Source: Mesoterricola silvestris (GTDB lineage: Bacteria; Acidobacteriota; Holophagae; Holophagales; Holophagaceae). From it: a stretch of DNA of 64,000 nt. A program made the translations under genes and the position numbers. A model generated the notes under the pieces. The model ran no database searches and had not been told where the DNA came from. It saw only the letters and a list, made by a program, of their open reading frames with translations. Shown here piece by piece: positions 1-64,000 of the stretch (within the stretch, counting starts at the first letter, position 1; the number at the start of each line of letters is the position of its first letter). The DNA lies in contig NZ_AP027080.1 in assembly GCF_030295405.1 (NCBI RefSeq), positions 1,116,001 through 1,180,000 of the forward strand, given 5' to 3'.

Positions 1-749
1 GCAACCTGGTGGCCATGGGCATCATCAGCGACGATTCCCTGATGGATTTCCTGGCCCAGCAGACGGGGGTGCCCCGCCTGGACGTGAAGCACCTGGACGT
101 GCTCCCCTCGGTGCTGGAGCGCATTCCGCGCCGTCTGGCCGAGCAGATGACGATCCTCCCCGTGGCCTTCAAGGAGCCCAAGTCCCTGGTGCTGGCCATG
201 GCCGATCCGTCGGACCTGAACGCGGTGGACAGCGCGCGGTTCGCCTCGGGGCTCACCATCGAGCCCATGGTGGCCTCCCATTCCGCCCTGCGCCTGGCCA
301 TCGCGGACCAGTACCGCAAGCTGGAATCCGGCACCCTGGGCGTGACCATCGACGTGAACCGGACCCCCGTGGACGAGAGCCTGCCGGTGAATTTCGAGCT
401 GCCCTCCTCCGTCCCGACCCTCAAGCTGCCCGCCCCCGCCTTCCCCCGGGACCCCTTCTTCGACGGCCTCCCCTTCAAGGCCGACCCTCCCCCGGCCGGC
501 CCCTTCGAGTTCTTCGTGGATCCGGAGGCCGCCCCATCCCCCGACCCCCACCAGATCATCCACGCCCGCTCCGCCATGGGCGAACAGATCCAGCCCATCG
601 ACCGCATCCCCTCCCGGGCCCTCCTCCTGGGCCTCATCCGCCTCCTCCAGCGCCGGGGCATCCTGGGCACCGACGAACTCCAGCGCTACATCGCCAACCT
701 CGTAGAAGCCGGCGAACTCCCCGGGGGGAGTACCAGTCAGCAGCTCTAA
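1..749 (+). CDS. MshEN (GspE N-terminal)-domain protein, 5' end outside window
   Basis: The visible 246 or so residues begin with a domain resembling the N-terminal MshEN/GspE-N domain of type II secretion and type IV pilus ATPases. Its features are a short helical segment (SLMDFLAQQTGVP), the repeated hydrophobic 'IPRRLAEQMTILPVAF' pattern and 'LVLAMADPSDLNAVD'. MshEN domains are known to bind c-di-GMP in some proteins. No Walker A or ATPase core follows. Instead there is a proline-rich linker (about residues 125-180) and a short helical C-terminal tail with 'RALLLGLIRLLQRRGIL'. A GTG occurs at position 9, but the frame is open to the window edge and the MshEN domain normally begins earlier, so the start is probably outside. 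It is likely a regulatory or adaptor protein rather than an ATPase; the exact role is unknown. Confidence 0.7.
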   Translation, partial: NLVAMGIISDDSLMDFLAQQTGVPRLDVKHLDVLPSVLERIPRRLAEQMTILPVAFKEPKSLVLAMADPSDLNAVDSARFASGLTIEPMVASHSALRLAIADQYRKLESGTLGVTIDVNRTPVDESLPVNFELPSSVPTLKLPAPAFPRDPFFDGLPFKADPPPAGPFEFFVDPEAAPSPDPHQIIHARSAMGEQIQPIDRIPSRALLLGLIRLLQRRGILGTDELQRYIANLVEAGELPGGSTSQQL

Positions 750-760
750 TTAATCGCCCT

Positions 761-1229
761 TGTCCCGGACCGGCGCCAGGGATTCGCTGACGCAGGCAAG
801 CTGCGTCAGCGGAAAGCCCACGGCATGGGGGGGATCGGGAGTGTTGGCACACTCCGGCTTCGATGGACGCTGGGGTCTGGGGCGGTTAGCTGGGCTCCCC
901 TCCAGGGCCTATGCCCCAGCGGCCCGCTTCAAGTTAAAGGGATGGGAGCGGCTTCGCGCCGACGTTGATCTGTTTGCATCGTCCGCAAGCTCCCTATCCA
1001 TGTGGCTCTCACGGTAGGCGTTCAGCGTCGGCGCGACCCGGTGACCTTTTCGGGGAACTTGAAGCGTGTCGCAGGGCCATAGGCCCACCCGGGGAGCCCC
1101 CATCTTCCAACGGGCGGCAAGCCCCATCGAAGCCGGAGCGTGGCAACACTCCCGCTCAACCCCGCGCCGTGAGCCCTGCGCTGACGCAGCTTGCCTGCGT
1201 CAGCGAATCCCTGGCGCAGGTCCGGGACA
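761..1229. repeat. Large imperfect inverted repeat between convergent genes
   Basis: The outer arms (761-811 and 1179-1229) are complementary over about 51 bp with one mismatch. Weaker pairing continues inward (CTCCGGCTTCGATGG, GCTTCAAGTT, GCGCCGACG each recur inverted) to a centre near 995. Each arm carries its own hairpin: GCTGACGCAG (786-795) pairing with CTGCGTCAGC (801-810), and the mirror copy at 1180-1189 and 1195-1204. It fills the space between the MshEN gene and the convergent feo operon, so each transcript meets the same hairpin just after its stop codon. No supported coding sequence lies inside. It may be a bidirectional terminator or a palindromic repeat of a dispersed family. 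Confidence 0.75.
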
Positions 1230-1241
1230 CGTACCATCCAC

Positions 1242-1421
1242 CTAAACCTCCGAGTGCGAGTCCTCCAGCCGCACCCGGATGGCCTCCAGCTTTTTCGCGG
1301 GGCATTGGCCGGACTTGCAGGAACCGCAGCCGGAACCGCAGGCGGATTTGAAGAAGCCCCGGGCCATGTAGGCGCCCGCGAGGGTGGTGAGGACGAGCAT
1401 GAGCCAATGTTGAATCGTCAT
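1242..1421 (-). CDS. FeoB-associated Cys-rich membrane protein, 59 aa
   Basis: This small gene was read directly from the minus strand. It starts at ATG 1421, seven bases after the feoB stop, and ends with TAG at 1242. The product has one N-terminal membrane helix (about residues 5-20, LMLVLTTLAGAYMA). A cysteine cluster follows (CGSGCGSCKSGQC, residues 28-40), then a charged tail. Length, topology and Cys spacing match the family of small FeoB-associated Cys-rich membrane proteins that often takes the place of FeoC downstream of feoB. It probably assists ferrous iron uptake at the inner membrane, perhaps by handling Fe(II) or by redox sensing; the mechanism is not known. Confidence 0.82.
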   Translation of the reverse strand: MTIQHWLMLVLTTLAGAYMARGFFKSACGSGCGSCKSGQCPAKKLEAIRVRLEDSHSEV

Positions 1422-1428
1422 GGCAACC

Positions 1429-3588
1429 TCACGCGAAGCCCAGCAGGTGGCCGCCCAGGACCGTGAGCCAGGCCATGAGCCAGGCCAGTCCGGAGCCGTA
1501 GAGGATGGTGAAGCCGGCCCACAGGAAGCTGCGGGTCTCCTTGATGATCATGCCCACCGTGCCCAGGCAGGGGGTGTAGATGAGGGTGAAGACCATGAAG
1601 GCCAGGGCGGTGAGGGGGGTGAGGCCCGAGCGCTGCTTGAGGGCCTCCTGCAGGGCGCTGGCCTCCCCGCGCTCCCCGGGCTGGGCCTGGTGGATGACGG
1701 CCATGGTGCTCACGACGATCTCCTTGGCCACGAACCCGGCGGTGAGGGCCACCGTGTCCTTCCAGGCCTCGGCGCGGGTGTGGTACGGGTCGAGGATGGG
1801 GGCCAGGGTGGGCTCCATGATCTTGCCAAAGCGGGCGGCGAGGCTGGAGTTCACCACGCGGCTTTCGTGGGCCAGGTCCAGGGAGGCCAGCCGGGCGTCC
1901 CGGTCCGCCTCGGGCAGGTTCAGGGCCTGGACGGCGGCGTGCTGGGACTGAAGTTCGGCGCTCCAGGAACTGTTGGCGATCCCCGGGTAGTGGGACAGGA
2001 ACCACACCAGGGTGGAACCCGCCAGGATCACGGTGCCGGCCCGGTTCAGGAAGACGCTCCCCTTCTCCCACATGTGGATGACCGTGCTCTTGAGCACCGG
2101 CAGGCGGTAGGGGGGCAGTTCCATGACGAAGGGCGCGTTCTCCCCCCGGAAGAGGGAGAGCCGCAGGAGCTTGCCCATGGCCATGGCCAGGAAGAAGCCC
2201 AGGAAGTGCATGGCCAGGATGGCGAAGGCCGCCTGCACGGGCCGGAAGAAGGTGCCGGCGATGACGATGTAGATCTGCAGGCGGGCCGAGCAGGAGATGA
2301 GGGGCGCCACCAGGATGGTGATGAAGCGGTCCTCCCGGGCCTCGATGGTGCGCGTGGCCTGCACGGCGGGGACGTTGCAGCCCGTGCCCATGATGAGCGG
2401 GATGAAGCTCTTGCCGTGGAGGCCCATGAGGTGCATGAGGCGGTCCATGATGAAGGCGGCCCGGGCCATGTACCCGGTGTCCTCCAGGAAGGCGATGCAG
2501 CCCATGAGGAGCATGATCACCGGGACGAACACGATGACCGCGCCCACGCCGGGGATGATGCCGTCCACCAGGAGGCTGGAAAGCTCCCCGGCCGGAAGGT
2601 GGGCCGAAGCGTAGCCGTGGAGCCATCCGAAGGCGGCGGCGATCCAGTCCTGGGGGATCTTCCCCACCACGAAGGTGAGGGTGTACACGCCGATCATGAT
2701 GGCGATGAAGACCGGAATGCCCAGGTAGCGATGGGTGAGCACCGCGTCCAGGCGGCCGGTGATGTCCGCGTGCTTGCGGTCCGTGCGCTCCACCACCTCT
2801 TCCACGAGGCCGTGCACGAAGCCGTAGCGGCCCTCGGCCAGCAGGGCGGAGCCGTCCGCCCCCAGGTGGGGCTCCAGGAACGCGAGGCTGGCCTGCACCT
2901 GGGCTCCGACGGCCTTGCGGGCGTGGCTCCGCTCCACCCGCTCCATGGCGTGGGGCACGCCCTCCAGGAGCTGGAGGGCGAGCCGGCGGGGCGGCTGGGC
3001 CTGGGCCAGATGCTCGTCCCGCAGGATCTCCTTCTGGATCTTCTGGAGCTCCCCTTCCATGTCCGGGCCGTAGTTCACCGAGGCCAGCTTGGCCGGGGGC
3101 GCCGCGGCCACCCGGAGGATGGCGTCCTTGAGGGCCTGGATGCCCTCCTCGCGGTTGCCCACGGTGGGCACCACGGGGCCCCCCAGGAGGCTCTCCAGGG
3201 CGGCCAGGTCGATGCGGAGGCCCTTTTCCGCGGCGTCGTCCATCATGTTCAGGACGAAGACCATGGGCCGGCCCAGCTCCAGGAGCTGGGTGGTGAGGTA
3301 GAGGTTGCGTTCCAGGTTGGAGGCGTCCAGCACGTTGACGATGAGGTCCACGGCCGGGTCGGCCACGTACTCGGAGGCGATGCGCTCGTCCTCGCTGCGG
3401 GCCGAGAGGGAGTAGGTTCCGGGCAGGTCCACCACCTCCACCGGCCCCTGGGCCGCCTCGAAGGTGCCGCTGCGGCGCTCCACCGTGACCCCGGGCCAGT
3501 TGCCGACGTGGTGCCGGGAGCCGGTGAGGGCGTTGAAGATGGTCGTTTTTCCGCAGTTGGGGTTGCCCGCCAGCGCCAGGGTGGTCAT
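1429..3588 (-). CDS. feoB: Ferrous iron transport protein B
   Basis: A 719-residue GTPase-gated Fe(II) permease of the inner membrane. The N-terminal G domain shows G1 (GNPNCGKT, residues 8-15), the DLPGTYS G3 region and an NMMD element consistent with G4. A helical linker follows. The C-terminal half is a polytopic permease with the conserved 'MGCIAFLEDTGYMAR' and 'GTGCNVPAV' segments and paired Gate-type repeats. The length is normal for FeoB. It begins one base after the feoA stop and is followed seven bases later by the Cys-rich partner, so the three are clearly one operon. No Fur box was identified upstream of feoA. Confidence 0.96.
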   Translation of the reverse strand: MTTLALAGNPNCGKTTIFNALTGSRHHVGNWPGVTVERRSGTFEAAQGPVEVVDLPGTYSLSARSEDERIASEYVADPAVDLIVNVLDASNLERNLYLTTQLLELGRPMVFVLNMMDDAAEKGLRIDLAALESLLGGPVVPTVGNREEGIQALKDAILRVAAAPPAKLASVNYGPDMEGELQKIQKEILRDEHLAQAQPPRRLALQLLEGVPHAMERVERSHARKAVGAQVQASLAFLEPHLGADGSALLAEGRYGFVHGLVEEVVERTDRKHADITGRLDAVLTHRYLGIPVFIAIMIGVYTLTFVVGKIPQDWIAAAFGWLHGYASAHLPAGELSSLLVDGIIPGVGAVIVFVPVIMLLMGCIAFLEDTGYMARAAFIMDRLMHLMGLHGKSFIPLIMGTGCNVPAVQATRTIEAREDRFITILVAPLISCSARLQIYIVIAGTFFRPVQAAFAILAMHFLGFFLAMAMGKLLRLSLFRGENAPFVMELPPYRLPVLKSTVIHMWEKGSVFLNRAGTVILAGSTLVWFLSHYPGIANSSWSAELQSQHAAVQALNLPEADRDARLASLDLAHESRVVNSSLAARFGKIMEPTLAPILDPYHTRAEAWKDTVALTAGFVAKEIVVSTMAVIHQAQPGERGEASALQEALKQRSGLTPLTALAFMVFTLIYTPCLGTVGMIIKETRSFLWAGFTILYGSGLAWLMAWLTVLGGHLLGFA

Positions 3589-3589
3589 G

Positions 3590-3835
3590 TTAGGTCTCCT
3601 CGGACACGAGGATGCATTGACCCTCTTCCCGCCTCAGAGACAGGTGGTAGCCCTTGATGACAAGTTCCATGGGATCACCCATTGGAGCGAGCTTCTCCAC
3701 CCGGATGCGGGCGCCCCGGATGAAGCCCATCTCCAGGAGGCGATGGCGAATCTTCCCCGTCGCCAGGATTTCCGTAACGATGGCCTCGGCCCCGGGCTGG
3801 AGGTCGCTTAGGGTTCTGGCTTGAACATGAGACAT
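3590..3835 (-). CDS. feoA: Ferrous iron transport protein A (FeoA, SH3-like)
   Basis: An 81-residue cytoplasmic SH3-like protein with the usual FeoA pattern 'LLEMGFIRGARIRVEKLAPMGDP' split across its beta strands. It is the first gene of the feo operon and is thought to help the FeoB GTPase. The frame is open to 3901, but the start is placed at ATG 3835: a GGAG ribosome binding site lies eight bases upstream and the family normally begins with the short lead 'MSHVQARTLSDLQPG'. The TAA stop is one base from the feoB start, so translation is likely coupled. Confidence 0.93.
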   Translation of the reverse strand: MSHVQARTLSDLQPGAEAIVTEILATGKIRHRLLEMGFIRGARIRVEKLAPMGDPMELVIKGYHLSLRREEGQCILVSEET

Positions 3836-3954
3836 GATCTCAACTCCGTCATTCCAGTCTAGAACAACGGCCTCCTGAAACAAGCGGGAATGCTGCGACA
3901 CTAATCACAAGATCGCCCATACACCTTTCCACTATGCTTGTATTAACGGCACCC

Positions 3955-4515
3955 ATGGTCATCACTTTTCCCAACATCCTGACGTTCTTGCGCATCTGCG
4001 CGATTCCGTTCTTCGCGATCGCCGTCTGGTACGGGCGGACGGCGGAGGCCTGCGTCCTCTTCGCCTGCGCGGGGCTCACGGATCTCCTGGACGGGTGGAT
4101 CGCGCGGCGCTTCAACCAGAAGTCCACCCTGGGGGCCATCCTGGACCCGGCCGCGGACAAGCTCCTGATGACGACGGCCTTCGTCCTCCTCGCCTTCCCC
4201 CGGGAGGCGTACGCGGTGCGGGTGCCGGCCTGGGTGGCCATCCTCGCCATCTCCCGGGACGTGCTGATCTCCCTGGTGGCCCTGGTGGCCTACGAGCGGC
4301 TCGACCCCAGCAAGTTCGCCCCCTCCTGGCTGGGCAAGGCCACCACCTTCGTGGAACTGGTGGCCATCTCCCTGGCCCTGCTGCTCAACCACCTGGGCCC
4401 CCGGGGCTGGTACCGCTACCTGGTGCCCTGGATCTTCTACCTCATCGCGGCCATGGTCATCGCCTCGGGCGTCCACTACTTCTTCCGGGCCACCCACGTG
4501 GCCGAACCCACGTGA
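3955..4515 (+). CDS. pgsA: CDP-diacylglycerol--glycerol-3-phosphate 3-phosphatidyltransferase
   Basis: An integral membrane enzyme that makes phosphatidylglycerol phosphate from CDP-diacylglycerol and glycerol-3-phosphate. The CDP-alcohol phosphotransferase signature is complete: D-x2-DG-x2-AR-x8-G-x3-D-x3-D, from DLLDGWIAR to ILDPAADK. Several hydrophobic helices follow and the length is normal. Two in-frame ATGs are possible, 3934 and 3955, and neither has a clear Shine-Dalgarno. The second gives the family-like start 'MVITFPNILTFLRI' and is preferred. The 3' end overlaps the next gene by four bases (GTGA), which places it at the head of a four-gene unit. The general family assignment is firm; the exact alcohol substrate is inferred. 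Confidence 0.85.
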   Translation: MVITFPNILTFLRICAIPFFAIAVWYGRTAEACVLFACAGLTDLLDGWIARRFNQKSTLGAILDPAADKLLMTTAFVLLAFPREAYAVRVPAWVAILAISRDVLISLVALVAYERLDPSKFAPSWLGKATTFVELVAISLALLLNHLGPRGWYRYLVPWIFYLIAAMVIASGVHYFFRATHVAEPT

Positions 4516-5555
4516 GCGCCCAGGGGAAGGTGCGGATCCCCCTGGGCTTCGTCGCCCTGGCCGGGGCCGGCCTCCTGGCCCTTTGGTTCCTGCGCAGCGC
4601 CCTGGCGCCCTTCTTCCTGGCCCTGGTGCTGGCCTACGTCCTGGAGCCCCTGGTGGACCGCCTTGCCCGGAAGCTGGGGCGGGAATGGGCGTCCATCCTC
4701 GTCATCCTGGGGGCGGTGGCCGTGGCGGTGCTGCTGGCCTGGGCCCTGCTCCCCCTCCTGTGGGACCAGGTCGATCGCCTGATAACCTCCCTGCCTTCCC
4801 TCAAGGGCCGCCTGGAGAACCGCCTGGGGCCCTGGTTCCAGGCCCACCCCCTGGTCCTGGCCAAGCTCCGCCAGGGGCTGGACGGGCTGGATCCCATGGC
4901 CCTGGTGAAGGAGGTGGGCATGGCGGGGGCGGGCCTCCTGGGGTGGCTCCTGTCGCTCATCACCCTGATCCTGGTGCCCCTCATCCTCTACTACCTCCTG
5001 GTGGAAGGGCCCCGGCTCCTGCAGGAACTGGACGACCTGGTGCCCAGCCGCCACCTGGAGCGGGCCAAGGGCATCGCGGGGGAAGTGAACAACCGGCTGG
5101 GCGGGTACATCCGGGGGCAACTGGCGGTATCCCTGGTGATGTCCCTCCTCCAGGGCCTCGCCTTCCAGATCCTGGGGGTCCCCAACGCCTGGCTCCTGGG
5201 GCTGGTGGCGGGCTTCTCCAACGTGGTTCCGTACTCCCCCTACATCACGGCGCTGCCGCCCGCGCTGCTCTTCGCGGCGGTGAACGGGACCTCGGGCGGC
5301 GGGCTCCTGCTGGTGGCGCTGGTCTTCACCCTCGTGCAGAAGACCGAGACCGTCTATTTCACCCCGGTGTGGGTGGGGCGCGCCAGCGGCCTCCACCCCC
5401 TGGAGGTGCTGCTGGCCATCCTCTCCTTCGGCTACGCCTTCGGGGTGGTGGGCCTGATCTTCGCCGTGCCCCTGATGATCGTGCTCAAGATCGCCACCCG
5501 CATCGCCCTGGAGCACTACAAGGCCCACCCCTGGTTCGTGGGCGGGGAGCCGTGA
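4512..5555 (+). CDS. AI-2E / PerM family permease
   Basis: A 347-residue polytopic membrane protein of the AI-2E transporter (PerM, UPF0118) family. Helix-rich N-terminal and C-terminal halves flank a soluble region, and family-typical segments are visible, such as 'LPLLWDQVDRLITSLP', 'GGYIRGQLAVSLVMS' and 'FSNVVPYSPYIT'. Members have been linked to autoinducer-2 export and to ion/proton antiport, so the substrate cannot be read from sequence. The start is GTG 4512, overlapping the pgsA stop by four bases. The 3' end overlaps the hybrid kinase gene by four bases, which indicates translational coupling across the unit. Confidence 0.85.
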   Translation: MSAQGKVRIPLGFVALAGAGLLALWFLRSALAPFFLALVLAYVLEPLVDRLARKLGREWASILVILGAVAVAVLLAWALLPLLWDQVDRLITSLPSLKGRLENRLGPWFQAHPLVLAKLRQGLDGLDPMALVKEVGMAGAGLLGWLLSLITLILVPLILYYLLVEGPRLLQELDDLVPSRHLERAKGIAGEVNNRLGGYIRGQLAVSLVMSLLQGLAFQILGVPNAWLLGLVAGFSNVVPYSPYITALPPALLFAAVNGTSGGGLLLVALVFTLVQKTETVYFTPVWVGRASGLHPLEVLLAILSFGYAFGVVGLIFAVPLMIVLKIATRIALEHYKAHPWFVGGEP

Positions 5556-8500
5556 GGCGGGTGCTCGCGGCGCTGGCGCTGGCCCTGGGGCTGTGGGCCG
5601 GAACCCCGGGAGAGCTGGGCCTGCCCTTCATCACCAACATCCGTCCCCGGGAGTACGCCGGCCCGCCCCAGAACTGGGATTTCGTGGAGGATGCCCGGGG
5701 CATCGTCTTCGTGGGCAACACCGCGGGCGTGCTGGAATTCGACGGCAACGCCTGGCGCATGATCCCCACCCGGAACCGCACCGCCGTGAGGTCCCTGGGC
5801 CTGGACGCCGGGGGACGGGTGTTCGTGGGCGCCAAGAACGAGTTCGGCTACCTGGCCCCGGACGCCTCCGGCCTGATGCGCTACGTCCCCCTGGAGGACC
5901 TGGTGGAGCCCGCGGCGCGGGCCTTCGCCGACGTGTGGAACGTCCTGCCCACGCCCGAAGGCGTCTACTTCCAGACCCGGGAGTACCTGTTCTTCTACGA
6001 CGGGAAGGCGGTGCGCACCTTCAAGGCCGACACCTCCTTCACCCTGGCCTGGAAGGTCCGCGGCCGGATCCATCTCTACGAGCGCGGCATCGGGCCGGTG
6101 GTCCTGGACCGGGGCCGCTTCGTGCCCCTGGCGGGGGCCGGGAAGTTCACCAAGGAACTCGTGAACTTCATGCTGCCCTGGGGGGCGGGGCAGTCGATCC
6201 TCCTGGGCACCAGCCACCAGGGGCTCTTCCTGTACGACGGGTGGGACATCCTCCCGTTCCCCACGGACGCCGACGCCGAACTGGCCCGCATCACCATCAG
6301 CCACGGGGTGCTCCTGCGGGACGGCAACCTGGCCGTGGGGGCCATCCGGGGGGGCTGCTGGATCTTCGACCGGCAGGGGCGCCTGCGCATGCGCCTGGAC
6401 CGCCAGGGGGGGCTGCAGGAGGATTTCGTCAACCGGCTCTTCGTGGACCGGCGCTCGCGGCTCTGGCTGGGGCTTAACCGCGGCATGGCGCGGGTGGAGT
6501 GGCCGTCGCCCTTCACCGCCTTCGGGGAGGATTCGGGCCTGGAGGGCACCGTCAACGCCCTGGCCCGCCACGGGGGCCTGCTGTACGCCGGCACCAGCAA
6601 GGGCCTGTTCGTCCTGGGCCGCAGCCGGCCCAAGGCCGGCGCCTCCCCCGTGGGTGGGCCCCTGTGGCGCTTCCGGAGGGTCGAGGACATCCACGGCCAG
6701 GTGTGGGGCTTCAGCACCGTCCAGGACCGGCTCATGGTGTGCAACGCCTCCGGCCTCTACGAGGCGCGGGGGGACCGGGCGGCGCTGGCCCTGTCCACCG
6801 AGGCCGACCGGGACGCCCTGTGTCTGGCGCGCTCCCGGCGAGACCCCTCCCGGTTCTACCTGGGGCTGGCCACGGGGGTGGCGCGGCTGCGCTGGAACGG
6901 TGTCCGGTGGAAGGACGAGGGGCGCATCCCCGGCCTCAAGGCCGAGGCGCGCACCCTGGCGGAGGCCGGGGACGGCTCCCTGTGGGTGGGCACCCAGTCC
7001 TCGGGCGTGCGGCGCGTGATCCCGCGGCCCGGGGGGCCCCCCGAGGTGGAGACCTACGGCCCCGCCCAGGGCCTGCCCTCCCTGGCCCACGATTTCGTGC
7101 GCGAGCTCTCCACGGGCCTGGTCTTCACGACCCACGCGGGCTTCTACCGGTTCGACGAGGCCACCCGCCGCTTCCAGCCCGATCCCCGGTTCGCGGCCCT
7201 GTTCCCCCAGGGCCCCCGGTACCCCGACGGGGTCGTGGAGGGGCCCGGGGGCCGGATCTGGATGCACGTGCAGGACGAGGCGACCCTGGAGCGGGACACC
7301 GGCTACGCCGAGGCCCTCCCCGGCCACCCCTTCCGGTTCGAGAAGGGGCCCTGGAAGCGCCTGGCCGACTCCACCATCTACGCCATCCTCCCCGAGGCGG
7401 ACGGCACCGTCTGGATGGGCGGGCCCGACGGCCTCGTGCGCTACGATCCCGGCGAGGAGTTCAGCCTGCCCTGGAGCTCCGGGCCCCTGGTGCGGCGGAT
7501 CACCGGCCCCGGCCGGCAGACCCTCCATGGCGGGGCCGGCGCGTGGAACGGCGCGGGCCGGCTCCCCTTCGCCTCCAATACCCTGCGGTTCGAGTTCGCG
7601 GCCCCCGGCGGCTCCCCGGAATCGGCCACCCAGTACCGGGTGCGCCTGGAGGGCTACGACCGGGCCTGGTCCCCCTGGTCCTCGGAGACCTTCCGGGACT
7701 ACACCAACCTCCCCGAAGGCGCCTACCGGTTTCAGGTCGCCGCCCGCAACGGGAACGGCCAGGTGACTCCCGCCAGCGCCGTGGGCTTCCGCATCCTCCC
7801 GCCCTTCTACCGCACCTGGTGGGCCTACCTGGTGTACGTCGCGCTGGGGGCCCTCACGCTCCAGGCGCTGGTCCAGTGGCGCCTCTGGCGCAGCCGCCTG
7901 GCGCGAAAGGTCCTGGTGCGCAAGGTGGTGGAACGCACCGAGCAGCTCAGGCGGAAGACCACCCAGCTGGAACTGGCCAAGGCCGAGGCGGAGGCCGCGA
8001 CCCGCGCCAAGAGCGAATTCCTCGCCAACATGAGCCACGAGATCCGCACCCCCCTGAACGCCATCCTGGGGTACGCCGAGATCCTCCGGGACGAGGTGGA
8101 GGAGCCGCGCCTGCGGGAGCACCTCGCGGCGATCTCCAGCGGCGGCAAGGCCCTCCTGGGCATCATCGGGGACATCCTCGACCTGTCGAAGATCGAGGCG
8201 GGCCGCATGGAACTGGAGTACGCCCCGGCCCACGTGGGCGACCTTGTGCGGGACGTGGTGCGCACCTTCGCCCTGCGCTGCCGGGAGAAGGGACTGGACC
8301 TCCAGGTGGAGGAGGACCCCGCGCTGCCCGGGATCCTCGTGGTCTCCCAGGTGCACCTGCGGCAGATCCTCTTCAACCTGATGGGCAACGCGGTGAAGTT
8401 CACGGAGCGGGGCGCGGTTTCCGTGGCCCTGAAGGAATGGGGCCGGGGCCCCGACAGCGTGGACCTGGCCATCGAGGTGCGGGACACCGGCATCGGCATC

Positions 8501-9430
8501 CCCGAAGGGCAGCGGGAGACCATATTCGACGCCTTCCACCAGGTCTCGGGCCAGGACGCGTCCCGGTACGGCGGCACGGGCCTGGGCCTGGCCATCTGCC
8601 GCCGCCTGGCGGACATGATGGGCGGGGAACTGCGGGTGGCCAGCGCCCAGGGCCAGGGCAGCACCTTCACCCTCTTTCTCCACGGGGTGGCCGTTTCCAG
8701 CGAGGAGGCGGTGCACGAGGACCTGGAAGCGCCCTTCCGGGGCGAATTCCTGCCGGCCACCCTGCTCCTGGTGGACGACGTGAAGCCCAACCGGGAGCTG
8801 CTCAAGCACTTCTTCGAGAGCTTCCCCTTCCGGTTCGAGGAGGCCCAGGACGGCGCCGAGGCCGTGGCGGTGGCCCGCAGGGTCCTCCCGGACCTCATCG
8901 TCATGGACCTGCGGATGCCCGTGCTGGACGGCATCCAGGCCACGCGGATCCTCAAGGCCGACGACCGCCTCAAGGCCATCCCGGTGATCATCCTCACGGC
9001 CTCCACGACCCAGTCCGACGAGGCTCCGGTGTGGGAGAGCGGGGCCGACGGCTTCCTGCGAAAGCCCGTCTCCCGTTCCAGGCTCGCCGCGGAAATCGCG
9101 CGGTTCCTGCCCTGCCGCGGGGAGGCGGCCCCGGGCGGGGCCCGGGAACCCTCCCCCGAGGTGCGGGCCGCCCTCCCCCGGCTCCTGGCCGAACTGGAGG
9201 GGGAGGCCCAGGCGGAATGGAGGCAGCTGGAGGATTCCTTCTTCATCGACCGCATGACCGGGTTCGCCGCGCGCATGGCGGCCCTCGCCGACACCTACGG
9301 GGAACCCGGCCTCAAGGCCTGGTCCGGCCAGGTCCTGGACCAGGCCGGCGCCTTCGACATGGAGAACCTCCCCGCCACCTTCCGGCGTTTCCCCGACGTG
9401 GTGGACGCCATCCGCCGGCTCTGCGGCTAG
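5552..9430 (+). CDS. Beta-propeller hybrid sensor histidine kinase with receiver domain
   Basis: A 1292-residue sensor. A hydrophobic N-terminal signal segment (residues 3-16) leads into a long extracytoplasmic region of two-component-regulator-type propeller blades ('GIVFVGNTAGVLEFDG', 'LWLGLNRGMARVEW', 'LWVGTQSSGVRRV'). A Y_Y_Y-like Ig domain comes before one membrane helix (about residues 757-780). In the cytoplasm lie a coiled linker, HisKA with the H-box NMSHEIRTPLN (H near residue 827), HATPase_c (NLMGNAVKFTERG, DTGIGIP, GGTGLGL) and a receiver domain (LLVDDVKPN, MDLRMPVLDG). An uncharacterised helical tail of about 100 residues, without an obvious Hpt histidine, ends the protein. The GTG start overlaps the permease stop. 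The ligand is unknown; such sensors often detect polysaccharide breakdown products. Confidence 0.92.
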   Translation: MRRVLAALALALGLWAGTPGELGLPFITNIRPREYAGPPQNWDFVEDARGIVFVGNTAGVLEFDGNAWRMIPTRNRTAVRSLGLDAGGRVFVGAKNEFGYLAPDASGLMRYVPLEDLVEPAARAFADVWNVLPTPEGVYFQTREYLFFYDGKAVRTFKADTSFTLAWKVRGRIHLYERGIGPVVLDRGRFVPLAGAGKFTKELVNFMLPWGAGQSILLGTSHQGLFLYDGWDILPFPTDADAELARITISHGVLLRDGNLAVGAIRGGCWIFDRQGRLRMRLDRQGGLQEDFVNRLFVDRRSRLWLGLNRGMARVEWPSPFTAFGEDSGLEGTVNALARHGGLLYAGTSKGLFVLGRSRPKAGASPVGGPLWRFRRVEDIHGQVWGFSTVQDRLMVCNASGLYEARGDRAALALSTEADRDALCLARSRRDPSRFYLGLATGVARLRWNGVRWKDEGRIPGLKAEARTLAEAGDGSLWVGTQSSGVRRVIPRPGGPPEVETYGPAQGLPSLAHDFVRELSTGLVFTTHAGFYRFDEATRRFQPDPRFAALFPQGPRYPDGVVEGPGGRIWMHVQDEATLERDTGYAEALPGHPFRFEKGPWKRLADSTIYAILPEADGTVWMGGPDGLVRYDPGEEFSLPWSSGPLVRRITGPGRQTLHGGAGAWNGAGRLPFASNTLRFEFAAPGGSPESATQYRVRLEGYDRAWSPWSSETFRDYTNLPEGAYRFQVAARNGNGQVTPASAVGFRILPPFYRTWWAYLVYVALGALTLQALVQWRLWRSRLARKVLVRKVVERTEQLRRKTTQLELAKAEAEAATRAKSEFLANMSHEIRTPLNAILGYAEILRDEVEEPRLREHLAAISSGGKALLGIIGDILDLSKIEAGRMELEYAPAHVGDLVRDVVRTFALRCREKGLDLQVEEDPALPGILVVSQVHLRQILFNLMGNAVKFTERGAVSVALKEWGRGPDSVDLAIEVRDTGIGIPEGQRETIFDAFHQVSGQDASRYGGTGLGLAICRRLADMMGGELRVASAQGQGSTFTLFLHGVAVSSEEAVHEDLEAPFRGEFLPATLLLVDDVKPNRELLKHFFESFPFRFEEAQDGAEAVAVARRVLPDLIVMDLRMPVLDGIQATRILKADDRLKAIPVIILTASTTQSDEAPVWESGADGFLRKPVSRSRLAAEIARFLPCRGEAAPGGAREPSPEVRAALPRLLAELEGEAQAEWRQLEDSFFIDRMTGFAARMAALADTYGEPGLKAWSGQVLDQAGAFDMENLPATFRRFPDVVDAIRRLCG

Positions 9431-9435
9431 ACTTG

Positions 9436-10065
9436 ATGGACCCCCGGATTCCCAACGTGCCCGAAGCCCCCTCCCACATCCTCATCGTGGACGACGTCCC
9501 ACGCAATCTCCAGGTGCTGGCCCTGCTCCTGGACAAGGCGGGATACCGGGTGTCCATGGCCATGGACGGCGCCAAGGCCCTGGCGATGGTCCAGGTGGAG
9601 CCCCCCGACCTCATCCTCCTGGACGTGATGATGCCCGAGCTGGACGGCCTGGAAGTGTGCCGCCGCCTCAAGGCCGACCCATCCGTGCGGGAGATTCCCG
9701 TGATCTTCCTCACCGCCAAGGCCGAGCTGGAGGACCTGCAGGAAGGCTTCCGCCTGGGGGCCGTGGACTACGTGACCAAGCCCTTCCGGGGCGGCGAGCT
9801 CCTGGCCCGGGTGGCCACCCACGTCAAGCTGGGGCAGGCCCTGGAGCGGGAGCGGGAACTCCGCCGGAGCCTGGAGGCCACCCTGGCCCAGGTGAAGGTG
9901 CTCTCCGGCCTGCTGCCCATCTGCGCCAAGTGCAAGAAGATCCGGGACGACCAGGGGTACTGGAACCAGATCGAGAACTACCTCTGCGCCCACGCCGACG
10001 TGGACTTCACCCACGGCATCTGCCCGGAGTGCTCGAGCGCGCTGTACCCCGAGATGAACGGCTAG
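9436..10065 (+). CDS. Response regulator with C-terminal Cys-motif domain
   Basis: A 209-residue protein that starts five bases after the hybrid kinase stop. The receiver domain is complete: acidic pair IVDDV near residue 17, phospho-acceptor Asp in LLDVMMPELDG near residue 63, FLTAKA, and KPFRGGEL. A short coiled segment links it to a C-terminal domain of about 45 residues (LLPICAKCKKIRDDQGYW ... HGICPEC). Its CxxC and CxxC pairs look like a small zinc-ribbon. This tail is common at the ends of sensory proteins in several phyla but its function is not established. There is no DNA-binding or enzymatic output domain, so it probably works by protein contact, most likely downstream of the neighbouring kinase. 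Confidence 0.9.
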   Translation: MDPRIPNVPEAPSHILIVDDVPRNLQVLALLLDKAGYRVSMAMDGAKALAMVQVEPPDLILLDVMMPELDGLEVCRRLKADPSVREIPVIFLTAKAELEDLQEGFRLGAVDYVTKPFRGGELLARVATHVKLGQALERERELRRSLEATLAQVKVLSGLLPICAKCKKIRDDQGYWNQIENYLCAHADVDFTHGICPECSSALYPEMNG

Positions 10066-10071
10066 GAACCT

Positions 10072-11802
10072 TCACCCCGCCGGGGTCCCGGCTTCCGCGG
10101 GCTCCAGGGTCCGGGCGTCCTGCTCGAGGATTCCCAGGAGCCGGCTGGCCAGGGCGCACCGGAAGGCCATGACCCGGAGGGTGGGACCCGCGGGCCGGCC
10201 CAGGGTACGGATGGCCGAGATGAGGGGGGCCGGAACGATGCGCTTCAGGATCGCCCGGGCGTGGGCGGAGCTGCGCAGCGGGCCGGCGTCGCTGCGCAGC
10301 GCCGCCACCAGGGAGGCCCGGAAGGGGGGCGGGAGGAGCCGGGTCATGGCCGGGCCCTCCAGTTCGCCGGCCATCCAGGACCGGTAGTCCTCGTCGTGCA
10401 GGTACCGGTTGCGGCTGTCGTCGGCGGCCAGGGTCGCGAAGGGGATGGGGGGGCTGAGGCTCCGCACCAGCTGCTCGTAGAGGTTCCGCCGCACCCGCAG
10501 GTGATCGGGCAACTGCCGCACGAATTCCATCACCGTGCGGGCCAGCATGGGGTTCGCCACCTCCACGAAGGGCGTCTTCACGTCCGACAGGGCGGCCAGC
10601 GAGATGGGGATGAAGCAGGTGTGGATGAGGCGGTCCCCGTAGGTCTGCAGGGATTCCTCGGGGCGCCGCTTCAGGTCGTCCGGGAGGATCTGGCGGCCGT
10701 CCGAGATGAGCCCGGCGGTTTCCTCCCCCAGGATCTCGCTGAGGAGAACCATGTCCTGGGCATACCGGTGATGGGTCTCCGGCCGGGAGATCGTGCCGAA
10801 GCCCTCGTCGCCCCGGATGATCCCGCCCACGCCCTCCCGGGCGAGCCCGGCCCACATCCTGAGGCCGTCCAGGTAGGGGAACAGGGCCTCCGTGGTGCCG
10901 CCGTGGGCGGCCATGAACGCGTCCACCACCTCCGCCGGAGGGGCCCCGGACCGCTCCGTGAGGAAGTAGTCGTTCACGAGGCCGTAGTGCCGGGCGAGCT
11001 TTTCGGCCACGAAGGCGTCGTTCCCCCGCTGGAGGCGGGTGGAGGCCAGGCCCCAGGTCACCGTGCGGGGCCGGAACCCGGAGCCCTCCAGGGCGGCGAG
11101 CACCATCCGGCTGTCGTAGCCTCCGGACAGAGGCACCACCCACCGCGGGGACCGGGTGTGGCAGTTCCGGATGGCGCCGCCCACGAGGGACCCCAGGTTT
11201 TCCAGGGCCTCGGCGCGGCTCATGCTGAGGTTCTGGAAGACGACGGGGGAGGTGTGCAGGTCCAGGGTCCAGGCCCCCCGGTCCAGGGTGAGGCGCGCGC
11301 CCCGGGGAAGCCGGCGGATGCGCGTGTCCCAGGAATCCGAAGGGCCCAGGGAGCCCGAGGACAGGAACCAGGCGAAAGCCGACCGGTTGAAGGAAAGCCC
11401 CCGGAGGAGGCAGATGAGGGCCCGCTGGGAGGTGGAGGCCAGGAACTCCCGTTCCGTGAAGGCGTACCAGAGGGTGCGGGTCCCGGCGTAATCCGAGCAG
11501 AGTTCCGTGAGGTGGCCGTCGGCGCGCACCAGGGCGTAGGTGCCGTCGGGGAGGGGGCTTCCCGGCCGGGCCCAGGCCTCCCCGTCCCCCACCAGGGCGC
11601 CCAGGCAGGCCGAAGCCCCCTCGGTCTGCACAGCCCCGTGGGGGCCCGTCACGCACAGCCCCTCGCCGGGCCCCAGGTGGAGGTGGTGCGGGAACTCCCC
11701 CCGCAGGAGGGCCGGGGTGATGCGGTCCGCCACACGCGCGAGCGTTTCGCCGGAGAATCCCGCAAGCCCGTGGGGACGGCACGTGTAGATCAGGTTCGAC
11801 AT
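10072..11802 (-). CDS. Asparagine synthase-like amidotransferase, probably not glutaminase-active
   Basis: A 576-residue protein of the asparagine synthetase B family. The C-terminal ATP-pyrophosphatase domain has the PP-loop signature PLSGGYDSRM (near residues 225-234) and downstream 'RGDEGFG'. The N-terminal Ntn-like domain is present in outline (YALVRADGHLTELCSDYAGTRTLWYA), but the protein starts MSNLIYT and has no cysteine at position 2. It probably cannot hydrolyse glutamine itself, and would use ammonia or another nucleophile. It lies 12 bases downstream of a GNAT-type gene, so the pair may modify a small molecule or a glycan together. No clear Shine-Dalgarno precedes ATG 11802. The substrate is unknown. 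Confidence 0.82.
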   Translation of the reverse strand: MSNLIYTCRPHGLAGFSGETLARVADRITPALLRGEFPHHLHLGPGEGLCVTGPHGAVQTEGASACLGALVGDGEAWARPGSPLPDGTYALVRADGHLTELCSDYAGTRTLWYAFTEREFLASTSQRALICLLRGLSFNRSAFAWFLSSGSLGPSDSWDTRIRRLPRGARLTLDRGAWTLDLHTSPVVFQNLSMSRAEALENLGSLVGGAIRNCHTRSPRWVVPLSGGYDSRMVLAALEGSGFRPRTVTWGLASTRLQRGNDAFVAEKLARHYGLVNDYFLTERSGAPPAEVVDAFMAAHGGTTEALFPYLDGLRMWAGLAREGVGGIIRGDEGFGTISRPETHHRYAQDMVLLSEILGEETAGLISDGRQILPDDLKRRPEESLQTYGDRLIHTCFIPISLAALSDVKTPFVEVANPMLARTVMEFVRQLPDHLRVRRNLYEQLVRSLSPPIPFATLAADDSRNRYLHDEDYRSWMAGELEGPAMTRLLPPPFRASLVAALRSDAGPLRSSAHARAILKRIVPAPLISAIRTLGRPAGPTLRVMAFRCALASRLLGILEQDARTLEPAEAGTPAG

Positions 11803-11814
11803 GGGGAGAAAGGT

Positions 11815-12534
11815 CTAGGGTTCGGTTGCGACGGCATTCCCACCGGCCCCCCTGCGGGAGGGCACGACGCCCTCGGGAATGGGGAGCAGCCGGATCTTCC
11901 AGACCATGGAAAGGACCATCCGCACCTGGAGGAGGCCCCGGCAGGTGGACGCGCCCTTGGCGAGGCAGGCCTGGGAGGACCGGTTCTCCACGGCCACCAG
12001 CATCACCACCCGGGAGCCCACCGGCAGGTTCCCGGTTACGTGGGCCAGGAGGACGGCATTGATGCCCCGGCCCCGCCATTCGGGCCGCACCCAGGCGCCG
12101 CCGAGGTACACGGCATCCGGGCCCAGCCACCGGGCCACAGGGTCCCAGGGGTACTGCCACCCGCAGGCCACCGGTTCCCCTTCGATGCAAAGCACGTGGG
12201 CCACCGCCTGGCGGCGGAAGTTGGAGAGGCCCTCCCCTCCGCCCGCGCGGATGAGCAGGTCCAGGTCCGGGTCGTCGGCGGAGGTGAAGGTCCGGACCGT
12301 CCACCCTTCCGGGAGCACCGATTCCGGGCCGGGGCCGGTGGTGCGGAATTCATAGAGCAGGTTCTCGGTCAATTCCGTGACCCGGCTCCAGAGGTAGGCG
12401 GTCGCGGCCCGGAAGCCCAGGGTGCGCAGTTTGCGCACCAGGTCGCCGAGGAAGGGGGGGATCCGGCGCAGCACGTCCCCCAGGCGCCTGCCCAGGGAGC
12501 GGGTGCGGTGCTGCAGGGATTGCGGATCGCTCAT
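11815..12534 (-). CDS. GNAT-family N-acetyltransferase
   Basis: A 239-residue protein. After an N-terminal helical region of about 75 residues comes a GNAT-like fold with the acetyl-CoA-binding stretch 'GGAWVRPEWRGRGINAVLL' (R-G-R-G core, near residues 145-162) and the following 'VAVENRSS' strand. ATG 12534 is preceded by a good GGAGG site seven bases away. It is the first gene of a two-gene unit with the asparagine-synthase-like protein, and both are read away from ndk. The acceptor is unknown; an amine of a metabolite or amino sugar is possible. The C-terminal tail (about the last 30 residues) is Arg-rich and of no recognised type. Confidence 0.75.
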   Translation of the reverse strand: MSDPQSLQHRTRSLGRRLGDVLRRIPPFLGDLVRKLRTLGFRAATAYLWSRVTELTENLLYEFRTTGPGPESVLPEGWTVRTFTSADDPDLDLLIRAGGGEGLSNFRRQAVAHVLCIEGEPVACGWQYPWDPVARWLGPDAVYLGGAWVRPEWRGRGINAVLLAHVTGNLPVGSRVVMLVAVENRSSQACLAKGASTCRGLLQVRMVLSMVWKIRLLPIPEGVVPSRRGAGGNAVATEP

Positions 12535-12703
12535 GGGCCTGGCCTCCGCCGGGGAACTTCCGGAAGCTCGATCGCCTTGGCAGGTATGTCGTCTGTCTGC
12601 ACCGGGTTTCGAGGGGAAAGGTGGGCGTATTGATTAATGGCCACTGTGACAAAACGGGTTGGGATCGTCAAGCGGGCAATTAATTAACATTCCCCGGAGG
12701 GCC

Positions 12704-12743
12704 AAAACAAAGGCATCGTTCGAACGTTCGTCCGAACGATGCC
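12704..12743 (-). terminator. Rho-independent terminator after ndk
   Basis: Read on the minus strand, an 11-bp stem (GGCATCGTTCG pairing with CGAACGATGCC, 12712-12743) is followed directly by the T-rich run TTTGTTTT (12711-12704). It lies 16 bases beyond the ndk stop codon and should end the ndk transcript before the GNAT gene. Confidence 0.85.
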
Positions 12744-12758
12744 GGGGGGCGGGTCTTT

Positions 12759-13178
12759 TTAGATGCGGTCGAAGGCGCTGAAGAAGTAGCTCACTTCGCG
12801 GGCGGCCGAATCCGGGGAGTCGGAGCCGTGGGTGGCGTTGCGCCCCATGTTCTGGCCGTAGAGCTTGCGGAGGGTGCCTTCGGCGGCCTTGGCCGGATCG
12901 GTGGCCCCCATGAGTTCCCGCCAGCGGAGGATGGCGTTCTCGCCCTCCAGGCAGAGGAGGACCACCGGACCTTCCGTCATGAAGGCTTCCAGCTCGGGGT
13001 AGAACCCCTTGTGGACGTGCTCGGCGTAGAAGCCCCGGCAGAGCTCGGGGGTCAGGCGCGCCATGCGCATGCCGCGCAGGGTGAAGCCGGCCTTTTCGAT
13101 GGCGGAAAGGATGTTGCCGATGTTGCCGTCCTGGACCGCATTGGGCTTGATGATCCCAAACGTCTGTTCAATGCTCAT
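12759..13178 (-). CDS. ndk: Nucleoside diphosphate kinase
   Basis: A 139-residue cytoplasmic enzyme that equilibrates nucleoside tri- and diphosphates through a phospho-histidine. The N-terminus (EQTFGIIKPNAV) and the active-site motif NATHGSDSP with the catalytic His near residue 117 are intact, and the length is typical of the family. It is a single-gene unit, divergent from secA with about 155 bp between the two starts, and is closed by a clear terminator. Confidence 0.97.
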   Translation of the reverse strand: MSIEQTFGIIKPNAVQDGNIGNILSAIEKAGFTLRGMRMARLTPELCRGFYAEHVHKGFYPELEAFMTEGPVVLLCLEGENAILRWRELMGATDPAKAAEGTLRKLYGQNMGRNATHGSDSPDSAAREVSYFFSAFDRI

Positions 13179-13334
13179 TGATGCTCCATAAACAATCCCA
13201 CAGTTTGCCCCAGCCCCCTTGAGTACTCAAGCGGAAGGGTCAGGAATACGACCCTCCGGTGATTTCGCGACGTATGGTGGGCAATTCGCCGCGTCGCATG
13301 TAAAATGGAGGGCTTGACGGAACTGGAACCCAGC

Positions 13335-15980
<2,646 letters not shown>

Positions 15981-16035
15981 GGCCAGCAGGAAAATTCCGG
16001 CTGACATCCCAAGCGCTTTATGGTTCGCTAGTTCT

Positions 16036-16887
16036 ATGGAACTGGTGATCGTCACAGGGATGTCGGGGGCCGGAAGGCGTTCGGTGCTCAGCGCGCTGGA
16101 GGATGCGGGCTGCACGGCCCTGGACAACGTCCCCGCGCGCCTCCTGGAGCCGCTCCTGGAACTGGAGGCCAAGCTCAACCCCAGCCGTCCCCGGCTGGCG
16201 GTGGGCATGGACAACCGCCACCCCGAGTTCGCCGAGGAACTGCCGGCGTTGGTGGATCGCCTCCTGGACAGTTCCATCCCCGTGTACGTGGTCTTCGTGG
16301 AGGCCCAGGACGAGGCGCTCCTGCGGCGCTTCTCGGAATCCCGGCGCCCCCACTACCTGGCCAAGGACGGCGCCCTCAGCGAGGCCATCAAGCGCGAGCG
16401 GGAGAGCCTGGTGCCCGTGCGGGAGATGGCCACGGCCATCATCGACACCACGAACCTGACCCTGTCCCAGCTGCGCCGCCGCATCTCCGAGCTGCTGCCG
16501 GACCTCCCGGTGGAGGGCACCACCCTGCGCCTCATCAGCTTCGGCTTCAAGCACGGGGTCCCCCCGGAATCGGACATGGTCCTGGACGCCAGGTTCCTGC
16601 CCAATCCCCACTATGTTGCTGAATTAAAGCCGCTTACCGGTAAGGATATCCCGGTCCGGGACTTCCTGCTGAAATCCGACATCTTCGGCACCTTCCTGGC
16701 CCTCACGGAGAACTGGATCCTCTGGGCCTGGCCCTACATCCAGCAGGAGGGCAGGGCCTACCACACCATCTCCATCGGCTGCACCGGCGGCCAGCACCGG
16801 AGCGTGGCGCTGGTGGAGATGCTGGCCCAGCGCCTGCGCCGGGACATCCCGAAGCTAGTGTTGACACACCGCGAGTTGCACGGCTAG
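16036..16887 (+). CDS. rapZ: RapZ family nucleotide-binding adapter protein with altered P-loop
   Basis: A 283-residue member of the RapZ/YvcJ family, which in E. coli guides RNase E to the sRNA GlmZ and so controls amino-sugar synthesis. The length, the N-terminal kinase-like fold (VTGMSGAGRRS, ALEDAGC, DNVPARL) and the conserved C-terminal domain (SFGFKHGVP, ARFLPNPHYV, GCTGGQHRSV) are all present. The P-loop is unusual: the expected GK(S/T) is GRR at residues 13-15, so the invariant lysine and the following Ser/Thr are both arginine. Nucleotide binding may be weakened or lost. It starts 55 bases after secA with no strong Shine-Dalgarno. Confidence 0.9.
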   Translation: MELVIVTGMSGAGRRSVLSALEDAGCTALDNVPARLLEPLLELEAKLNPSRPRLAVGMDNRHPEFAEELPALVDRLLDSSIPVYVVFVEAQDEALLRRFSESRRPHYLAKDGALSEAIKRERESLVPVREMATAIIDTTNLTLSQLRRRISELLPDLPVEGTTLRLISFGFKHGVPPESDMVLDARFLPNPHYVAELKPLTGKDIPVRDFLLKSDIFGTFLALTENWILWAWPYIQQEGRAYHTISIGCTGGQHRSVALVEMLAQRLRRDIPKLVLTHRELHG

Positions 16888-16891
16888 AGGA

Positions 16892-16912
16892 CCCTCCGGC
16901 GAGTCCGGAGGG
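16892..16912 (+). terminator. Possible hairpin terminator after rapZ
   Basis: An 8-bp stem (CCCTCCGG pairing with CCGGAGGG) with a five-base loop lies four bases after the rapZ stop. No T-tract follows, so it may be a weak or Rho-assisted end, or only an mRNA 3' stabiliser. Confidence 0.35.
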
Positions 16913-17071
16913 GAGAAACTAGGGATTCAAGAAAACCCGGAATTGTGACGATATCCCTTTCAGCAGGGCGATTTCTCTCTGGTCAATTGCCGAGTTTTTG
17001 CAAGAATGGAGATTGAAACAGCGCACGCATCGGGTAGTCTTCGTTCAGCATTCCTCCGGGGGAGGTCCACC

Positions 17072-17710
17072 ATGAGCGGAACCATCGAGTCGAGAACGGC
17101 CAAGCGGATTCCCTTGGGCGCCCCCGTCAAGGTCCTGGTCAAGGGGAAGGTCATCCTCGCGGCCATCGCCGTGAACATCAGCATGGGCGGCATCCTCCTC
17201 AACGCGGCGGAGCCGCTCCCCGTGGGCAGCCAGTGCGAGGTCTCCATCGGCCTGCGGGGCGGATCCGGGGCCGACAGCTTCCAGACCCTGGGCCGGGTGG
17301 TGCGCAGCGGCGAGAACGGCACCGCCATCCAGTTCGCCAAGATGCTCGGCGACCAGACCCTGGAGGTCCTGGCCCAGCCGGCGTCCGAATCCTGGGGCTC
17401 CTCCCTGGTGCACGCCTACGTGAACTATTTCAGGGTGAGCCAGAGCCGCATCGGCTTCGACAGCGAGCGCGTCTTCGGCGTGACGGCCAGGACCTTCCGC
17501 ACCGTCTCCACCATCTCCTTCATCACCTGCATCCCCGCCGCGGTGCTGCCCGTCTGGGCGCTTCGCGCCTACATCCCCAACAACATCCCCGACTGGGGCA
17601 AGATCCTCGCCGCCTTCGCCTACGGCGCCATCTGGCTCCTGGTCCTGCAGCCGCTCGTGGACCTGACGATCTTCAGGACCCTCCGGTCGAAGGTGGAAAG
17701 CCGGAATTAA
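17072..17710 (+). CDS. PilZ-domain membrane protein
   Basis: A 212-residue protein. An N-terminal PilZ domain shows the c-di-GMP-binding motifs RxxxR (RTAKR, residues 8-12) and NxSxxG (NISMGG, residues 35-40) with the usual beta-barrel strands and 'RSGENGTAIQFA'. Two membrane helices follow (about 145-165 and 178-197) and a short basic tail ends the protein. ATG 17072 has a GGGGGAGG-type ribosome binding site just upstream. The frame is open 22 codons further up, but without a good site. It probably reports c-di-GMP to a membrane partner. It sits between housekeeping genes and the exopolysaccharide locus; a link to the latter is inference. Confidence 0.85.
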   Translation: MSGTIESRTAKRIPLGAPVKVLVKGKVILAAIAVNISMGGILLNAAEPLPVGSQCEVSIGLRGGSGADSFQTLGRVVRSGENGTAIQFAKMLGDQTLEVLAQPASESWGSSLVHAYVNYFRVSQSRIGFDSERVFGVTARTFRTVSTISFITCIPAAVLPVWALRAYIPNNIPDWGKILAAFAYGAIWLLVLQPLVDLTIFRTLRSKVESRN

Positions 17711-17876
17711 GGTCTGTCCGGAATCTGTGGACAAGGATGGCTTATACCCGATCCCCTCGGGGCATGGTGCCTGGAAGGTGAGTTTCCTGGCAACCTACGA
17801 ACCTGTTTTTCGCCGGAGAATCCAGGCGAAAAGATGAAACGCTGGGGCGCAGAGATCTCGCTGGGGCGCTGGGGGT

Positions 17877-18140
17877 TCAAGCCCGGGTGTGAATGACCCG
17901 GCGGATTCCGCCATCCTTGAGGGGCCAGCCGCGGACGTTCAAAAGCAGGCCAACCTCGAGACCGGAGACACGCAACTGTGAATAGACCTGGGCGAAGTGC
18001 GCATGCGCCAGCTTCTCCTTCTTTTCCCAGCGCCCCAGCGAGTCCCCAGCGCCCCAGCGTTTCAGCTTTTCGATGGGCCTTCCGATCCGCCCAGGACAAG
18101 CCGTTCAGAGCTTCAACCACACAACGAGCCAGGCTATTGC
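17877..18140 (-). pseudogene. Decayed GxxExxY-family gene, C-terminal part, with internal repeat insertion
   Basis: Minus-strand translation gives an upstream piece CLVVEALNGLSWADRKAH and, after a frame change, 'QVYSQLRVSGLEVGLLLNV' and 'PLKDGGIRRVIHTRA' ending at a TGA (17877-17879). These match the C-terminal pattern of GxxExxY proteins (VVE..., AQ...YL...GL.LGLLINF, LKDGIRR). Between the pieces lies a GC-rich insert containing CGCTGGGGCGCTGGG units. An inverted copy of this insert lies just beyond the stop near 17838-17874. No N-terminal half or start codon was found. It is therefore a broken remnant, which probably marks an old integration or recombination site next to the exopolysaccharide locus. 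Confidence 0.65.
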
Positions 18141-18443
18141 AACCTGTGCTGAATAACTGCGAGCCGTCTCATCAAAGCGGGTCGCGAGGCTTCTGATGTT
18201 CCATCGAATGGCGCTCCCGTCTGGTGCCTCCAGAGGATCCCCTACACCATCGGGCGGTTGGGAAGCCGCGAACGTCCCATCCTTCCCTGCTCAGGAGGCA
18301 GCAGGGGCGCCCGTTTTTCGCACATCTCATCGGTCAAGAAGCTTCTTACCATCGTTCCTCCGGGACGAAAATCCTGGTGCACGAGGCTTGAGCCATGAGT
18401 ACAACCTGACTATTCATTGAGCCTACAAAATGCCGAACACTCC
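18141..18443. other. Intergenic stretch without recognised gene
   Basis: This lies between the GxxExxY remnant and the 3' end of a beta-helix gene. Short frames are present but none has a recognisable product or ribosome binding site. It could contain the remains of the N-terminal part of the same decayed gene. Confidence 0.5.
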
Positions 18444-19538
18444 TTAGTTCGCGCCCACCGTCGCGCCGCAGCCCCGGTCCTGGCGGATGGGGCGGCCCTT
18501 GTTGCCGCGGACGGTGTTGCCTTCCACCACGGTCCCCGGGCACGACTCCAGGTAGATGCCGTCCCGGGTGCTGCCGGTGACGGTGTTGCCCCTCACCGTC
18601 ATGCCGGTGGCGTTGGTGCGCAGGTGGATGCCGTACCCGTCGGTGGCCTGGATGGTGTTGTCCTTGATGAGGTTCCCGTCGCAGGCCGAAATGCCGATGC
18701 CGAAGCCCCGGTTCCCGGCGATCAGGTTGTGGACGATCTGGGAATTGTTGAAGAAGGCCGAATTGCTGTACCGGGCCGGGGGTCCCCCGGCGATGCCGCC
18801 GCCCCGGTTCCCGGTGATGGTGCAGTCGGCGATGAGGAGGCGCGTCACCGTCTCGCCGGCGTTGGGTTCCACGTCGATGCCGCATTCGGGGGGCGTGCCC
18901 TGGGTGTTCCTGAAGGTGGAGGACCGCACCTGGATGTCCTGGCCGCCAACGATGGACATGCCCTGGCGGCGGTTCCGGTCCGCCACCACCTGGTCGAAGC
19001 TGAGGTCCGAACAGGCCCGGGCGACGTAGAACCCGTCCCCCCAGCAGTCCGAGACCGTCAGCCCCTGGACCCGCACCCGGGCGGAGGCGGTGATGGACAG
19101 GCCCATGCCCCATTCCCCGGCGAGGCCCTGGTGCGTGTCCCGGTCGCCCTGGATCCGGCCGCCCTGGATGGTCACGTCGGTGGCCTTGTCCACGGCCACG
19201 ATGGCGTAGCCCGGGGACGCCGAGGGCATGGCCTTCAGCACGGCCCGGGGGGCGAGGCGCAGGGTCATGCGGCTGCCCAGGAGCAGGCCGCTTTTGCCCT
19301 CCCGGGCGGTGGCGTTGATGAGGTAGGTGCCGTCGGGGATCTCCACGGTGCCCCCCGTGCCGGCGACCGCGTCGATGGCCCTCTGGATGGCGGCGGTGTC
19401 GTCGGCGACCCCGTCGCCCTTGGCGGCATAGGGCGCCCTGCGCACCTGGGCCTGGGGCGGAGGCCTGCGGGGCGGGGCCCCTGCGCCCAGAATGGCCAGC
19501 TGCGTCAGCGCGAGGATCAGGATCCCGGGTTTCATCAT
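18444..19538 (-). CDS. Secreted right-handed beta-helix protein (Pectate_lyase_3 type)
   Basis: A 364-residue protein. An N-terminal signal peptide (MMKPGILILALTQLAILGAG) is followed by the Pectate_lyase_3 signature AKGDGVADDTAAIQRAID (about residues 39-56) and 'GGTVEIPDGTYLIN'. Many beta-helix turns of the N-x-I-x-x-N/G-x-x-G type follow (NTVTGSTRDGIYLES, NTVRGNKG). Proteins of this fold lyse, hydrolyse or epimerise polyuronates, or serve as adhesins; catalytic residues cannot be assigned here. It starts just after the stop of the larger Ig/beta-helix gene, nine bases downstream, so the two are one operon with the large gene first. It is closest in style to the protein at 30440-31648. Confidence 0.85.
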   Translation of the reverse strand: MMKPGILILALTQLAILGAGAPPRRPPPQAQVRRAPYAAKGDGVADDTAAIQRAIDAVAGTGGTVEIPDGTYLINATAREGKSGLLLGSRMTLRLAPRAVLKAMPSASPGYAIVAVDKATDVTIQGGRIQGDRDTHQGLAGEWGMGLSITASARVRVQGLTVSDCWGDGFYVARACSDLSFDQVVADRNRRQGMSIVGGQDIQVRSSTFRNTQGTPPECGIDVEPNAGETVTRLLIADCTITGNRGGGIAGGPPARYSNSAFFNNSQIVHNLIAGNRGFGIGISACDGNLIKDNTIQATDGYGIHLRTNATGMTVRGNTVTGSTRDGIYLESCPGTVVEGNTVRGNKGRPIRQDRGCGATVGAN

Positions 19539-19547
19539 CCCCCAAGT

Positions 19548-20600
19548 CTACTTGGTCGTGTTGGTGCCCACCGTGGCCGTGCCGTCGGCATTGCGGATGG
19601 CGGTGCCGGTGTTGCCGGTGACGGTGTTGCCGCTGACGGTGGTGCCGGTGCAGTAGGCCAGGTAGATGCCGTCGCCCTGGTTGGAGGTCACGGTGTTGCC
19701 CGTGATGACGAAATTCAGGGAGTAGTAGTCGATCCAGATCCCGTCGCCCTTGTTGTTCTTGATGAAATTGTTGGTGAAGGAGATCCGTTCCGACTCGTCC
19801 CAGGCGATGCCGCCGAGCATGTAGTTGCTGCCGCCGTTGTCGGTGATGCTGCAGCCGGTGACCACGCAGTCCGTGCAGAAGGCGGTGCCGTTGCCGGTGG
19901 GCCCGTTCTTCGTGGAGCCGCCGCCGGCGATGCCGCCGCCCACGTTGCCGAAGATGTTGCAGCCGATCACCTGCACATTGGCGACGGTGGAGCCGGAATT
20001 GGGCTCGAAATCCAGGCCGCAGGCGGGGTCGTTGCCGTTGGTGTTGCTGAAGGTGCTGTACTGGATGACGATCCCGTTGCAGTACACCAGCGAGCACCCC
20101 TGGCGGCGGTTGTTGTCCGCGGTGCAATCGGAGATCACCACGTTGGAGACGTTGTTGTAGATGTAGAAACCGTCGTTGCAGTTGTTCTTGGAGGTGGTGC
20201 CCAGGATGGTCATGCCGCTGGCGTTGCCGATGGCGACCCCGTTGCCGATCTCCACGTCCGAGCCGGTGCCGTTGATGTAGGTGCCGAGGTTGCGCCCCAC
20301 CCGGTCGCCGATGATCGTGCCGCCCACCAGGGCGATGTTGGACTCCTTCATGCCCACCACCGAGTAGCCGCTGGAGGTGGTCATGGTGATGCACTGCAGC
20401 ACCGCGCCGGGATCCAGCAGGAGGGTATTGCCGGGATTGAGGTAGAGGCCGAACTGGCTGGAGGAGGCGGTGGGGTTGATGCGGTAGGTGCCGGCCGGGA
20501 CGTAGCAGATGCCGTTGCCGGTGGCGGCCAGGGCCCGGTTGATGGCCGCGGTGTCGTCCGTGGATCCGTCCCCCGTGGCGCCGTACTGGGTCCTGGCGTT
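19548..20600 (-). repeat. Beta-helix-coding inverted copy A (pairs with 49067-50119)
   Basis: This 1053-bp segment encodes the beta-helix domain of the ten-Ig lipoprotein. The segment at 49067-50119 has exactly the same length and opposite orientation, and encodes a domain about 90 % identical, with long runs of identical DNA (for example the region coding TSKNNCNDGFYIYNNVSNV). Confidence 0.85.
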
Positions 20601-23459
20601 GACGGTGGTGTTGCTGGTCACCGTGAGGATCCGGACGCTGGACGAGACCGAGGGGGTCGATACGGAGGTGGCGGTGATCCGGCGGATGGTCTTGGCGGAA
20701 ACCGAGGGGCAGGTGTAGACGCCCGCGGAGGAGATGGTGCCCACGGTGGCATTGCCCCCGGCGATCCCGTCCACGCTCCAGGTGACCGAATCGGTGCTCG
20801 AGCCCGTGATGGCGGCGGAGAACGTGAGCTGGCCCCCGCTGCCCACGGCGGTGGGCACCGCGGGGGTCAGGATGATGGCCGTGGTGGTGCCCGGTGCGGC
20901 CACCGTGACGACGGTGGAGACGCTCTTGGTGGGGTCGGCGGTGCTGGTGGCCTTCACGGTGTGGGTGCCCGCGGCCGCGGGGGCCGTGTAGGTGGTCGTG
21001 GCGCCCGTCCCGGACAGGGTTCCCACCGTGGAGTTGCCGCCGGTGATGGTGTCGACGGTCCAGGTGACGCCGGTGTCGCTCGCGCCCGTCACGGTCGCCG
21101 TGAAGGACAGGGTGCCGGAGGTGGCGAGGTTGGCCGTTCCCGAAGGGGTCATGGCCAGGGTCACCACCGGCGCGGTGACGGTGACGGTGGTGGAAGCGGA
21201 GCGGGTGGGATCCGCCGTGCTCTGGGCCGCAACCACATGGGACCCGCCGGTGGCCGGCGCCGTGTAGGTGACCGAGCCCCCGGAGCCGGTGATGACGCCC
21301 ACGGTGCCGTTGCCTCCGGAAACGGAGTCCACGGTCCAGGTCACCCCGGTATCGCTCGCGCCCGTCACCGTCGCCGTGAAGGACACGGTGCCGGAGGTGG
21401 CGACGCTGGCCGTTCCCGACGGGCTCAGGGCCAGGGTCACCACCGGCGCGGTGACGGTGATCGTGGCGGAGGCGTTCCGGGTGGGATCGCCGACGCTCGT
21501 GGCCATGAGGGTGTGGGTCCCGGCGGCGGTGGGCGCGGTGTAGGTGACGGTGGTGCCGGTGCCCGAGAGGGTCCCGGTGGTGGCGTTGCCGCCCGCCACG
21601 TTGTCCACGGTCCAGGTGACCCCGGACGTGGACCCGGTGACGGTGGCGGTGAAGGTCTTGGTGGTGCCGCCGGTGACGGTGGTGGCTCCCGGCGTGAGGG
21701 CCACCGTCACGCCCGCGGTGACCGTGACGGTGGTGGAGGCGGATTTGGTGGTGTCGACGGTGCTCCTGGCCGAGACCACGTGGGTCCCGGCGGCGGCCGG
21801 CGCCGTGTAGGTGACCGTGGCCCCGGTTCCGGTGATGGTCCCCACGGTGCTGTTGCCGCCCGCGACGGCGTCCACCGTCCAGGTGACGCCCGTGGTGGTG
21901 GTGCCGGTCACCGTGGCGGTGAAGGACAGGGCCGCTCCGGTGGCCAGGGAACTGGCGCCGGGGGTGAGGGTGACCGCCACCCCGGAAAGCACCGTCACGG
22001 TCCCCGAGGCGGACTTGGTGGGGTCGGCGGCGCTGGTGGCCAGGATGGTGTGGGTGCCCGCGGCGGCGGGAGCCGTGTAGGTGACGGTGTTGCCGGTTCC
22101 GGTGAGGGTGCCCACGGTGGCATTGCCGTTGGCCACGCCGTCCACGGTCCAGGCGACGGCCGTGTTGGCGGCGCCGGTGACGGTGGCGGTGACGGCGGCC
22201 GTGGCGCCCGCGCTCAGGCTGCCCGATGAGGGGCTCAGGGTCACGGCCACCGGGGCCTGGACCGTGACGACCGCCGAGGCGGATTGGGTGGGATCGGCCG
22301 CGCTGGTGGCGGAGACGGTGTGGGATCCGGCGGTGGAAGGCGCGGTGTAGGTCACGGTGGCGCCGGTGCCGGTGATCGTCCCGACGGTGGCGTTGCCGCC
22401 GGCCACGGAATCCACGTACCAGGTCACGGCCGTGCTGGCCGCTCCGGCGACCGTCGCGGTGAAGGAGGCGGTGGCGCCCGGGGGTACGCTGGCCGAGGCG
22501 GGGGTGAGGGCCACCTGCACCGGGGGCCTCACCGTGATGGCGGCGGCGCCGGTGCTGGCGGGGGCGGCGACGCTGGCGGCGGTGACGGTGTGGGTGCCGG
22601 CGGCGGCGGGGGCGTTGTACACGACCGTGGCGCCCGAGCCCGCGAGGGTCCCTGTGGTGGCGTCGCCGCCCGGGATGCCGTCCACGGCCCAGGTCACGGC
22701 GGTGTTGGTGGAGCCGCTGACGGTGGCGGTGAGGGACAGCGAGCCCCCGTTGAGGACCGAGGCGCTGGCCGGGCTCACCCCCACCACGATGGAACCGGGG
22801 GAGAGGACGGTAATGGCGGCCTGGTCGTAGATCAGGGGGTTGACGGAGCTGGCGGCCCGGATCGTGTGGGTGCCCGGGGCGGCCGAGGCGGTGTAGGTGA
22901 CCTTCGACCCGGTTCCGGAAACGGTGCCGGTGGTGGTGTTGCCGCCCACGACCCCATCCACCGACCAGACCACGCTGGTGTGGCGGGTGCCCGTCACCGC
23001 GGCCGAGATGGCCAGCGTCTCCGAGGGGGCCAGGGTTCCGGAGGCGGGATCCAGGGCCACGTCCATGGACGGGGCGAAGACCCGCACGGGGGCAGTGCCC
23101 ACCCGTTTGGCGTCCGCCTGGCTCACGACCGTGATGGTGTGGGTGCCGGGATTGGTGGGGGCCACGTAGGTGGCGGAGGTCCCGGTGCCGGAAATGGTGC
23201 CGACGGTGGGGTCCCCGCCCGGGATGTTGTCCACGGACCAGGTCATCGCCGTGTCCTGGGCACCGGGGTTGGCCACGGTGGCCGTCACCACGTCGTTGCC
23301 GTTCGTGTCGATGTAGTCCAGGTTCACGGACAGGGCCGCGGTCGTCGCCGGGGTCAGGGCGGAATTGGGGGATCCCGCGCCCCCGCAGGCGATGAAGGAA
23401 CAGACGGTGCCGATGACGAGCAATCCCAGGAGGCGTATTTGAATGCCAATACCGTTCAT
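19548..23459 (-). CDS. Surface lipoprotein: ten Ig-like repeats plus C-terminal beta-helix domain
   Basis: A 1303-residue protein. A lipoprotein signal ends at TVCSFIAC (Cys near residue 25). Ten tandem Ig-like repeats of about 90 residues follow, each with the pattern FTATVTG ... VTWTVD.V.GGN.TVGT..GTG..VTYTAP.AAGTH. They form a stalk of roughly 910 residues. The last 350 residues are a Pectate_lyase_3-type beta-helix (QYGATGDGSTDDTAAI, GICYVPAGTY, GGIAGGGSTKNGPTGNG). That domain is about nine-tenths identical to the one at 49067-50119. ATG 23459 is chosen because GGAGG lies five bases upstream. It is probably displayed on the outer membrane; a role in binding or editing the cell's own polysaccharide is inferred from fold and context. 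Confidence 0.85.
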   Translation of the reverse strand: MNGIGIQIRLLGLLVIGTVCSFIACGGAGSPNSALTPATTAALSVNLDYIDTNGNDVVTATVANPGAQDTAMTWSVDNIPGGDPTVGTISGTGTSATYVAPTNPGTHTITVVSQADAKRVGTAPVRVFAPSMDVALDPASGTLAPSETLAISAAVTGTRHTSVVWSVDGVVGGNTTTGTVSGTGSKVTYTASAAPGTHTIRAASSVNPLIYDQAAITVLSPGSIVVGVSPASASVLNGGSLSLTATVSGSTNTAVTWAVDGIPGGDATTGTLAGSGATVVYNAPAAAGTHTVTAASVAAPASTGAAAITVRPPVQVALTPASASVPPGATASFTATVAGAASTAVTWYVDSVAGGNATVGTITGTGATVTYTAPSTAGSHTVSATSAADPTQSASAVVTVQAPVAVTLSPSSGSLSAGATAAVTATVTGAANTAVAWTVDGVANGNATVGTLTGTGNTVTYTAPAAAGTHTILATSAADPTKSASGTVTVLSGVAVTLTPGASSLATGAALSFTATVTGTTTTGVTWTVDAVAGGNSTVGTITGTGATVTYTAPAAAGTHVVSARSTVDTTKSASTTVTVTAGVTVALTPGATTVTGGTTKTFTATVTGSTSGVTWTVDNVAGGNATTGTLSGTGTTVTYTAPTAAGTHTLMATSVGDPTRNASATITVTAPVVTLALSPSGTASVATSGTVSFTATVTGASDTGVTWTVDSVSGGNGTVGVITGSGGSVTYTAPATGGSHVVAAQSTADPTRSASTTVTVTAPVVTLAMTPSGTANLATSGTLSFTATVTGASDTGVTWTVDTITGGNSTVGTLSGTGATTTYTAPAAAGTHTVKATSTADPTKSVSTVVTVAAPGTTTAIILTPAVPTAVGSGGQLTFSAAITGSSTDSVTWSVDGIAGGNATVGTISSAGVYTCPSVSAKTIRRITATSVSTPSVSSSVRILTVTSNTTVNARTQYGATGDGSTDDTAAINRALAATGNGICYVPAGTYRINPTASSSQFGLYLNPGNTLLLDPGAVLQCITMTTSSGYSVVGMKESNIALVGGTIIGDRVGRNLGTYINGTGSDVEIGNGVAIGNASGMTILGTTSKNNCNDGFYIYNNVSNVVISDCTADNNRRQGCSLVYCNGIVIQYSTFSNTNGNDPACGLDFEPNSGSTVANVQVIGCNIFGNVGGGIAGGGSTKNGPTGNGTAFCTDCVVTGCSITDNGGSNYMLGGIAWDESERISFTNNFIKNNKGDGIWIDYYSLNFVITGNTVTSNQGDGIYLAYCTGTTVSGNTVTGNTGTAIRNADGTATVGTNTTK

Positions 23460-23713
23460 GGGCTCCTCCGCCCTCACGCCCGTTCTATCGGGTCAATGAC
23501 CGGAACCCATTAGTCGTGAGATCAAAGTAATTTTAGATTCATTGCGAAAAAGAGGGGGAAAAAAAGAAAAAGGGAATAAATCGCCCTTGCAGGGGCGAAA
23601 TTAAATGAATATGAAATTTCTTCGGCCCCTTCCGGGGATGAAAAGGAGGGCGGGATTCCGCCCCGGGGTTTCATCCACTACAATGGGCGGGCCTCACCGG
23701 AAAGGTGCAAACC
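23460..23713. promoter_or_regulatory. AT-rich divergent intergenic region
   Basis: It separates the Ig/beta-helix operon (minus) from the acyltransferase pair (plus). The 23520-23640 part is markedly AT-rich for this genome and carries purine runs and a small hairpin TCGCCC...GGGCGA (23580-23597) flanked by A/T. Promoters for both directions are likely here, but no convincing -35/-10 pair could be assigned. Confidence 0.4.
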
Positions 23714-24217
23714 ATGCTCGGATCCCTGATCCACAAATGGAAACTGAGGGGATACCTGAAGCAGGGCCTCCAGGTCGCGGATGACTGCCGCATGGTGAGC
23801 ATTCCGGATTTCGGTTCCGAGCCCTACCTCATCAGCATCGGCAGGCACGTGACCCTGGCGAGCAATGTCACCTTCATCACCCACGACGGCGGCACCTGGG
23901 TCATCCGGGACCGGCCCCGGTTCAAGGAGGTGATCCGGTACGGCCGCATCACCATCCATGACAACTGTTTCATCGGCAAGGGCGCCTTCCTCATGCCCGG
24001 GGTGAGCATCGGCCCCAACGCGGTGGTGGCCAGCGGATCCATCGTCACCCGGGACGTGCCCCCCAACAGCGTCGTGGCGGGGGTTCCCGCGCGGGTCCTG
24101 CGGGACATCGATTCCTACGCGGAGAACCTGCTGGCGGTCAATCCCCCGTACGACCGGGAGGCGTACCGGCGGGACAAGGTGGCGGAACTGCTCCGGCTCT
24201 TCCCCCGCCCCTGGTGA
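23714..24217 (+). CDS. Hexapeptide-repeat (left-handed beta-helix) acyltransferase
   Basis: A 167-residue protein of the LbH/WcaF-like acetyltransferase group. Hexapeptide turns are visible (ISIGRHVTLASNVTFI, GRITIHDNCFIGKGAFLMPG, VSIGPNAVVASGSIV) with 'THDGG' as the probable catalytic His loop and the terminal 'PNSVVAGVPARVL' turn. Such enzymes O- or N-acetylate sugars using acetyl-CoA in the cytoplasm. ATG 23714 follows a GGAAAGG site. A close paralogue lies 101 bases downstream. It probably acetylates a sugar of the exopolysaccharide repeat unit; the acceptor is unknown. Confidence 0.85.
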   Translation: MLGSLIHKWKLRGYLKQGLQVADDCRMVSIPDFGSEPYLISIGRHVTLASNVTFITHDGGTWVIRDRPRFKEVIRYGRITIHDNCFIGKGAFLMPGVSIGPNAVVASGSIVTRDVPPNSVVAGVPARVLRDIDSYAENLLAVNPPYDREAYRRDKVAELLRLFPRPW

Positions 24218-24318
24218 CCCGCCATCCCTTCCAGGGCAAGGGCCCGGCTTGAAAAAATAGCCTTGATTGGTCGAAGGCTTCGAGTGCATGATCCAGAGGG
24301 CAACCACAGGTGTTACTC

Positions 24319-24903
24319 ATGGGCATTATCCGGGAGCTCAAGAATTTATATAAGAAAATACGGCTTTGGCAATTTCGTCGAGCGGGCCTCGTCATGGGCG
24401 AAGGCTGCCGATTCGCCCGGATCCCCACCTTCGGAACGGAACCCTATCTCATCACCCTGGGCAACCATGTGGCCATCGCCTCCGATGTCGTCTTCATCAC
24501 GCACGATGGCGGGACCTTCGCCTTCCGGCATCAGGAACGGTACCGGAAGGTCATCAAGTACGGCCGCATCAACATCCTGGACAACTGCGTCATCGGCGAG
24601 CGCGCCATCCTCCTGCCGGGCGTTACCATCGGCCCCAATTCGGTGGTGGCCGCGGGGGCCGTGGTGTCCCGCAATGTCCCGCCCGGAGTGCTGGCCGCGG
24701 GCAATCCGGCCAAACCGGTCATGACCCTGCACCAGTATGCCGAATGGTCCCTGGCTTCCACCCCCGCCTACGACGAGGACGCCTACCACCGGGACAAGAA
24801 GGCGTTCCTGATGAACATGCGTATGCGGGGCTCCTCCCTGAAGCCGCGCCCGGCCCCCCCCGCGGAACCCCCCCGGGTCGATGGGGTCGATTCGGAATCC
24901 TGA
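24319..24903 (+). CDS. Hexapeptide-repeat acyltransferase, paralogue of upstream gene
   Basis: A 194-residue LbH acyltransferase. Its core matches the preceding gene closely (FGTEPYLITLGNHVAIAS, FITHDGGT, GRINILDNCVIG, GVTIGPNSVVAAGAVV, AAGNPAKPV). It differs at the N-terminus (a basic amphipathic stretch, LKNLYKKIRLWQFRR) and has a 20-residue Pro-rich tail. ATG 24319 is preferred over GTG 24310 by family alignment; both have weak upstream AGG sites. The tandem pair probably modifies two positions or two sugars of the same polymer, or is a recent duplication that has begun to diverge. Confidence 0.84.
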   Translation: MGIIRELKNLYKKIRLWQFRRAGLVMGEGCRFARIPTFGTEPYLITLGNHVAIASDVVFITHDGGTFAFRHQERYRKVIKYGRINILDNCVIGERAILLPGVTIGPNSVVAAGAVVSRNVPPGVLAAGNPAKPVMTLHQYAEWSLASTPAYDEDAYHRDKKAFLMNMRMRGSSLKPRPAPPAEPPRVDGVDSES

Positions 24904-25124
24904 ACGCTAAAGCTCACAAATAGAAATTTTATGTATTGGGGATTCCGGCCGGGAATCGCCCGGCTCCGCCCCGTCAAAAATCTTTTAATTGGGATATTGA
25001 TTGAATTGTAGAAAACATGCATCCTAGGGTGTTCCTCAAGCTTTCTGAACCTGGTCCGCAATGCATCACACCTGCAAAGGCACCCCGGGCGCCTTCGCCG
25101 ACGATGACTTTCTAGGAGTAACCC
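24904..25124 (+). promoter_or_regulatory. Leader region of the Ig/NHL lipoprotein gene
   Basis: The AT-rich part (24920-25020) probably holds the promoter. The GC-rich part near 25080-25110 can fold into a short hairpin (GGCACC...GGCGCC-like) before the GGAG ribosome binding site. No known riboswitch consensus was recognised. Confidence 0.35.
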
Positions 25125-28100
25125 ATGGGCGCTGCCGTCCTCGATCGACCTCCCCACCAGGGCCTGGTGCCCAGGGTCCTGTTCCCCTTTGCGGCCGCCC
25201 TGGCCCTTGCCTTCATGCCCTCCTGCAGCGGCGGCGGGGGTGGAGGTTCCACCCCGGCGCCCGCGCCCACCACCCCCGTGGTCACGGCTCCGGCCTATGT
25301 GACCTCCGGGGCCACGAATCTCACCGCGTCCACGCCGGCCCAGACGAACTGCACCTTCACGTGGACCATCACCAACGGCACCCTCACGGCGGGAGCCACC
25401 TCCACGTCCGTCACCTTCACCGCCGGAACCAGCGGCGCCGTGACGCTTTCCTGCGTGGCCACCAATGCCGACAAGGTCGCCAGCGCCGCCGGGACCGCCA
25501 CCTCCACCATCGTCGCGGCGCCCGTCCTTCCGGTCATCACCACGCCCGCCAACGTGTCCCCCAACGCCACGGGCCTGACGGCCACGGTTCCGGCCCAGAC
25601 CGGCTGCACCTATGCCTGGACCATCGCCAACGGCACCATCACCGCCGGCGGAACCACCGCCAGCGTCACCTTCACCGCGGGAGCCTCGGGCACCACGGAC
25701 CTGGGCTGCGTGGTCACCAATGCCGCGGGCACCGCCAGCGCCAAGGGCACCGCCTCCTCCACCATCATCACCACGACCCTCGTGCAGCCGGTCGTGACCG
25801 CCCCCACCGCGGCCACCGCCGGCACCGCGGGCCTCACGGCCTCCGTGCCCGCCCAGACGGGCGCCATCTTCGCCTGGACCATCACCGGGGGCACCCTCAC
25901 CGCCGGGGCCGACACCAACACCGTCACCTTCACCGCCGGGGACGTGGGCTCCCTCCAGCTGAGCTGCGTCGCCTCCAACCTCGCCGGTGCCACCACCGCG
26001 CCCGGCACCGCCACCGTCGCGGTCCTGGCCGCGCCCACCACGCCCACCATCACGGTGGCCTCCAAGGTCACCGCGGGCGCCACGGGCCTCACGGCTTCCG
26101 TTCCCGCCCAGACCGGCAGCACCTATGCCTGGACCCTCACCGGCGGCACCATCACCGCCGGCGGCACCACCAACGCCATCACCTTCACGGCCGGGGCCAG
26201 CGGCACCGTGGGCCTGAGCTGCGTCGTCACCAACGGCGCGGGCACCCCCAGCACCGCGGGCACCGCCTCCAGCACCATCTACGCCGCGCCCGCCACGCCC
26301 ACCATCACGGTGGCCTCCAAGGTCACCGCCGGCGCCACGGGCCTCACGGCTTCCGTTCCCGCCCAGACCGGCAGCACCTACGCCTGGACCCTCACGGGCG
26401 GCACCGTCACCGCCGGCGCCGGCACCAACGCCATCACCTTCACGGCCGGGGCCAGCGGCACCGTGGGCCTGAGCTGCGTCGTCACCAACGGCGCGGGCAC
26501 CCCCAGCGCCGCGGGCACCGCCTCCAGCACCATCTACCCCGCGCCCGTCACCCCCGCCATCACGGTGGTCTCCAAGGTCACCGCCGGGGCCGCGGGCCTC
26601 ACGGCCACCGCCACCGCCCAGGCCGGCAGCACCTATGCCTGGACCCTCACGGGCGGCACCGTCACGTTCGGCGCCGGCACCGACACCATCACCTTCACGG
26701 CCGGCGCCTCCGGCACCGTGGGCCTCAGCTGCGTCGTCACCAACGGCGCGGGCCTGGCCGGCACCGCGGGCACCGCCTCCAGCACCATCTACCCCGCGCC
26801 CGTCACCCCGTCCATCACCGTGGCTTCCAAGGTGACGGCCCTGACCGCGGGCCTCACGGCCACCGCCACCCCCCAGGCCGGCAGTTCCTACGCCTGGATC
26901 CTCACCGGCGGCACCGTCACGGCCGGCGCCGGCACCGACACCATCACCTTCACGGCCGGCGCTTCCGGCACCGTGGACCTGAGCTGCGTCGTCACCAACG
27001 GCGCGGGCCTGGCCGGCACCGCGGGCACCGCCTCCAGCACCATCTACCCCGCGCCCGTCACCCCCTCCATCACCGTGGCCTCCAAGGTGACGGCCCTGAC
27101 CGCGGGCCTCACGGCCACCGCAACCCCCCAGGCCGGCAGCACCTACGCCTGGATCCTCACCGGCGGCACCGTCACGGCCGGCTCCGGCACCGACACCATC
27201 ACCTTCACGGCCGGCGCCACCGGCACCGTGGACCTGAGCTGCGTCGTCACCAACGGCGCGGGCCTGGCCGGCACGGCGGGCACCGCCTCCAGCACCATCT
27301 ACGCCGCGCCCAGCACGCCTTCCATCGTCGTGGCCAACTACGTGACCGCGTCCTCCACCGGCAACACCGCCTCCGTCACGCCCCAGGCCGATTCCACCTA
27401 TGCCTGGACCATCACCGGGGGCACCTTCACCGCGGGCGAAACCACCGCTTCCGCCACCTTCACGGCCAATGCCAGCGGAACCGTGGGCCTGAGCTGCGTG
27501 GTTACCAACGGCGCGGGCTCCCCCAGCACCCCGGGCACCGGCTCCAGCACCATCGTCGCCGCCGCCAGCACCCCGACCATCGGCGTGGCCAGCTACGTCA
27601 CCACCCTGTCCACGGGCAACGTCGCCTCCATCACGCCCCAGGCCAATTCCACCTATGCCTGGACCATCACCGGGGGCACCTTCACCGCGGGCCAAACCAC
27701 AGCTTCCGCCACCTTCACGGCCGATGCCTCCGGCACCGTCCACCTCACCTGCACGGTGAGCAACCAGGCCGGAACCGCCGCCACCCCCGGCGCCGCCGAC
27801 AGCACCATCGTCCCCCTCGCCACCACGCCGACCATCACCGTGGCCAGCACCGTGACCGACTACGTGACCCAGAACAAGGTCGGGGGCTATACCGCCTCCG
27901 TCCCCGACCAGGGGAACAACTCCACCTACGCCTGGTCCATCACAGGCGGCTCCTTCACCGCGGGCCAAACCACGGTTGCCCCGACCTTCACGCCCAGCAC
28001 CGTCGGCACGGTCACCCTCACCTGCACCGTGTCGAACGCCGCGGGCCTGGCGGCCACCGCCGCAACCAAGGACATCACCTGCGTCGCCGCTCCCGCGGTG

Positions 28101-30287
28101 ACCTCCTTCACCCCCGGCGCCGCCATCATCGGCACCAACGCGGCCACGACGCTCAACGCCGTCTTCACCGGCTCCAGCGCCAAGGTCAACGGAGGCGCCC
28201 TCGCCGACGCCGCCATCACCAGCGGCACCCCCCTGGCCACCGGCAACCTGGCCAGCACCACCAGCTTCACCCTCACCGTCTCCAACCAGGCCGGCGACAC
28301 CACCCCGGCCACGGTCAAGGTCCTGGTGGGATCCCTGAATGCCTACTCCGGCATCCCCTCGGGCCAGGGCAACACCGACGGGTCCTACCCCGACGCGCGG
28401 TTCTGGGAACCCAACGGCATGGTCTTCGACGGATCGGGCAACATCTACGTTTCGGACTACGACAACAACACCATCCGCATGATCACCTCCGGGGGCGTCG
28501 TCAGCACCCCGTACGGCACCGCCGGCAAGCACGGCAACGATGACCTGGTGGGCACCGCCGCCACCTTCTTCGGACCCAGCGGCCTGGCCTTCGACGGAAC
28601 CTTCCTCTACGTGGCCGACACCTGGAACCAGACCATCCGAAAGATCAATACGACCAACGGTCAGGTGAGCACCCTGGCGGGAACGCCCGGCGTCCCGGGC
28701 AACGACGCGACCCATTTCCATTTCAGCCAGGCCAATGTCCCCGTGGGCCTCGCCCTTGACGGGACCACCCTCTACGTGGCCGATCACCTCAACAACGCCA
28801 TTCGCGTGGTCGATAAGAACACCGGCGCCATGACCACCCTCGCCGTCAACGGAGCTGCGTTCAACTGGGTGACCGGATTGGCCGTGGATACCGTGTACCG
28901 CATCCTCTACGTCACGGACAAGGGGTCCAACTCGGTCATCGGGTTGGATCTGACGGGGAGTCCCGCCCTCGCCACGACCCTTTCCTCCGATTTCATCAAC
29001 CCGGTCGGCCTGGCCCTTTCGGCGGACGCGGCAACCCTCTACGTGACCGACTACGAGACCAGCGTGGTCAAATCGGTCGATTCCTTCTACGGCGCGGTTC
29101 CTGGCCAGACCACCATCATCGCCGGGGCCCTCAATGCCGTGGGGAGCACCGATAACTCCACCGGCACCAGCGCCCGCTTCCAGTACCCCACCGCCCTCCT
29201 CCTGGACGCGGCCAATCTGCTCTACGTCGCGGACTTCGCCAACAACACCATCCGCACCGTCGCGTTCGGAGGCACCCGCGCCGTGAACACCATCCAGGGC
29301 GTCGCCGGCGGCGCCGCCCACCGGAACCGTTCGATTCTCGCTGAAACGGCCCTGTACAACAGCCCCCGCGGCATCGCCGTGGACTACACCCACAACCTCG
29401 CCTTCGTGGCCGAGACCAGCGGCAACTACATCCGGGCCATCGACCTCTCCACCGGGCTCACCGGCGACGTGGCACAGGTTCCCGGCGCCTCCCCCAATGG
29501 CATCGCCGTCCAGGTTTCCGGAGCCGGCGGCACCATCTACTTCACGGAGACCGCCACCCACCTGGTCAAGAGCGTCACCTACACCGGCGGCGACGTCACC
29601 AACCCGGCCTCCTTCGGGACCCCGGTGATCCTGGCCGGCATTTCCGGCACCCCGGGCGCCACCGACGGCACCACCGGCATCACCTCCACGTTCAACGGTC
29701 CCACGGGTATCGCCGTGGACGCCACCGGCAACGTCTACGTGGCCGACCAGGGCAATCACCTGATCCGCAGGATTTCCTCCGCCACCGACAACCCCGTCAG
29801 CACCATCGGCGGCCAGCTGGGCGTCGGCTCCTTCGTGAACGGGGCCGCCGGCATCTCCACCTTCAACAACCCCACCGGCCTCGCCCTTTCCGGGAACAAT
29901 CTGTTCGTGGCCGACCAGAGCAACAACGCGATCCGCCTGATCAGCCTCGACACCAACACCGCGAGCACCTTCGCGGGCCAGGCGACTCCGGGCTCCGCGG
30001 ACGGCACCGGCACCGGCGCCTCCTTCCTCAACCCCAACGCCCTCGCGGTGGACGGGGCCGGCAACGTCTACGTGGCCGACACCTACAACAACACCATCCG
30101 CAGGATCACCCCCGCCGGCGAGGTCACCACCATCATCGGCATCCCCGGAACGATGAAGAACATCCTGGCCAACGCCACCACGCCCCTGGCCGCCTCCCTG
30201 GCCTTCCCCGTGGGGATCGCGGTGCCCGCCGACCTGGGCACGATGTACATCGTCGTCCCGGACGCGGTCCTGAAGGTGGCCTTCTAA
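25125..30287 (+). CDS. Giant surface lipoprotein: eleven Ig-like repeats plus NHL-repeat propeller
   Basis: A 1720-residue protein. The signal peptide ends in a lipobox (FMPSC), followed by a Gly/Pro linker. Eleven Ig-like repeats of about 85 residues come next (TYAWT.TGGT.TAG..T...TFTA.ASGTV.LSCVVTNGAG), then one divergent domain (about residues 990-1065). The last 650 or so residues are NHL-type beta-propeller repeats (GNIYVSDYDNNTIRMI, FLYVADTWNQTIRKI, NVYVADQGNHLIRRI, NVYVADTYNNTIRRI), probably enough for two propellers. GGAG lies six bases before ATG 25125. This Ig family differs from that of the beta-helix proteins. It is probably an outer-membrane anchored binding or scaffold protein. 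It is a single-gene unit closed by a strong terminator. Confidence 0.88.
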   Translation: MGAAVLDRPPHQGLVPRVLFPFAAALALAFMPSCSGGGGGGSTPAPAPTTPVVTAPAYVTSGATNLTASTPAQTNCTFTWTITNGTLTAGATSTSVTFTAGTSGAVTLSCVATNADKVASAAGTATSTIVAAPVLPVITTPANVSPNATGLTATVPAQTGCTYAWTIANGTITAGGTTASVTFTAGASGTTDLGCVVTNAAGTASAKGTASSTIITTTLVQPVVTAPTAATAGTAGLTASVPAQTGAIFAWTITGGTLTAGADTNTVTFTAGDVGSLQLSCVASNLAGATTAPGTATVAVLAAPTTPTITVASKVTAGATGLTASVPAQTGSTYAWTLTGGTITAGGTTNAITFTAGASGTVGLSCVVTNGAGTPSTAGTASSTIYAAPATPTITVASKVTAGATGLTASVPAQTGSTYAWTLTGGTVTAGAGTNAITFTAGASGTVGLSCVVTNGAGTPSAAGTASSTIYPAPVTPAITVVSKVTAGAAGLTATATAQAGSTYAWTLTGGTVTFGAGTDTITFTAGASGTVGLSCVVTNGAGLAGTAGTASSTIYPAPVTPSITVASKVTALTAGLTATATPQAGSSYAWILTGGTVTAGAGTDTITFTAGASGTVDLSCVVTNGAGLAGTAGTASSTIYPAPVTPSITVASKVTALTAGLTATATPQAGSTYAWILTGGTVTAGSGTDTITFTAGATGTVDLSCVVTNGAGLAGTAGTASSTIYAAPSTPSIVVANYVTASSTGNTASVTPQADSTYAWTITGGTFTAGETTASATFTANASGTVGLSCVVTNGAGSPSTPGTGSSTIVAAASTPTIGVASYVTTLSTGNVASITPQANSTYAWTITGGTFTAGQTTASATFTADASGTVHLTCTVSNQAGTAATPGAADSTIVPLATTPTITVASTVTDYVTQNKVGGYTASVPDQGNNSTYAWSITGGSFTAGQTTVAPTFTPSTVGTVTLTCTVSNAAGLAATAATKDITCVAAPAVTSFTPGAAIIGTNAATTLNAVFTGSSAKVNGGALADAAITSGTPLATGNLASTTSFTLTVSNQAGDTTPATVKVLVGSLNAYSGIPSGQGNTDGSYPDARFWEPNGMVFDGSGNIYVSDYDNNTIRMITSGGVVSTPYGTAGKHGNDDLVGTAATFFGPSGLAFDGTFLYVADTWNQTIRKINTTNGQVSTLAGTPGVPGNDATHFHFSQANVPVGLALDGTTLYVADHLNNAIRVVDKNTGAMTTLAVNGAAFNWVTGLAVDTVYRILYVTDKGSNSVIGLDLTGSPALATTLSSDFINPVGLALSADAATLYVTDYETSVVKSVDSFYGAVPGQTTIIAGALNAVGSTDNSTGTSARFQYPTALLLDAANLLYVADFANNTIRTVAFGGTRAVNTIQGVAGGAAHRNRSILAETALYNSPRGIAVDYTHNLAFVAETSGNYIRAIDLSTGLTGDVAQVPGASPNGIAVQVSGAGGTIYFTETATHLVKSVTYTGGDVTNPASFGTPVILAGISGTPGATDGTTGITSTFNGPTGIAVDATGNVYVADQGNHLIRRISSATDNPVSTIGGQLGVGSFVNGAAGISTFNNPTGLALSGNNLFVADQSNNAIRLISLDTNTASTFAGQATPGSADGTGTGASFLNPNALAVDGAGNVYVADTYNNTIRRITPAGEVTTIIGIPGTMKNILANATTPLAASLAFPVGIAVPADLGTMYIVVPDAVLKVAF
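26035..27310 (+). repeat. Tandem 255-bp coding repeats, five near-identical units
   Basis: Ig-like repeats 4 to 8 of the lipoprotein are nearly identical in DNA as well as protein, with a constant 255-bp period. Each includes the same coding runs for GASGTVGLSCVVTNGAG and GTASSTIY. The flanking repeats (1-3 and 9-11) are more diverged. The pattern indicates recent copy-number expansion. Confidence 0.85.
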
Positions 30288-30310
30288 CGGAAACGCAAGT
30301 TCAACAGGAA

Positions 30311-30341
30311 AAGGGGGATCGCTTGCGATCCCCCTTTTTTT
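30311..30341 (+). terminator. Rho-independent terminator after the Ig/NHL lipoprotein
   Basis: A 10-bp GC-rich stem (GGGGGATCGC pairing with GCGATCCCCC, two-base loop) is followed directly by seven T residues, 23 bases beyond the stop codon. Confidence 0.95.
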
Positions 30342-30439
30342 GGGAGTTTCTGGATGTGGAAAGCGGGCAAGGGGAGTACCATCACCGACACGAACCGATC
30401 CCGTACGCCCACGACCTCGCCTTTTTCTAAGAGCTGCCC

Positions 30440-31648
30440 ATGCCCCCTCGAATCGCCTGGCCGGGTCCCCCCGGCATTGCCCTTGCGGTGCTCGGCCTTC
30501 TGGTGGCCTGTGCGGGGGGCGCCAAGGCCCTCGGGACGACCGGGACGCCCACCCCGCCGCCCGTGGTGGCGGATCCCTGCGCCCCGGCGGTGGGGACCTT
30601 CACCGTGAACGTTCGGAACGCCCCCTACAACGCCAAGGGGGACGGGGTCTCGGACGACACGGCGGCCATCCAGAAGGCGGTGAACGCGGCGGCGGGGTCG
30701 GGGGGATCCGTGGTGGTCCCCGACGGGACCTACCTCATCAATGCGGCGGCGGGGGGGGTCTCCCTGCGCAGCGGCATGACCCTGGCCCTGGGGTCGGGCG
30801 CCGTGCTCCAGGCCATCCCCACCTCGGCGGGCAACTACAACGTCCTGTACCTGGGCGGCCTCAGCCGGGTGACCATCACCGGCGGGACCATCGCCGGGGA
30901 GCGGAGCGCCCACACGGGCACCAGCGGGGAATGGGGCATCGGCATCGCCATCGAAAGCTCCACCAACGTGGTGGTCCAGGGGGTCACCGTCAAGGAGTGC
31001 TGGGGGGACGGCATCTACATTTCCGGGTCCAGTTCGGCCCTGGTGGTCTGCGCGTCGACCCTGGACCACAACCGGCGCAACGCCATGTCCATCGTCAAGG
31101 GCAGCGATATCCAGGTGAAGGACACCACCCTCAGCAACACCCGGGGCACGGCCCCGGAGTGCGGGCTGGACATCGAGCCCAACGCGGGGGATTCCGTCGA
31201 CGGCGTGACCGTCTCCAGGTGCGTCTTCACGGCCAACGCCGGGTACGGGACGGCCCTGGGGCCGGCCTACGTGAACCTCGCGACGTCCTCCGTGACCCGC
31301 ACGGTGGTCACGGGTTGCACCTACAACGGCAACGGGGTGGGGAGCCTCTCAGGCAACCCGGCGGCCATCGCCCTTTCCGCCTGTGACGGCAACACCCTCA
31401 CGGGCAACACCGTCACGACCACCACCGGCCACGGCATCATGGTGGTGGCCAAGGGAACCAACACCACCGTCTCCAACAACACCGTCACGGGCAGTTCGGT
31501 GAACGGGATCCACCTGGAGGACTGCGCGGGCACGGTGGTTTCCGGCAACACCTGCACCGGCAACGGGCAGTACGGGATTCGCAACAGCAGCGGCAGTGGC
31601 GCTACCCTGAGCGGGAACACCCTTTCCGGAAACGGGATCGCGCCTTGA
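30440..31648 (+). CDS. Beta-helix lipoprotein (Pectate_lyase_3 type)
   Basis: A 402-residue protein. The lipoprotein signal ends at GLLVAC (Cys near residue 24), followed by a Pro/Thr linker. The Pectate_lyase_3 signature NAKGDGVSDDTAAIQKAV (about residues 62-80) and 'GSVVVPDGTYLINAA' come next, then beta-helix turns to the end (NTVTGSSVNGIHLED, NTCTGNGQYGIRN). It is a relative of the 18444-19538 protein: both share 'GEWGMG/IG', 'CWGDGFY/IY', 'NRRQGMSIV/NRRNAMSIV' and 'PECGIDVEPNAG'-like segments. It is the first gene of a long plus-strand exopolysaccharide unit; the next gene follows within 45 bases. Confidence 0.86.
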   Translation: MPPRIAWPGPPGIALAVLGLLVACAGGAKALGTTGTPTPPPVVADPCAPAVGTFTVNVRNAPYNAKGDGVSDDTAAIQKAVNAAAGSGGSVVVPDGTYLINAAAGGVSLRSGMTLALGSGAVLQAIPTSAGNYNVLYLGGLSRVTITGGTIAGERSAHTGTSGEWGIGIAIESSTNVVVQGVTVKECWGDGIYISGSSSALVVCASTLDHNRRNAMSIVKGSDIQVKDTTLSNTRGTAPECGLDIEPNAGDSVDGVTVSRCVFTANAGYGTALGPAYVNLATSSVTRTVVTGCTYNGNGVGSLSGNPAAIALSACDGNTLTGNTVTTTTGHGIMVVAKGTNTTVSNNTVTGSSVNGIHLEDCAGTVVSGNTCTGNGQYGIRNSSGSGATLSGNTLSGNGIAP

Positions 31649-31689
31649 GGGCCGGTGCCGCCCCCGGACCTCTCCAGGAACCCGCCGCC

Positions 31690-33813
31690 ATGGACGTCGT
31701 ATTCATCACGGACCACCTGATCCGCGGAGGCGCCGACCGGCAGCTCCACCGCATCGCCACCACCCTGCAGCGGCGCGGGTGGCGGGTGGGCGTCATCACC
31801 ATGCTGCCGTCGGTGGCCTACCTGGACGAAATGCGGGCCGCGGGGGTGGCGGTGCACGAATGCTCGCCCACCATGGGTTGGCCGCCCGCCATGGCCCTGC
31901 GGGTGGCCCTGCGCATGACCCTCCAGCTTCGCCGCTGGCGCCCCTCCGTGGTGATCACCTTCAACTACCACGGCGATATCATGGGCCGCGTGTGCGGACG
32001 CCTGGCGGGGGTGCGGGCCGTGGTGTCCTCCCTGCGCACCGCCTACGTGAAGAACGGCCTGCGCCGGCAGCTGTACCGCCGCACCGAGCCCCTCATCGCC
32101 CTCACTGCCTCCAATTCCCACGCGGGCATCGCCTACATGGTGGCCCGGGGGCTGCTGACCCCCGCCAAGACCCTGGTGATCCCCAACGGCATCGAGGCCG
32201 CCGATTTCCCCTCCCCGGTCCCCCGGGAGGAGGTGCGGGCGGAGTTCGGCCTGGGGCCGGAGACCTTCCTGTGGCTGGCGGTGGGCAATCTGCGGGCGGC
32301 CAAGGACTATCCCACGCTGCTGGCCGCCATGGAGCGCTGCGGCGAAGGCCACCTGCTCATCGCCGGGGACGGGGAGGACGAGGCGGCCCTGCGCGCCGAC
32401 GCCACCCGCCGGGGCCTGGACGGCCGGGTGCGCTTCCTGGGCTCCCGCACGGACGTGGCGCGCCTGCTCAAGGGCTGCGACGCCTACGTGCTCTCCTCGG
32501 CCTGGGAGGGCCTGCCCAACACGGTCATGGAGGCCATGGCCGCGGGCGTCCCCGTGGTGAGCACCGACGCCGGGGGCGTGCTGGAACTGGTGGTGGAGGG
32601 CGTCACGGGGCACATCGTCCCCTGCGGCGACCCGGAAGCCCTGGCCCGGGCCCTGCGGGCCGTCATGGCCCTGCCTTCCGCCGAGCGGCTGGCCCTGGGC
32701 GCCGCGGGGCGGGCGCGCATCGAGACCCACTTCGACAACGAGCGCGTGGTGGACCGGTGGGAGACCCTGATCCGCCAGGTGGCGCACGCCGCCACCGGAG
32801 CCCCTCCCCGGGTGGAGGCCGCGGCGCCCCGGGCGGCCGCGACGCCCCCGCCCGCCTTCGTCATCTCCCTGGATTTCGAGCTCATGTGGGGCGTGCGGGG
32901 GGGCCGGAGCGTCGAGGGGTACGGCCCCCACATCCTGGGCGAGCGGGAGGCCATCCCGGCCATGCTGGCCCTCTTCAAGCGCCACGGCGTGCGCGCCACC
33001 TGGGCGGCGGTGGGCATGGCCCTCTTCGAAACCCGCAAGGAGCTGCTCGCCCACCTGCCGGACCTCCGCCCCGCCTATGCCCGGCGGGAGCTCAATCCCT
33101 ACCTGGCCCTGGACGAGATCGGGGAGGACGAGCGGAGCGACCCCTACCACTTCGGGCTCTCCCTGGTGCGCCAGGTGCTGGATTGCGAGGGTATGGAACT
33201 GGGCAGCCACACCTTTTCCCATTTCTACTGCCTGGAGGAGGGCCAGGACGCCCCCCAGTTCAAGGCGGACCTGGCCGCCTGGAAGGAGGCCGCGCAACCC
33301 CTGGGCGCGGGCACCAGCTTCGTCTTCCCCCGCAATCAGTTCAACCAGGCCTACCTGGCCGCCTGCCGAGAACTTGGCTTCACCGTCTTCCGGGGCAACG
33401 AAGCCGCCTGGATGTACGAATCCGGCTCGGGCCCCGGCCAGTCCCTCCTGACCCGGGGCGCCCGGGTGGCGGACCACTACCTGGACCTGTCGGGCCCCAA
33501 TGGCTTCGTGCCCCGGCCCTGGCTGGACACGGGGCTGGTGAACTGCCCCTCCAGCCGCTTCCTGCGTCCCTTCTCCCCGCGGCTCGCGCCCCTGGACGGA
33601 ATGCGGGTGGCCCGCATCCGCACGGCCATGGAGCGCGCGGCCAAGCGTGGGGAATCCTTCCATCTGTGGTGGCATCCCCACAACTTCGGCACCCACCTGC
33701 GGGAGAACCTCGCGATCCTGGATGAACTGCTCCGGTTCCACGTGGCGCTGCGGGAGCGCTACGGGGTCGTACCCATGACCATGGGCGAGGTGGGAGAACG
33801 GTTCGGCGCCTGA
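31690..33813 (+). CDS. Fusion of GT4 glycosyltransferase and polysaccharide deacetylase (NodB-like)
   Basis: A 707-residue bifunctional protein. Residues 1 to about 370 form a GT-B/GT4 glycosyltransferase (GGADRQLHRIA near 12-22, VIPNGIEAADF, AVGNLRAAKDY, EGLPNTVMEAMAAGVPVV). A short Ala/Pro linker leads to a polysaccharide-deacetylase-like domain from about residue 391 (FVISLDFELMWG, ATWAAVGMAL, ELGSHTFSHFYC, WWHPHNFGTH). The Asp of SLDFE and the His pair of HTFSH would bind the metal. ATG 31690 has an AGGA site; the frame is open upstream to a TTG that overlaps the previous stop. One chain could add a sugar and the other domain deacetylate it on the cytoplasmic side. Such fusions are uncommon. 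Confidence 0.88.
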   Translation: MDVVFITDHLIRGGADRQLHRIATTLQRRGWRVGVITMLPSVAYLDEMRAAGVAVHECSPTMGWPPAMALRVALRMTLQLRRWRPSVVITFNYHGDIMGRVCGRLAGVRAVVSSLRTAYVKNGLRRQLYRRTEPLIALTASNSHAGIAYMVARGLLTPAKTLVIPNGIEAADFPSPVPREEVRAEFGLGPETFLWLAVGNLRAAKDYPTLLAAMERCGEGHLLIAGDGEDEAALRADATRRGLDGRVRFLGSRTDVARLLKGCDAYVLSSAWEGLPNTVMEAMAAGVPVVSTDAGGVLELVVEGVTGHIVPCGDPEALARALRAVMALPSAERLALGAAGRARIETHFDNERVVDRWETLIRQVAHAATGAPPRVEAAAPRAAATPPPAFVISLDFELMWGVRGGRSVEGYGPHILGEREAIPAMLALFKRHGVRATWAAVGMALFETRKELLAHLPDLRPAYARRELNPYLALDEIGEDERSDPYHFGLSLVRQVLDCEGMELGSHTFSHFYCLEEGQDAPQFKADLAAWKEAAQPLGAGTSFVFPRNQFNQAYLAACRELGFTVFRGNEAAWMYESGSGPGQSLLTRGARVADHYLDLSGPNGFVPRPWLDTGLVNCPSSRFLRPFSPRLAPLDGMRVARIRTAMERAAKRGESFHLWWHPHNFGTHLRENLAILDELLRFHVALRERYGVVPMTMGEVGERFGA

Positions 33814-33937
33814 ACCGGCCCCGAGGAACTTCCCGGGCGGGTGCCGGAATCGTGCCTTAAAAATCCTACCCGTAACCAGCCGTGCATGAGATGATTCCTT
33901 CCTAACACCGCCGGAAACCGGATTGAAAGGGAGTTCC

Positions 33938-35212
33938 ATGCGTATCGCCGTAGTGGGTCTTGGATATGTCGGTCTGCCCCTGGCCCTGTCGCTGGCCAAG
34001 AAATTCCCCGGCACGCTGGGGTTCGATATCCACCAGGCCAAGGTGCAGGAGCTGCGGGACGGCATCGACCGCACCCGCGAAGTGGAGCCCCAGGAACTCA
34101 AGGGCACCACCCTCACCATGACCAGCGTCCTGGAGGATCTCCGCGGCGCGGACTTCTTCATCGTCGCCGTGCCCACGCCCGTGGACGACTGGAACCGCCC
34201 CGACCTCACCCCCGTCATCAAGGCCTCCGAATCCGTGGGCAAGGTGCTGGGCAAGGGCTCCATCGTCGTCTACGAATCCACCGTTTTCCCCGGCGTCACC
34301 GAGGAGATCTGCGGCCCCATCCTCGAGAAGGTCTCCGGCCTCAAATGCGGCGTGGACTTCAAGCTGGGCTATTCCCCCGAGCGCATCAACCCCGGCGACA
34401 AGGTCCACACCGTGGAGAAGATCGTGAAGGTCGTCTCGGGCCAGGACGCGGAAAGCGCCGAGACCATCGCGGGCGTGTACGGCGCCGTCATCACCGCCGG
34501 CGTGCACCGGGCCTCCTCCATCAAGGTGGCCGAGACCGCCAAGGTCATCGAGAACACCCAGCGGGATATCAATATCGCGCTCATGAACGAACTGGCCATC
34601 ATCTGCGAGAAGGTGGGCATCCGCACCAGCGAGGTGCTCACGGCCGCCCGCACCAAGTGGAATTTCCTGCCCTTCAGCCCCGGCCTGGTGGGCGGCCACT
34701 GCATCGGCGTGGATCCCTACTACCTCACCACCAAGGCGCAGGAGCTGGGCTACCACCCCGAAGTGATCCTGGCCGGCCGGCGCATCAACGACAGCATGGG
34801 CTCGTACGTGGCCCAGAAGCTGGTGAAGCTGCTCATCCAGCAGCAGCTCAAGGTCAAGAACGCCAAGGTGGGCATCCTGGGCCTGACCTTCAAGGAGAAC
34901 GTGCACGACATCCGCAACAGCAAGGTGCCGGACATCATCACCGAGCTGAAGGAGTTCGGCATCGCGCCCCTGGTGCACGATCCCATGGCCGACCACGCCG
35001 AGACCCTCCACGAGTACGGCCTGGACCTCCAGCCCCTGGAGGACTTCCAGGACCTGGACGCCCTGGTGCTGGCGGTCAACCACTCCGCCTTCCTGGAGGC
35101 GGGGGTGGAGTCCCTCCTCAAGCGCATGAAGCCCGCCTCGGTGTTCATCGATGTGAAATCCTGCTTCGACCCCGGCCGGTTCCCCGAACAGGTCGCCTAC
35201 TGGAGCCTTTGA
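33938..35212 (+). CDS. tviB: UDP-N-acetylglucosamine 6-dehydrogenase, TviB/WbpO type
   Basis: A 424-residue member of the UDP-glucose/GDP-mannose dehydrogenase family. Rossmann motif VGLGYVGLP at the N-terminus, '[12 protein letters not shown]', '[11 protein letters not shown]', catalytic Cys in [12 protein letters not shown] (near residue 254) and '[16 protein letters not shown]' are all present. Sequence style and the neighbouring epimerase point to the TviB/WbpO subgroup, which oxidises UDP-GlcNAc (or UDP-GalNAc) to the uronic acid; the substrate is inferred. ATG 33938 has GGGAG four bases upstream. The stop overlaps the next start by one base, so the two enzymes are coupled. Confidence 0.85.
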
Positions 35213-36243
35213 TGCCGAAGTACGCGGAGATCTCCCGGCAGCTCATGGACCACCCCCGCACCTGGCTGGTGACGGGCGTGGCGGGCTTCATCGGATCCAA
35301 TATTCTCGAACGGCTCCTGGCGCTGGATCAGGTGGTGGTGGGGCTGGACAACTTCTCCACCGGCAGGCCCGAGAACCTGGAGAACGTGCGGCAGACGGCC
35401 AAGCCCGGCGCCTGGAAGAAGTTCACCTTCCACGAGGGGGACACCCGGGACCTGGCCATGTGCCGGCGCGCCTGCGAAGGCGTGGAGCTCGTCCTGCACC
35501 AGGCGGCCCTGGGCTCCGTGCCCCGCTCCATCAAGGAACCCATCACCAGCCACGAATCCAACGTGAACGGCTTCCTGAACATGCTCGTGGCCGCCCGGGA
35601 CGCGGGGGTCTCGCGCATGGTCTACGCCTCCTCCAGTTCGGTGTACGGCGACGATCCCCAGCTGCCCAAGGTGGAGGAGCGGGTGGGCAACCCACTCTCC
35701 CCCTACGCCGTCACCAAGGCCATCAACGAGGCCTACGCCGCCGTCTTCGGCCGCTCCTACGGCTTCAAGGCCGTGGGCCTGCGCTACTTCAACGTCTTCG
35801 GCCCCCGGCAGGATCCCGACGGGCCCTACGCCGCCGTCATGCCCAAGTGGATCGACGCGCTGGTGAAGGGCCAGCCCTGCCAGATCCACGGGGACGGGGA
35901 GACCAGCCGGGACTTCTGCTTCGTGGCCAATGCCGTCCAGGCCAATATCCTGGCCGCCACCGCCCCGGCGGAAGGCCTGGAGGACGTCTTCAACGTCTCC
36001 TTCGGCGGCACCACCTCCCTGACCCAGCTGTACTGGATGATCGCGGAGCGGCTGGCCGCCATCCTGCCCGGGCTCAAGCCGGGGGACCCGGTGTACGCGC
36101 CCTTCCGGCCCGGGGACATCCGCCATTCCCAGGCGGACCTCACCCGCATCAAGACCCAGCTGGGATACGACCCCACCCATTCGGTGGCCCAGGGCCTGGA
36201 CGAGCTGGTGCCCTGGTTCGCCGCCGCCCATGCCCGTTCCTGA
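35212..36243 (+). CDS. tviC: NAD-dependent sugar-nucleotide 4-epimerase, TviC/WbpP type
   Basis: A 343-residue extended short-chain dehydrogenase. NAD-binding GVAGFIG (G22, G25, G28), '[12 protein letters not shown]', '[11 protein letters not shown]', the SSSSVYG segment, YxxxK in PYAVTKAIN and '[12 protein letters not shown]' are all family-typical for UDP-GlcNAc(A) 4-epimerases. Following a TviB-type dehydrogenase, it most likely yields a UDP-N-acetylgalactosaminuronate-type donor. The N-terminal extension of about 17 residues before the Rossmann strand is also seen in WbpP/TviC. It overlaps the next glycosyltransferase gene by one base. Confidence 0.87.
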
Positions 36244-37388
36244 TGCGCATCGGCGTCCTGGGAACCCAGGCCAGGGATCTGGTCAACTTCCGCGGTCATC
36301 TGCTTTCGGAACTGGCCAAGGCGGGGCACGAGGCCTTCGGCATCGCGCCGGGGGGCGATGAGGCCACCCGGGACGCGCTGGCGGCCCTGGGGGCCACGTA
36401 CGTGCCCATCCGCCTGGACCGCACCGGCCTCAACCCCTTCGGCGAGGCCCTGAGCTTCCTGCGGCTCTGGCGCACCCTGCGGGGCCTGCGCCTGGATCTG
36501 CTCCTGTGCTACGAACTGAAATCCGTCGCCTTCGGGACCCTCGCGGCCCGGCTGGCGGGGGTGCCCCGGCGCTACGCCATGATCACCGGGCGGGGCACGA
36601 CCCTGCAGGGGGCCACCTCCAGCACCCAGGAGAAGCTGGTGCGGGCCGTGGTCACGCGCCTCTACCGCATGGCGCTGCCCCGCACCCAGGGGGTCCTCTT
36701 CCAGAACCAGGATGATTGCGATTTCTTCGGGGAGCTGGGCATGCTCCCGGCCTCCGTGCCCCGGCGCATCATCAACGGCTCGGGCGTGGACCTGGACCAC
36801 TTCGCCCGGCAGCCCCTGCCGGAAGGGACCGCCACCTTCCTCTTCGTGGGCCGGCTCCTGAAGAACAAGGGCGTCTTCGAACTGGTGGAGGCCTGCCGGA
36901 TCCTGGCCCGGCGGGGGGTGCCCTTCCACGCCCGCATGCTGGGGCCCCTGGATACCAATCCCAACGGCATCACCGCCGGCCAGCTGGAAGCCTGGGTGGG
37001 GGAGGGGAGCGTGGCCTACCTGGGGGAGCTGGCCGATGTGCGGCCCGCCTTGGCCGCGGCCCATGTGATGGTGCTCCCCTCGTACGGCGAGGGCACGCCC
37101 CGGTCCGTGCTGGAGGCCCTGGCCGTGGGCCGCGCCGTGGTGACCACGGACGCCCCCGGGTGCAAGGAGGTGGTGGCCGAAGGGGTCAACGGCCACCGGG
37201 TGCCCGTGGGGGACGCCACGGCCCTGGCGGACGCCATGGAACACCTGGCCCGGGACCCGGAACTCATCGCGCGCTTCGCCCAGGAGGGGCGCCGGCTCGC
37301 CGAGCGGAAGTACGATGTGCGGCTGGTGACGGCCGATATCATCGATTTCATGAATTGCGGGAAAGGCAAGGCCCATGGAGCCCACTGA
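36243..37388 (+). CDS. Glycosyltransferase family 4 (capsular type)
   Basis: A 381-residue GT-B glycosyltransferase. The N-terminal domain begins [20 protein letters not shown]. The acceptor/donor core includes GRGTTLQGATSS, INGSGVDLDHF, FVGRLLKNKGVFEL, and the EGTPRSVLEALAVG motif with the donor-binding glutamates. It resembles WbpH/PglA-like enzymes that act on lipid-linked intermediates using UDP-HexNAc-type donors, but the sugar cannot be read. It starts inside the ATGA-like junction with the epimerase gene and overlaps the flippase gene by 14 bases. Confidence 0.88.
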   Translation: MRIGVLGTQARDLVNFRGHLLSELAKAGHEAFGIAPGGDEATRDALAALGATYVPIRLDRTGLNPFGEALSFLRLWRTLRGLRLDLLLCYELKSVAFGTLAARLAGVPRRYAMITGRGTTLQGATSSTQEKLVRAVVTRLYRMALPRTQGVLFQNQDDCDFFGELGMLPASVPRRIINGSGVDLDHFARQPLPEGTATFLFVGRLLKNKGVFELVEACRILARRGVPFHARMLGPLDTNPNGITAGQLEAWVGEGSVAYLGELADVRPALAAAHVMVLPSYGEGTPRSVLEALAVGRAVVTTDAPGCKEVVAEGVNGHRVPVGDATALADAMEHLARDPELIARFAQEGRRLAERKYDVRLVTADIIDFMNCGKGKAHGAH

Positions 37389-38775
37389 AACCGCAGCGGC
37401 GTCCGGACTGGTGGGCAGGGCCCGGGCCTCCTGGGAGCGGCTCACCACCGGCAGCGTGAACCGCCGGGTCTTCGGGGCGGCCCTGGTGGTGGGGATCCTC
37501 ACCCTGGGCATCAAGGTCTTCGCCCTGCTCAAGGAATCCTTCGTGGCCGCCCGGTATGGCACCGGCAACGACTACGACGCCTTCATCATCGCCATGATCG
37601 TTCCCGCCTCCCTGGCGGCCATCCTCTCCGGCTCCCTGGACGCGGCCCTGATCCCCACCTACATCGAGGTGCGCGAGACGGAAGACCACGAAGCGGCCCA
37701 CCGGCTCTACGCCACCATCCTCCTGTGGAACACCATCGTCCTGGTGGGCACCGTGGGCCTGCTGGCCCTGACGGTGGACCTGTGGCTCCCCCTCCTGGCC
37801 TCCCGCTTTGATCCGGCCAAGATGGCCCTGGCCCGCAAGCTGGTGTTCGCCTCCCTGCCCATCGTGGTGCTCACGGGCTTCTCCACGGTGTGGGGCGCCC
37901 TGCTCAACGCCGGGGAACGCTTCGCCGGGGCCGCGCTGGCGCCCGCCCTGCAATCCCTCGGCGTGATCCTCCTGCTGGCCCTCTGCTTCCAAAGCATGGG
38001 CATCTGGGCCCTCCTGGCGGGCTCCCTGGTGGGCATCGTGGGCGAGACGGGGGTGAAGGGCTACCTGCTGAAGAAGCGCGGCCACCCCCTCATGCCGCGC
38101 TGGCACGGGGTCACCGCCGCCTTCCGCAAGGTGCGGGGCCAGTACGCCACCGCCATCGCCGCCTCCTTCATCGTCAACGGCATGACCCTGGTGGACCAGG
38201 CCTTCGCCTCCACCCTGGGCCCCCGGAGCAATTCGGCGCTCAGCTACGGCAGCAAGCTGCAGGCCTTCGCCCTGTCCCTGGGGGTGACGGCCCTGTCCAC
38301 GGCCATCCTGCCCGCCCTGTCCAAGATGGTGGCCCTGCGGGACTGGACGGGCATCCGCCGGTTCCTGCGGGTGTACGGCGGGATGATCCTGGCCGTGACC
38401 GTGCCCGCCACCCTCATGCTCATCGTGCTTTCGAAATTCCTCGTGCGGATCATGTACCAGCACGGCTCCTTCACCGCCGCCGACACGGACCTGGTGGTGC
38501 AGATCCAGATCTTCCACCTGCTGCGCATCCCCTTCGCCACCTGCCACGTGCTGGTCACCCGGACGCTTACGGCCCTCAAGTCCGTGCACTTCCTGCTGAT
38601 CATGTCCTTCAGCAGCTTCGCCCTGAACGCCTTCCTGGACTGGCTCCTCATCCAGCGGTACGGGATCGCCGGCATCACCCTTTCCACGTCGCTCTGCAGC
38701 ATCGTGACCCTGGTGTGCCTGGGCTGGGCGCTGAACCATCTCTTGAAGAAGAAGGCCCTGGAGGCTGGCGCATGA
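37375..38775 (+). CDS. MurJ/MVF-type lipid-linked oligosaccharide flippase
   Basis: A 466-residue polytopic protein with about 13-14 helices in the MOP/MVF superfamily pattern. Features are an early helix with 'KVFALLKESFVAARYGTGNDYDAF' in pieces, 'GSLDAALIPTYIE', 'GVTALSTAILPALSKM' and 'MYQHGSFTAADTDLV'. These are typical of MurJ (lipid II flippase). Its place among glycosyltransferases suggests that it moves the polysaccharide precursor across the inner membrane as a Wzx substitute rather than lipid II. It overlaps the next gene by four bases (ATGA). Confidence 0.83.
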   Translation: MEPTETAAASGLVGRARASWERLTTGSVNRRVFGAALVVGILTLGIKVFALLKESFVAARYGTGNDYDAFIIAMIVPASLAAILSGSLDAALIPTYIEVRETEDHEAAHRLYATILLWNTIVLVGTVGLLALTVDLWLPLLASRFDPAKMALARKLVFASLPIVVLTGFSTVWGALLNAGERFAGAALAPALQSLGVILLLALCFQSMGIWALLAGSLVGIVGETGVKGYLLKKRGHPLMPRWHGVTAAFRKVRGQYATAIAASFIVNGMTLVDQAFASTLGPRSNSALSYGSKLQAFALSLGVTALSTAILPALSKMVALRDWTGIRRFLRVYGGMILAVTVPATLMLIVLSKFLVRIMYQHGSFTAADTDLVVQIQIFHLLRIPFATCHVLVTRTLTALKSVHFLLIMSFSSFALNAFLDWLLIQRYGIAGITLSTSLCSIVTLVCLGWALNHLLKKKALEAGA

Positions 38776-39674
38776 AATTCCTTCCCTGGATCCGGCCCGT
38801 CCCCCTCACCCGGGAGCCCGCGCCCGTGGGCCAGGTGCGCACGGCGCGCCGGGGCGGGCGGATCCGGGTGGTGGAAACCTGGTTCAACGACGATCCCCCG
38901 AGCCTGGACGGCGTCGATGTGTGGATCGCCCACCAGCGCCCGGAGCGCCTGACCCCCTGGGGCTGGCACTACCGCTACACCCTGATGGTGGACCTGGCCG
39001 CCTCCGCCGAGGAGATCCTGGCCCGCATGAACAAGACCGCCCGCCAGGAGATCCGCAAGTCCATCAAGGACGGGGAATTCACCTGCACCTTCATCCCTTC
39101 GCCCACCGAGGCGCAGATGGAGGCCTTCGCCGACGCCTACGACGCCCACCCCATCCACTCCGACGCGCCCCGGCTGGAGCGGGAGCGGCTGCGGGAACTG
39201 TTTTCCGCGGGCAATCTGCAGATCTCGGAATGCCGGGACGCCTCGGGCACGATCCTGGTGTGGCACGGCGTCCTGGGCCACAAGCGGGCGGGAATCGCCC
39301 AGCCGGTGTACCAGATCTCCAACTACCACCAGTCCGCGGACCAGGCCAGCGCCAACACCACGGGCCGGGCGAACCGGGTCCTGTACTACCAGGAATTCGT
39401 GTACTACAAGGAGCAGGGTTACGCCCACTATGACCTGAACGGCTGGTACACCGGTTCCGAGGACGCCAAGCGGCTGAAGATCAACAAGTTCAAGGAGGCC
39501 TTCCGGGGCCGCCTCTCCCACGGCTTCGATTGCGAGGAGGCCCTGACGCTGCGCGGGTGGGCCTACGTGACCTTCCGGACCCTGAAGCGGTGGTTCTTCA
39601 TGAAGGGGCGCGCGGACGAACTGCGGCGCCTGCGGAAGAAGCCGGTGTTGAACTTGCCGGAATACCTGCAGTAG
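38772..39674 (+). CDS. FemAB/GNAT-like acyltransferase in polysaccharide locus
   Basis: A 300-residue protein with the acetyltransferase-like (BioF2/FemAB) pattern: 'MNKTARQEIRKSIKDG' near the middle, then 'VWHGVLGHKRAGIAQPVYQ', 'GRANRVLYYQEFVYYKEQGY' and 'YDLNGWYTG...KRLKINKFKEAF'. The last of these is the usual closing motif of peptidoglycan-bridge/FemX-like and EPS-locus GNAT proteins. In exopolysaccharide clusters such proteins are thought to attach an acyl or aminoacyl group to an amino sugar; the donor is unknown. It is the last gene of the 30.4-39.7 kb unit. Confidence 0.75.
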   Translation: MKFLPWIRPVPLTREPAPVGQVRTARRGGRIRVVETWFNDDPPSLDGVDVWIAHQRPERLTPWGWHYRYTLMVDLAASAEEILARMNKTARQEIRKSIKDGEFTCTFIPSPTEAQMEAFADAYDAHPIHSDAPRLERERLRELFSAGNLQISECRDASGTILVWHGVLGHKRAGIAQPVYQISNYHQSADQASANTTGRANRVLYYQEFVYYKEQGYAHYDLNGWYTGSEDAKRLKINKFKEAFRGRLSHGFDCEEALTLRGWAYVTFRTLKRWFFMKGRADELRRLRKKPVLNLPEYLQ

Positions 39675-40072
39675 GGTAGCTCGGCAAACCCAAGGTGCCT
39701 TGAAACCGTGATGAAGGGGCTTTTCCAGGTTGAGCGGATCCCTGTTCATCCCATCAATCGGCGTTCACCCCTGTTTTCGCAGGGCTGACGCGGGGTTGGG
39801 TCGGAGCACAAGGTCCTCGACGTCCACCTCTGCGAATCCATGGCGCAGGGGTTTTCAACACGGCAGCTGAGGCCGGTGATCTGCTTCGCGATCGGGGCCT
39901 GGATGGGCATGGGCGGCCCCCTTGACCCAGAGGTGGCGACACGCTCCAGCATGGTTCAAACGGGGATGGATAGGATCCAGGGGAAAAGGCAGGATAAAGA
40001 ACGTCAGGTCAAACCTGGGGCCGTGTCACCACGGTATCCGTTCACGACCTACGGTTTGCCGACCCGCCCTGC
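39675..40072. other. Convergent intergenic stretch, no gene supported
   Basis: The sequence lies between the FemAB-like gene and the convergent O-antigen ligase. A 68-codon minus-strand frame at 39746-39952 has no recognisable product or good ribosome binding site. No strong terminator with a T-tract was found. It may be decayed coding DNA. Confidence 0.5.
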
Positions 40073-41350
40073 TCAGGAGGCCTCCCATTCCTCCAAGGCC
40101 GGGCTGACGGGCAGGAGGAACATGAGCGCGAAGGCCACCTGGCCCTCGAAGCTGAAGAGGAGGCTGTGGCTGAAGAACAGGTACGTGAGGTTCACCAGGC
40201 ACAGCGAGACCAGCGCCCACCGCACCGGGGCGGAGCCCGGGTAGGTGAGGGTCCGCTTGGCATAGAAGGCGATGACCGCGAGGAAGGCGAAGAAGCCCAC
40301 CGGCCCGATGTCGATCCAGACGCCCAGGTAGGTGTTGTGGGTGCCCAGCATGATCCGCCCCAGGCCCACCACCTTCATGGTGTCGTCGTCCACCCGGGTG
40401 CCGGACATGGCCTGCATGCCGTAGCCGTACCAGGGTTCCTGGTCCAGCTGGGAGGACCATTCCTCGAAGAGGTCCAGCCGGGTCACGCCCCCCTTGGCGG
40501 CGGTGTTCTTCTCCTCGATGTCCAGCATGCGCGACAGGGCCCCGCGGTTGGAGGCGCTGCGCACCTCGTGGCGCATGGCCTGGCTCAGGGAGAAGGCGAT
40601 CACCAGGGACACCGCGGCCACGATGCCGCCGAGCCACCACCGCAGATCCTTGCGCTTGGCGATGAAGAGGTAGAGCACCACCAGGAGGGCGAGGAAGAGC
40701 CCCGCCCGCCGGCTGGCGGTGAGGTAGATGATGGGCACGCTGCACAGGCGGCCCATCCAGCCCAGCAGGGGGGTGGCGAACACCGAAAGGATCAGGACGA
40801 GCAGGGCGATGTACCCGCCCACGTTGGGGTTCCCCCAGAGCCCTCCGTAGCGCCCGGCCCCCCCCTCCATGTTCAGGACGCCGGAGCGCTGGGTGACCGC
40901 GTAGAGGATGGACGCCACCTTCGAGCTCAGGGGGATGAGGAAGAGCAGCACCAGGTTGACCACCACCGCGAACTGGGCCGCGTTGGCGAAGCTGCGCAGG
41001 GCCTTGGCGCTTGAGGTGAGGTAGGCCACGGCGCCGGCCAGCAGGAGCGTGATGGTCCAGGCCTTGATGGCGAAGGGGTAGTCCCGGCTGGGCGCGACGA
41101 TGAGGCCCCAGATGAAGTAGAAGGTGAACCAGGCCATGTAGGGCACCACGGGGGAGAGCAGCCGCCCGTACCTCAGCTTCGTGGCGCTGGCCACCAGGAG
41201 CGCGAGAACCAGGCCCCACACCATCCAGGTGAAGCCCCGGAAGAAGAAGGAGAGGAAGGGCAGGGCGCCCGCGAGCACCAGGCCCATGAGGAACGCCATG
41301 GCGCTTGCGCCGAAGGCCAGCCATGGGGATTCGTCCCGGGTCCATTCCAT
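40073..41350 (-). CDS. O-antigen ligase / polymerase family protein (Wzy_C)
   Basis: A 425-residue protein with ten or more membrane helices. It has the Wzy_C-type periplasmic loop ahead of the motif 'LGTHNTYLGVWIDIGPVG', which carries the conserved His of this family, and an earlier 'GLWGNPNVGGYIALLVL'. Such proteins either polymerise repeat units (Wzy) or ligate glycans. With no separate ligase or polymerase in the window, a Wzy role is the likelier reading. ATG 41350 is preferred over TTG 41353 and overlaps the stop of the upstream sugar transferase by one base, with an AGGAGAAGG site in front. Confidence 0.85.
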   Translation of the reverse strand: MEWTRDESPWLAFGASAMAFLMGLVLAGALPFLSFFFRGFTWMVWGLVLALLVASATKLRYGRLLSPVVPYMAWFTFYFIWGLIVAPSRDYPFAIKAWTITLLLAGAVAYLTSSAKALRSFANAAQFAVVVNLVLLFLIPLSSKVASILYAVTQRSGVLNMEGGAGRYGGLWGNPNVGGYIALLVLILSVFATPLLGWMGRLCSVPIIYLTASRRAGLFLALLVVLYLFIAKRKDLRWWLGGIVAAVSLVIAFSLSQAMRHEVRSASNRGALSRMLDIEEKNTAAKGGVTRLDLFEEWSSQLDQEPWYGYGMQAMSGTRVDDDTMKVVGLGRIMLGTHNTYLGVWIDIGPVGFFAFLAVIAFYAKRTLTYPGSAPVRWALVSLCLVNLTYLFFSHSLLFSFEGQVAFALMFLLPVSPALEEWEAS

Positions 41351-42240
41351 CAAGCCTTCTCCTCAGGGTAGGGCAGGGAGGGCAGGGGTTCGGGGAACCG
41401 CACCGCCGTGCCCTGGTCGTCGCTGCGCACGATGGTACCCTCCAGGGTCACGGGTCCGCCACCGGGTCCGGGGGCGGGGAGGGTCACCTGGATCTTGGAT
41501 CCCACCGGCTGCGTGCCCTCGGCCTCCAGGAGCAGCCCGCCCGGCCCGAGGTTCACGAGGCGCGCGGACGGCCCGCCTTCCACGGCCACGGGCACGGCGG
41601 GCCGGGGCCCCCGGTCGAAGGCCCTGCGGTCCCCGGGTTTGCGGGATTCGATGGGTGGGCGGACCAGCCCCAGGGTGGCGAGGATGATCCGGACGTTGCC
41701 CCACAGGGTGGCCTTGGCGGCGTACTCGAGGTTGATGCGGATCTTGTTGGGAAGGATGTTCTCCGCGTAGAAGCGGCCCGGTTCCTCGCCGCCGCGGAAG
41801 ATCTGGTTCTCGTGGCGGTACACGATGGACGCCGCGTCGGTGATGCCGGGGCGGATATCCAGCACCCGCCGCTGGGCCGGCGTGTAGAGGGCCACGAACT
41901 TGGGCACCTCGGGCCGGGGGCCCACCAGGCTCATCTGCCCCAGGAGCACGTTCACCAGCTGGGGCAGCTCATCGATCTTGAAGTCCCGCAGCCACTTGCC
42001 CAAAGGGGTGATGCGGTCGTCCACGGCCACCGTGAGCAGGTCGCCCTGGCGGTCGGCGCCCACCCGCATGGTCCTGAACTTGAGGATCCGGAAGGGCCGG
42101 CCCCCCTGGCCGATGCGCTCCTGGCGGTAGAACACCGGCCCCCCGTCGCTGATCCGGATGGCGAGGCCCACCAGGATCAGCAGGGGGGAGAGCAGGGCGA
42201 GGCCCAGGATCGACCAGAAGAGGTCGAAGAGCCGGAACAT
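41350..42240 (-). CDS. Initiating sugar transferase (PglC/Bac_transf type) fused to PilZ domain
   Basis: A 296-residue protein. Residues 1-215 are a short-form phosphoglycosyl transferase: an N-terminal re-entrant helix (MFRLFDLFWSILGLALLSP), 'GGPVFYRQERIGQGG', 'LKFRTMR', 'IDELPQLVNVL' and 'SLVGPRPE'. It transfers a sugar phosphate to undecaprenyl phosphate and so starts each repeat unit. From about residue 218 a PilZ-like domain follows, with RxxxR (RAFDR) and NxGxxG (NLGPGG, a variant of the usual D/NxSxxG) plus 'VRSDDQGTAVRFPE'. This suggests direct c-di-GMP gating of polymer initiation. ATG 42240 lies two bases from the aminotransferase stop. Confidence 0.86.
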   Translation of the reverse strand: MFRLFDLFWSILGLALLSPLLILVGLAIRISDGGPVFYRQERIGQGGRPFRILKFRTMRVGADRQGDLLTVAVDDRITPLGKWLRDFKIDELPQLVNVLLGQMSLVGPRPEVPKFVALYTPAQRRVLDIRPGITDAASIVYRHENQIFRGGEEPGRFYAENILPNKIRINLEYAAKATLWGNVRIILATLGLVRPPIESRKPGDRRAFDRGPRPAVPVAVEGGPSARLVNLGPGGLLLEAEGTQPVGSKIQVTLPAPGPGGGPVTLEGTIVRSDDQGTAVRFPEPLPSLPYPEEKA

Positions 42241-42242
42241 CC

Positions 42243-43400
42243 CTAGGCCCGGTGGGCGGCGACGAGTTCCTCCATCGCCGTGCACACGTCGTCCACGTCC
42301 GCGTCCGTCAGGCCCGGGTGGAGGGGCAGGCTCAGCATGCGGGAGAAGGCGTCCGCGGACACGGGGCAATCCTCGGGGCGGTAGCCGTACTTGTCACGGT
42401 AGAAGGGCTGCATGTGCACGGGGAGGTAGTGCACGGAGGTGCCGATCTGCCGCGCCTTGAGCGCCTCGATGAACTCGTTGCGGCCGAGGGTGAGCCGCTC
42501 CGGGCGCAGGCGCAGGACATAGAGGTGGAGGCTGGATTCCACGTCCGGGTCCTCCACGGGGATCTGCAGCTCGGGCAGGAGGGCGAAGCGGGCGTTGTAG
42601 CGGTCCACCACCTGGCGCCGCCGGGCCTGGAAGGCCTCGAGGCGCACCAGCTGGTGGAGGCCGATGGCGGCCTGGAGATCGGTCATGTTGTACTTGAAGC
42701 CGGGGAGCAGCACCTCGTAGTACCAGGACCCCGACCGGTCGAAGCGCTTCCAGGCCTCCTTGTCCATGCCGTGGTGGCCGATGATGCGGGCCTTGGCCAG
42801 GAGCTCCGGGTCGCCGGTGAGGGCCCCGCCCTCGGCGGTGGTGAGGTTCTTGGTGGCGTAGAAACTGAAGGAGGCCAGGTTGCCCCGGGAGCCCACGAGC
42901 CGGCCCTTGTAGCGGGCGGGGAGCGCGTGGGCGGCGTCCTCCAGGATGTGGAGGCCGTGCTTGCCGGCCAGGTCGAAGAGCGGATCCAGCTGGGCGGGGT
43001 GCCCGGCGTAATGCACGGGCATGATGGCCTTGGTGCGGCTGGTGAGGGCCCGGGCGGTGGCCTGGGGATCCAGGGTCAGGGTGGCGGGATCCACGTCCAC
43101 CAGGACGGGCCGGGCGCCCACGTGCTCCACCACATTGGCCGTGGCGCAGAAGGTCAGGCTGGGGACGATCACCTCGTCCCCGGGCCCCACCCCCAGGACG
43201 GCCAGGCCCACGTGGAGCCCCGCCGTGCAGGAATTGAAGGCCGCCAGATCCGGCGCGCCCAGGTAGGCCTTCAGGTTGCCTTCGAAGAGCCGGGTCTTGG
43301 GCCCCGTGGTGATCCAGTCCGACATGAGGGTATCGAGGACCTCCGAGCGCTCTCCGTCGCCGATGGAGGGGGGGCTGAATTGAAGGAATTTTTCTCGCAT
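42243..43400 (-). CDS. DegT/DnrJ/EryC1/StrS-family sugar aminotransferase
   Basis: A 385-residue PLP enzyme. Hallmarks are 'FNSCTAGLHVGLAVLGV', 'DEVIVPSLTFCATAN', 'ILEDAAHALPARYKG' and the PLP lysine in SFYATKNLTTAEGG near residue 182. The style is that of PglE/PseC-like enzymes, which aminate a 4-keto-6-deoxy UDP-HexNAc. The PglF-type dehydratase at 54777-56792 could supply that substrate, and the sugar transferase directly downstream could use the product. It is the first gene of a three-gene minus-strand unit with coupled junctions, preceded by an AAAGG site. Confidence 0.88.
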   Translation of the reverse strand: MREKFLQFSPPSIGDGERSEVLDTLMSDWITTGPKTRLFEGNLKAYLGAPDLAAFNSCTAGLHVGLAVLGVGPGDEVIVPSLTFCATANVVEHVGARPVLVDVDPATLTLDPQATARALTSRTKAIMPVHYAGHPAQLDPLFDLAGKHGLHILEDAAHALPARYKGRLVGSRGNLASFSFYATKNLTTAEGGALTGDPELLAKARIIGHHGMDKEAWKRFDRSGSWYYEVLLPGFKYNMTDLQAAIGLHQLVRLEAFQARRRQVVDRYNARFALLPELQIPVEDPDVESSLHLYVLRLRPERLTLGRNEFIEALKARQIGTSVHYLPVHMQPFYRDKYGYRPEDCPVSADAFSRMLSLPLHPGLTDADVDDVCTAMEELVAAHRA

Positions 43401-43982
43401 TCGAGGACCTTTCGGTGGAAGTGGGCGGCCCCCCGGAGAGGGCGGGGACCGCGGGGTCTTATTCTCGATTCAGAGATCATAACGTCCTATTAATCAATCT
43501 AATACAAACCGTAAGTACTATAAAGATTAATTCGATTCGTTCCTTGGGGAGCGAATGCGGGCCTTTGGGACTATTGTTGTTAACAGTTATGTTGTCCCTA
43601 TCCGGCACCATGAAGATATTAAATCGATGTGGGAAGGTATAAGAGCATTATCTGTATTTTCATAAGGCTGGACCCTGGGGGAGGCCCTTTGGGCCCTCCC
43701 GGGACCGGGTCCCGGGGATGGGCATTCCCCATGCTTTCTCTGGATTGATATCTGTTTTTTCATAAACGGGCGCTCCGGCCACGGGAACCCCCTCGGGGGG
43801 GACGGGGTGGGTCATTTCAGACCTTGCGGAAGGGTTTCCTTGCCCCCGGGTGTGGTCGTCCGTTAAGCTCAAATCATGAACATCTTTATATCTCAGGGCA
43901 GGACCTGGGGTCGGTTCATGGGCGGATCCTCCCGGTTGGGGGCAAAAAAAGGCAATTCCATGTTCAAGGTCTGGGAGTTCAT
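43401..43982. promoter_or_regulatory. Divergent AT-rich regulatory region with 17-bp direct repeats
   Basis: It lies between the divergent aminotransferase and glycosyltransferase units. The 43460-43660 part is strongly AT-rich for this genome and probably contains both promoters. A 17-bp direct repeat, TATCTGTWTTTTCATAA, occurs at 43649-43665 and 43749-43765, exactly 100 bp apart with one mismatch. Between the copies lies a GC-rich palindromic stretch (GGGAGGCCC...GGGCCCTCCC). The repeats may be operator sites or the scar of an inserted element. No gene was recognised here; the frame upstream of 43983 lacks a suitable start. Confidence 0.45.
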
Positions 43983-45122
43983 GTGAACGAGGGCTCACCG
44001 AGGAATCTGACCCTCGTCGTCAACCAGCTCTTCGTGGGCGGGGCGGCGCGGGTCGCGGTGAACCTCTCCAGGGCCTGGACCGAGATGGGGCGCTCCGTGA
44101 CCATCCTCACCACGGATGACGGCCTTCGGCCCCCTTCCTTCCCCCTGCATCCCCGGGTCGCCCACCGGGCCCTGGGCCTCATGGGCAATTCCAGGAACCC
44201 CCTGCAGGGGCTCCTGTTCAACCTGCGGCGGCTCGCGCGCCTGCGGCGGGCCATCGCCGATAGCCGGCCGGACGTGCTCGTGTCCTTCCTGGACAAGAAC
44301 AACATCCTGTCCCTGCTGGCGGGCCGGGCCCTGCCGCGGATCCCCATCCTGGTCTCCGAGCGCACGGATCCGAGCGAACGATCCATTGGACGGCCCTGGG
44401 AATGGCTGCGCCGCAGGACCTACCCCATGGCCGACTGCCTCGTGGTGCAGACGCTCCACGCCAAGGCCTTCTTCTCCCTGAAGGTGCAGGCCCGCACCCG
44501 GGTCATCCCCAACCCCGTCCTCCTGCCGCCCCCGGGCCCGGCCACCGTCCGGGATCCCGGGCGCCGCCGCCTGGTGACCCTCGGCCGCATGGACCCCGTG
44601 AAGGGCCACGACATGCTCATCGACGGCTTCGCCGCCATCCAGGGGGCCTTCCCGGACTGGGACCTGGTGATCCACGGCGACGGGCCCACGCGCCAGGAAA
44701 TGGTGGACAAGGCCCGCGGGCTGGGCCTGGAGGGACGGATCCTCTTCCCCGGCGCCACCACCGAAGTGGGGGCGCGCCTGCGGGAGGCGGACGTGTTCGT
44801 GCTCACCTCGCGCGCGGAGGGCTTCCCCAATTCGCTGGCGGAGGCCATGGCCTGCGGGCTTCCCGTGGTGAGCTTCGACTGCCACAGCGGACCCGCGGAA
44901 CTGATCCGGGACGGGGTGGACGGCCTGCTGGTGCCCCCCCTGGACGTGCCGGCCCTGTCCGCAGCCCTCGCCCGGCTCATGGGCGACGCGGACCTGCGCG
45001 CCCGCTTGGGCGCGGCCGCGCCGGACGTCCTCACGCGGTTCAGCGAATCCAGTGTCCTGACCCAGTGGGAATCCGCAATAGAATTAGCCGTCCTGACCGC
45101 TCGCGGTAAGAAGGCCTCATGA
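43983..45122 (+). CDS. Glycosyltransferase family 4
   Basis: A 379-residue GT-B enzyme. 'NQLFVGGAARVAVNLSRAW' near the N-terminus, 'VSERTDPSERS', 'VIPNPVLLPPP', 'TLGRMDPVKGHDMLIDGF' and the donor-site motif AEGFPNSLAEAMACG are present, the pattern of PglH/PglJ-like amino-sugar transferases. The start is GTG 43983, with GGAG five bases upstream; the frame runs further up to 43824 but without a site. It begins a three-gene unit with the DUF2334 protein and another glycosyltransferase. Confidence 0.87.
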   Translation: MNEGSPRNLTLVVNQLFVGGAARVAVNLSRAWTEMGRSVTILTTDDGLRPPSFPLHPRVAHRALGLMGNSRNPLQGLLFNLRRLARLRRAIADSRPDVLVSFLDKNNILSLLAGRALPRIPILVSERTDPSERSIGRPWEWLRRRTYPMADCLVVQTLHAKAFFSLKVQARTRVIPNPVLLPPPGPATVRDPGRRRLVTLGRMDPVKGHDMLIDGFAAIQGAFPDWDLVIHGDGPTRQEMVDKARGLGLEGRILFPGATTEVGARLREADVFVLTSRAEGFPNSLAEAMACGLPVVSFDCHSGPAELIRDGVDGLLVPPLDVPALSAALARLMGDADLRARLGAAAPDVLTRFSESSVLTQWESAIELAVLTARGKKAS

Positions 45123-45165
45123 CGCATTCCGCCTTCGAAGCTCTCAGGTGAAGGAGTATCCATCC

Positions 45166-45951
45166 ATGGCCAAGAACTGCTACCTTCTGCGCTTCGACGA
45201 TATCTGCCCCACGATGAACTGGGCGATCTGGGAGGCGATTGAACGGGAACTGGTCCTTCACAAGGTGCGCCCCATCCTTGCGGTGGTCCCCGATAACCGC
45301 GACCCCGGCCTCATGCCGGATCCCCCGGCGGCGGATTTCTGGGAGCGGGTCCGGCGATGGCAGGCCATGGGGTTCACCATCGCGGTGCACGGGTACCGGC
45401 ATCAGTACATCAACAAGGAAAAGGGGCTGATGAGGCTCACGCCCCACAGCGAATTCGCGGGCCTGCCCTACGACACCCAGCTGGATATGCTGCGCAGCGC
45501 CCTGGCCATCTTCCAGGCCAACGGCGTGCGGGCCGACGGCTTCGTGGCCCCCTCCCATTCCTTCGACCTGAACACCCTGAAGGCCCTCCGGGAGGTGGGG
45601 ATCAAGGTCATCAGCGACGGGCTCTGGCCCTGGCCCCACCGGGACCCCGAAGGCATGTTCTGGGTGCCCCAGCAGCTCTGGCGCTTCAGCCCCCGGCCCG
45701 CGGGGGTCTGGACGGTGTGCCTGCATCACAACAAGTGGTCCGACAAGACCCTGAAGCACTTCCGCAGCGAACTGGCCCGGTACGCGTCCCGCCTGACCGA
45801 TGTGCCCACGGTGATGGCGGACCATGCCGGCCGTCCGCTCACCCTGGTGGATCGCATCAGCGCCTTCCACAACCTGATGTGGTACCACCGGGTCATTCCG
45901 GCCCTGGGGGCCCTGAGGCGGTCCGTGATGCCTTCCAGGCAGGGGGCATGA
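45166..45951 (+). CDS. DUF2334 polysaccharide deacetylase-like protein
   Basis: A 261-residue protein of the NodB-like superfamily. 'LLRFDDICPTMNW' carries the Asp pair of the first motif. 'FTIAVHGYRHQYI' carries the His-x3-His pair of the second, and 'GFVAPSHSFDLNTL' is a third family element. No signal peptide is present, so it probably acts in the cytoplasm on a nucleotide- or lipid-linked sugar. ATG 45166 has AGGAG nine bases upstream; an in-frame GTG at 45148 is less likely. It overlaps the next glycosyltransferase by four bases. This is the second deacetylase-type activity of the locus. Confidence 0.83.
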   Translation: MAKNCYLLRFDDICPTMNWAIWEAIERELVLHKVRPILAVVPDNRDPGLMPDPPAADFWERVRRWQAMGFTIAVHGYRHQYINKEKGLMRLTPHSEFAGLPYDTQLDMLRSALAIFQANGVRADGFVAPSHSFDLNTLKALREVGIKVISDGLWPWPHRDPEGMFWVPQQLWRFSPRPAGVWTVCLHHNKWSDKTLKHFRSELARYASRLTDVPTVMADHAGRPLTLVDRISAFHNLMWYHRVIPALGALRRSVMPSRQGA

Positions 45952-47111
45952 GCCCCCGCAAGCGCCGCCTGCTCTTCCTCATCAACTCCCTCAATCCCGG
46001 GGGAGCCGAGCGGCAGCTCACGGAACTGGTGTCCAACCTGGACCCCTCCCGGTTCGAAACCCTGGTGGTGGTCACCTACGATGCCGCCGGACCCGGAAAG
46101 GAGGGGTTCTACCGGCAGGTGGCCGCCGTGCCCGGGGTAACCCTCGCTTGTCTGCACAAGCGCCACGGGGCCCTGGGCTACGCCCGGAGCCTGCCCCGCC
46201 TCTTCCGCCTGGTGCAGGCCTTTGAGCCCGACGTGCTCCATGGGTACATGGAAGGCAACCTGCCGGTCCTGCTGACGGGGGCCCTCCTCCGGAAGCCCGC
46301 GGTGTGGGGCATCCGCCGGAGCAGCGTGGACCACACCAAGATGGACCTCCTTTCCCGGGCCCTCCTCCGCCTGACCATCGCCCTGTCGGGCTTCGCCGAT
46401 CTGGTCATCTTCAACTCCGAAGCCGGCCTGCGGAATCACCGGGCCATGGGCATGAAGGGCCCCCGCATGGCCGTCGTTCCCAACGGCTTCTCCATGGAAC
46501 GGTTCCATCCCGACCCCCGGGCCGGAGGGGCCTGGAGGCGGTCCCAGGGGATCCCCGAAGGGGTGCCCCTCCTGGGCATCGTGGGCCGCCTGGATCCCGT
46601 GAAGGACCACCCCACCTTCCTGCGTGCCGCAGCCCGGGTGATCCGCCAGTGCCCCGACGCGCACTTCGTGTGCGCCGGGGGCGGCCCCGGGCCCTACCTG
46701 GAGGCCCTCCAGGCCCAGGCCGGGTCCCTGGGGCTGGGGGAGCGGGTCCATTGGCCCGGTACCTGCTCGGACATGGGGAACGTGTACAACGCCCTTTCCG
46801 CCCTCCTGCTCACCTCCACGGACGAGGGCTTCCCCAATGTCCTCGGGGAGGCCATGGCCTGTGGGGTGCCCTGTGTCACCACCCGGGTGGGGGACGCCGC
46901 CCTCCTGGTGGGCGGAACGGGGTACGTGTGCGAGGTGGGGGATGACGGGGCCATCGCGGCCGCGGTCCTGGCCCTGCTGGGGGAGGAACCCCCGGCAAAA
47001 GCGGACAGGTCTTCAGACGCACGGGCGCGGATCCGTGACCATTTCAGCGTCCAGGCCCTGGCGAGGAATACGGAGGCCCTTCTGGAGGGCGTGGTCGCAG
47101 GGCTCGGGTGA
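45948..47111 (+). CDS. Glycosyltransferase family 4
   Basis: A 387-residue GT-B enzyme with 'LINSLNPGGAERQLTELV' at the N-terminus, 'VWGIRRSSVD', 'VVPNGFSMERFHPD', 'GIVGRLDPVKDHPTFL' and 'DEGFPNVLGEAMACG'. It is coupled to the DUF2334 gene by an ATGA overlap, so deacetylation and transfer of the same sugar are plausible. It is the last gene of its unit; an AT-rich gap of 400 bp follows. The donor sugar is not determinable. Confidence 0.87.
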   Translation: MSPRKRRLLFLINSLNPGGAERQLTELVSNLDPSRFETLVVVTYDAAGPGKEGFYRQVAAVPGVTLACLHKRHGALGYARSLPRLFRLVQAFEPDVLHGYMEGNLPVLLTGALLRKPAVWGIRRSSVDHTKMDLLSRALLRLTIALSGFADLVIFNSEAGLRNHRAMGMKGPRMAVVPNGFSMERFHPDPRAGGAWRRSQGIPEGVPLLGIVGRLDPVKDHPTFLRAAARVIRQCPDAHFVCAGGGPGPYLEALQAQAGSLGLGERVHWPGTCSDMGNVYNALSALLLTSTDEGFPNVLGEAMACGVPCVTTRVGDAALLVGGTGYVCEVGDDGAIAAAVLALLGEEPPAKADRSSDARARIRDHFSVQALARNTEALLEGVVAGLG

Positions 47112-47466
47112 CCTCGAATTTTCCCCAAACGGGGGTCAAATCGCTGGTTAAAAATCGATCCGCTTATCAGAGAACTTTTAGCGAAATCGTTATAACGTTT
47201 ATCAAATCCTTCTTGCGCATGCAGGTTTAAACGTGGCTTAAGGGCATATGTGCCCAAAATGCTCATTTATTGAATATGAATAATATATCAGAAAATACCG
47301 GCATTACGATTTTCGCTGGCGCGCCTTCCGGCGCAATCCGATACTCCCTGCATCTGGTCCTCTGATCGGTTCCCAACAGAGCGACTGGGTCACCCACCAA
47401 CCCCATAGCGTCCAACGGCACTCCAACCCGCAGGGGGTAGGATTGCCAAAATCCCCACCCTTAGCT
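47112..47466. other. AT-rich intergenic region upstream of Ig/beta-helix gene
   Basis: No gene is supported here. The 47120-47320 part is AT-rich and probably contains the promoter of the following gene; a precise -35/-10 pair cannot be assigned. Short palindromes are present (GGGCATATGTGCCC at 47241-47254 and GCGCCTTCCGGCGC at 47321-47334). No known riboswitch consensus was recognised. Confidence 0.45.
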
Positions 47467-47500
47467 CCACAACCCGCCGGCTCCCGCCGGCGGGTTGTGG
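47467..47500 (+). promoter_or_regulatory. Perfect 15-bp hairpin directly before a ribosome binding site
   Basis: CCACAACCCGCCGGC (47467-47481) pairs perfectly with 47486-47500 across a TCCC loop. The GGAG ribosome binding site starts four bases later (47504) and the gene's ATG is at 47513. No T-tract follows, so it is unlikely to be a terminator. It could stabilise the mRNA 5' end or control ribosome access. Confidence 0.7.
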
Positions 47501-47512
47501 GTTGGAGATCGC

Positions 47513-50119
47513 ATGTCCGAGAAGCTCCTGGCCGGAGGCCTGTTCAACGGCCGCACCGCCTTCCGCTCGTCCGTAATGTTCAGCGCCGCCCTGGCCCTGG
47601 CCCTGGTGGCCGGCGGATCCTCCAGCCTTCCGCTGGCCGCCGCCACCACGTCCACCTGGCTGAAGGTGTCCCCTTCGGATTCCCTCACCATCACCGGGGG
47701 CACATCCGTCACGTACGGGGCCACCGTTTCCGGGCTCTCCACCTACACGGTCAAGTGGTACGTGGACGGCATCCAGAACGGCAACTCCACGGTGGGGACC
47801 CTGGTGCCCACCAGCAACCCCTGCGCCGCGGTGTACAAGTCGCCCACCGGCGCCGGCCAGCACACGATCCTGGCCATCGCCACCCAGGACTCCTCCCACT
47901 ACACGGCGGGTTCCAAGGGGGTGACCGTCCTGGCGGGTACGCCCACCGCGACGCCCATCACCGTGGCCGCCAGCCCCTCCTCCCTTTCCATGACCACGGG
48001 CGCGGCGGCCTCCGTGTCCGCCACGGTCTCGGGAAGCACCAACACCGCCGTGACCTGGACGGTGGACGGCGTGACCGGCGGCAATTCCACCGTGGGCACC
48101 CTGTCCGGGACGGGTTCCACCGTCACCTACACCGCCCCCGCCACCGCCGGGAGCCACACCCTCAAGGCCACCAGCGCCGCGAACACCGCCTCCAGCGCCA
48201 CGGTGGCCGTCACCGTCTCGGCCCCCGCCGTCCAGGTGACCACCAGCCCCTCGTCCCTGTGCCTCCTGGTGTCGGCCTCGGGTTCCGTCACCGCCTCCGT
48301 ATCGGGTTCCACCAACACGGCCGTCACCTGGACCGTGGACGGCGTGACCGGCGGCAATTCCACCGTGGGCACCCTGTCGGGGACCGGCTCCACCGTCACC
48401 TACACCGCCCCCGCCGCCGCCGGGAGCCACACCCTCAAGGCCACCAGCGCCGCGAACCCCGCCTACAGCGCCTCCGTGGCGGTGACCGTCGCCGCCCCCG
48501 TGGCCGTGTCCCTGAGCCCGGCGGGCACCTCCTCCGTGAGCGCCTCAGGTTCCTTCAACTTCCAGGCTGCGGTGACGGGCACCACCAACACCGCCGTCAC
48601 CTGGTCCGTGGACGGCATCCTCGGCGGCAACAGCACCGTGGGCACCCTCAGCGGTTCCGGAACCTCCGTCACCTACGCGGCCCCCTCCGCCAGCGGCAAC
48701 CACACCGTGACCGTCACCAGCGCCGCCGATCCCACCAAGTCCGCCTCGGCGGTGATCTCGGTGGTGGCCGTTTCCGGCACCACCACCGGCATCACCCTCA
48801 CGCCCTCCGTGCCCACCGCCGTGGGCAGCGGCGGCCAGAAGGCCTTCGCGGCGTCCATCGCGGGCTCCACGTCGGACTCGGTCACCTGGAGCGTGGACGG
48901 CATCGCGGGCGGCAATTCCACCGTGGGCACCATCTCCTCCTCGGGCGTCTACACCTGCCCGTCGGTTTCCGCCAAGACGGTGCGCACCATCACCGCCACC
49001 TCCGTCGCCAACCCCTCCGTGAAGGCCAGTGTCCGCATCCTGACGGTGGTCAGCAACACCACCCTCAACGCCCGCACCCAGTACGGGGCCACCGGCAACG
49101 GCACCACCGATGACACCGCGGCCATCATGAAGGCCCTGGCCGCCACGGGCAACGGCATCTGCTACGTCCCCGCCGGCACCTACCTCATCAACCCCATCGC
49201 CACCTCCAGCCAGTTCGGCCTCTACCTCAACCCCGGCAACACCCTTCTCCTGGATCCCGGCGCGGTGCTGCAGTGCAAGACCATGACCACCTCCGGCGGC
49301 TACTCCGTGGTGGGCATGAAGGAATCCGACATCGCCCTGGTGGGCGGCACCATCATCGGCGACCGGGTGGCCCGCAACCTCGGCACCTACATCAACGGCA
49401 CCGGCTCCGACGTGGAGATCGGCAACGGGGTCGCCATCGGCAACGCCAGCGGCATGACCATCCTGGGCACCACCTCCAAGAACAACTGCAACGACGGCTT
49501 CTACATCTACAACAACGTCTCCAACGTCCTGCTGTCCGATTGCGTCTCCGACAACAACCGCCGCCAGGGCTGCTCGCTGGTCTACTGCAACGGCATCGTG
49601 ATCCAGTACAGCACCTTCAGCAACACCAACGGCAACGACCCCGCCTGCGGCCTGGATTTCGAGCCCAATTCCGGCTCCACCGTCACCAACGTGCAGGTCA
49701 TCGGCTGCAACATCTTCGGCAACCTGGGCGGCGGCATCGCCGGCGGCGGCTCCACGAAGAACGGCCCCACGGGCAACGGCACCGCCTTCTGCACCAACTG
49801 CGTCATCACCGGCTGCACCATCACGGGCAACGGCGGCAGCAACTACATGCTGGGCGGCATCGCCTGGGACGAATCCAGCAACATCGTCTTCAGCAACAAC
49901 GCCATCAGCAAGAACAAGGGCGACGGCATCTGGATCGACTACTACTCCATGAACTTCAAGATCACCGGCAACACCGTGACCTCCAACCAGGGCGACGGCA
50001 TCTACGTGGCCTACTGCACCGGCACCCAGGTCAGCGGCAACACCCTGAGCGGCAACACCGGCACGGCCATCAACAACGCCGACGGCACCGCAACGGTGGG
50101 AACCAACACCATCAAGTAA
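47513..50119 (+). CDS. Secreted protein: five Ig-like repeats plus C-terminal beta-helix domain
   Basis: An 868-residue protein. A signal peptide of about 45 residues with a hydrophobic core (SVMFSAALALALVAGG) and no lipobox cysteine begins it. Five Ig-like repeats of the same type as in the 19548-23459 protein follow (TNTAVTWTVDGVTGGNSTVGT, in part, occurs in repeats 2 and 3). The last 350 residues are a Pectate_lyase_3 beta-helix (QYGATGNGTTDDTAAI, GICYVPAGTYLINP, CGLDFEPNSGSTV). Its domain is about 90 % identical to that of the lipoprotein. ATG 47513 has GGAG five bases upstream. It differs from the paralogue in stalk length (five against ten) and in lacking a lipid anchor. It ends at a strong terminator. 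Confidence 0.86.
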   Translation: MSEKLLAGGLFNGRTAFRSSVMFSAALALALVAGGSSSLPLAAATTSTWLKVSPSDSLTITGGTSVTYGATVSGLSTYTVKWYVDGIQNGNSTVGTLVPTSNPCAAVYKSPTGAGQHTILAIATQDSSHYTAGSKGVTVLAGTPTATPITVAASPSSLSMTTGAAASVSATVSGSTNTAVTWTVDGVTGGNSTVGTLSGTGSTVTYTAPATAGSHTLKATSAANTASSATVAVTVSAPAVQVTTSPSSLCLLVSASGSVTASVSGSTNTAVTWTVDGVTGGNSTVGTLSGTGSTVTYTAPAAAGSHTLKATSAANPAYSASVAVTVAAPVAVSLSPAGTSSVSASGSFNFQAAVTGTTNTAVTWSVDGILGGNSTVGTLSGSGTSVTYAAPSASGNHTVTVTSAADPTKSASAVISVVAVSGTTTGITLTPSVPTAVGSGGQKAFAASIAGSTSDSVTWSVDGIAGGNSTVGTISSSGVYTCPSVSAKTVRTITATSVANPSVKASVRILTVVSNTTLNARTQYGATGNGTTDDTAAIMKALAATGNGICYVPAGTYLINPIATSSQFGLYLNPGNTLLLDPGAVLQCKTMTTSGGYSVVGMKESDIALVGGTIIGDRVARNLGTYINGTGSDVEIGNGVAIGNASGMTILGTTSKNNCNDGFYIYNNVSNVLLSDCVSDNNRRQGCSLVYCNGIVIQYSTFSNTNGNDPACGLDFEPNSGSTVTNVQVIGCNIFGNLGGGIAGGGSTKNGPTGNGTAFCTNCVITGCTITGNGGSNYMLGGIAWDESSNIVFSNNAISKNKGDGIWIDYYSMNFKITGNTVTSNQGDGIYVAYCTGTQVSGNTLSGNTGTAINNADGTATVGTNTIK
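49067..50119 (+). repeat. Beta-helix-coding inverted copy B (pairs with 19548-20600)
   Basis: A 1053-bp segment of equal length and opposite orientation to 19548-20600, encoding a domain about 90 % identical, with long identical DNA runs. The two copies are about 28.5 kb apart and enclose most of the exopolysaccharide locus. Confidence 0.85.
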
Positions 50120-50141
50120 CCGTAACCACCTGAAGGGGGGG

Positions 50142-50170
50142 GGCCGGCCTGGAATCCAGGCCGGCCTTTT
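50142..50170 (+). terminator. Rho-independent terminator after Ig/beta-helix gene
   Basis: An 11-bp stem GGCCGGCCTGG pairing with CCAGGCCGGCC across a three-base loop is followed by TTTT, 22 bases beyond the stop codon. Confidence 0.9.
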
Positions 50171-50235
50171 CGCGGTGCGGGGCGGGTCGGCCGGTCCGGG
50201 CCTGCCCTGCCGGGGGCCGCGGGTTGGGCTTTGGG

Positions 50236-50750
50236 GTTCCTGGGGGTGGGGTCGGCCCACGGGGTCCCGATCCGGCGCGCCGACCCACCGGTACCGCCGG
50301 TTCCAGTCCTCGCTGCGCTGCGGGCTGGAATCGGTGGTTAGCCGTAGCTCGGTCGCGATTCCCGGTACGTCGGGATTGGGGGGCGGTTCCGGACCGGGGC
50401 CTCGGATGGTTTGGGGAAAAAGCGCAATTTCCATTTGGCCCTCCCATCTGGCGGGCTCTACCCATTGGGGTCCCGGACTGTTGCGCCGACCCACAGGTGC
50501 GCTTGCGCAGCAGCGAGCTGCTGCTGGCGCTTGCCGTTATCCATTGGCCAACAGGTGGCGGAGGCGTCAGGCGCGGGCATCCTGTCCTCCGGCGGATGGA
50601 ACCGTGCGTGGCACGCGCACCCCACGTCTCCTTCATCTGCAGTCAATGGATCACGGCAAGCGCCAGCAGCAGCTCGCTGCTGCGCAAGCGCTACCGTTGG
50701 GTCGGCGCAACAGTCCGGGACCCCATGGGCCGACCCCGTCCCCCAGGAAT
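50236..50750. repeat. Complex inverted repeat between convergent genes
   Basis: Arms 50461-50545 and 50645-50729 are nearly perfect inverted copies of about 85 bp. They contain GGTCCCGGACTGTTGCGCC and, within each arm, a smaller hairpin built on GCAGCAGC/GCTGCTGC. A further copy of the outer part (TTCCTGGGGG..GGGTCGGCCC to GCGCCGACCCA) lies at 50237-50300 in the same orientation as the first arm. The loop is about 100 bp. It lies between the Ig/beta-helix gene and wzc, which are convergent. Architecture and the shared GTCCCGGAC...GCGCC core recall the 761-1229 element. No gene is supported inside. Confidence 0.75.
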
Positions 50751-50824
50751 CTCGAGGCCCGCCCCGGCAGCCCCCGGCAGGGCAGCCTTGGGCGGGCCGA
50801 GGGGTCCCGGAACGTCCGGCCTCG

Positions 50825-53062
50825 TCAGCTTTCGCCGCGGCGGTACTTGTAGTCGAACTCGTAGCGGTAGTAGCCGTACAGTCCGCCCACTTTCACCAGT
50901 TCGATATCGTTGAAGACGCAACCCTTCAGCTTGCCTTCCAGGTGCTTCAGGCGGCTCTGGCAGGTGCGGATCTCCTCCAGGGGGTGGGCGCCGTACTTGG
51001 CGACCAGGAGGATGGATTCGGCCTTGGCGCCCAGGACCGTGGCGTCGCTCACCGGCAGGATGGGGGGGGCGTCGATGATGACGAAATCGAAGGCTTCGGA
51101 GACTTGGGCGGCGAATTCGGCGTACTTGGCGGACATGAGGAGGACCAGGGGATCGGGGGGGAGGATGCCGGTGCTCAGCAGGCTGAGGCCGGGCACCATG
51201 GTCTCCTTGATCTGGGATTTCCAGTCGGCCCTGCCGGCCAGGATCTCGGCCAGGCCGCCCGCCCGGCCCTTGGCGCCGAAGGTGCGGTGCAGCTTGCCCC
51301 TGCGCAGGTCGCCGTCCACCAGCAGCACCCGGGCGCCGCCCTGGGCGAAGACCGTGGCGAGGTTGGTGCTCACGAAGGACTTGCCCACCTCGGGGGAGGG
51401 GCCGGTGACGAGGATGATCCGGTTCTCGGCCTTCTCCATGGTGAAGTGCAGGAGGGTCCGGAGGCTCCTGAGGCTCTCCGTGGCGATGTCCTCGGGGTCC
51501 CCCACGGCCAGGAGGTGGATGCCGGGGCTCTTCTTGGAAATCTGCTTGTCGAAGTTCTTCTGGCCCTCGCTGTGGGGGATGGTGACCAGGATGGGGAGGC
51601 CCAGCTTGGCCTCGATGATGCGGTGATCCTGGATGCCCCGGCGCATGAGGCGGCGCGCCACGGTCAATCCGACGCCCACCACCAGCCCGATGAACGTGAA
51701 GAGCACCATCAGGACCTTCTTCTTGGGGGCGACCGCATCGTAGGCCGGGATGGCGTAGTCCACCACGTGGGCGTTGCCCACGGCCCCCGCCAGGGTGTTC
51801 TGGAGCTGCTGGATGCTGGTGAGCAGGGACGTGTACATCTCGGACTTCACCTGGGCGTCCCGGGTGAGGCGCACGATCTCCTGCTGGGTCCTGGGCAGGC
51901 CCGTGACCCTGGAGTTCACCTTGTTGGCCTCCGCCTGGAGGTGGGCGATCTGCTGGTCGGTGGTGGTCACCAGGTCGGAATGCTCGGTGTAGGTGCGCAG
52001 CAGTTCCTGCCGGCGCTGCTTGAGGGTGGAGATCTGGGCTTCCAGGTTGGCGCCCTGCTGGAGGAAGAGGTTGCCTTCCTGGGCGATGTCCACGGCGGCA
52101 TTCTGGCGGCGGTACTCGTTGAGCCGGCTTTCCGCTTCGGAAAGCTGCTGCTGCAGCGCGGGGCGCTGGCTCTGGAGGAGGGCCAGGGCCTTGGAGGAAT
52201 CTCCGGCCTTGCGCTCGATGGATTGGCGCACGTACTGATTGAGGATCTCGTTCAGGATGAGCGCCCCCTGCTCCGGGTCCGGCGCCTGCAGGGAAAGGCC
52301 CAGGATATTGGAGGACTGGTTCATGTTCTTGCCCCGCTCCTCCACCGAAAGGGCCAGGCGGAGGTTGGTGATGCAATCCACGATGGGGGTCATGGACAGG
52401 GTGAACACCTGGCCGGTCTTCCCCCGGAGGTTGCGCACCTTCAGCCGCATGGGCATGCCGTTCCAGGAGGCGGAAACCCGTTCGCCGGGCCTGCCCTGCA
52501 CCAGCTCGCTGCCATCGGGGCCCGAAAGGCGGTAGACCCCGCCCCCCAGGGCCGTGACCTTGAAGACGATGCCCCGGAGCTTGTCGGGCACCTCGAAGGC
52601 TTCGATGTCCAGGCGGGCCGGGGTGCGGGAATTCCGGTTCAGCATGCGCCCGATCACCGGCATGAGCACCGGGGCGCATTCCACGTCCAGGCCCAGGTTC
52701 GAAACGACCCGGCCCAGGACGAGGTTGCTCTTGATGATCTCGATCTCCCCCTGGGCCACCGTGAGCTGGGTGTAGACCCCCTCCATCTTGGTGAACTCCT
52801 GGTTCTGGGAGCCGTAGCTCTTGGGAACCTCGGTCTGGAGCAGGCCTTCCACCTGGTACACGGGGGTCGCCGCGAACACGTAGATGAGCCCCACGGTCAC
52901 GAAGAGCAGGAGGGAGCCCAGGATCAGCCCGCGCCCCTCCCACAGGTTCGCGAAGGCCTCGCTGAGGTTGAACTCGGCGCCCCGGCTGGAGCTGTCCGGG
53001 CCCGGGCCATGCCGCTGGGGCGCCGCGGGGTGTCTGGGATCGGGAGTCATTTCATTGTTCAT
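50825..53062 (-). CDS. wzc: Wzc-type tyrosine autokinase / polysaccharide co-polymerase
   Basis: A 745-residue inner-membrane protein. A Wzz-like N-terminal domain is bounded by a first helix (about 48-66) and a second (about 450-470), with a long periplasmic coiled-coil region between them. A cytoplasmic BY-kinase follows: Walker A GPSPEVGKS near residue 556, Walker A' LLVDGDLRRG near 581, Walker B VIIDAPPIL. The tail is tyrosine-rich (GGLYGYYRYEFDYKY), the expected autophosphorylation cluster. It controls polymer length and export together with Wza and Wzb. ATG 53062 overlaps the phosphatase stop by four bases and has an AAAGG site. A 4-gene export operon ends here. Confidence 0.94.
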   Translation of the reverse strand: MNNEMTPDPRHPAAPQRHGPGPDSSSRGAEFNLSEAFANLWEGRGLILGSLLLFVTVGLIYVFAATPVYQVEGLLQTEVPKSYGSQNQEFTKMEGVYTQLTVAQGEIEIIKSNLVLGRVVSNLGLDVECAPVLMPVIGRMLNRNSRTPARLDIEAFEVPDKLRGIVFKVTALGGGVYRLSGPDGSELVQGRPGERVSASWNGMPMRLKVRNLRGKTGQVFTLSMTPIVDCITNLRLALSVEERGKNMNQSSNILGLSLQAPDPEQGALILNEILNQYVRQSIERKAGDSSKALALLQSQRPALQQQLSEAESRLNEYRRQNAAVDIAQEGNLFLQQGANLEAQISTLKQRRQELLRTYTEHSDLVTTTDQQIAHLQAEANKVNSRVTGLPRTQQEIVRLTRDAQVKSEMYTSLLTSIQQLQNTLAGAVGNAHVVDYAIPAYDAVAPKKKVLMVLFTFIGLVVGVGLTVARRLMRRGIQDHRIIEAKLGLPILVTIPHSEGQKNFDKQISKKSPGIHLLAVGDPEDIATESLRSLRTLLHFTMEKAENRIILVTGPSPEVGKSFVSTNLATVFAQGGARVLLVDGDLRRGKLHRTFGAKGRAGGLAEILAGRADWKSQIKETMVPGLSLLSTGILPPDPLVLLMSAKYAEFAAQVSEAFDFVIIDAPPILPVSDATVLGAKAESILLVAKYGAHPLEEIRTCQSRLKHLEGKLKGCVFNDIELVKVGGLYGYYRYEFDYKYRRGES

Positions 53063-53532
53063 AGGGACCTTTGCTCTGCATTCACACGGGGCAGCCAGTC
53101 CCCGACGGACAGCTGGATCTGATCGAGGGCGCGGCGGAAGGCTTCCGGGCCCCGGCGGTAGGGGTCCGGGATCTCCCGGGATTCGGGGGGCTGCCAGTGG
53201 CCCAGGAGGAAGACCCGGCCCCGGACCCGGGGAGCCTTCTTCTCGCAATCCCGCTTCTGCCGCTCGTCCATGACGAGGATGAGATCGGCCGCCATGGCCA
53301 GGGCCGGCGTGAACTGCCGGCCGCGGTGGGCGGAGAGATCCAGGCCCCGCTCCGCCATGAGGCGCTGGGCGTCCCCGTCGGCCGGGAGGCCTTCCAGGGC
53401 CGAAAGGCCGGCGGAACCCACCTCCACGCCCGGCCCCGCCCCGGACCGGAGCAGGGCTTCGGCCATGGGGCTCCGGCAGTGATTGCCTTCACAGACGACG
53501 AGAACGGATGTGACCCTAAGCGGCGAAATCAG
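53059..53532 (-). CDS. wzb: Low-molecular-weight protein tyrosine phosphatase (Wzb type), unusual start
   Basis: A cytoplasmic phosphatase expected to dephosphorylate Wzc. The active-site loop CEGNHCRS (C-x5-R) and the catalytic Asp in IPDPYRR are intact. The first ATG (53466) lies after the active-site loop, so a protein starting there would be dead. Upstream, the frame stays open with no ATG, GTG or TTG in the right place. CTG at 53532 has AGAGG six bases before it and gives a 157-residue protein of normal family length, and is taken here as the start; ATT 53529 is another option. The stop overlaps the wzc start by four bases. Confidence 0.8.
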   Translation of the reverse strand: MISPLRVTSVLVVCEGNHCRSPMAEALLRSGAGPGVEVGSAGLSALEGLPADGDAQRLMAERGLDLSAHRGRQFTPALAMAADLILVMDERQKRDCEKKAPRVRGRVFLLGHWQPPESREIPDPYRRGPEAFRRALDQIQLSVGDWLPRVNAEQRSL

Positions 53533-53557
53533 GTAGGACCTCTGGCGAAGTGGGGGG

Positions 53558-54721
53558 TTAGAGGCGCTTCTTGAAGTAGTAGACCTGGGCCCCGGTGGCG
53601 GTGCCGGCCGTGATGGCGTTGATGGTGGGCAGCAGCAGGTTCATGACGCGGCTGAACCGCACCAGGGTGCCGGCGTCCACGTAGACGATATCCCGGGGGT
53701 TCAGGGCGAACTTGTCCGCCAGGATCATGGAGGCGGGGTTCCGGGCGTCCAGGTGGAAGACGTCCACCTTGTTGGAGGCGCCGGCGGAGCGGATCACGTA
53801 GATGGAGGTGGCGTCGGCGCTGGTGACCTGGACCCCGCCCACTTCGGAAATGGCCTTGGCGAGGGTGAGCTTGCCGTGCACCAGGGGGATGTTCCCGGGG
53901 CGCATGAGTTCGCCCATGAGGTACACGGGCTCCTCGCTGGCGTTGGGGATCTGCAGGGAGTCGCCGTCCTGGAGCAGGATCTGGCCGGAGGCCGTGCCCA
54001 TGGCCAGGATGGACTGGAAATTCAGCGTCCAGGATTTCGAACCCCGGGTCAGGACCATGCGGCTGTCATCGGCCGCGGGATTCAGGCCTCCGGCCCGGTT
54101 GATGGCCTCGGCCAGGGTGAAGGGGACGTCGGTGACGGGGTACACGGCGGGGTTGCGCACTTCGCCGCCCACGTAGACCTTCTGGGAGCGGTACACCAGC
54201 ACCTTCACGTCCACCTGGGGATTGCGGAGGGACTTGGCCAGCTGGGTGGTGAGGCTGTCGCGCACCTGGCTGACGGTCATGCCCGCGACCTTGAGCTTGC
54301 CCACGTAGGGGAAGAAGATGTTCCCCTCCTCGTCCACCAGGTTGCCGTACGAGGTGTCCGTGCGGTTGGGGCCCATGGGAAGGGAGATCTCGGGGTGGTC
54401 CCACACGGTGACCAGGAGCACGTCCTGGGAGCCCAGGCGGTAGGGCTGCGCCCGGTCGGCGACCAGGGCGGAGATGTCCACCGGGGTCGGGGGGCGGGTG
54501 GCCTGGCGATTCACCAGGTCCGGCGAGAGCGGGTGCAGCGTGACGGAAAGGCCGCCCACATCCTCGGGCCGCTCGTGGCTGTTGGGCCGGGAGGACAATT
54601 TCATGCCCGGCGCCTTGCAGCCGACGGCGAGGGTCAGGGCCAGGAGGCCGAGGGTCAGCCCGGACCGGGCGCGGGTGGCGAGGGTGGAAGGAACTTCTGC
54701 GTGCCCCAGGGTTTGCAACAC
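53558..54721 (-). CDS. wza: Wza-type outer-membrane polysaccharide export lipoprotein
   Basis: A 387-residue protein. The lipoprotein signal ends at LALTLAVGC, followed by a Poly_export domain (YRLGSQDVLLVTVWDHPE, DEEGNIFFPYVGKLKVAGMT) and SLBB-type repeats (VYVGGEVRNPAVYPVTD, VYLMGELMRPGNIPLVHG, GDSLQIPNASEEPVY). The C-terminus has a hydrophobic stretch that could form the outer-membrane helix barrel. GTG 54721 is chosen as the start because GGAG lies six bases upstream; the frame extends further but without a site. It forms the exit channel for the polymer driven by Wzc. Confidence 0.92.
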   Translation of the reverse strand: MLQTLGHAEVPSTLATRARSGLTLGLLALTLAVGCKAPGMKLSSRPNSHERPEDVGGLSVTLHPLSPDLVNRQATRPPTPVDISALVADRAQPYRLGSQDVLLVTVWDHPEISLPMGPNRTDTSYGNLVDEEGNIFFPYVGKLKVAGMTVSQVRDSLTTQLAKSLRNPQVDVKVLVYRSQKVYVGGEVRNPAVYPVTDVPFTLAEAINRAGGLNPAADDSRMVLTRGSKSWTLNFQSILAMGTASGQILLQDGDSLQIPNASEEPVYLMGELMRPGNIPLVHGKLTLAKAISEVGGVQVTSADATSIYVIRSAGASNKVDVFHLDARNPASMILADKFALNPRDIVYVDAGTLVRFSRVMNLLLPTINAITAGTATGAQVYYFKKRL

Positions 54722-54776
54722 GATGCGCTCCGAAGAAAAAAACGACCAGGTGATGGGATGTGGTTCCAGTATGGCA

Positions 54777-56792
54777 TCAGATGTAGGCGCGCAGGCCAAG
54801 GCTTTCGGGCGGCCTGAAATCCACCGGGGCGGTGAGGGGCTCGACCTTGGGGTTGTCCGGGTCGGCCTCGGCGTCCAGGTACCGTCCCAGGCCATGGGGA
54901 GAGGGCTGGAACGTGGGGAGCAGCTTCATGAAGCACCGGAGCATCCTCGGGTAGCCCTCCTCGCCCCGGCCGTCCTGGATCTCCCGGAGGATGGCGAGGC
55001 CCTCCTCGAGGGTGGCGGGGTCCACGGGGTACTCCTTGGCTTCGAAAACCTTGGGGTGAACGGTCGTGCGGGAGACCCGGCCTTCGCTGAAGAGCTCCTC
55101 CACCAGCTTCTCGCCGGGGCGGACGCCCGTGAAGCGGATGTCCACGTCCACCCCCGGGGAGAACCCGGAAAGGCGCACCATCTCCTCCGCCAGGTTGACG
55201 ATGTGCACCGGCTCGCCCATGTCCAGGGCGAAGACCTTGCCCGAATCGCCCAGGATGCCCGCCTGGAGCACCAGCTGGGCCGCCTCGGGGATGGTCATGA
55301 AGTAGCGCACCATGTCCGGGTGGGTGATGGTCACGGGCCCGCCGCCCCGGATCTGGTCCCGGAACAGGGGGATGACGCTGCCCCGGCTGCCCAGGACGTT
55401 GCCGAAGCGCACGCTGACGAACTTGGAGGCCGGCACCTCCACGGCGGCCCGGGCCACCAGGAGCTCGCCCACGGCCTTGGAGGCCCCCAGCATGTTCACC
55501 GGATTGACCGCCTTGTCCGTGGAGACGTTCACGAAGATCCGCGTGCCGCAGGCCTTGGCGGCCTCGATGACGTTGCGGGTGCCGAAGATGTTGTTCTCGA
55601 TGGCCTCCTCGGGGTTCGCTTCCAGGAAGGGCACGTGCTTGTGGGCCGCCGCGTGCAGGACGACCTTGGGCCGCCACTTCTGGAACACCTGGTGGAGGCG
55701 CGCCGGGTTGCGGATATCGCAGAGGGCGATCTCCACCTCCTGGTTGGGGTAGAGGTTCACCAGCTGACGCTGGACCTCCCAGAGGCTGTTCTCGCCCCGG
55801 CCCAGCAGCACCAGCCGCCCCGGGTGGATCTCGGCCACCCGCCGGGCCAGTTCGCTGCCGATGGAACCGCCCGCCCCGGTGATGAGCACCGCCTCGTTGT
55901 CCAGGGCCTTGCGGATGGCTTCGGTGTCCAGGGTGATGGGATCCCGGCGCAGCAGGTCCTCGATGGCGATGTCCCGCACCTCGGGCTTCCAGGGCCGGTC
56001 CCCCACCAGGTCCATGATCCCGGGGACGGTCTTGAGCTTGATGCCCTCGGCCATGATGACCTTGGACAGCTCCCGGAGGCGGGCCCCCCGCACGCCGGCC
56101 ATGCCCAGGATGACCTGGGTGGCGCTCTGTTCGCGGATGATCAGGGGCAGGAGGGCGGTGGGACCCAGGACGGGGATGCCCAGGATGCGCAGCCCCTGCT
56201 TCTCCAGGTCGTCGTCGATGAAGCCCAGGACGTTGCAGCGCAGGCGCGGGTGCTCCCGCAGCTCCTGGCAGAGCAGGACGCCCGCGCGCCCCGCGCCGAT
56301 GATGAGCGTTCGCTCGGCAAGGGTCCCGCCGGCGACGATGGCCGGCCGGGCATGGCGCCGCTGGTGGATGGCGAGGGCGGCCATGCGCACCACCACCCAC
56401 AGCAGGCCCGTGATGAGGCTGGCGCCCAGCACCACGTCGGGGCGCACGTTGTCCGTCCAGCCGCCGCGGATGAGGCACAGGGTCATGGTGGTGCCCGCCA
56501 GGGTGGCGGTGCCCAGCACGAGCCAGCGGGCATCGTGGATGTCCATGGCCCGGTAGTGCTGGGTGTGGAAGCGCAGGCCCAGGTTGATGAACATGGCGAT
56601 GAGCACGAAGGCGACCATGCCGCGCCCGACGTTCAGGCCCTGCAGGAGGACGCTGGACGCGGCCACGAAACCCACGCAGGCGACCAGCGTGTCCAGGGCG
56701 ATCTTCACGATCTTCCGGACCAGGGGACCCTTCAGGAACGGGTTGCGGGCTTGTCCTTCATCGGCCTGGGGAGGGTCGTTCGATTCAACCAT
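54777..56792 (-). CDS. Membrane-bound nucleotide-sugar 4,6-dehydratase (PglF/CapD/WbpM type)
   Basis: A 671-residue protein with four N-terminal membrane helices, a first Rossmann domain (IIGAGRAGVLLCQEL) and a C-terminal SDR catalytic domain. The latter shows TGAGGSIGSELAR, 'HAAAHKHVPFLEANPEEA', the STDKAVNP segment and MLGASK, in which Met replaces the usual SDR Tyr as in WbpM/PglF. It probably converts UDP-GlcNAc to the 4-keto-6-deoxy sugar, the first step toward bacillosamine- or QuiNAc-type sugars. The DegT aminotransferase in this window fits as the next step. GGAG lies nine bases before ATG 56792. It is the first gene of the export operon with wza, wzb and wzc. Confidence 0.92.
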   Translation of the reverse strand: MVESNDPPQADEGQARNPFLKGPLVRKIVKIALDTLVACVGFVAASSVLLQGLNVGRGMVAFVLIAMFINLGLRFHTQHYRAMDIHDARWLVLGTATLAGTTMTLCLIRGGWTDNVRPDVVLGASLITGLLWVVVRMAALAIHQRRHARPAIVAGGTLAERTLIIGAGRAGVLLCQELREHPRLRCNVLGFIDDDLEKQGLRILGIPVLGPTALLPLIIREQSATQVILGMAGVRGARLRELSKVIMAEGIKLKTVPGIMDLVGDRPWKPEVRDIAIEDLLRRDPITLDTEAIRKALDNEAVLITGAGGSIGSELARRVAEIHPGRLVLLGRGENSLWEVQRQLVNLYPNQEVEIALCDIRNPARLHQVFQKWRPKVVLHAAAHKHVPFLEANPEEAIENNIFGTRNVIEAAKACGTRIFVNVSTDKAVNPVNMLGASKAVGELLVARAAVEVPASKFVSVRFGNVLGSRGSVIPLFRDQIRGGGPVTITHPDMVRYFMTIPEAAQLVLQAGILGDSGKVFALDMGEPVHIVNLAEEMVRLSGFSPGVDVDIRFTGVRPGEKLVEELFSEGRVSRTTVHPKVFEAKEYPVDPATLEEGLAILREIQDGRGEEGYPRMLRCFMKLLPTFQPSPHGLGRYLDAEADPDNPKVEPLTAPVDFRPPESLGLRAYI

Positions 56793-57182
56793 GGCAAGGA
56801 TCTCCAGACCTCAAAGAACGAGCCGTTCCGGAAAGGGGCGCCCAATGTCTTTCATGAAATTGCGCCATCGGTGAACCTGTTGGATCCAGGACTGCTTTGG
56901 GTGGGGGAGGAAGGGACGGGGGCTGCGACGGGGCCTGTGGGAATCGGATTCGGCGGGTAGGTCTTGAATTATTCTTCATACCAGACCTTTTGTGGCAAGC
57001 GGTATTTTGGGGGCCCGCCTGCTTTGCCAAGTCGTTTGGTGGGATTTTTGCCGGTACGCTTGTCCGCCCGGCGCGGAGGCCGGGGAGCATCACCGTATGG
57101 GCGCCCAATCAATTCATTGGGACCGGATACCTCATGAAAAGTAATTCATTTTTGGTGACCGCACCATCCTCTTTTGGGGAAT
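56793..57182. other. Intergenic region upstream of the dehydratase/export operon
   Basis: About 390 bp with a T-rich portion near 56990-57180. It probably contains the promoter of the minus-strand export operon and the 3' end of the APC permease transcript. No gene, JUMPstart/ops element or clear terminator was recognised. Confidence 0.45.
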
Positions 57183-58580
57183 CTACCCGCGACGGAAGGA
57201 CACCAGGTAGACGGGGACCCCAAGGAGGACCAGGACCATGCCCGGCCAGGTGAAGGAGGGTCTATAAATTAGCAATGCGGCCATGAAGGCCAGGGCCCCC
57301 GCCAGGTAGAGGAGGGGAGGAAGCGGATAGGCGAAAATCCGCACCGGGCGCTCCAGGGTGGGCCGTGTGCGCCGGAGCACGAAAATCCCGGCCACCGTCA
57401 GTACATAGAACAGGGTTGCCGCCGCCATGGAAAATTCCAGGAGCTGGGCATAGTTGCCGGTGAGGGTGAGAAGGCAGGCCCACGCGGCCTGGAACCCCAG
57501 GGCCCGGGCCGGGACCCCGGCGGAGTTCAGGCGGGCCGCCATGGGAAAGAACAACCCTTCCGAGGCCATGGCCTGGTACAGCCGGGAGCCCGCCAGCACC
57601 AGGCCGTTGGCGCAGCCGAAGGTGCTCACGAGGATGGCCAGGGCCATGGCGCTGGAGCCGGCCGGTCCGAACAGGGCGTGCAGGGTGGCGGTGCCCACCC
57701 GGTCCCCGGGCGCCGAAGCGATGCCCGCGGGCCCCAGGACCCGGAGGTAGACGGCATTGGCCAGGAGGTAGAGGCCCAGCACCAGGAGGGGCGCCACCAG
57801 CAGGGCCAGGGGGATGGATCGGCGGGGCTCCCGGATCTCCGCGGCGATGAAGGTGACGGAGTTCCAGGAATCCGAGGAGAACAGGCTGCCGCTCTGGACC
57901 ACCAGGAGGGCGGCCAGGAAGGGCAGGGCGGGGCCGGGGGGGATCACCGCCCCGGAGGGGTGGGCCGGGGCCGTCACCAGCAGCCCCACGAGGATGAGGC
58001 CGGCGAGGCTGCCGAGCTTGGCCACGGTGAAGACGTTCTGGATCCAGATCCCCAGGCGCCCTCCCCGGGCGTTCAGGGCGCTGAGCAGGAGGATGACCGC
58101 GATGGCCACCAGCCGCGCGGGGGTCAGGCCCAGGTGGTAGGGTCCCACCACGATCCCGGGCACCACCTCCAGGGCCCGCACCTCCAGGGGACCCACCAGG
58201 AAGCGGGCCTCGTTCACCCCGGGCAGGAACATCCCCAGGAACTTCCCGAAGGCCATGGTCACCGCCGCCAGGGCCCCCGTCTCGATGATGAGGAAGGTGG
58301 TCCACCCATAGAGGAAGGCCACCAGGCGCCCATAGCTTTCCTTCAGGTACACGAACTGCCCCCCCGCCTGTGGGAACATGCCGGCCAGCTCGCCGTACGC
58401 GTGCGCTCCCAGGAGGGTCAGGGCGGCCGTGAGGCCCCAGGCCAGCAGCAGGAAGGAACCCGTCCCCCCGGTGCGGATCATCTCCGCCGGGACGATGAAG
58501 ATCCCGCTTCCGACCATGGACCCGGCGATGAGCATGGTGGCTGAAAAGGGGCCGATGTGGCGGTGGTAGACGTTCGCCAT
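57183..58580 (-). CDS. APC-superfamily amino acid permease
   Basis: A 465-residue protein with about 12 helices. The N-terminal 'FSATMLIAGSMVGSGIFIVP' carries the G-S/A-G-I-F motif of TM1 in APC transporters. 'GGQFVYLKESYG', 'LFSSDSWNSVTFIAAEIREPRRSIP' in parts, and 'GSRLYQAMASEGLFF' are family-typical. It is likely an amino acid/proton symporter or exchanger of the inner membrane; the substrate is unknown. It is a single-gene unit with no obvious link to the exopolysaccharide locus. The start at ATG 58580 has no strong Shine-Dalgarno. Confidence 0.88.
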   Translation of the reverse strand: MANVYHRHIGPFSATMLIAGSMVGSGIFIVPAEMIRTGGTGSFLLLAWGLTAALTLLGAHAYGELAGMFPQAGGQFVYLKESYGRLVAFLYGWTTFLIIETGALAAVTMAFGKFLGMFLPGVNEARFLVGPLEVRALEVVPGIVVGPYHLGLTPARLVAIAVILLLSALNARGGRLGIWIQNVFTVAKLGSLAGLILVGLLVTAPAHPSGAVIPPGPALPFLAALLVVQSGSLFSSDSWNSVTFIAAEIREPRRSIPLALLVAPLLVLGLYLLANAVYLRVLGPAGIASAPGDRVGTATLHALFGPAGSSAMALAILVSTFGCANGLVLAGSRLYQAMASEGLFFPMAARLNSAGVPARALGFQAAWACLLTLTGNYAQLLEFSMAAATLFYVLTVAGIFVLRRTRPTLERPVRIFAYPLPPLLYLAGALAFMAALLIYRPSFTWPGMVLVLLGVPVYLVSFRRG

Positions 58581-58663
58581 GGGGCACTCATAAATAAATC
58601 ATATGCTCGGCCGGGCCCCCAGGTTCCATGGCGGCCCGGGGGAATTCCCTTTAGGCTGGAATC

Positions 58664-59677
58664 ATGGCCCGATCCCGCACTTCCACCCGTCTTGCCGCCG
58701 CCGTGGCCCTCCTGGCCCTGCTGCCCCTGTCGGGCCTCTGGCTGTGGAAGCGCCAGGGCCCCCAGCACCCCCCGTCCATGCTCCTGGTGAAGCGGGGCAC
58801 CACGGTGGACGCCCTGGCCGACCAGATGGAGCGGGACGGCCTCATCCGCAGCGCCGCCATGTTCAAGCTCTGGGCCCGGGCCCGCAAGCTCCAGCTCATC
58901 CGGGGCGAGTACACCATCGAGCCCCGGGCCTCCCTGTCGGACGTGGCGGGCAAGCTCCGGCGGGCCGATATCCATTACACCAACATCATCCTGCCCGTGG
59001 GGGCCCACGCCTGGACCGTGCAGCGCCGGCTCCGGGACTTCATCCCCGAGGACGTCTTCTGGACCCTCTGGAAGAGCCCCCGCCTGGCCAGGACCGCGGG
59101 CTTCCCCGAAGCCGAGTCCCTGGAGGGGCTCCTGGCCCCGGCCACCTACCGGGTGAACCACGCCCAGGAACCCGAGGAGATCCTCCTGGCCATGGTGGAG
59201 GCCTTCCGGGACAAGGTGCTGCCCGGCCTGGAAGGGGGGGCCCTTCCGCCCTACCCGACCCTCATCCTCGCCAGCCTGGCCGAGAAGGAGACCCGGGTGC
59301 CCGAGGAGCTCACCAAGGTCGCCGGCGTCTATGCCCAGCGCCTGCGGATCGGCATGCGGCTCCAGTGCGACCCCACGTCGCTGTATGCCCGGTGGGCGGC
59401 CGGGGACCTGCGCTTCACGGCCCCGGGCCCGGAGGATATCCGGCGCCCCAGCCGCTTCAACACCTATGCCGTGGCCGGGCTGCCCCCCACCCCCATCGCC
59501 ATCCCCAGCGCCGCGGCCATCGAGGCCGCCAAGGTCCCCCAGATGGGCAAGGACCTCTATTTCGTCGCCACCGGCAAGGGCGGCCACAGCTTCGCCCCCA
59601 GCCTGGCCGAGCACAACCGGAACGTGGGGGTCTACCGCCGGGAGATCAAGCGCCAGAAACGGGCCCTCCATGGCTAA
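58664..59677 (+). CDS. mltG: Endolytic murein transglycosylase MltG (YceG-like)
   Basis: A 337-residue protein with an N-terminal membrane anchor (about 10-27), a LysM-like region (SMLLVKRGTTVDALADQM) and the YceG catalytic domain. The last shows 'LASLAEKET' with the catalytic Glu, 'MRLQCDPTSLYA' and 'SRFNTYAVAGLPPTPIAIPS'. It cleaves nascent glycan strands at the inner membrane. The length is normal. It overlaps the tlyA start by eight bases. Confidence 0.94.
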   Translation: MARSRTSTRLAAAVALLALLPLSGLWLWKRQGPQHPPSMLLVKRGTTVDALADQMERDGLIRSAAMFKLWARARKLQLIRGEYTIEPRASLSDVAGKLRRADIHYTNIILPVGAHAWTVQRRLRDFIPEDVFWTLWKSPRLARTAGFPEAESLEGLLAPATYRVNHAQEPEEILLAMVEAFRDKVLPGLEGGALPPYPTLILASLAEKETRVPEELTKVAGVYAQRLRIGMRLQCDPTSLYARWAAGDLRFTAPGPEDIRRPSRFNTYAVAGLPPTPIAIPSAAAIEAAKVPQMGKDLYFVATGKGGHSFAPSLAEHNRNVGVYRREIKRQKRALHG

Positions 59678-60416
59678 GGTTCGCCTGGATCTCCTCCTGG
59701 TCCAGCGGGGGCTCTGCGAAACCCGCAGCAAGGCCGCGGCCCGCATCATGGCCGGCGACGCCCTGGTGGACGACCGCCCCGTCACCAAGGCCGGGGCCCT
59801 GGTGGGCGAGGAGGCCACCCTGCGCCTGCGGGGCGAGGCCCTGCCCTTCGTGAGCCGGGGGGGCCTGAAGCTGGCCCACGGCCTGACGGCCTTCGGGGTG
59901 GATCCCGCCGGCCGGGTGGGCTTCGACGCGGGGGCCTCCACCGGGGGTTTCACGGACTGCCTGCTCCAGGCCGGCGCCGTCCGCGTCTACGCCGTGGACG
60001 TGGGCACCAACCAGCTCCACTGGAAGCTCCGCAGCGACCCCCGGGTGGTGTCCATGGAGCAGGTGAACCTGCGCCTGTGGGACCCCGCCCGCATTCCGGA
60101 ACCCTGCACGATCCTGGTGGCCGATCTGAGCTTCATCTCCCTGCGCCTGGCCATCCCCCCCATCCTCCCCTCCCTGGCCCCCGGGGCCGACGCCATCCTC
60201 CTGGTGAAACCCCAGTTCGAAGCCGGCAGGGACGACGTGGGCGCCGGCGGCATCGTCCGGGACCCGGAGGTGCACGACCGGGTGCGGCGGGAGATCTGGG
60301 ACTTCTTCCAGGGCAGCGGCCTGGAGCCGATGGCCTGGGACGTGAGTCCGATCCTCGGGGGCGAGGGCAACAAGGAATTCCTGCTGCACCTCCGGCGGGC
60401 CGGGGAGGGGGATTAG
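59670..60416 (+). CDS. tlyA: TlyA family rRNA 2'-O-methyltransferase (S4 + FtsJ-like)
   Basis: A 248-residue protein. An N-terminal S4 RNA-binding domain (VRLDLLLVQRGLCETRSKA, residues 4-22, and VSRGGLKLAHGL) is followed by a Rossmann methyltransferase with the SAM loop DAGASTGGFTDCLL (about 92-105), 'VDVGTNQLHWKL', 'DLSFISLR' and the catalytic Lys in LVKPQFE. Family members methylate 16S and 23S rRNA ribose. ATG 59670 lies within the mltG 3' end, so translation is coupled. Its TAG stop overlaps the stop codon of the convergent TPR gene. Confidence 0.93.
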   Translation: MAKVRLDLLLVQRGLCETRSKAAARIMAGDALVDDRPVTKAGALVGEEATLRLRGEALPFVSRGGLKLAHGLTAFGVDPAGRVGFDAGASTGGFTDCLLQAGAVRVYAVDVGTNQLHWKLRSDPRVVSMEQVNLRLWDPARIPEPCTILVADLSFISLRLAIPPILPSLAPGADAILLVKPQFEAGRDDVGAGGIVRDPEVHDRVRREIWDFFQGSGLEPMAWDVSPILGGEGNKEFLLHLRRAGEGD

Positions 60417-63400
60417 ACTCCCATTGCCTTCATCCGGCGCGCCGCGAGGGCGAAACAGGAATCCCCTTCGGCTTCCTCCCGGTCCGGGTCCGGGGTCACC
60501 CGCTTGTAGCAGGCGGCCGCCGCGGCCGGCTCACCGAACTGCTCGGCGATGCGGCCGGCCAGGTACCAATCCTGGGAACGGGGCTCTTCCTTGCCCAGGG
60601 CGCCGGTTTCCTTGAGGAAGATATCCAGGGCCTCCTCCACCTCGCCCCGTTCGGCCAGGATGGAGGCCAGCGTATGCTGGGCGGCCCCGTTCTTCTGCGC
60701 CTGGAGCAGGAGGGCCCGGCGGGCAAGGTCAACGGTCTGCTCGTTGGTACGGCCTTGGGTCAGCTCGTACCAGGCCAGGTTGTTGAAAAACCCCGCGGAG
60801 GCCTTTCCCGTGGCGATGTAGGCCTTCAGGGCCTCGGACCGTTCCTGGAACCGCCCCACCATGCCAAGGGCCTGGGACCGGGATTCCACGAAAATCTCGT
60901 CGTCCGGTTCCTTTTCGAGGGCCCGTTCGCAGGCCGCCAGGAGCTGGGGCCACTTCCGGCATTTGGCCAGGGCATAGGCCTGGGTGGTGGTGGCCAGCCG
61001 GGACGCGGGATGGGCTTTGACCAGGCGCTCCGCCACCGCCAGGAGCGGCTGGAATTCGTTCCGGGCCCGGTGGGCCCAGAGCAGGGCCAGATCGATCCGT
61101 TCCGAGGTTTCGCCGGCGGCCAGGAGGCCTGGCACGGCCTTCTCGTATCCCTTCTCCGGGACCAGGAGGGTGGTGGCGGCCAGGCGAATTTCCGCCGGGG
61201 TGCCTCCCTGGCCCTTCTTCCAGAAACGATTGAACGGATGGCCGGATAAGGGGTCATCCTGTTTCCCCTTGAGCACGCCTTCGCTGGCCTCGTCCAGCAG
61301 GGCGCCGGCCCCAGCCGCGTCCCCGGCCTCCAGGCGGCGCAGGGCTTCGGCGCCGAAGGTGCCGTAGGACAGGTCGGTGGCGGCCAGGAGGAAGCGCCCC
61401 TGGTGCTGGATCACATGGAAGGAGAGGCTCGCCCCATTCCCGCTGTTGGCCATCTTCATGGCGACCCGGAAGCCCGAATCCCCCCCGCGGTTCACCACGA
61501 CCTGGGTCAGGGCGCGGAGGTTGTCCAGGGCCACGGCGTAGGGCACGCCGGTGCCGTCCAGGGGCAGGTCTTCGAACCCCATGGCTTCCCTGAGGGCCGC
61601 CAGGTACCCGTCCTTGGCCAGGATTTCCCGCAGGGCGGGGGCGCAGAACCGCGCCGGATCCTCGCCCGAGCCGGCGGGATCCTGCAGGAGCGCCAGGAAC
61701 CGCCACACCACGGAGGCGGGGGTTTCCGGCTCCTTGGCCAGGTCCTCGGAGCGGCGCATGCGCGCCAGGACGGCGATCCGGCTCCGGATGGCGGGGGCGT
61801 TGGGGGCGCCGTCCGCCCCGGCGGAAAGGAGCGTGGCGGCATCCACGTAGCGCCGGGCGTTCACCAGGAGGTTGCCCGCATCCAGCAGGGCGGTCCTCCG
61901 CTGGCCCACATCCGCGATGGTGGTGGCCGCCTGCTTCAGGGCGGTCGCGGTGCCCTGGGTCAGGGCCGTGCCGGCCAGGAGCCAGGAATACCCGTCCTGG
62001 GGCCTGGGCAGGGACGTGGCCAGGTCCATGACCTCCTTGTGGCGCCCGGCCCGCCAGAGGACGATGAGGAGGTTGGTGTTGGAATCCTCGACCTTGAGGT
62101 CCGCCCGCAGTTGGCGGTATTCCCTGGCGGCCGCCTCCAGGTCGGCGCCGGGGCCGTACCGGAGGCCCGCGGGGTTGTACTCCAGGAGGATGGCCAGATT
62201 CCTCCGGCTGAGCGCGTCCTTGGGATCCAGTTCCTTGGCCTTCCGGAAGGCGGCCACGGCGCCCGCGAAGTCCCAGCCCGTGTGATAGGCCCGGTTCACC
62301 AGGTCGTGCTGCAGCACCCAGCCCAGGGCCCGCTGGGCATACATGCTCGTGGGATCCAGGGCGCAGGCCCGGCGCGCGGCGTCCCGGGCGGCTTCGCCCA
62401 TGCCCCCCCGGAGGAGGGCGATGGCCAGCCGGCTGAGGGGAACCGCCTTGCCGGGCTGGGCGGTGGTCTGGGACCGGAAGGCCTGGATCGCCTCCCGGAT
62501 GCGGCCCGCCGCCAGGTGCCCCTCGCCCACCTGGTCGAAAATGATCCGGGGCGGGGGCGCCTGCCCGAAGGCTTCGAGGCCCGCCCGGGCCTTCTCCACC
62601 TCGGCGGCGGTCCAGAGGGCCTTGCCGGAATCGAAGCGGAAGGTGGCCAGGATTTGCCCTTCGGGGCTCCGGGCGTAGGTGCGGGTGAGGCTGGCCGGGC
62701 CGAAGTCCAGGCGCCCGGATTCCGGCAGGGGCCGCGCCTCGAAACCGGCTGGGGCCACGATGCGGTAGCGCCATTCGATGGCATGGGGTTCCGGGAGGAG
62801 CAGGGCCTGCTTGCGGGTCGTCGGGGCTTCCTTCTCCTTGAGGTCATAGGAGGTGGGCACGAATTTTCGGATGCGGGACGTCATGGCCCAGGCGTTGAGG
62901 GTGACCACGGCGTCCACGTCCGAAGTGACGGCCATGGCGCAGTCCTTGGCCTCCAGGCGCAGGGTGTAGGGCCGCTCCAGGTCCGAGGGGTCCCCGGTGT
63001 CGATGTCGCCCAGGTCTCCGGCATTGTAGATGCCCTGCACGTACCGCTTCAGGTTCTCCCGGAGCTGCTTGGGGTCCGAGGGCCTGAAGTCATGCCGCAG
63101 GATCATCTCCGCCAGGCCGGAGGGGTGCGAGGTCTCCACGATGCGGGCCTTGCCGGGCTCGGGCAGGAAGACCTCCCGGGTCTCCAGGGTCAGGTTGTCC
63201 CCGGAGGCCGCGGCGGGGGTGCGCACCAGGGCGGTGGTGGCGCCGTCCACCACCAGGGCCCACCGGCCCTGGTCCGGGAAGGGGAGCTCCCCGGCCCGGG
63301 CGTAGGCGGCGGTGGGGTCGATCCAGAGGGGCTGGGGCCCCGGCACGACGACGATGGCATGGTCGAAATGATTCAGGCCAGGAAGTTCGGGATCGATGTC

Positions 63401-64000
63401 CCGGCCGGGCCCGGTCCCCAGCAGGGCCAGCCGGGCCGGGATGCCCACCTCCCGCAGGAGGGCCACCAGGAGGGTCGCCTGGTCCTTGCAGTCGCCGAAC
63501 CCCCGCTTCAGGGTCTCCGCGGGCGTGCGGGGGACGATGCCCGCCTCGGCGAATTCCACCCCGGTGTAGCGGATCGAGCGGTGCAGGCGGCCCAGGATCC
63601 GGTTGATGCGGGCGCGCGGCTCCGTGGCGTCCCCGGCGGCCTCCCGGGCCCAGGCGCCCACGTCGGCCCCTTCCAACTGGCGGTTGGCGATGGCCGAGTA
63701 GGCCGAGGCGGCCGCCGCCCAGGAGGTGACGGTGGAGAGCCTGAGCTCCGGCCGGGGGCTGGCTTCCGGATCCATGGCCGGTTCCCGTTCCTCCGGGGGT
63801 TCCATGGGGCCCAGATCCAGGGCCAGGCGGACCATGCCGCCCTCCCGGGCGAGCTGGGGCTGGATGGGGCCCAGGCCGTCGATCTTCCACCGGAAGGGCA
63901 GGGCCTCGGGGACCTCCACCTGGACCCGGGTGCGGAGGACCTGCACGGGCTGGTGGAGCGACAGGTTGAGCAGGGTGCCGGAAGCATGGACGGGAGCCGT
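60413..64000 (-). CDS. DUF3857/transglutaminase-like protein with TPR region, 5' end outside window
   Basis: About 1195 residues are visible and the frame is open to the window edge, so the start lies beyond 64000. The N-terminal part is of DUF3857 type. A transglutaminase-like core follows: Cys in GFGDCKDQATLL (near visible residue 170), His in NHFDHAIVVV and Asp in WIDPTAAY, so the triad is intact. After a beta-rich segment comes a long helical TPR region (WYELTQGRTNEQTVDLARRAL and similar units) that reaches the C-terminus. Such proteins are common in Bacteroidota and Acidobacteriota and are probably periplasmic. The substrate is unknown; a peptidase or peptide-crosslinking activity is possible. 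The TAA stop overlaps that of tlyA. Confidence 0.85.
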   Translation of the reverse strand, partial: TAPVHASGTLLNLSLHQPVQVLRTRVQVEVPEALPFRWKIDGLGPIQPQLAREGGMVRLALDLGPMEPPEEREPAMDPEASPRPELRLSTVTSWAAAASAYSAIANRQLEGADVGAWAREAAGDATEPRARINRILGRLHRSIRYTGVEFAEAGIVPRTPAETLKRGFGDCKDQATLLVALLREVGIPARLALLGTGPGRDIDPELPGLNHFDHAIVVVPGPQPLWIDPTAAYARAGELPFPDQGRWALVVDGATTALVRTPAAASGDNLTLETREVFLPEPGKARIVETSHPSGLAEMILRHDFRPSDPKQLRENLKRYVQGIYNAGDLGDIDTGDPSDLERPYTLRLEAKDCAMAVTSDVDAVVTLNAWAMTSRIRKFVPTSYDLKEKEAPTTRKQALLLPEPHAIEWRYRIVAPAGFEARPLPESGRLDFGPASLTRTYARSPEGQILATFRFDSGKALWTAAEVEKARAGLEAFGQAPPPRIIFDQVGEGHLAAGRIREAIQAFRSQTTAQPGKAVPLSRLAIALLRGGMGEAARDAARRACALDPTSMYAQRALGWVLQHDLVNRAYHTGWDFAGAVAAFRKAKELDPKDALSRRNLAILLEYNPAGLRYGPGADLEAAAREYRQLRADLKVEDSNTNLLIVLWRAGRHKEVMDLATSLPRPQDGYSWLLAGTALTQGTATALKQAATTIADVGQRRTALLDAGNLLVNARRYVDAATLLSAGADGAPNAPAIRSRIAVLARMRRSEDLAKEPETPASVVWRFLALLQDPAGSGEDPARFCAPALREILAKDGYLAALREAMGFEDLPLDGTGVPYAVALDNLRALTQVVVNRGGDSGFRVAMKMANSGNGASLSFHVIQHQGRFLLAATDLSYGTFGAEALRRLEAGDAAGAGALLDEASEGVLKGKQDDPLSGHPFNRFWKKGQGGTPAEIRLAATTLLVPEKGYEKAVPGLLAAGETSERIDLALLWAHRARNEFQPLLAVAERLVKAHPASRLATTTQAYALAKCRKWPQLLAACERALEKEPDDEIFVESRSQALGMVGRFQERSEALKAYIATGKASAGFFNNLAWYELTQGRTNEQTVDLARRALLLQAQKNGAAQHTLASILAERGEVEEALDIFLKETGALGKEEPRSQDWYLAGRIAEQFGEPAAAAACYKRVTPDPDREEAEGDSCFALAARRMKAMGV

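Follow-up and report, generated by a model that had tools for sequence, protein, structure and literature searches.

A GT4 glycosyltransferase and a CE4-type deacetylase joined in one chain: a conserved fusion in a predicted exopolysaccharide locus of Holophagaceae

The fusion gene and its locus

The window, i.e. the whole stretch of 64,000 nucleotides of Mesoterricola silvestris DNA that was analysed, contains a gene for a single 707-residue chain with an ATG start, in which a GT4 glycosyltransferase half is followed by a short, disordered linker and a CE4-type deacetylase half (Table 1; the coordinates include the stop). The open frame itself spans 31645-33813 (+), the purine-rich CAGGAA lies just 5' of the ATG, and the GC fraction within the gene is 0.93 at the third codon position versus 0.51 at the second. 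A frameshift or assembly artefact is ruled out by the occurrence of full-length fused frames, at 60-100% identity, in 10 of 77 Holophagaceae genomes. The sequence-only reading, which had seen here one chain made of a GT4 enzyme and a deacetylase, is borne out by Pfam domains above their cut-offs and by the conservation of the frame in relatives. The fusion is real and conserved, and it is probably functional.

Downstream, genes for a TviB-like dehydrogenase, a TviC-like epimerase, a further GT4 glycosyltransferase and a MurJ-family flippase, the last in a probable Wzx role, follow on the same strand. The locus also encodes Wzy_C, an initiating sugar transferase (PGT), a DegT aminotransferase, Wzc and Wza, as well as two further GT4 enzymes around a DUF2334 deacetylase and a WbpM/PseB-like dehydratase; as judged from these genes, it is a Wzx/Wzy-type exopolysaccharide cluster. 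The order fusion-TviB-TviC-GT4 recurs in five of seven fusion loci compared (L137, L138, L139, L038 and L042), the other two (L039 and L040) being without it within the locus DNA compared.

Several further features of this region deserve mention. The initiating sugar transferase (PF02397) carries a C-terminally fused PilZ domain, which suggests control of the first polysaccharide step by c-di-GMP. The DUF2334 deacetylase, weakly similar to the GlcNAc-PG deacetylase model NF053788, sits between two GT4 genes as a second GT4/deacetylase module, which is also close to the fusion in several relatives. The right-handed beta-helix proteins around the locus are possibly polysaccharide lyases, epimerases or surface proteins. 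A protein of 1720 residues that combines PKD-like and NHL repeats is encoded upstream of the fusion; sequence homologous to it likewise lies upstream in two other fusion loci (L137 and L138). A gap of ~1.3 kb with no confident gene separates the flippase gene from the Wzy-like one; three candidate frames in it gave no Pfam match.

Table 1. Coordinates of the fusion gene, its parts and motifs, and of other features of the window
Feature	Coordinates	Strand	Basis or remark
Right-handed beta-helix proteins, four, two of them with Ig-like domains	18444..23477 (-), 30440..31648 (+), 47495..50119 (+)		
1720-residue protein, PKD-like and NHL repeats	25125..30287	+	
Whole fusion gene, 707 aa	31690..33813	+	full length kept in 10/77 family genomes
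GT4 glycosyltransferase half, residues 1-370 (about)	31690..32799	+	PF13439 13-170, PF00534 179-341; Foldseek
K205	32302..32304	+	K in 6/6 fused rows
E273-x7-E281 (EX7E motif)	32506..32532	+	both E in 6/6 fused rows
Linker, residues 371-388	32800..32853	+	pLDDT <50 at 372-383
CE4-type deacetylase half, residues 389-707 (about)	32854..33810	+	PF01522; AlphaFold; fold matches
Motif 1, S393-L-D395-F-E397	32866..32880	+	90/92 rows, other 2 gapped
Motif 2, H507-x3-H511	33208..33222	+	92/92 rows
Motif F-P-R548-N-Q	33325..33339	+	R548 in 92/92 rows
Motif H658-L-W-W-H662-P-H664-N-F-G	33661..33690	+	H658, H662, H664 each in 92/92 rows
TviB-like UDP-GlcNAc C6 dehydrogenase	33938..35212	+	NF011729 455.8 bits, cut-off 592
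TviC-like UDP-HexNAcA C4 epimerase	35212..36243	+	NF011728 420.1 bits, cut-off 760
GT4 glycosyltransferase, next in module	36243..37388	+	synteny
MurJ-family flippase, probable Wzx role	37375..38775	+	TIGR01695 189.1 bits, below cut-off 235.55
Stretch without confident gene	38776..40072		
Initiating sugar transferase (PF02397) with PilZ domain	41350..42369	-	
DUF2334 deacetylase	45148..45951	+	NF053788 38.1 bits, cut-off 280

The glycosyltransferase half

The N-terminal half is assigned to GT4 well above the Pfam cut-offs (PF00534, 116.5 bits against 26.4; PF13439, 49.7 bits against 28.5), the two domains covering residues 13-341. Its best Foldseek matches are HepE, BshA and PglA, so that it shares the GT-B fold of solved GT4 enzymes (HepE 4xsu, E 2.6e-21; BshA 3mbo, E 1.5e-20). 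K205, the GT4 donor-phosphate lysine, and E273 and E281 of the GT4 EX7E motif are retained throughout the six fused rows, to which the claim of conservation is confined, the other GT rows being misaligned to the fused ones. The donor site, whose degeneracy would have counted against the sequence-only reading, thus appears to be preserved.

The deacetylase half

In the C-terminal half, the PF01522 match is marginal (25.4 bits against a cut-off of 23.1; residues 419-566) and covers profile positions 18-123 only, so that motif 1 falls outside it. The motifs themselves are nearly invariant: D395, E397, H507, H511, R548, H662 and H664 occur in 90-92 of 92 rows of an alignment whose rows are not all distinct, some loci being the same contig twice, and the two gaps at motif 1 are attributed to the choice of start codon. 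D395 is presumed to be the catalytic base and E397 a metal ligand, as are H507 and H511, and the motif around H658-H664 probably holds the catalytic histidine. The metal triad Asp/Glu-His-His is present in the form of the conserved E397, H507 and H511, matched to H. pylori PgdA (HpPgdA) by motif; loss of the metal ligands, the other result that would have weighed against the sequence-only reading, is not seen.

In NodB-type CE4 enzymes, motif 1 is TFDDG. It is absent from the fusion, which has SLDFE at residues 393-397 instead, and because TFDDG is missing the S-L-D-F-E deacetylase family is, by its motifs, not NodB-like in the strict sense. The earlier description as a NodB-like deacetylase with intact metal-ligand-type motifs therefore holds for the motifs and fails for the NodB type, motif 1 being D-x-E. 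With NodB, PgaB and IcaB the fusion shares the superfamily, PF01522 being above cut-off, but it lacks both their TFDDG and a signal peptide, and PgaB ranks lower by fold. A profile search with the deacetylase half among solved structures found no solved deacetylase by sequence; against NCBIfam, there was no match at E up to 0.001, and the GlcNAc-PG deacetylase model NF053788 (GpgD type, >280 bits required) is not matched either. We know of no activity for any member of the S-L-D-F-E family.

Modelled alone with AlphaFold, the deacetylase half is predicted with high confidence (pLDDT 94.8, pTM 0.93). Among solved structures, 3rxz (Z 25.3) and HpPgdA (HP0310, 3qbu; Z 23.9) come nearest in a VIA fold comparison, followed by PuuE-type allantoinases; many CE4 chains match the barrel at Z 15-24, ArnD among the neighbours at Z 16.9. 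ArnD, the CE4-like deacylase that takes the formyl group off a lipid-linked amino sugar, is encoded by a separate gene, unlike the CE4 half. In the full-length model (mean pLDDT 87.3, pTM 0.58), residues 372-383 of the linker are of low confidence; owing to this and to the pTM, the mutual orientation of the two halves is not fixed by the model.

In HpPgdA, the zinc ligands are Asp14, His86 and His90, while Asp12 and His247 are positioned at the water (PMC3084791, in extract); by motif, Asp12/Asp14 correspond to D395/E397 and His86/His90 to H507/H511. HpPgdA and 3rxz differ from the fusion in having no glycosyltransferase attached, the identity is 17-20% over about 241 aligned residues, and motif 1 and H-x3-H lie about 38 residues farther apart in the fusion. 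A catalytically dead CE4 half, serving as a binding or scaffold domain, seems very improbable: CE4 pseudoenzymes do exist, to judge from the titles of structure records (7bkf; BA3943 as a CE4-superfamily pseudoenzyme), and the PF01522 score is marginal, whereas the motif residues are kept almost without exception.

Secreted deacetylases such as PgaB and IcaB have a signal peptide or membrane anchor; judged by hydropathy, none is present in the fusion, in which no 19-residue stretch averages >1.42 (Kyte-Doolittle) and hence no strongly hydrophobic segment is found. Since it has neither a signal peptide nor a membrane segment, we infer that the fusion enzyme is cytoplasmic. In unfused family members (n=58), 6-28 residues precede motif 1, the starts having been chosen within 30 residues of it.

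Distribution and origin of the fusion

The fusion occurs in 11 of 77 Holophagaceae genomes, 10 times in full length and once cut at a contig end. Three further genomes (G034, G019 and G054) have the GT half at 56-59% identity with no deacetylase in the DNA examined. A TviB-like gene lies at most 10 kb from the fusion in all 11 fusion genomes; it adjoins the fusion in nine and is ~8 kb off in G005 and G007. In the three GT-only genomes it is found >190 kb away (G019 and G034) or on another contig (G054).

The deacetylase halves of eight fused rows are united in a single clade (support 100/99), neighboured by unfused rows from Caballeronia and Pirellulaceae, and in the GT tree the fused rows cluster together (85/89) to the exclusion of the GT-only ones. 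A single fusion event is the simplest reading of these trees, although the GT-only rows may have lost their deacetylase half later. Open frames of 431-672 aa in Caballeronia, long enough to draw attention, were considered as candidate fusions and rejected, there being no glycosyltransferase in frame.

Six fused loci are among the best 80 of at least 587 confirmed contig-search loci, five from Holophagaceae and one (L041) that is cut at a contig end and labelled Acidobacteria only; the genome of the window is of a different genus from the other five (L037-L040 and L042). In a sample of Acidobacteriota, 13 of 396 genomes matched, eight with fused and five with unfused genes. No fusion was found in the phylum of the Hymenobacter locus L044 (14 of 395 genomes matched, open frames of 307-493 aa) or in that of the Chromatiales locus L112 (5 of 398, 319-417 aa). 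Outside Holophagaceae, none was thus seen among the best-ranked contig loci and in the samples of these three phyla; weaker fusions may exist elsewhere. The fusion is a new domain arrangement of known kinds of enzyme and, within the searches made, is limited to a single family of bacteria. In the open-licence literature, as covered by titles and the beginnings of abstracts (PMC5408694 included), neither a GT4-CE4 fusion nor a pairing of such a deacetylase with a formyltransferase is described, and on Geothrix exopolysaccharide nothing on point was found.

A proposed mechanism

The reading that we favour, with slightly better than even confidence, is that of a bifunctional enzyme of the cytoplasm, by which a HexNAc is attached to a lipid-linked repeat unit and then de-N-acetylated to a free amine. 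The GT4 half would use a UDP-HexNAc or UDP-HexNAcA as donor and pass its N-acetylated amino sugar on to an oligosaccharide linked to undecaprenyl at the inner membrane face; the tethered CE4-type half would then remove the N-acetyl group, ahead of outward flipping, so that a single set position of the repeat unit would bear a free amine. A TviB/TviC-type uronic acid made by the neighbouring genes would give the polymer carboxylate in addition to amine. In favour of this are the single chain, the two predicted folds, the motifs in both halves, the single clade, the link to TviB, the exopolysaccharide setting and the GT4 gene directly beside the deacetylase in 22 of 74 unfused relatives. The sequence-only reading, in which deacetylation directly before or after transfer gives a cationic residue at a fixed place, is supported in part: its domain layout holds, while timing, substrate and charge are suggestions by analogy. 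Against the deacetylation step speaks the fact that similar folds can act differently, as HpPgdA and BA3943 illustrate; HpPgdA is inactive on typical polysaccharide substrates (PMC3084791, in extract). Moreover, three genomes have a GT half but no deacetylase joined to it, so transfer does not need the latter.

Several known systems resemble the proposed enzyme in part. A glycosyltransferase and a CE4 domain share one chain in modular GT2-CE4 proteins, which use an inverting GT2 synthase, whereas the fusion has a GT4 domain, a retaining type. A tested two-step precedent is provided in P. aeruginosa by the GT4 enzyme GpgS and the deacetylase GpgD, both predicted to be cytoplasmic: GpgS adds GlcNAc to a lipid, and GpgD then exposes the amine (extract of PMC12713373). 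In contrast to the fusion, this glucosaminyl-phosphatidylglycerol pathway uses two genes and phosphatidylglycerol as acceptor; GpgD is of the COG3233 type, to which the DUF2334 gene of the window is nearer than the fused CE4 half with its lack of an NCBIfam match. The second precedent is the Caulobacter holdfast protein HfsH, a cytosolic deacetylase that reportedly acts on the precursors of an exopolysaccharide which is then flipped and polymerised (PMC5362036, in extract); it is encoded by a separate gene and is likened to the fusion by description, not by sequence. From kin and from these precedents (GpgS/GpgD and HfsH), we infer by analogy an N-acetyl sugar as substrate, deacetylation after transfer and a free amine as the end state.

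Unfused relatives and pairing with formyltransferases

Among 74 unfused loci (L043-L116), ranked by likeness to the window, a GT4 gene is directly adjacent to the deacetylase gene in 22 and a formyltransferase-like gene in 39, with both in 14 and neither in 27. The formyltransferase-adjacent loci span Bacteroidota, Pseudomonadota, Myxococcota, Omnitrophota and Sumerlaeota. Of 60 neighbour proteins analysed with Pfam, 37 are PF00551; N-x-H and D-x-G-I-D-T-G, both motifs of that family, are present in 30 and 31, respectively, of the 37 sequences from which the formyltransferase profile was built. In a less selected set of 22 loci drawn by phylum or family, with no fusion, the adjacency drops to 5 of 22 (Holophagaceae genome G012 included), and about seven have a same-strand GT4 match within 210 bases, one of them weak. 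With only a few such genes among some thousands, chance adjacency is roughly estimated at well under 1%, so the pairing is real, though not universal; deacetylase and adjacent formyltransferase possibly form a module that exchanges N-acetyl for N-formyl.

The formyltransferase-like gene beside 39 of 74 unfused relatives argues against a free amine as the final state in every case; in the paired relatives the amine may be re-acylated, and it is this pairing that weighs most against a fixed cationic product across the whole family. For the fusion itself, an exchange in which acetyl is removed only to make way for another acyl group, formyl or other, so that the residue is not cationic, is unlikely. 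It gains from the adjacent PF00551-like genes in both sets of loci, from two Bacilli loci in which the gene upstream of the deacetylase weakly scores to a FemAB-like model and from HfsK, proposed to acylate the amines exposed by HfsH (PMC5362036, in extract). However, no formyltransferase match is found in the DNA examined of the six fusion loci L037-L042, the nearest unfused kin (Caballeronia and Pirellulaceae) have no such gene adjacent, and none of the three PF00551 matches of the window's genome lies in the window. The third of these is located at C1:324089-324472 (-) (L119).

A different bond as target, with the CE4 half acting as an ArnD-like N-deformylase or as an O-deacetylase, is quite unlikely. 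The presence of ArnD among the fold neighbours and the formyltransferase-like genes accompanying the family would fit such an activity, yet ArnD ranks below the HpPgdA-type folds and the fusion loci L037-L042 are without the formyltransferase match in the DNA examined.

Unlikely, too, is a CE4 half that acts on a substrate other than the GT product, either a nucleotide sugar or an acceptor residue, with the fusion providing co-expression or co-location only. The absence of a GT4 match directly beside the deacetylase in 52 of 74 unfused relatives and the solitary GT halves of three genomes are in line with it, as is HpPgdA, whose poorly accessible active site suggested a small-molecule substrate (PMC3084791, in extract). 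The conservation of one fusion within one bacterial family argues against it, as does the adjacency of GT4 and deacetylase as separate genes in several phyla. Outside Holophagaceae, the GT half has its best unfused match (40% identity) in Chromatiales L112, where an unfused deacetylase gene of the family follows 1.9 kb downstream; a 587-residue GINT1_N-domain protein (L112 4130-5893 (-)) is encoded between the two.

Implications

A broader picture, conceivable though doubtful, is that the S-L-D-F-E proteins constitute a widespread cytoplasmic CE4-type family that edits the N-acyl group of lipid-linked sugars. In many bacteria a formyltransferase would complete the swap, whereas Holophagaceae would have lost or never had this partner and fused the deacetylase to its GT4 enzyme, so that one protein both adds the sugar and frees its amine in cis; the TviB/TviC uronic acid would then make the polymer zwitterionic.

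If the two halves of the bifunctional enzyme indeed act in cis, a single protein would suffice to put a free amine into the repeat unit at a defined site before export, in contrast to PgaB- and PelA-type enzymes, which deacetylate partially and outside the cytoplasm. The formation of N-formyl or free-amine sugars from N-acetyl sugars would then become testable, and the unfused relatives with an adjacent formyltransferase represent ready two-gene modules. The pairing of deacetylase and formyltransferase is a more novel lead than the fusion itself.

Follow-up and report, generated by a model that had tools for sequence, protein, structure and literature searches.

Control by c-di-GMP through PilZ domains is established for synthase pathways of polysaccharide production. 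BcsA and Alg44 are examples of such control, and in BcsA the binding of c-di-GMP to the C-terminal PilZ domain opens a gate at the active site (PMC8461298). In VCA0042, c-di-GMP swings the PilZ domain against the neighbouring domain, with the RxxxR motif among the contacts (PMC3131395). HfsK of Caulobacter, an N-acetyltransferase thought to modify polysaccharide, is a c-di-GMP effector in holdfast biogenesis that is inactivated by the second messenger and requires a short C-terminal extension to bind it (PMC5362036). Post-translational control of the first step of Wzx/Wzy pathways is poorly understood (PMC12802240, PMC10942596), and the nearest precedent in which a signal acts on priming comes from Myxococcus, where EpsW activates the phosphoglycosyl transferase (PGT) EpsZ by direct contact (PMC12802240). 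Since the supply of undecaprenyl phosphate and UDP-sugars is limited and other pathways draw on it too, this first step is the logical point of control. Our literature search, which was limited, found no description of a PilZ domain on a PGT, although such absence is not proof of novelty.

The window analysed here is a stretch of 64,000 nucleotides from Mesoterricola silvestris (NZ_AP027080.1, positions 1,116,001-1,180,000 of the forward strand), whose relevant features are listed in Table 1. The original prediction read one of its ORFs as an initiating PGT that carries a C-terminal PilZ-like domain, with RxxxR and a variant NxGxxG motif, and that serves a Wzx/Wzy-type pathway. This reading was borne out: both domains exceed their Pfam cut-offs within the single ORF, whose boundaries lie where they had been placed; both motifs are present; and genes for a flippase, Wzy, Wzc and Wza are found around the fusion gene. 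Translation would run from an ATG at 42238-42240 to a TGA at 41350-41352, where the stop codon and the start of wzy share one base (TGATG). Given this overlap and the tight spacing to the DegT gene on the other side, the three genes look translationally coupled. Because of the overlap with wzy, and because the identical fused frame recurs in three other genomes, a sequencing error, a frameshift or an annotation artefact could be ruled out as the origin of the fused frame.

Table 1. Features of the Mesoterricola silvestris window that bear on the PGT-PilZ fusion (positions are those of the window)
Feature	Position	Strand	Basis or remark
Stand-alone PilZ protein, two C-terminal membrane helices (by reading)	17006..17710	+	Pfam PilZ E 3.8e-9; canonical RTAKR / NISMGG
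Rest of locus core: UDP-sugar dehydrogenase, epimerase, GT4, flippase, ORF 38772-39674	33923..39674	+	Pfam, except for ORF 38772-39674, which has no match
MurJ-like lipid-linked repeat-unit flippase (Wzx role)	37375..38775	+	MurJ E 1.4e-54, MatE
Wzy-type polymerase	40073..41350	-	Wzy_C E 1.6e-14; ATG overlaps PGT-PilZ stop
PGT-PilZ fusion gene	41350..42240	-	296 aa plus stop, single uninterrupted ORF
PilZ domain, residues 204-285	41386..41631	-	Pfam PilZ; six-strand model
Second motif N230-L-G-P-G-G235, NxGxxG variant of D/NxSxxG	41536..41553	-	Sequence comparison
RxxxR motif R206-A-F-D-R210 at hinge	41611..41625	-	Invariant in four fusions; in all related PilZ domains compared
Small monotopic PGT (PglC-type) catalytic domain, residues 1-196	41653..42240	-	Bac_transf and PglC alignment
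Asp90-Glu91, counterpart of PglC Asp-Glu dyad	41968..41973	-	PglC alignment; invariant in fused and unfused homologues
Ser18-Pro19, N-terminal hydrophobic segment	42184..42189	-	PglC alignment; invariant in four fusions
DegT/DnrJ/EryC1 aminotransferase	42243..43400	-	Pfam E 1e-123; stop 2 bases before PGT-PilZ start
Wzz/Wzc co-polymerase	50825..53248	-	Wzz, WZC_N, GNVR
Wza outer-membrane export protein	53558..54895 (start provisional)	-	Poly_export, SLBB
Membrane-bound NDP-sugar dehydratase/epimerase, CapD/PglF type	54777..56792	-	Polysacc_synt_2 E 3e-109

The catalytic domain matches Bac_transf (PF02397) over residues 3-191 with 190.9 bits against a cut-off of 27 (E 1.8e-56), and it aligns with the solved PglC structures 8e37/8g1n at E 3.3e-24. 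The alignment includes an Asp-Glu pair, the catalytic dyad in PglC, and a Ser-Pro pair, which in PglC breaks the reentrant helix. The four-helix bundle and the DUF of large PGTs are absent, as the domain begins at residue 3 and Pfam finds Bac_transf and PilZ only; we class the PGT as small because it has no N-terminal four-helix bundle. Judged by these alignments, the N-terminal domain is a small PglC-type PGT, predicted to transfer a sugar-1-phosphate to undecaprenyl phosphate.

A short linker joins this domain to the PilZ domain, and the RxxxR motif sits approximately 10 residues past the end of the PGT domain. The PilZ match (PF07238) reaches 29.0 bits in the whole protein (E 1.4e-6) and 32.4 bits when the tail alone is searched (E 1.2e-7), against a cut-off of 22.5. 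A profile built from ten related PilZ domains retrieved eight matches from the PDB up to E 5, with a top value of E 0.025, and all were PilZ-type proteins, a result that is weak but specific for PilZ. A structural model of the domain (pLDDT 65) has six strands, and Foldseek matches it best to the BcsA PilZ domain (probability 1.00, E 0.044) and to PA0012 with c-di-GMP, whereas its VIA-align Z values of at most 8.0 overlap with those of unrelated barrels. Fold support is thus moderate; the family assignment rests on sequence. A full-length AlphaFold model (pLDDT 40) was set aside.

The search for the same fusion across genomes that had been proposed with the original prediction was run, and three further genomes of the same Acidobacteriota family were found to carry it. 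The fusion is therefore present in four of the 77 genomes of the family, which belong to two genera: M. silvestris, G005 (UBA692, with a sequence identical to that of L041), G004 and G229. The fusions are 67-90% identical in the PGT part and 36-75% identical in the PilZ part. Orthologues lacking the PilZ motifs would have spoken against the original prediction, and none was seen: R206, R210, N230 and G235 do not vary among the four fusions. The second motif reads NLGPGG in M. silvestris and in G005, whereas G004 and G229 carry the canonical NxSxxG forms NISRGG and NISLGG. Close PGT relatives in the family that lack the fusion stop at approximately 200 amino acids, and 17 PGT homologues in the family have no PilZ domain. 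In the PGT tree, the four fused enzymes form one clade with support of 98/96, and this therefore points to one fusion event. The PilZ domain is short, and 22 of the 31 branches of its tree are open, so that the single origin is taken from the PGT tree.

The claim that such fusions are uncommon held within the Acidobacteriota sampled. Outside the family, no further fusion was present among the strongest matches listed for 396 evenly sampled Acidobacteriota genomes (matched via the PilZ part) or among the listed matches of E 1e-55 or better in 399 genomes of another class, where the genome samples partly overlap and a PilZ domain very unlike the query could escape detection. Among 1003 plasmid records that matched the PGT, none covers 80% of the query, and viral contigs yielded no more than part of a PGT. 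A seed-based scan of contigs from 84,980 species returned one close relative, UBA692, which is the same sequence as in G005. Independent fusions elsewhere were considered as well, and were not seen among the matches listed for the Acidobacteriota samples or the plasmids.

The two parts of the fusion have diverged at different rates. In the closest pair, which is unsaturated, dN/dS is approximately 0.35 for the PilZ part versus 0.18 for the PGT part, and the PilZ part is, by this comparison, under purifying selection; distant pairs are near saturation for this measure. Non-synonymous change in the PilZ part has been approximately two to three times faster than in the PGT part. Between distant members, PilZ identity is 36-41% versus 67-71% for the PGT, and 22 of the 83 PilZ columns are invariant across the fusions.

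The nearest relatives of the fused domain are stand-alone PilZ proteins (PilZ-TM). These share a conserved YFxVS...LLGVSxRTFRT stretch, and their sequences read as having two membrane helices. One of them is encoded in the window approximately 24 kb from the fusion gene, and we consider it a candidate for a c-di-GMP effector that works in trans. In seven genomes, a PilZ-TM gene lies within 35 kb of a PGT gene on the same contig, and in others it is on a separate contig. M. silvestris, G004 and G005 hold both the stand-alone and the fused form, and none of the stand-alone type was found in G229 at E 1e-4. Seven of 15 PilZ-TM relatives that have an intact RxxxR likewise carry Gly in place of Ser in the second motif. 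The PilZ tree groups the fused domains with the PilZ-TM proteins, with weak support, and the fused domain was probably copied from such a membrane-anchored protein encoded in an exopolysaccharide (EPS) locus like this one. The likeliest history is that a PilZ domain of the locus was duplicated onto the PGT. Throughout the family, the PilZ-TM type recurs inside or close to EPS loci, and Pfam names only its PilZ domain. Adjoining the stand-alone gene in the window is a gene (16036-16887, plus strand) for a P-loop protein that by reading resembles RapZ/YvcJ, and this pair is retained in G004.

The surrounding Wzx/Wzy EPS locus is complete, with PGT, flippase, Wzy, Wzc and Wza genes together in the window. 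Most genes of the 33923-39674 segment are conserved alongside the fusion in the three other genomes, and DegT adjoins the PGT in related loci holding the same PGT type. The ORF at 38772-39674 has no Pfam match; by eye it is FemAB/GNAT-like, and the c-di-GMP effector HfsK comes from a related enzyme class. A 722-amino-acid GT4 glycosyltransferase fused to a polysaccharide-deacetylase domain (31645-33813, plus strand) is also conserved in related loci. Three very large proteins (19548-23477, minus strand; 25125-30287 and 47495-50119, plus strand) have homologues in related EPS loci and are possibly surface adhesins or polymer-modifying enzymes; the sequence of the last reads as repeat-rich with a beta-helix-like end. 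The genome encodes 19 GGDEF proteins and at least nine PilZ genes, including the two in the window. An Rfam search of the window gave no match at gathering score, and therefore no c-di-GMP riboswitch is present there at that score.

With these features in mind, we think it reasonably probable that this protein primes the Wzx/Wzy EPS pathway and is gated by c-di-GMP. At the cytoplasmic face of the membrane, the N-terminal domain would use a UDP-sugar as donor and pass its sugar-1-phosphate to undecaprenyl phosphate, and the nearby DegT and CapD/PglF-type genes suggest that the first sugar is a 4-amino-4,6-dideoxy sugar such as diNAcBac. Probably as a dimer, c-di-GMP would be bound at the hinge between the domains by R206, R210 and the 230-235 loop, and its binding would either clamp the PilZ domain onto the PGT or release it from there. 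A clamp is conceivable because the spacing between RxxxR and the PGT resembles VCA0042/BcsA-type geometry. Such movement could make the active site more or less accessible, or shift the assembly state. High c-di-GMP would most likely increase priming and low c-di-GMP would spare undecaprenyl phosphate, where the effect may have either sign because activation is the default for EPS, yet HfsK is inactivated by c-di-GMP (PMC5362036). We infer binding and gating because RxxxR, N230 and G235 are invariant although the distant PilZ parts have diverged so far, and because the 19 GGDEF proteins, the PilZ-TM genes near PGT genes in seven genomes and the BcsA/Alg44 and EpsW precedents point the same way. 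The Pfam matches, the alignment with PglC, the single clade of four fusions, the PilZ-type matches in the PDB and Foldseek searches and the purifying selection on the PilZ part also favour this reading. Counted against this reading are the fast change of the PilZ part and the 17 PGT homologues of the family that manage without PilZ. The Ser-to-Gly replacement in M. silvestris and its closest orthologue may also weaken c-di-GMP binding.

Alternatively, the PilZ domain might bind c-di-GMP as a recruitment or scaffold module, drawing the enzyme to the Wzy/Wzc assembly or to a source of c-di-GMP with no allosteric change in catalysis. The overlap of the fusion gene with wzy and the membrane-anchored look of related stand-alone PilZ proteins in the same kind of locus are consistent with this proposal, which we nevertheless regard as unlikely given that RxxxR lies at a hinge right behind the catalytic domain, the spot expected for a conformational switch. 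A slightly more remote prospect is that the M. silvestris domain has lost or is losing c-di-GMP binding and now acts as a structural or protein-protein module. Some PilZ domains are known to lack intact motifs (PMC3131395), and both the NxGxxG variant shared with the nearest orthologue and the lower identity of the PilZ parts in distant pairs would agree with such a loss; however, both Arg residues, the Asn and the last Gly are retained, the same Ser-to-Gly replacement accompanies an intact RxxxR in stand-alone relatives, and purifying selection acts on the PilZ part. Confinement to four genomes would suit a neutral fusion or an annotation artefact with no regulatory meaning, but we consider this highly improbable, as the same frame persists in four genomes whose PGT parts have diverged to 67%, the wzy start overlaps the stop and the motifs are kept.

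If the fusion is indeed a c-di-GMP-gated priming enzyme, its sensor-type domain would let c-di-GMP switch the whole polymer pathway at the first step. As a small system made up of one protein and a soluble ligand, it lends itself to tests of whether c-di-GMP acts directly on priming, and it draws attention to a stand-alone PilZ partner in relatives of M. silvestris. More tentatively, and with more doubt than conviction, we propose that c-di-GMP directly and allosterically gates the PGT through the fused PilZ domain and that in relatives a stand-alone, membrane-anchored PilZ protein encoded in such an EPS locus acts likewise in trans; if this is true, c-di-GMP control of Wzx/Wzy priming would be a family-wide strategy.

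In its architecture, the M. silvestris protein combines features of several described systems. It shares the catalytic core, Asp-Glu dyad and Ser-Pro membrane helix of PglC (PDB 8e37, 8g1n), which consists of the catalytic core alone, whereas here a PilZ domain is added behind the core. As in YcgR/VCA0042 and BcsA, the PilZ domain is carried on a short hinge bearing RxxxR, and as in BcsA/Alg44 it belongs to a polysaccharide-making membrane protein. BcsA and Alg44 serve processive synthase pathways, whereas the fusion is a PGT that initiates a Wzx/Wzy pathway, and with a Bac_transf rather than a GT2 catalytic domain it falls outside the BcsA/Alg44-type synthase class. HfsK is likewise a c-di-GMP effector enzyme in the biogenesis of an exopolysaccharide adhesin, but does not act at the priming step (PMC5362036). 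EpsZ-EpsW shares signal-dependent control of an initiating PGT, although there a separate response regulator acts on a large monoPGT with no c-di-GMP domain (PMC12802240). Finally, the Bi-PGT class also has an extra domain fused to a monoPGT core (PMC10942596), but that domain is a pathway enzyme, whereas the one in M. silvestris is of the second-messenger sensor type.
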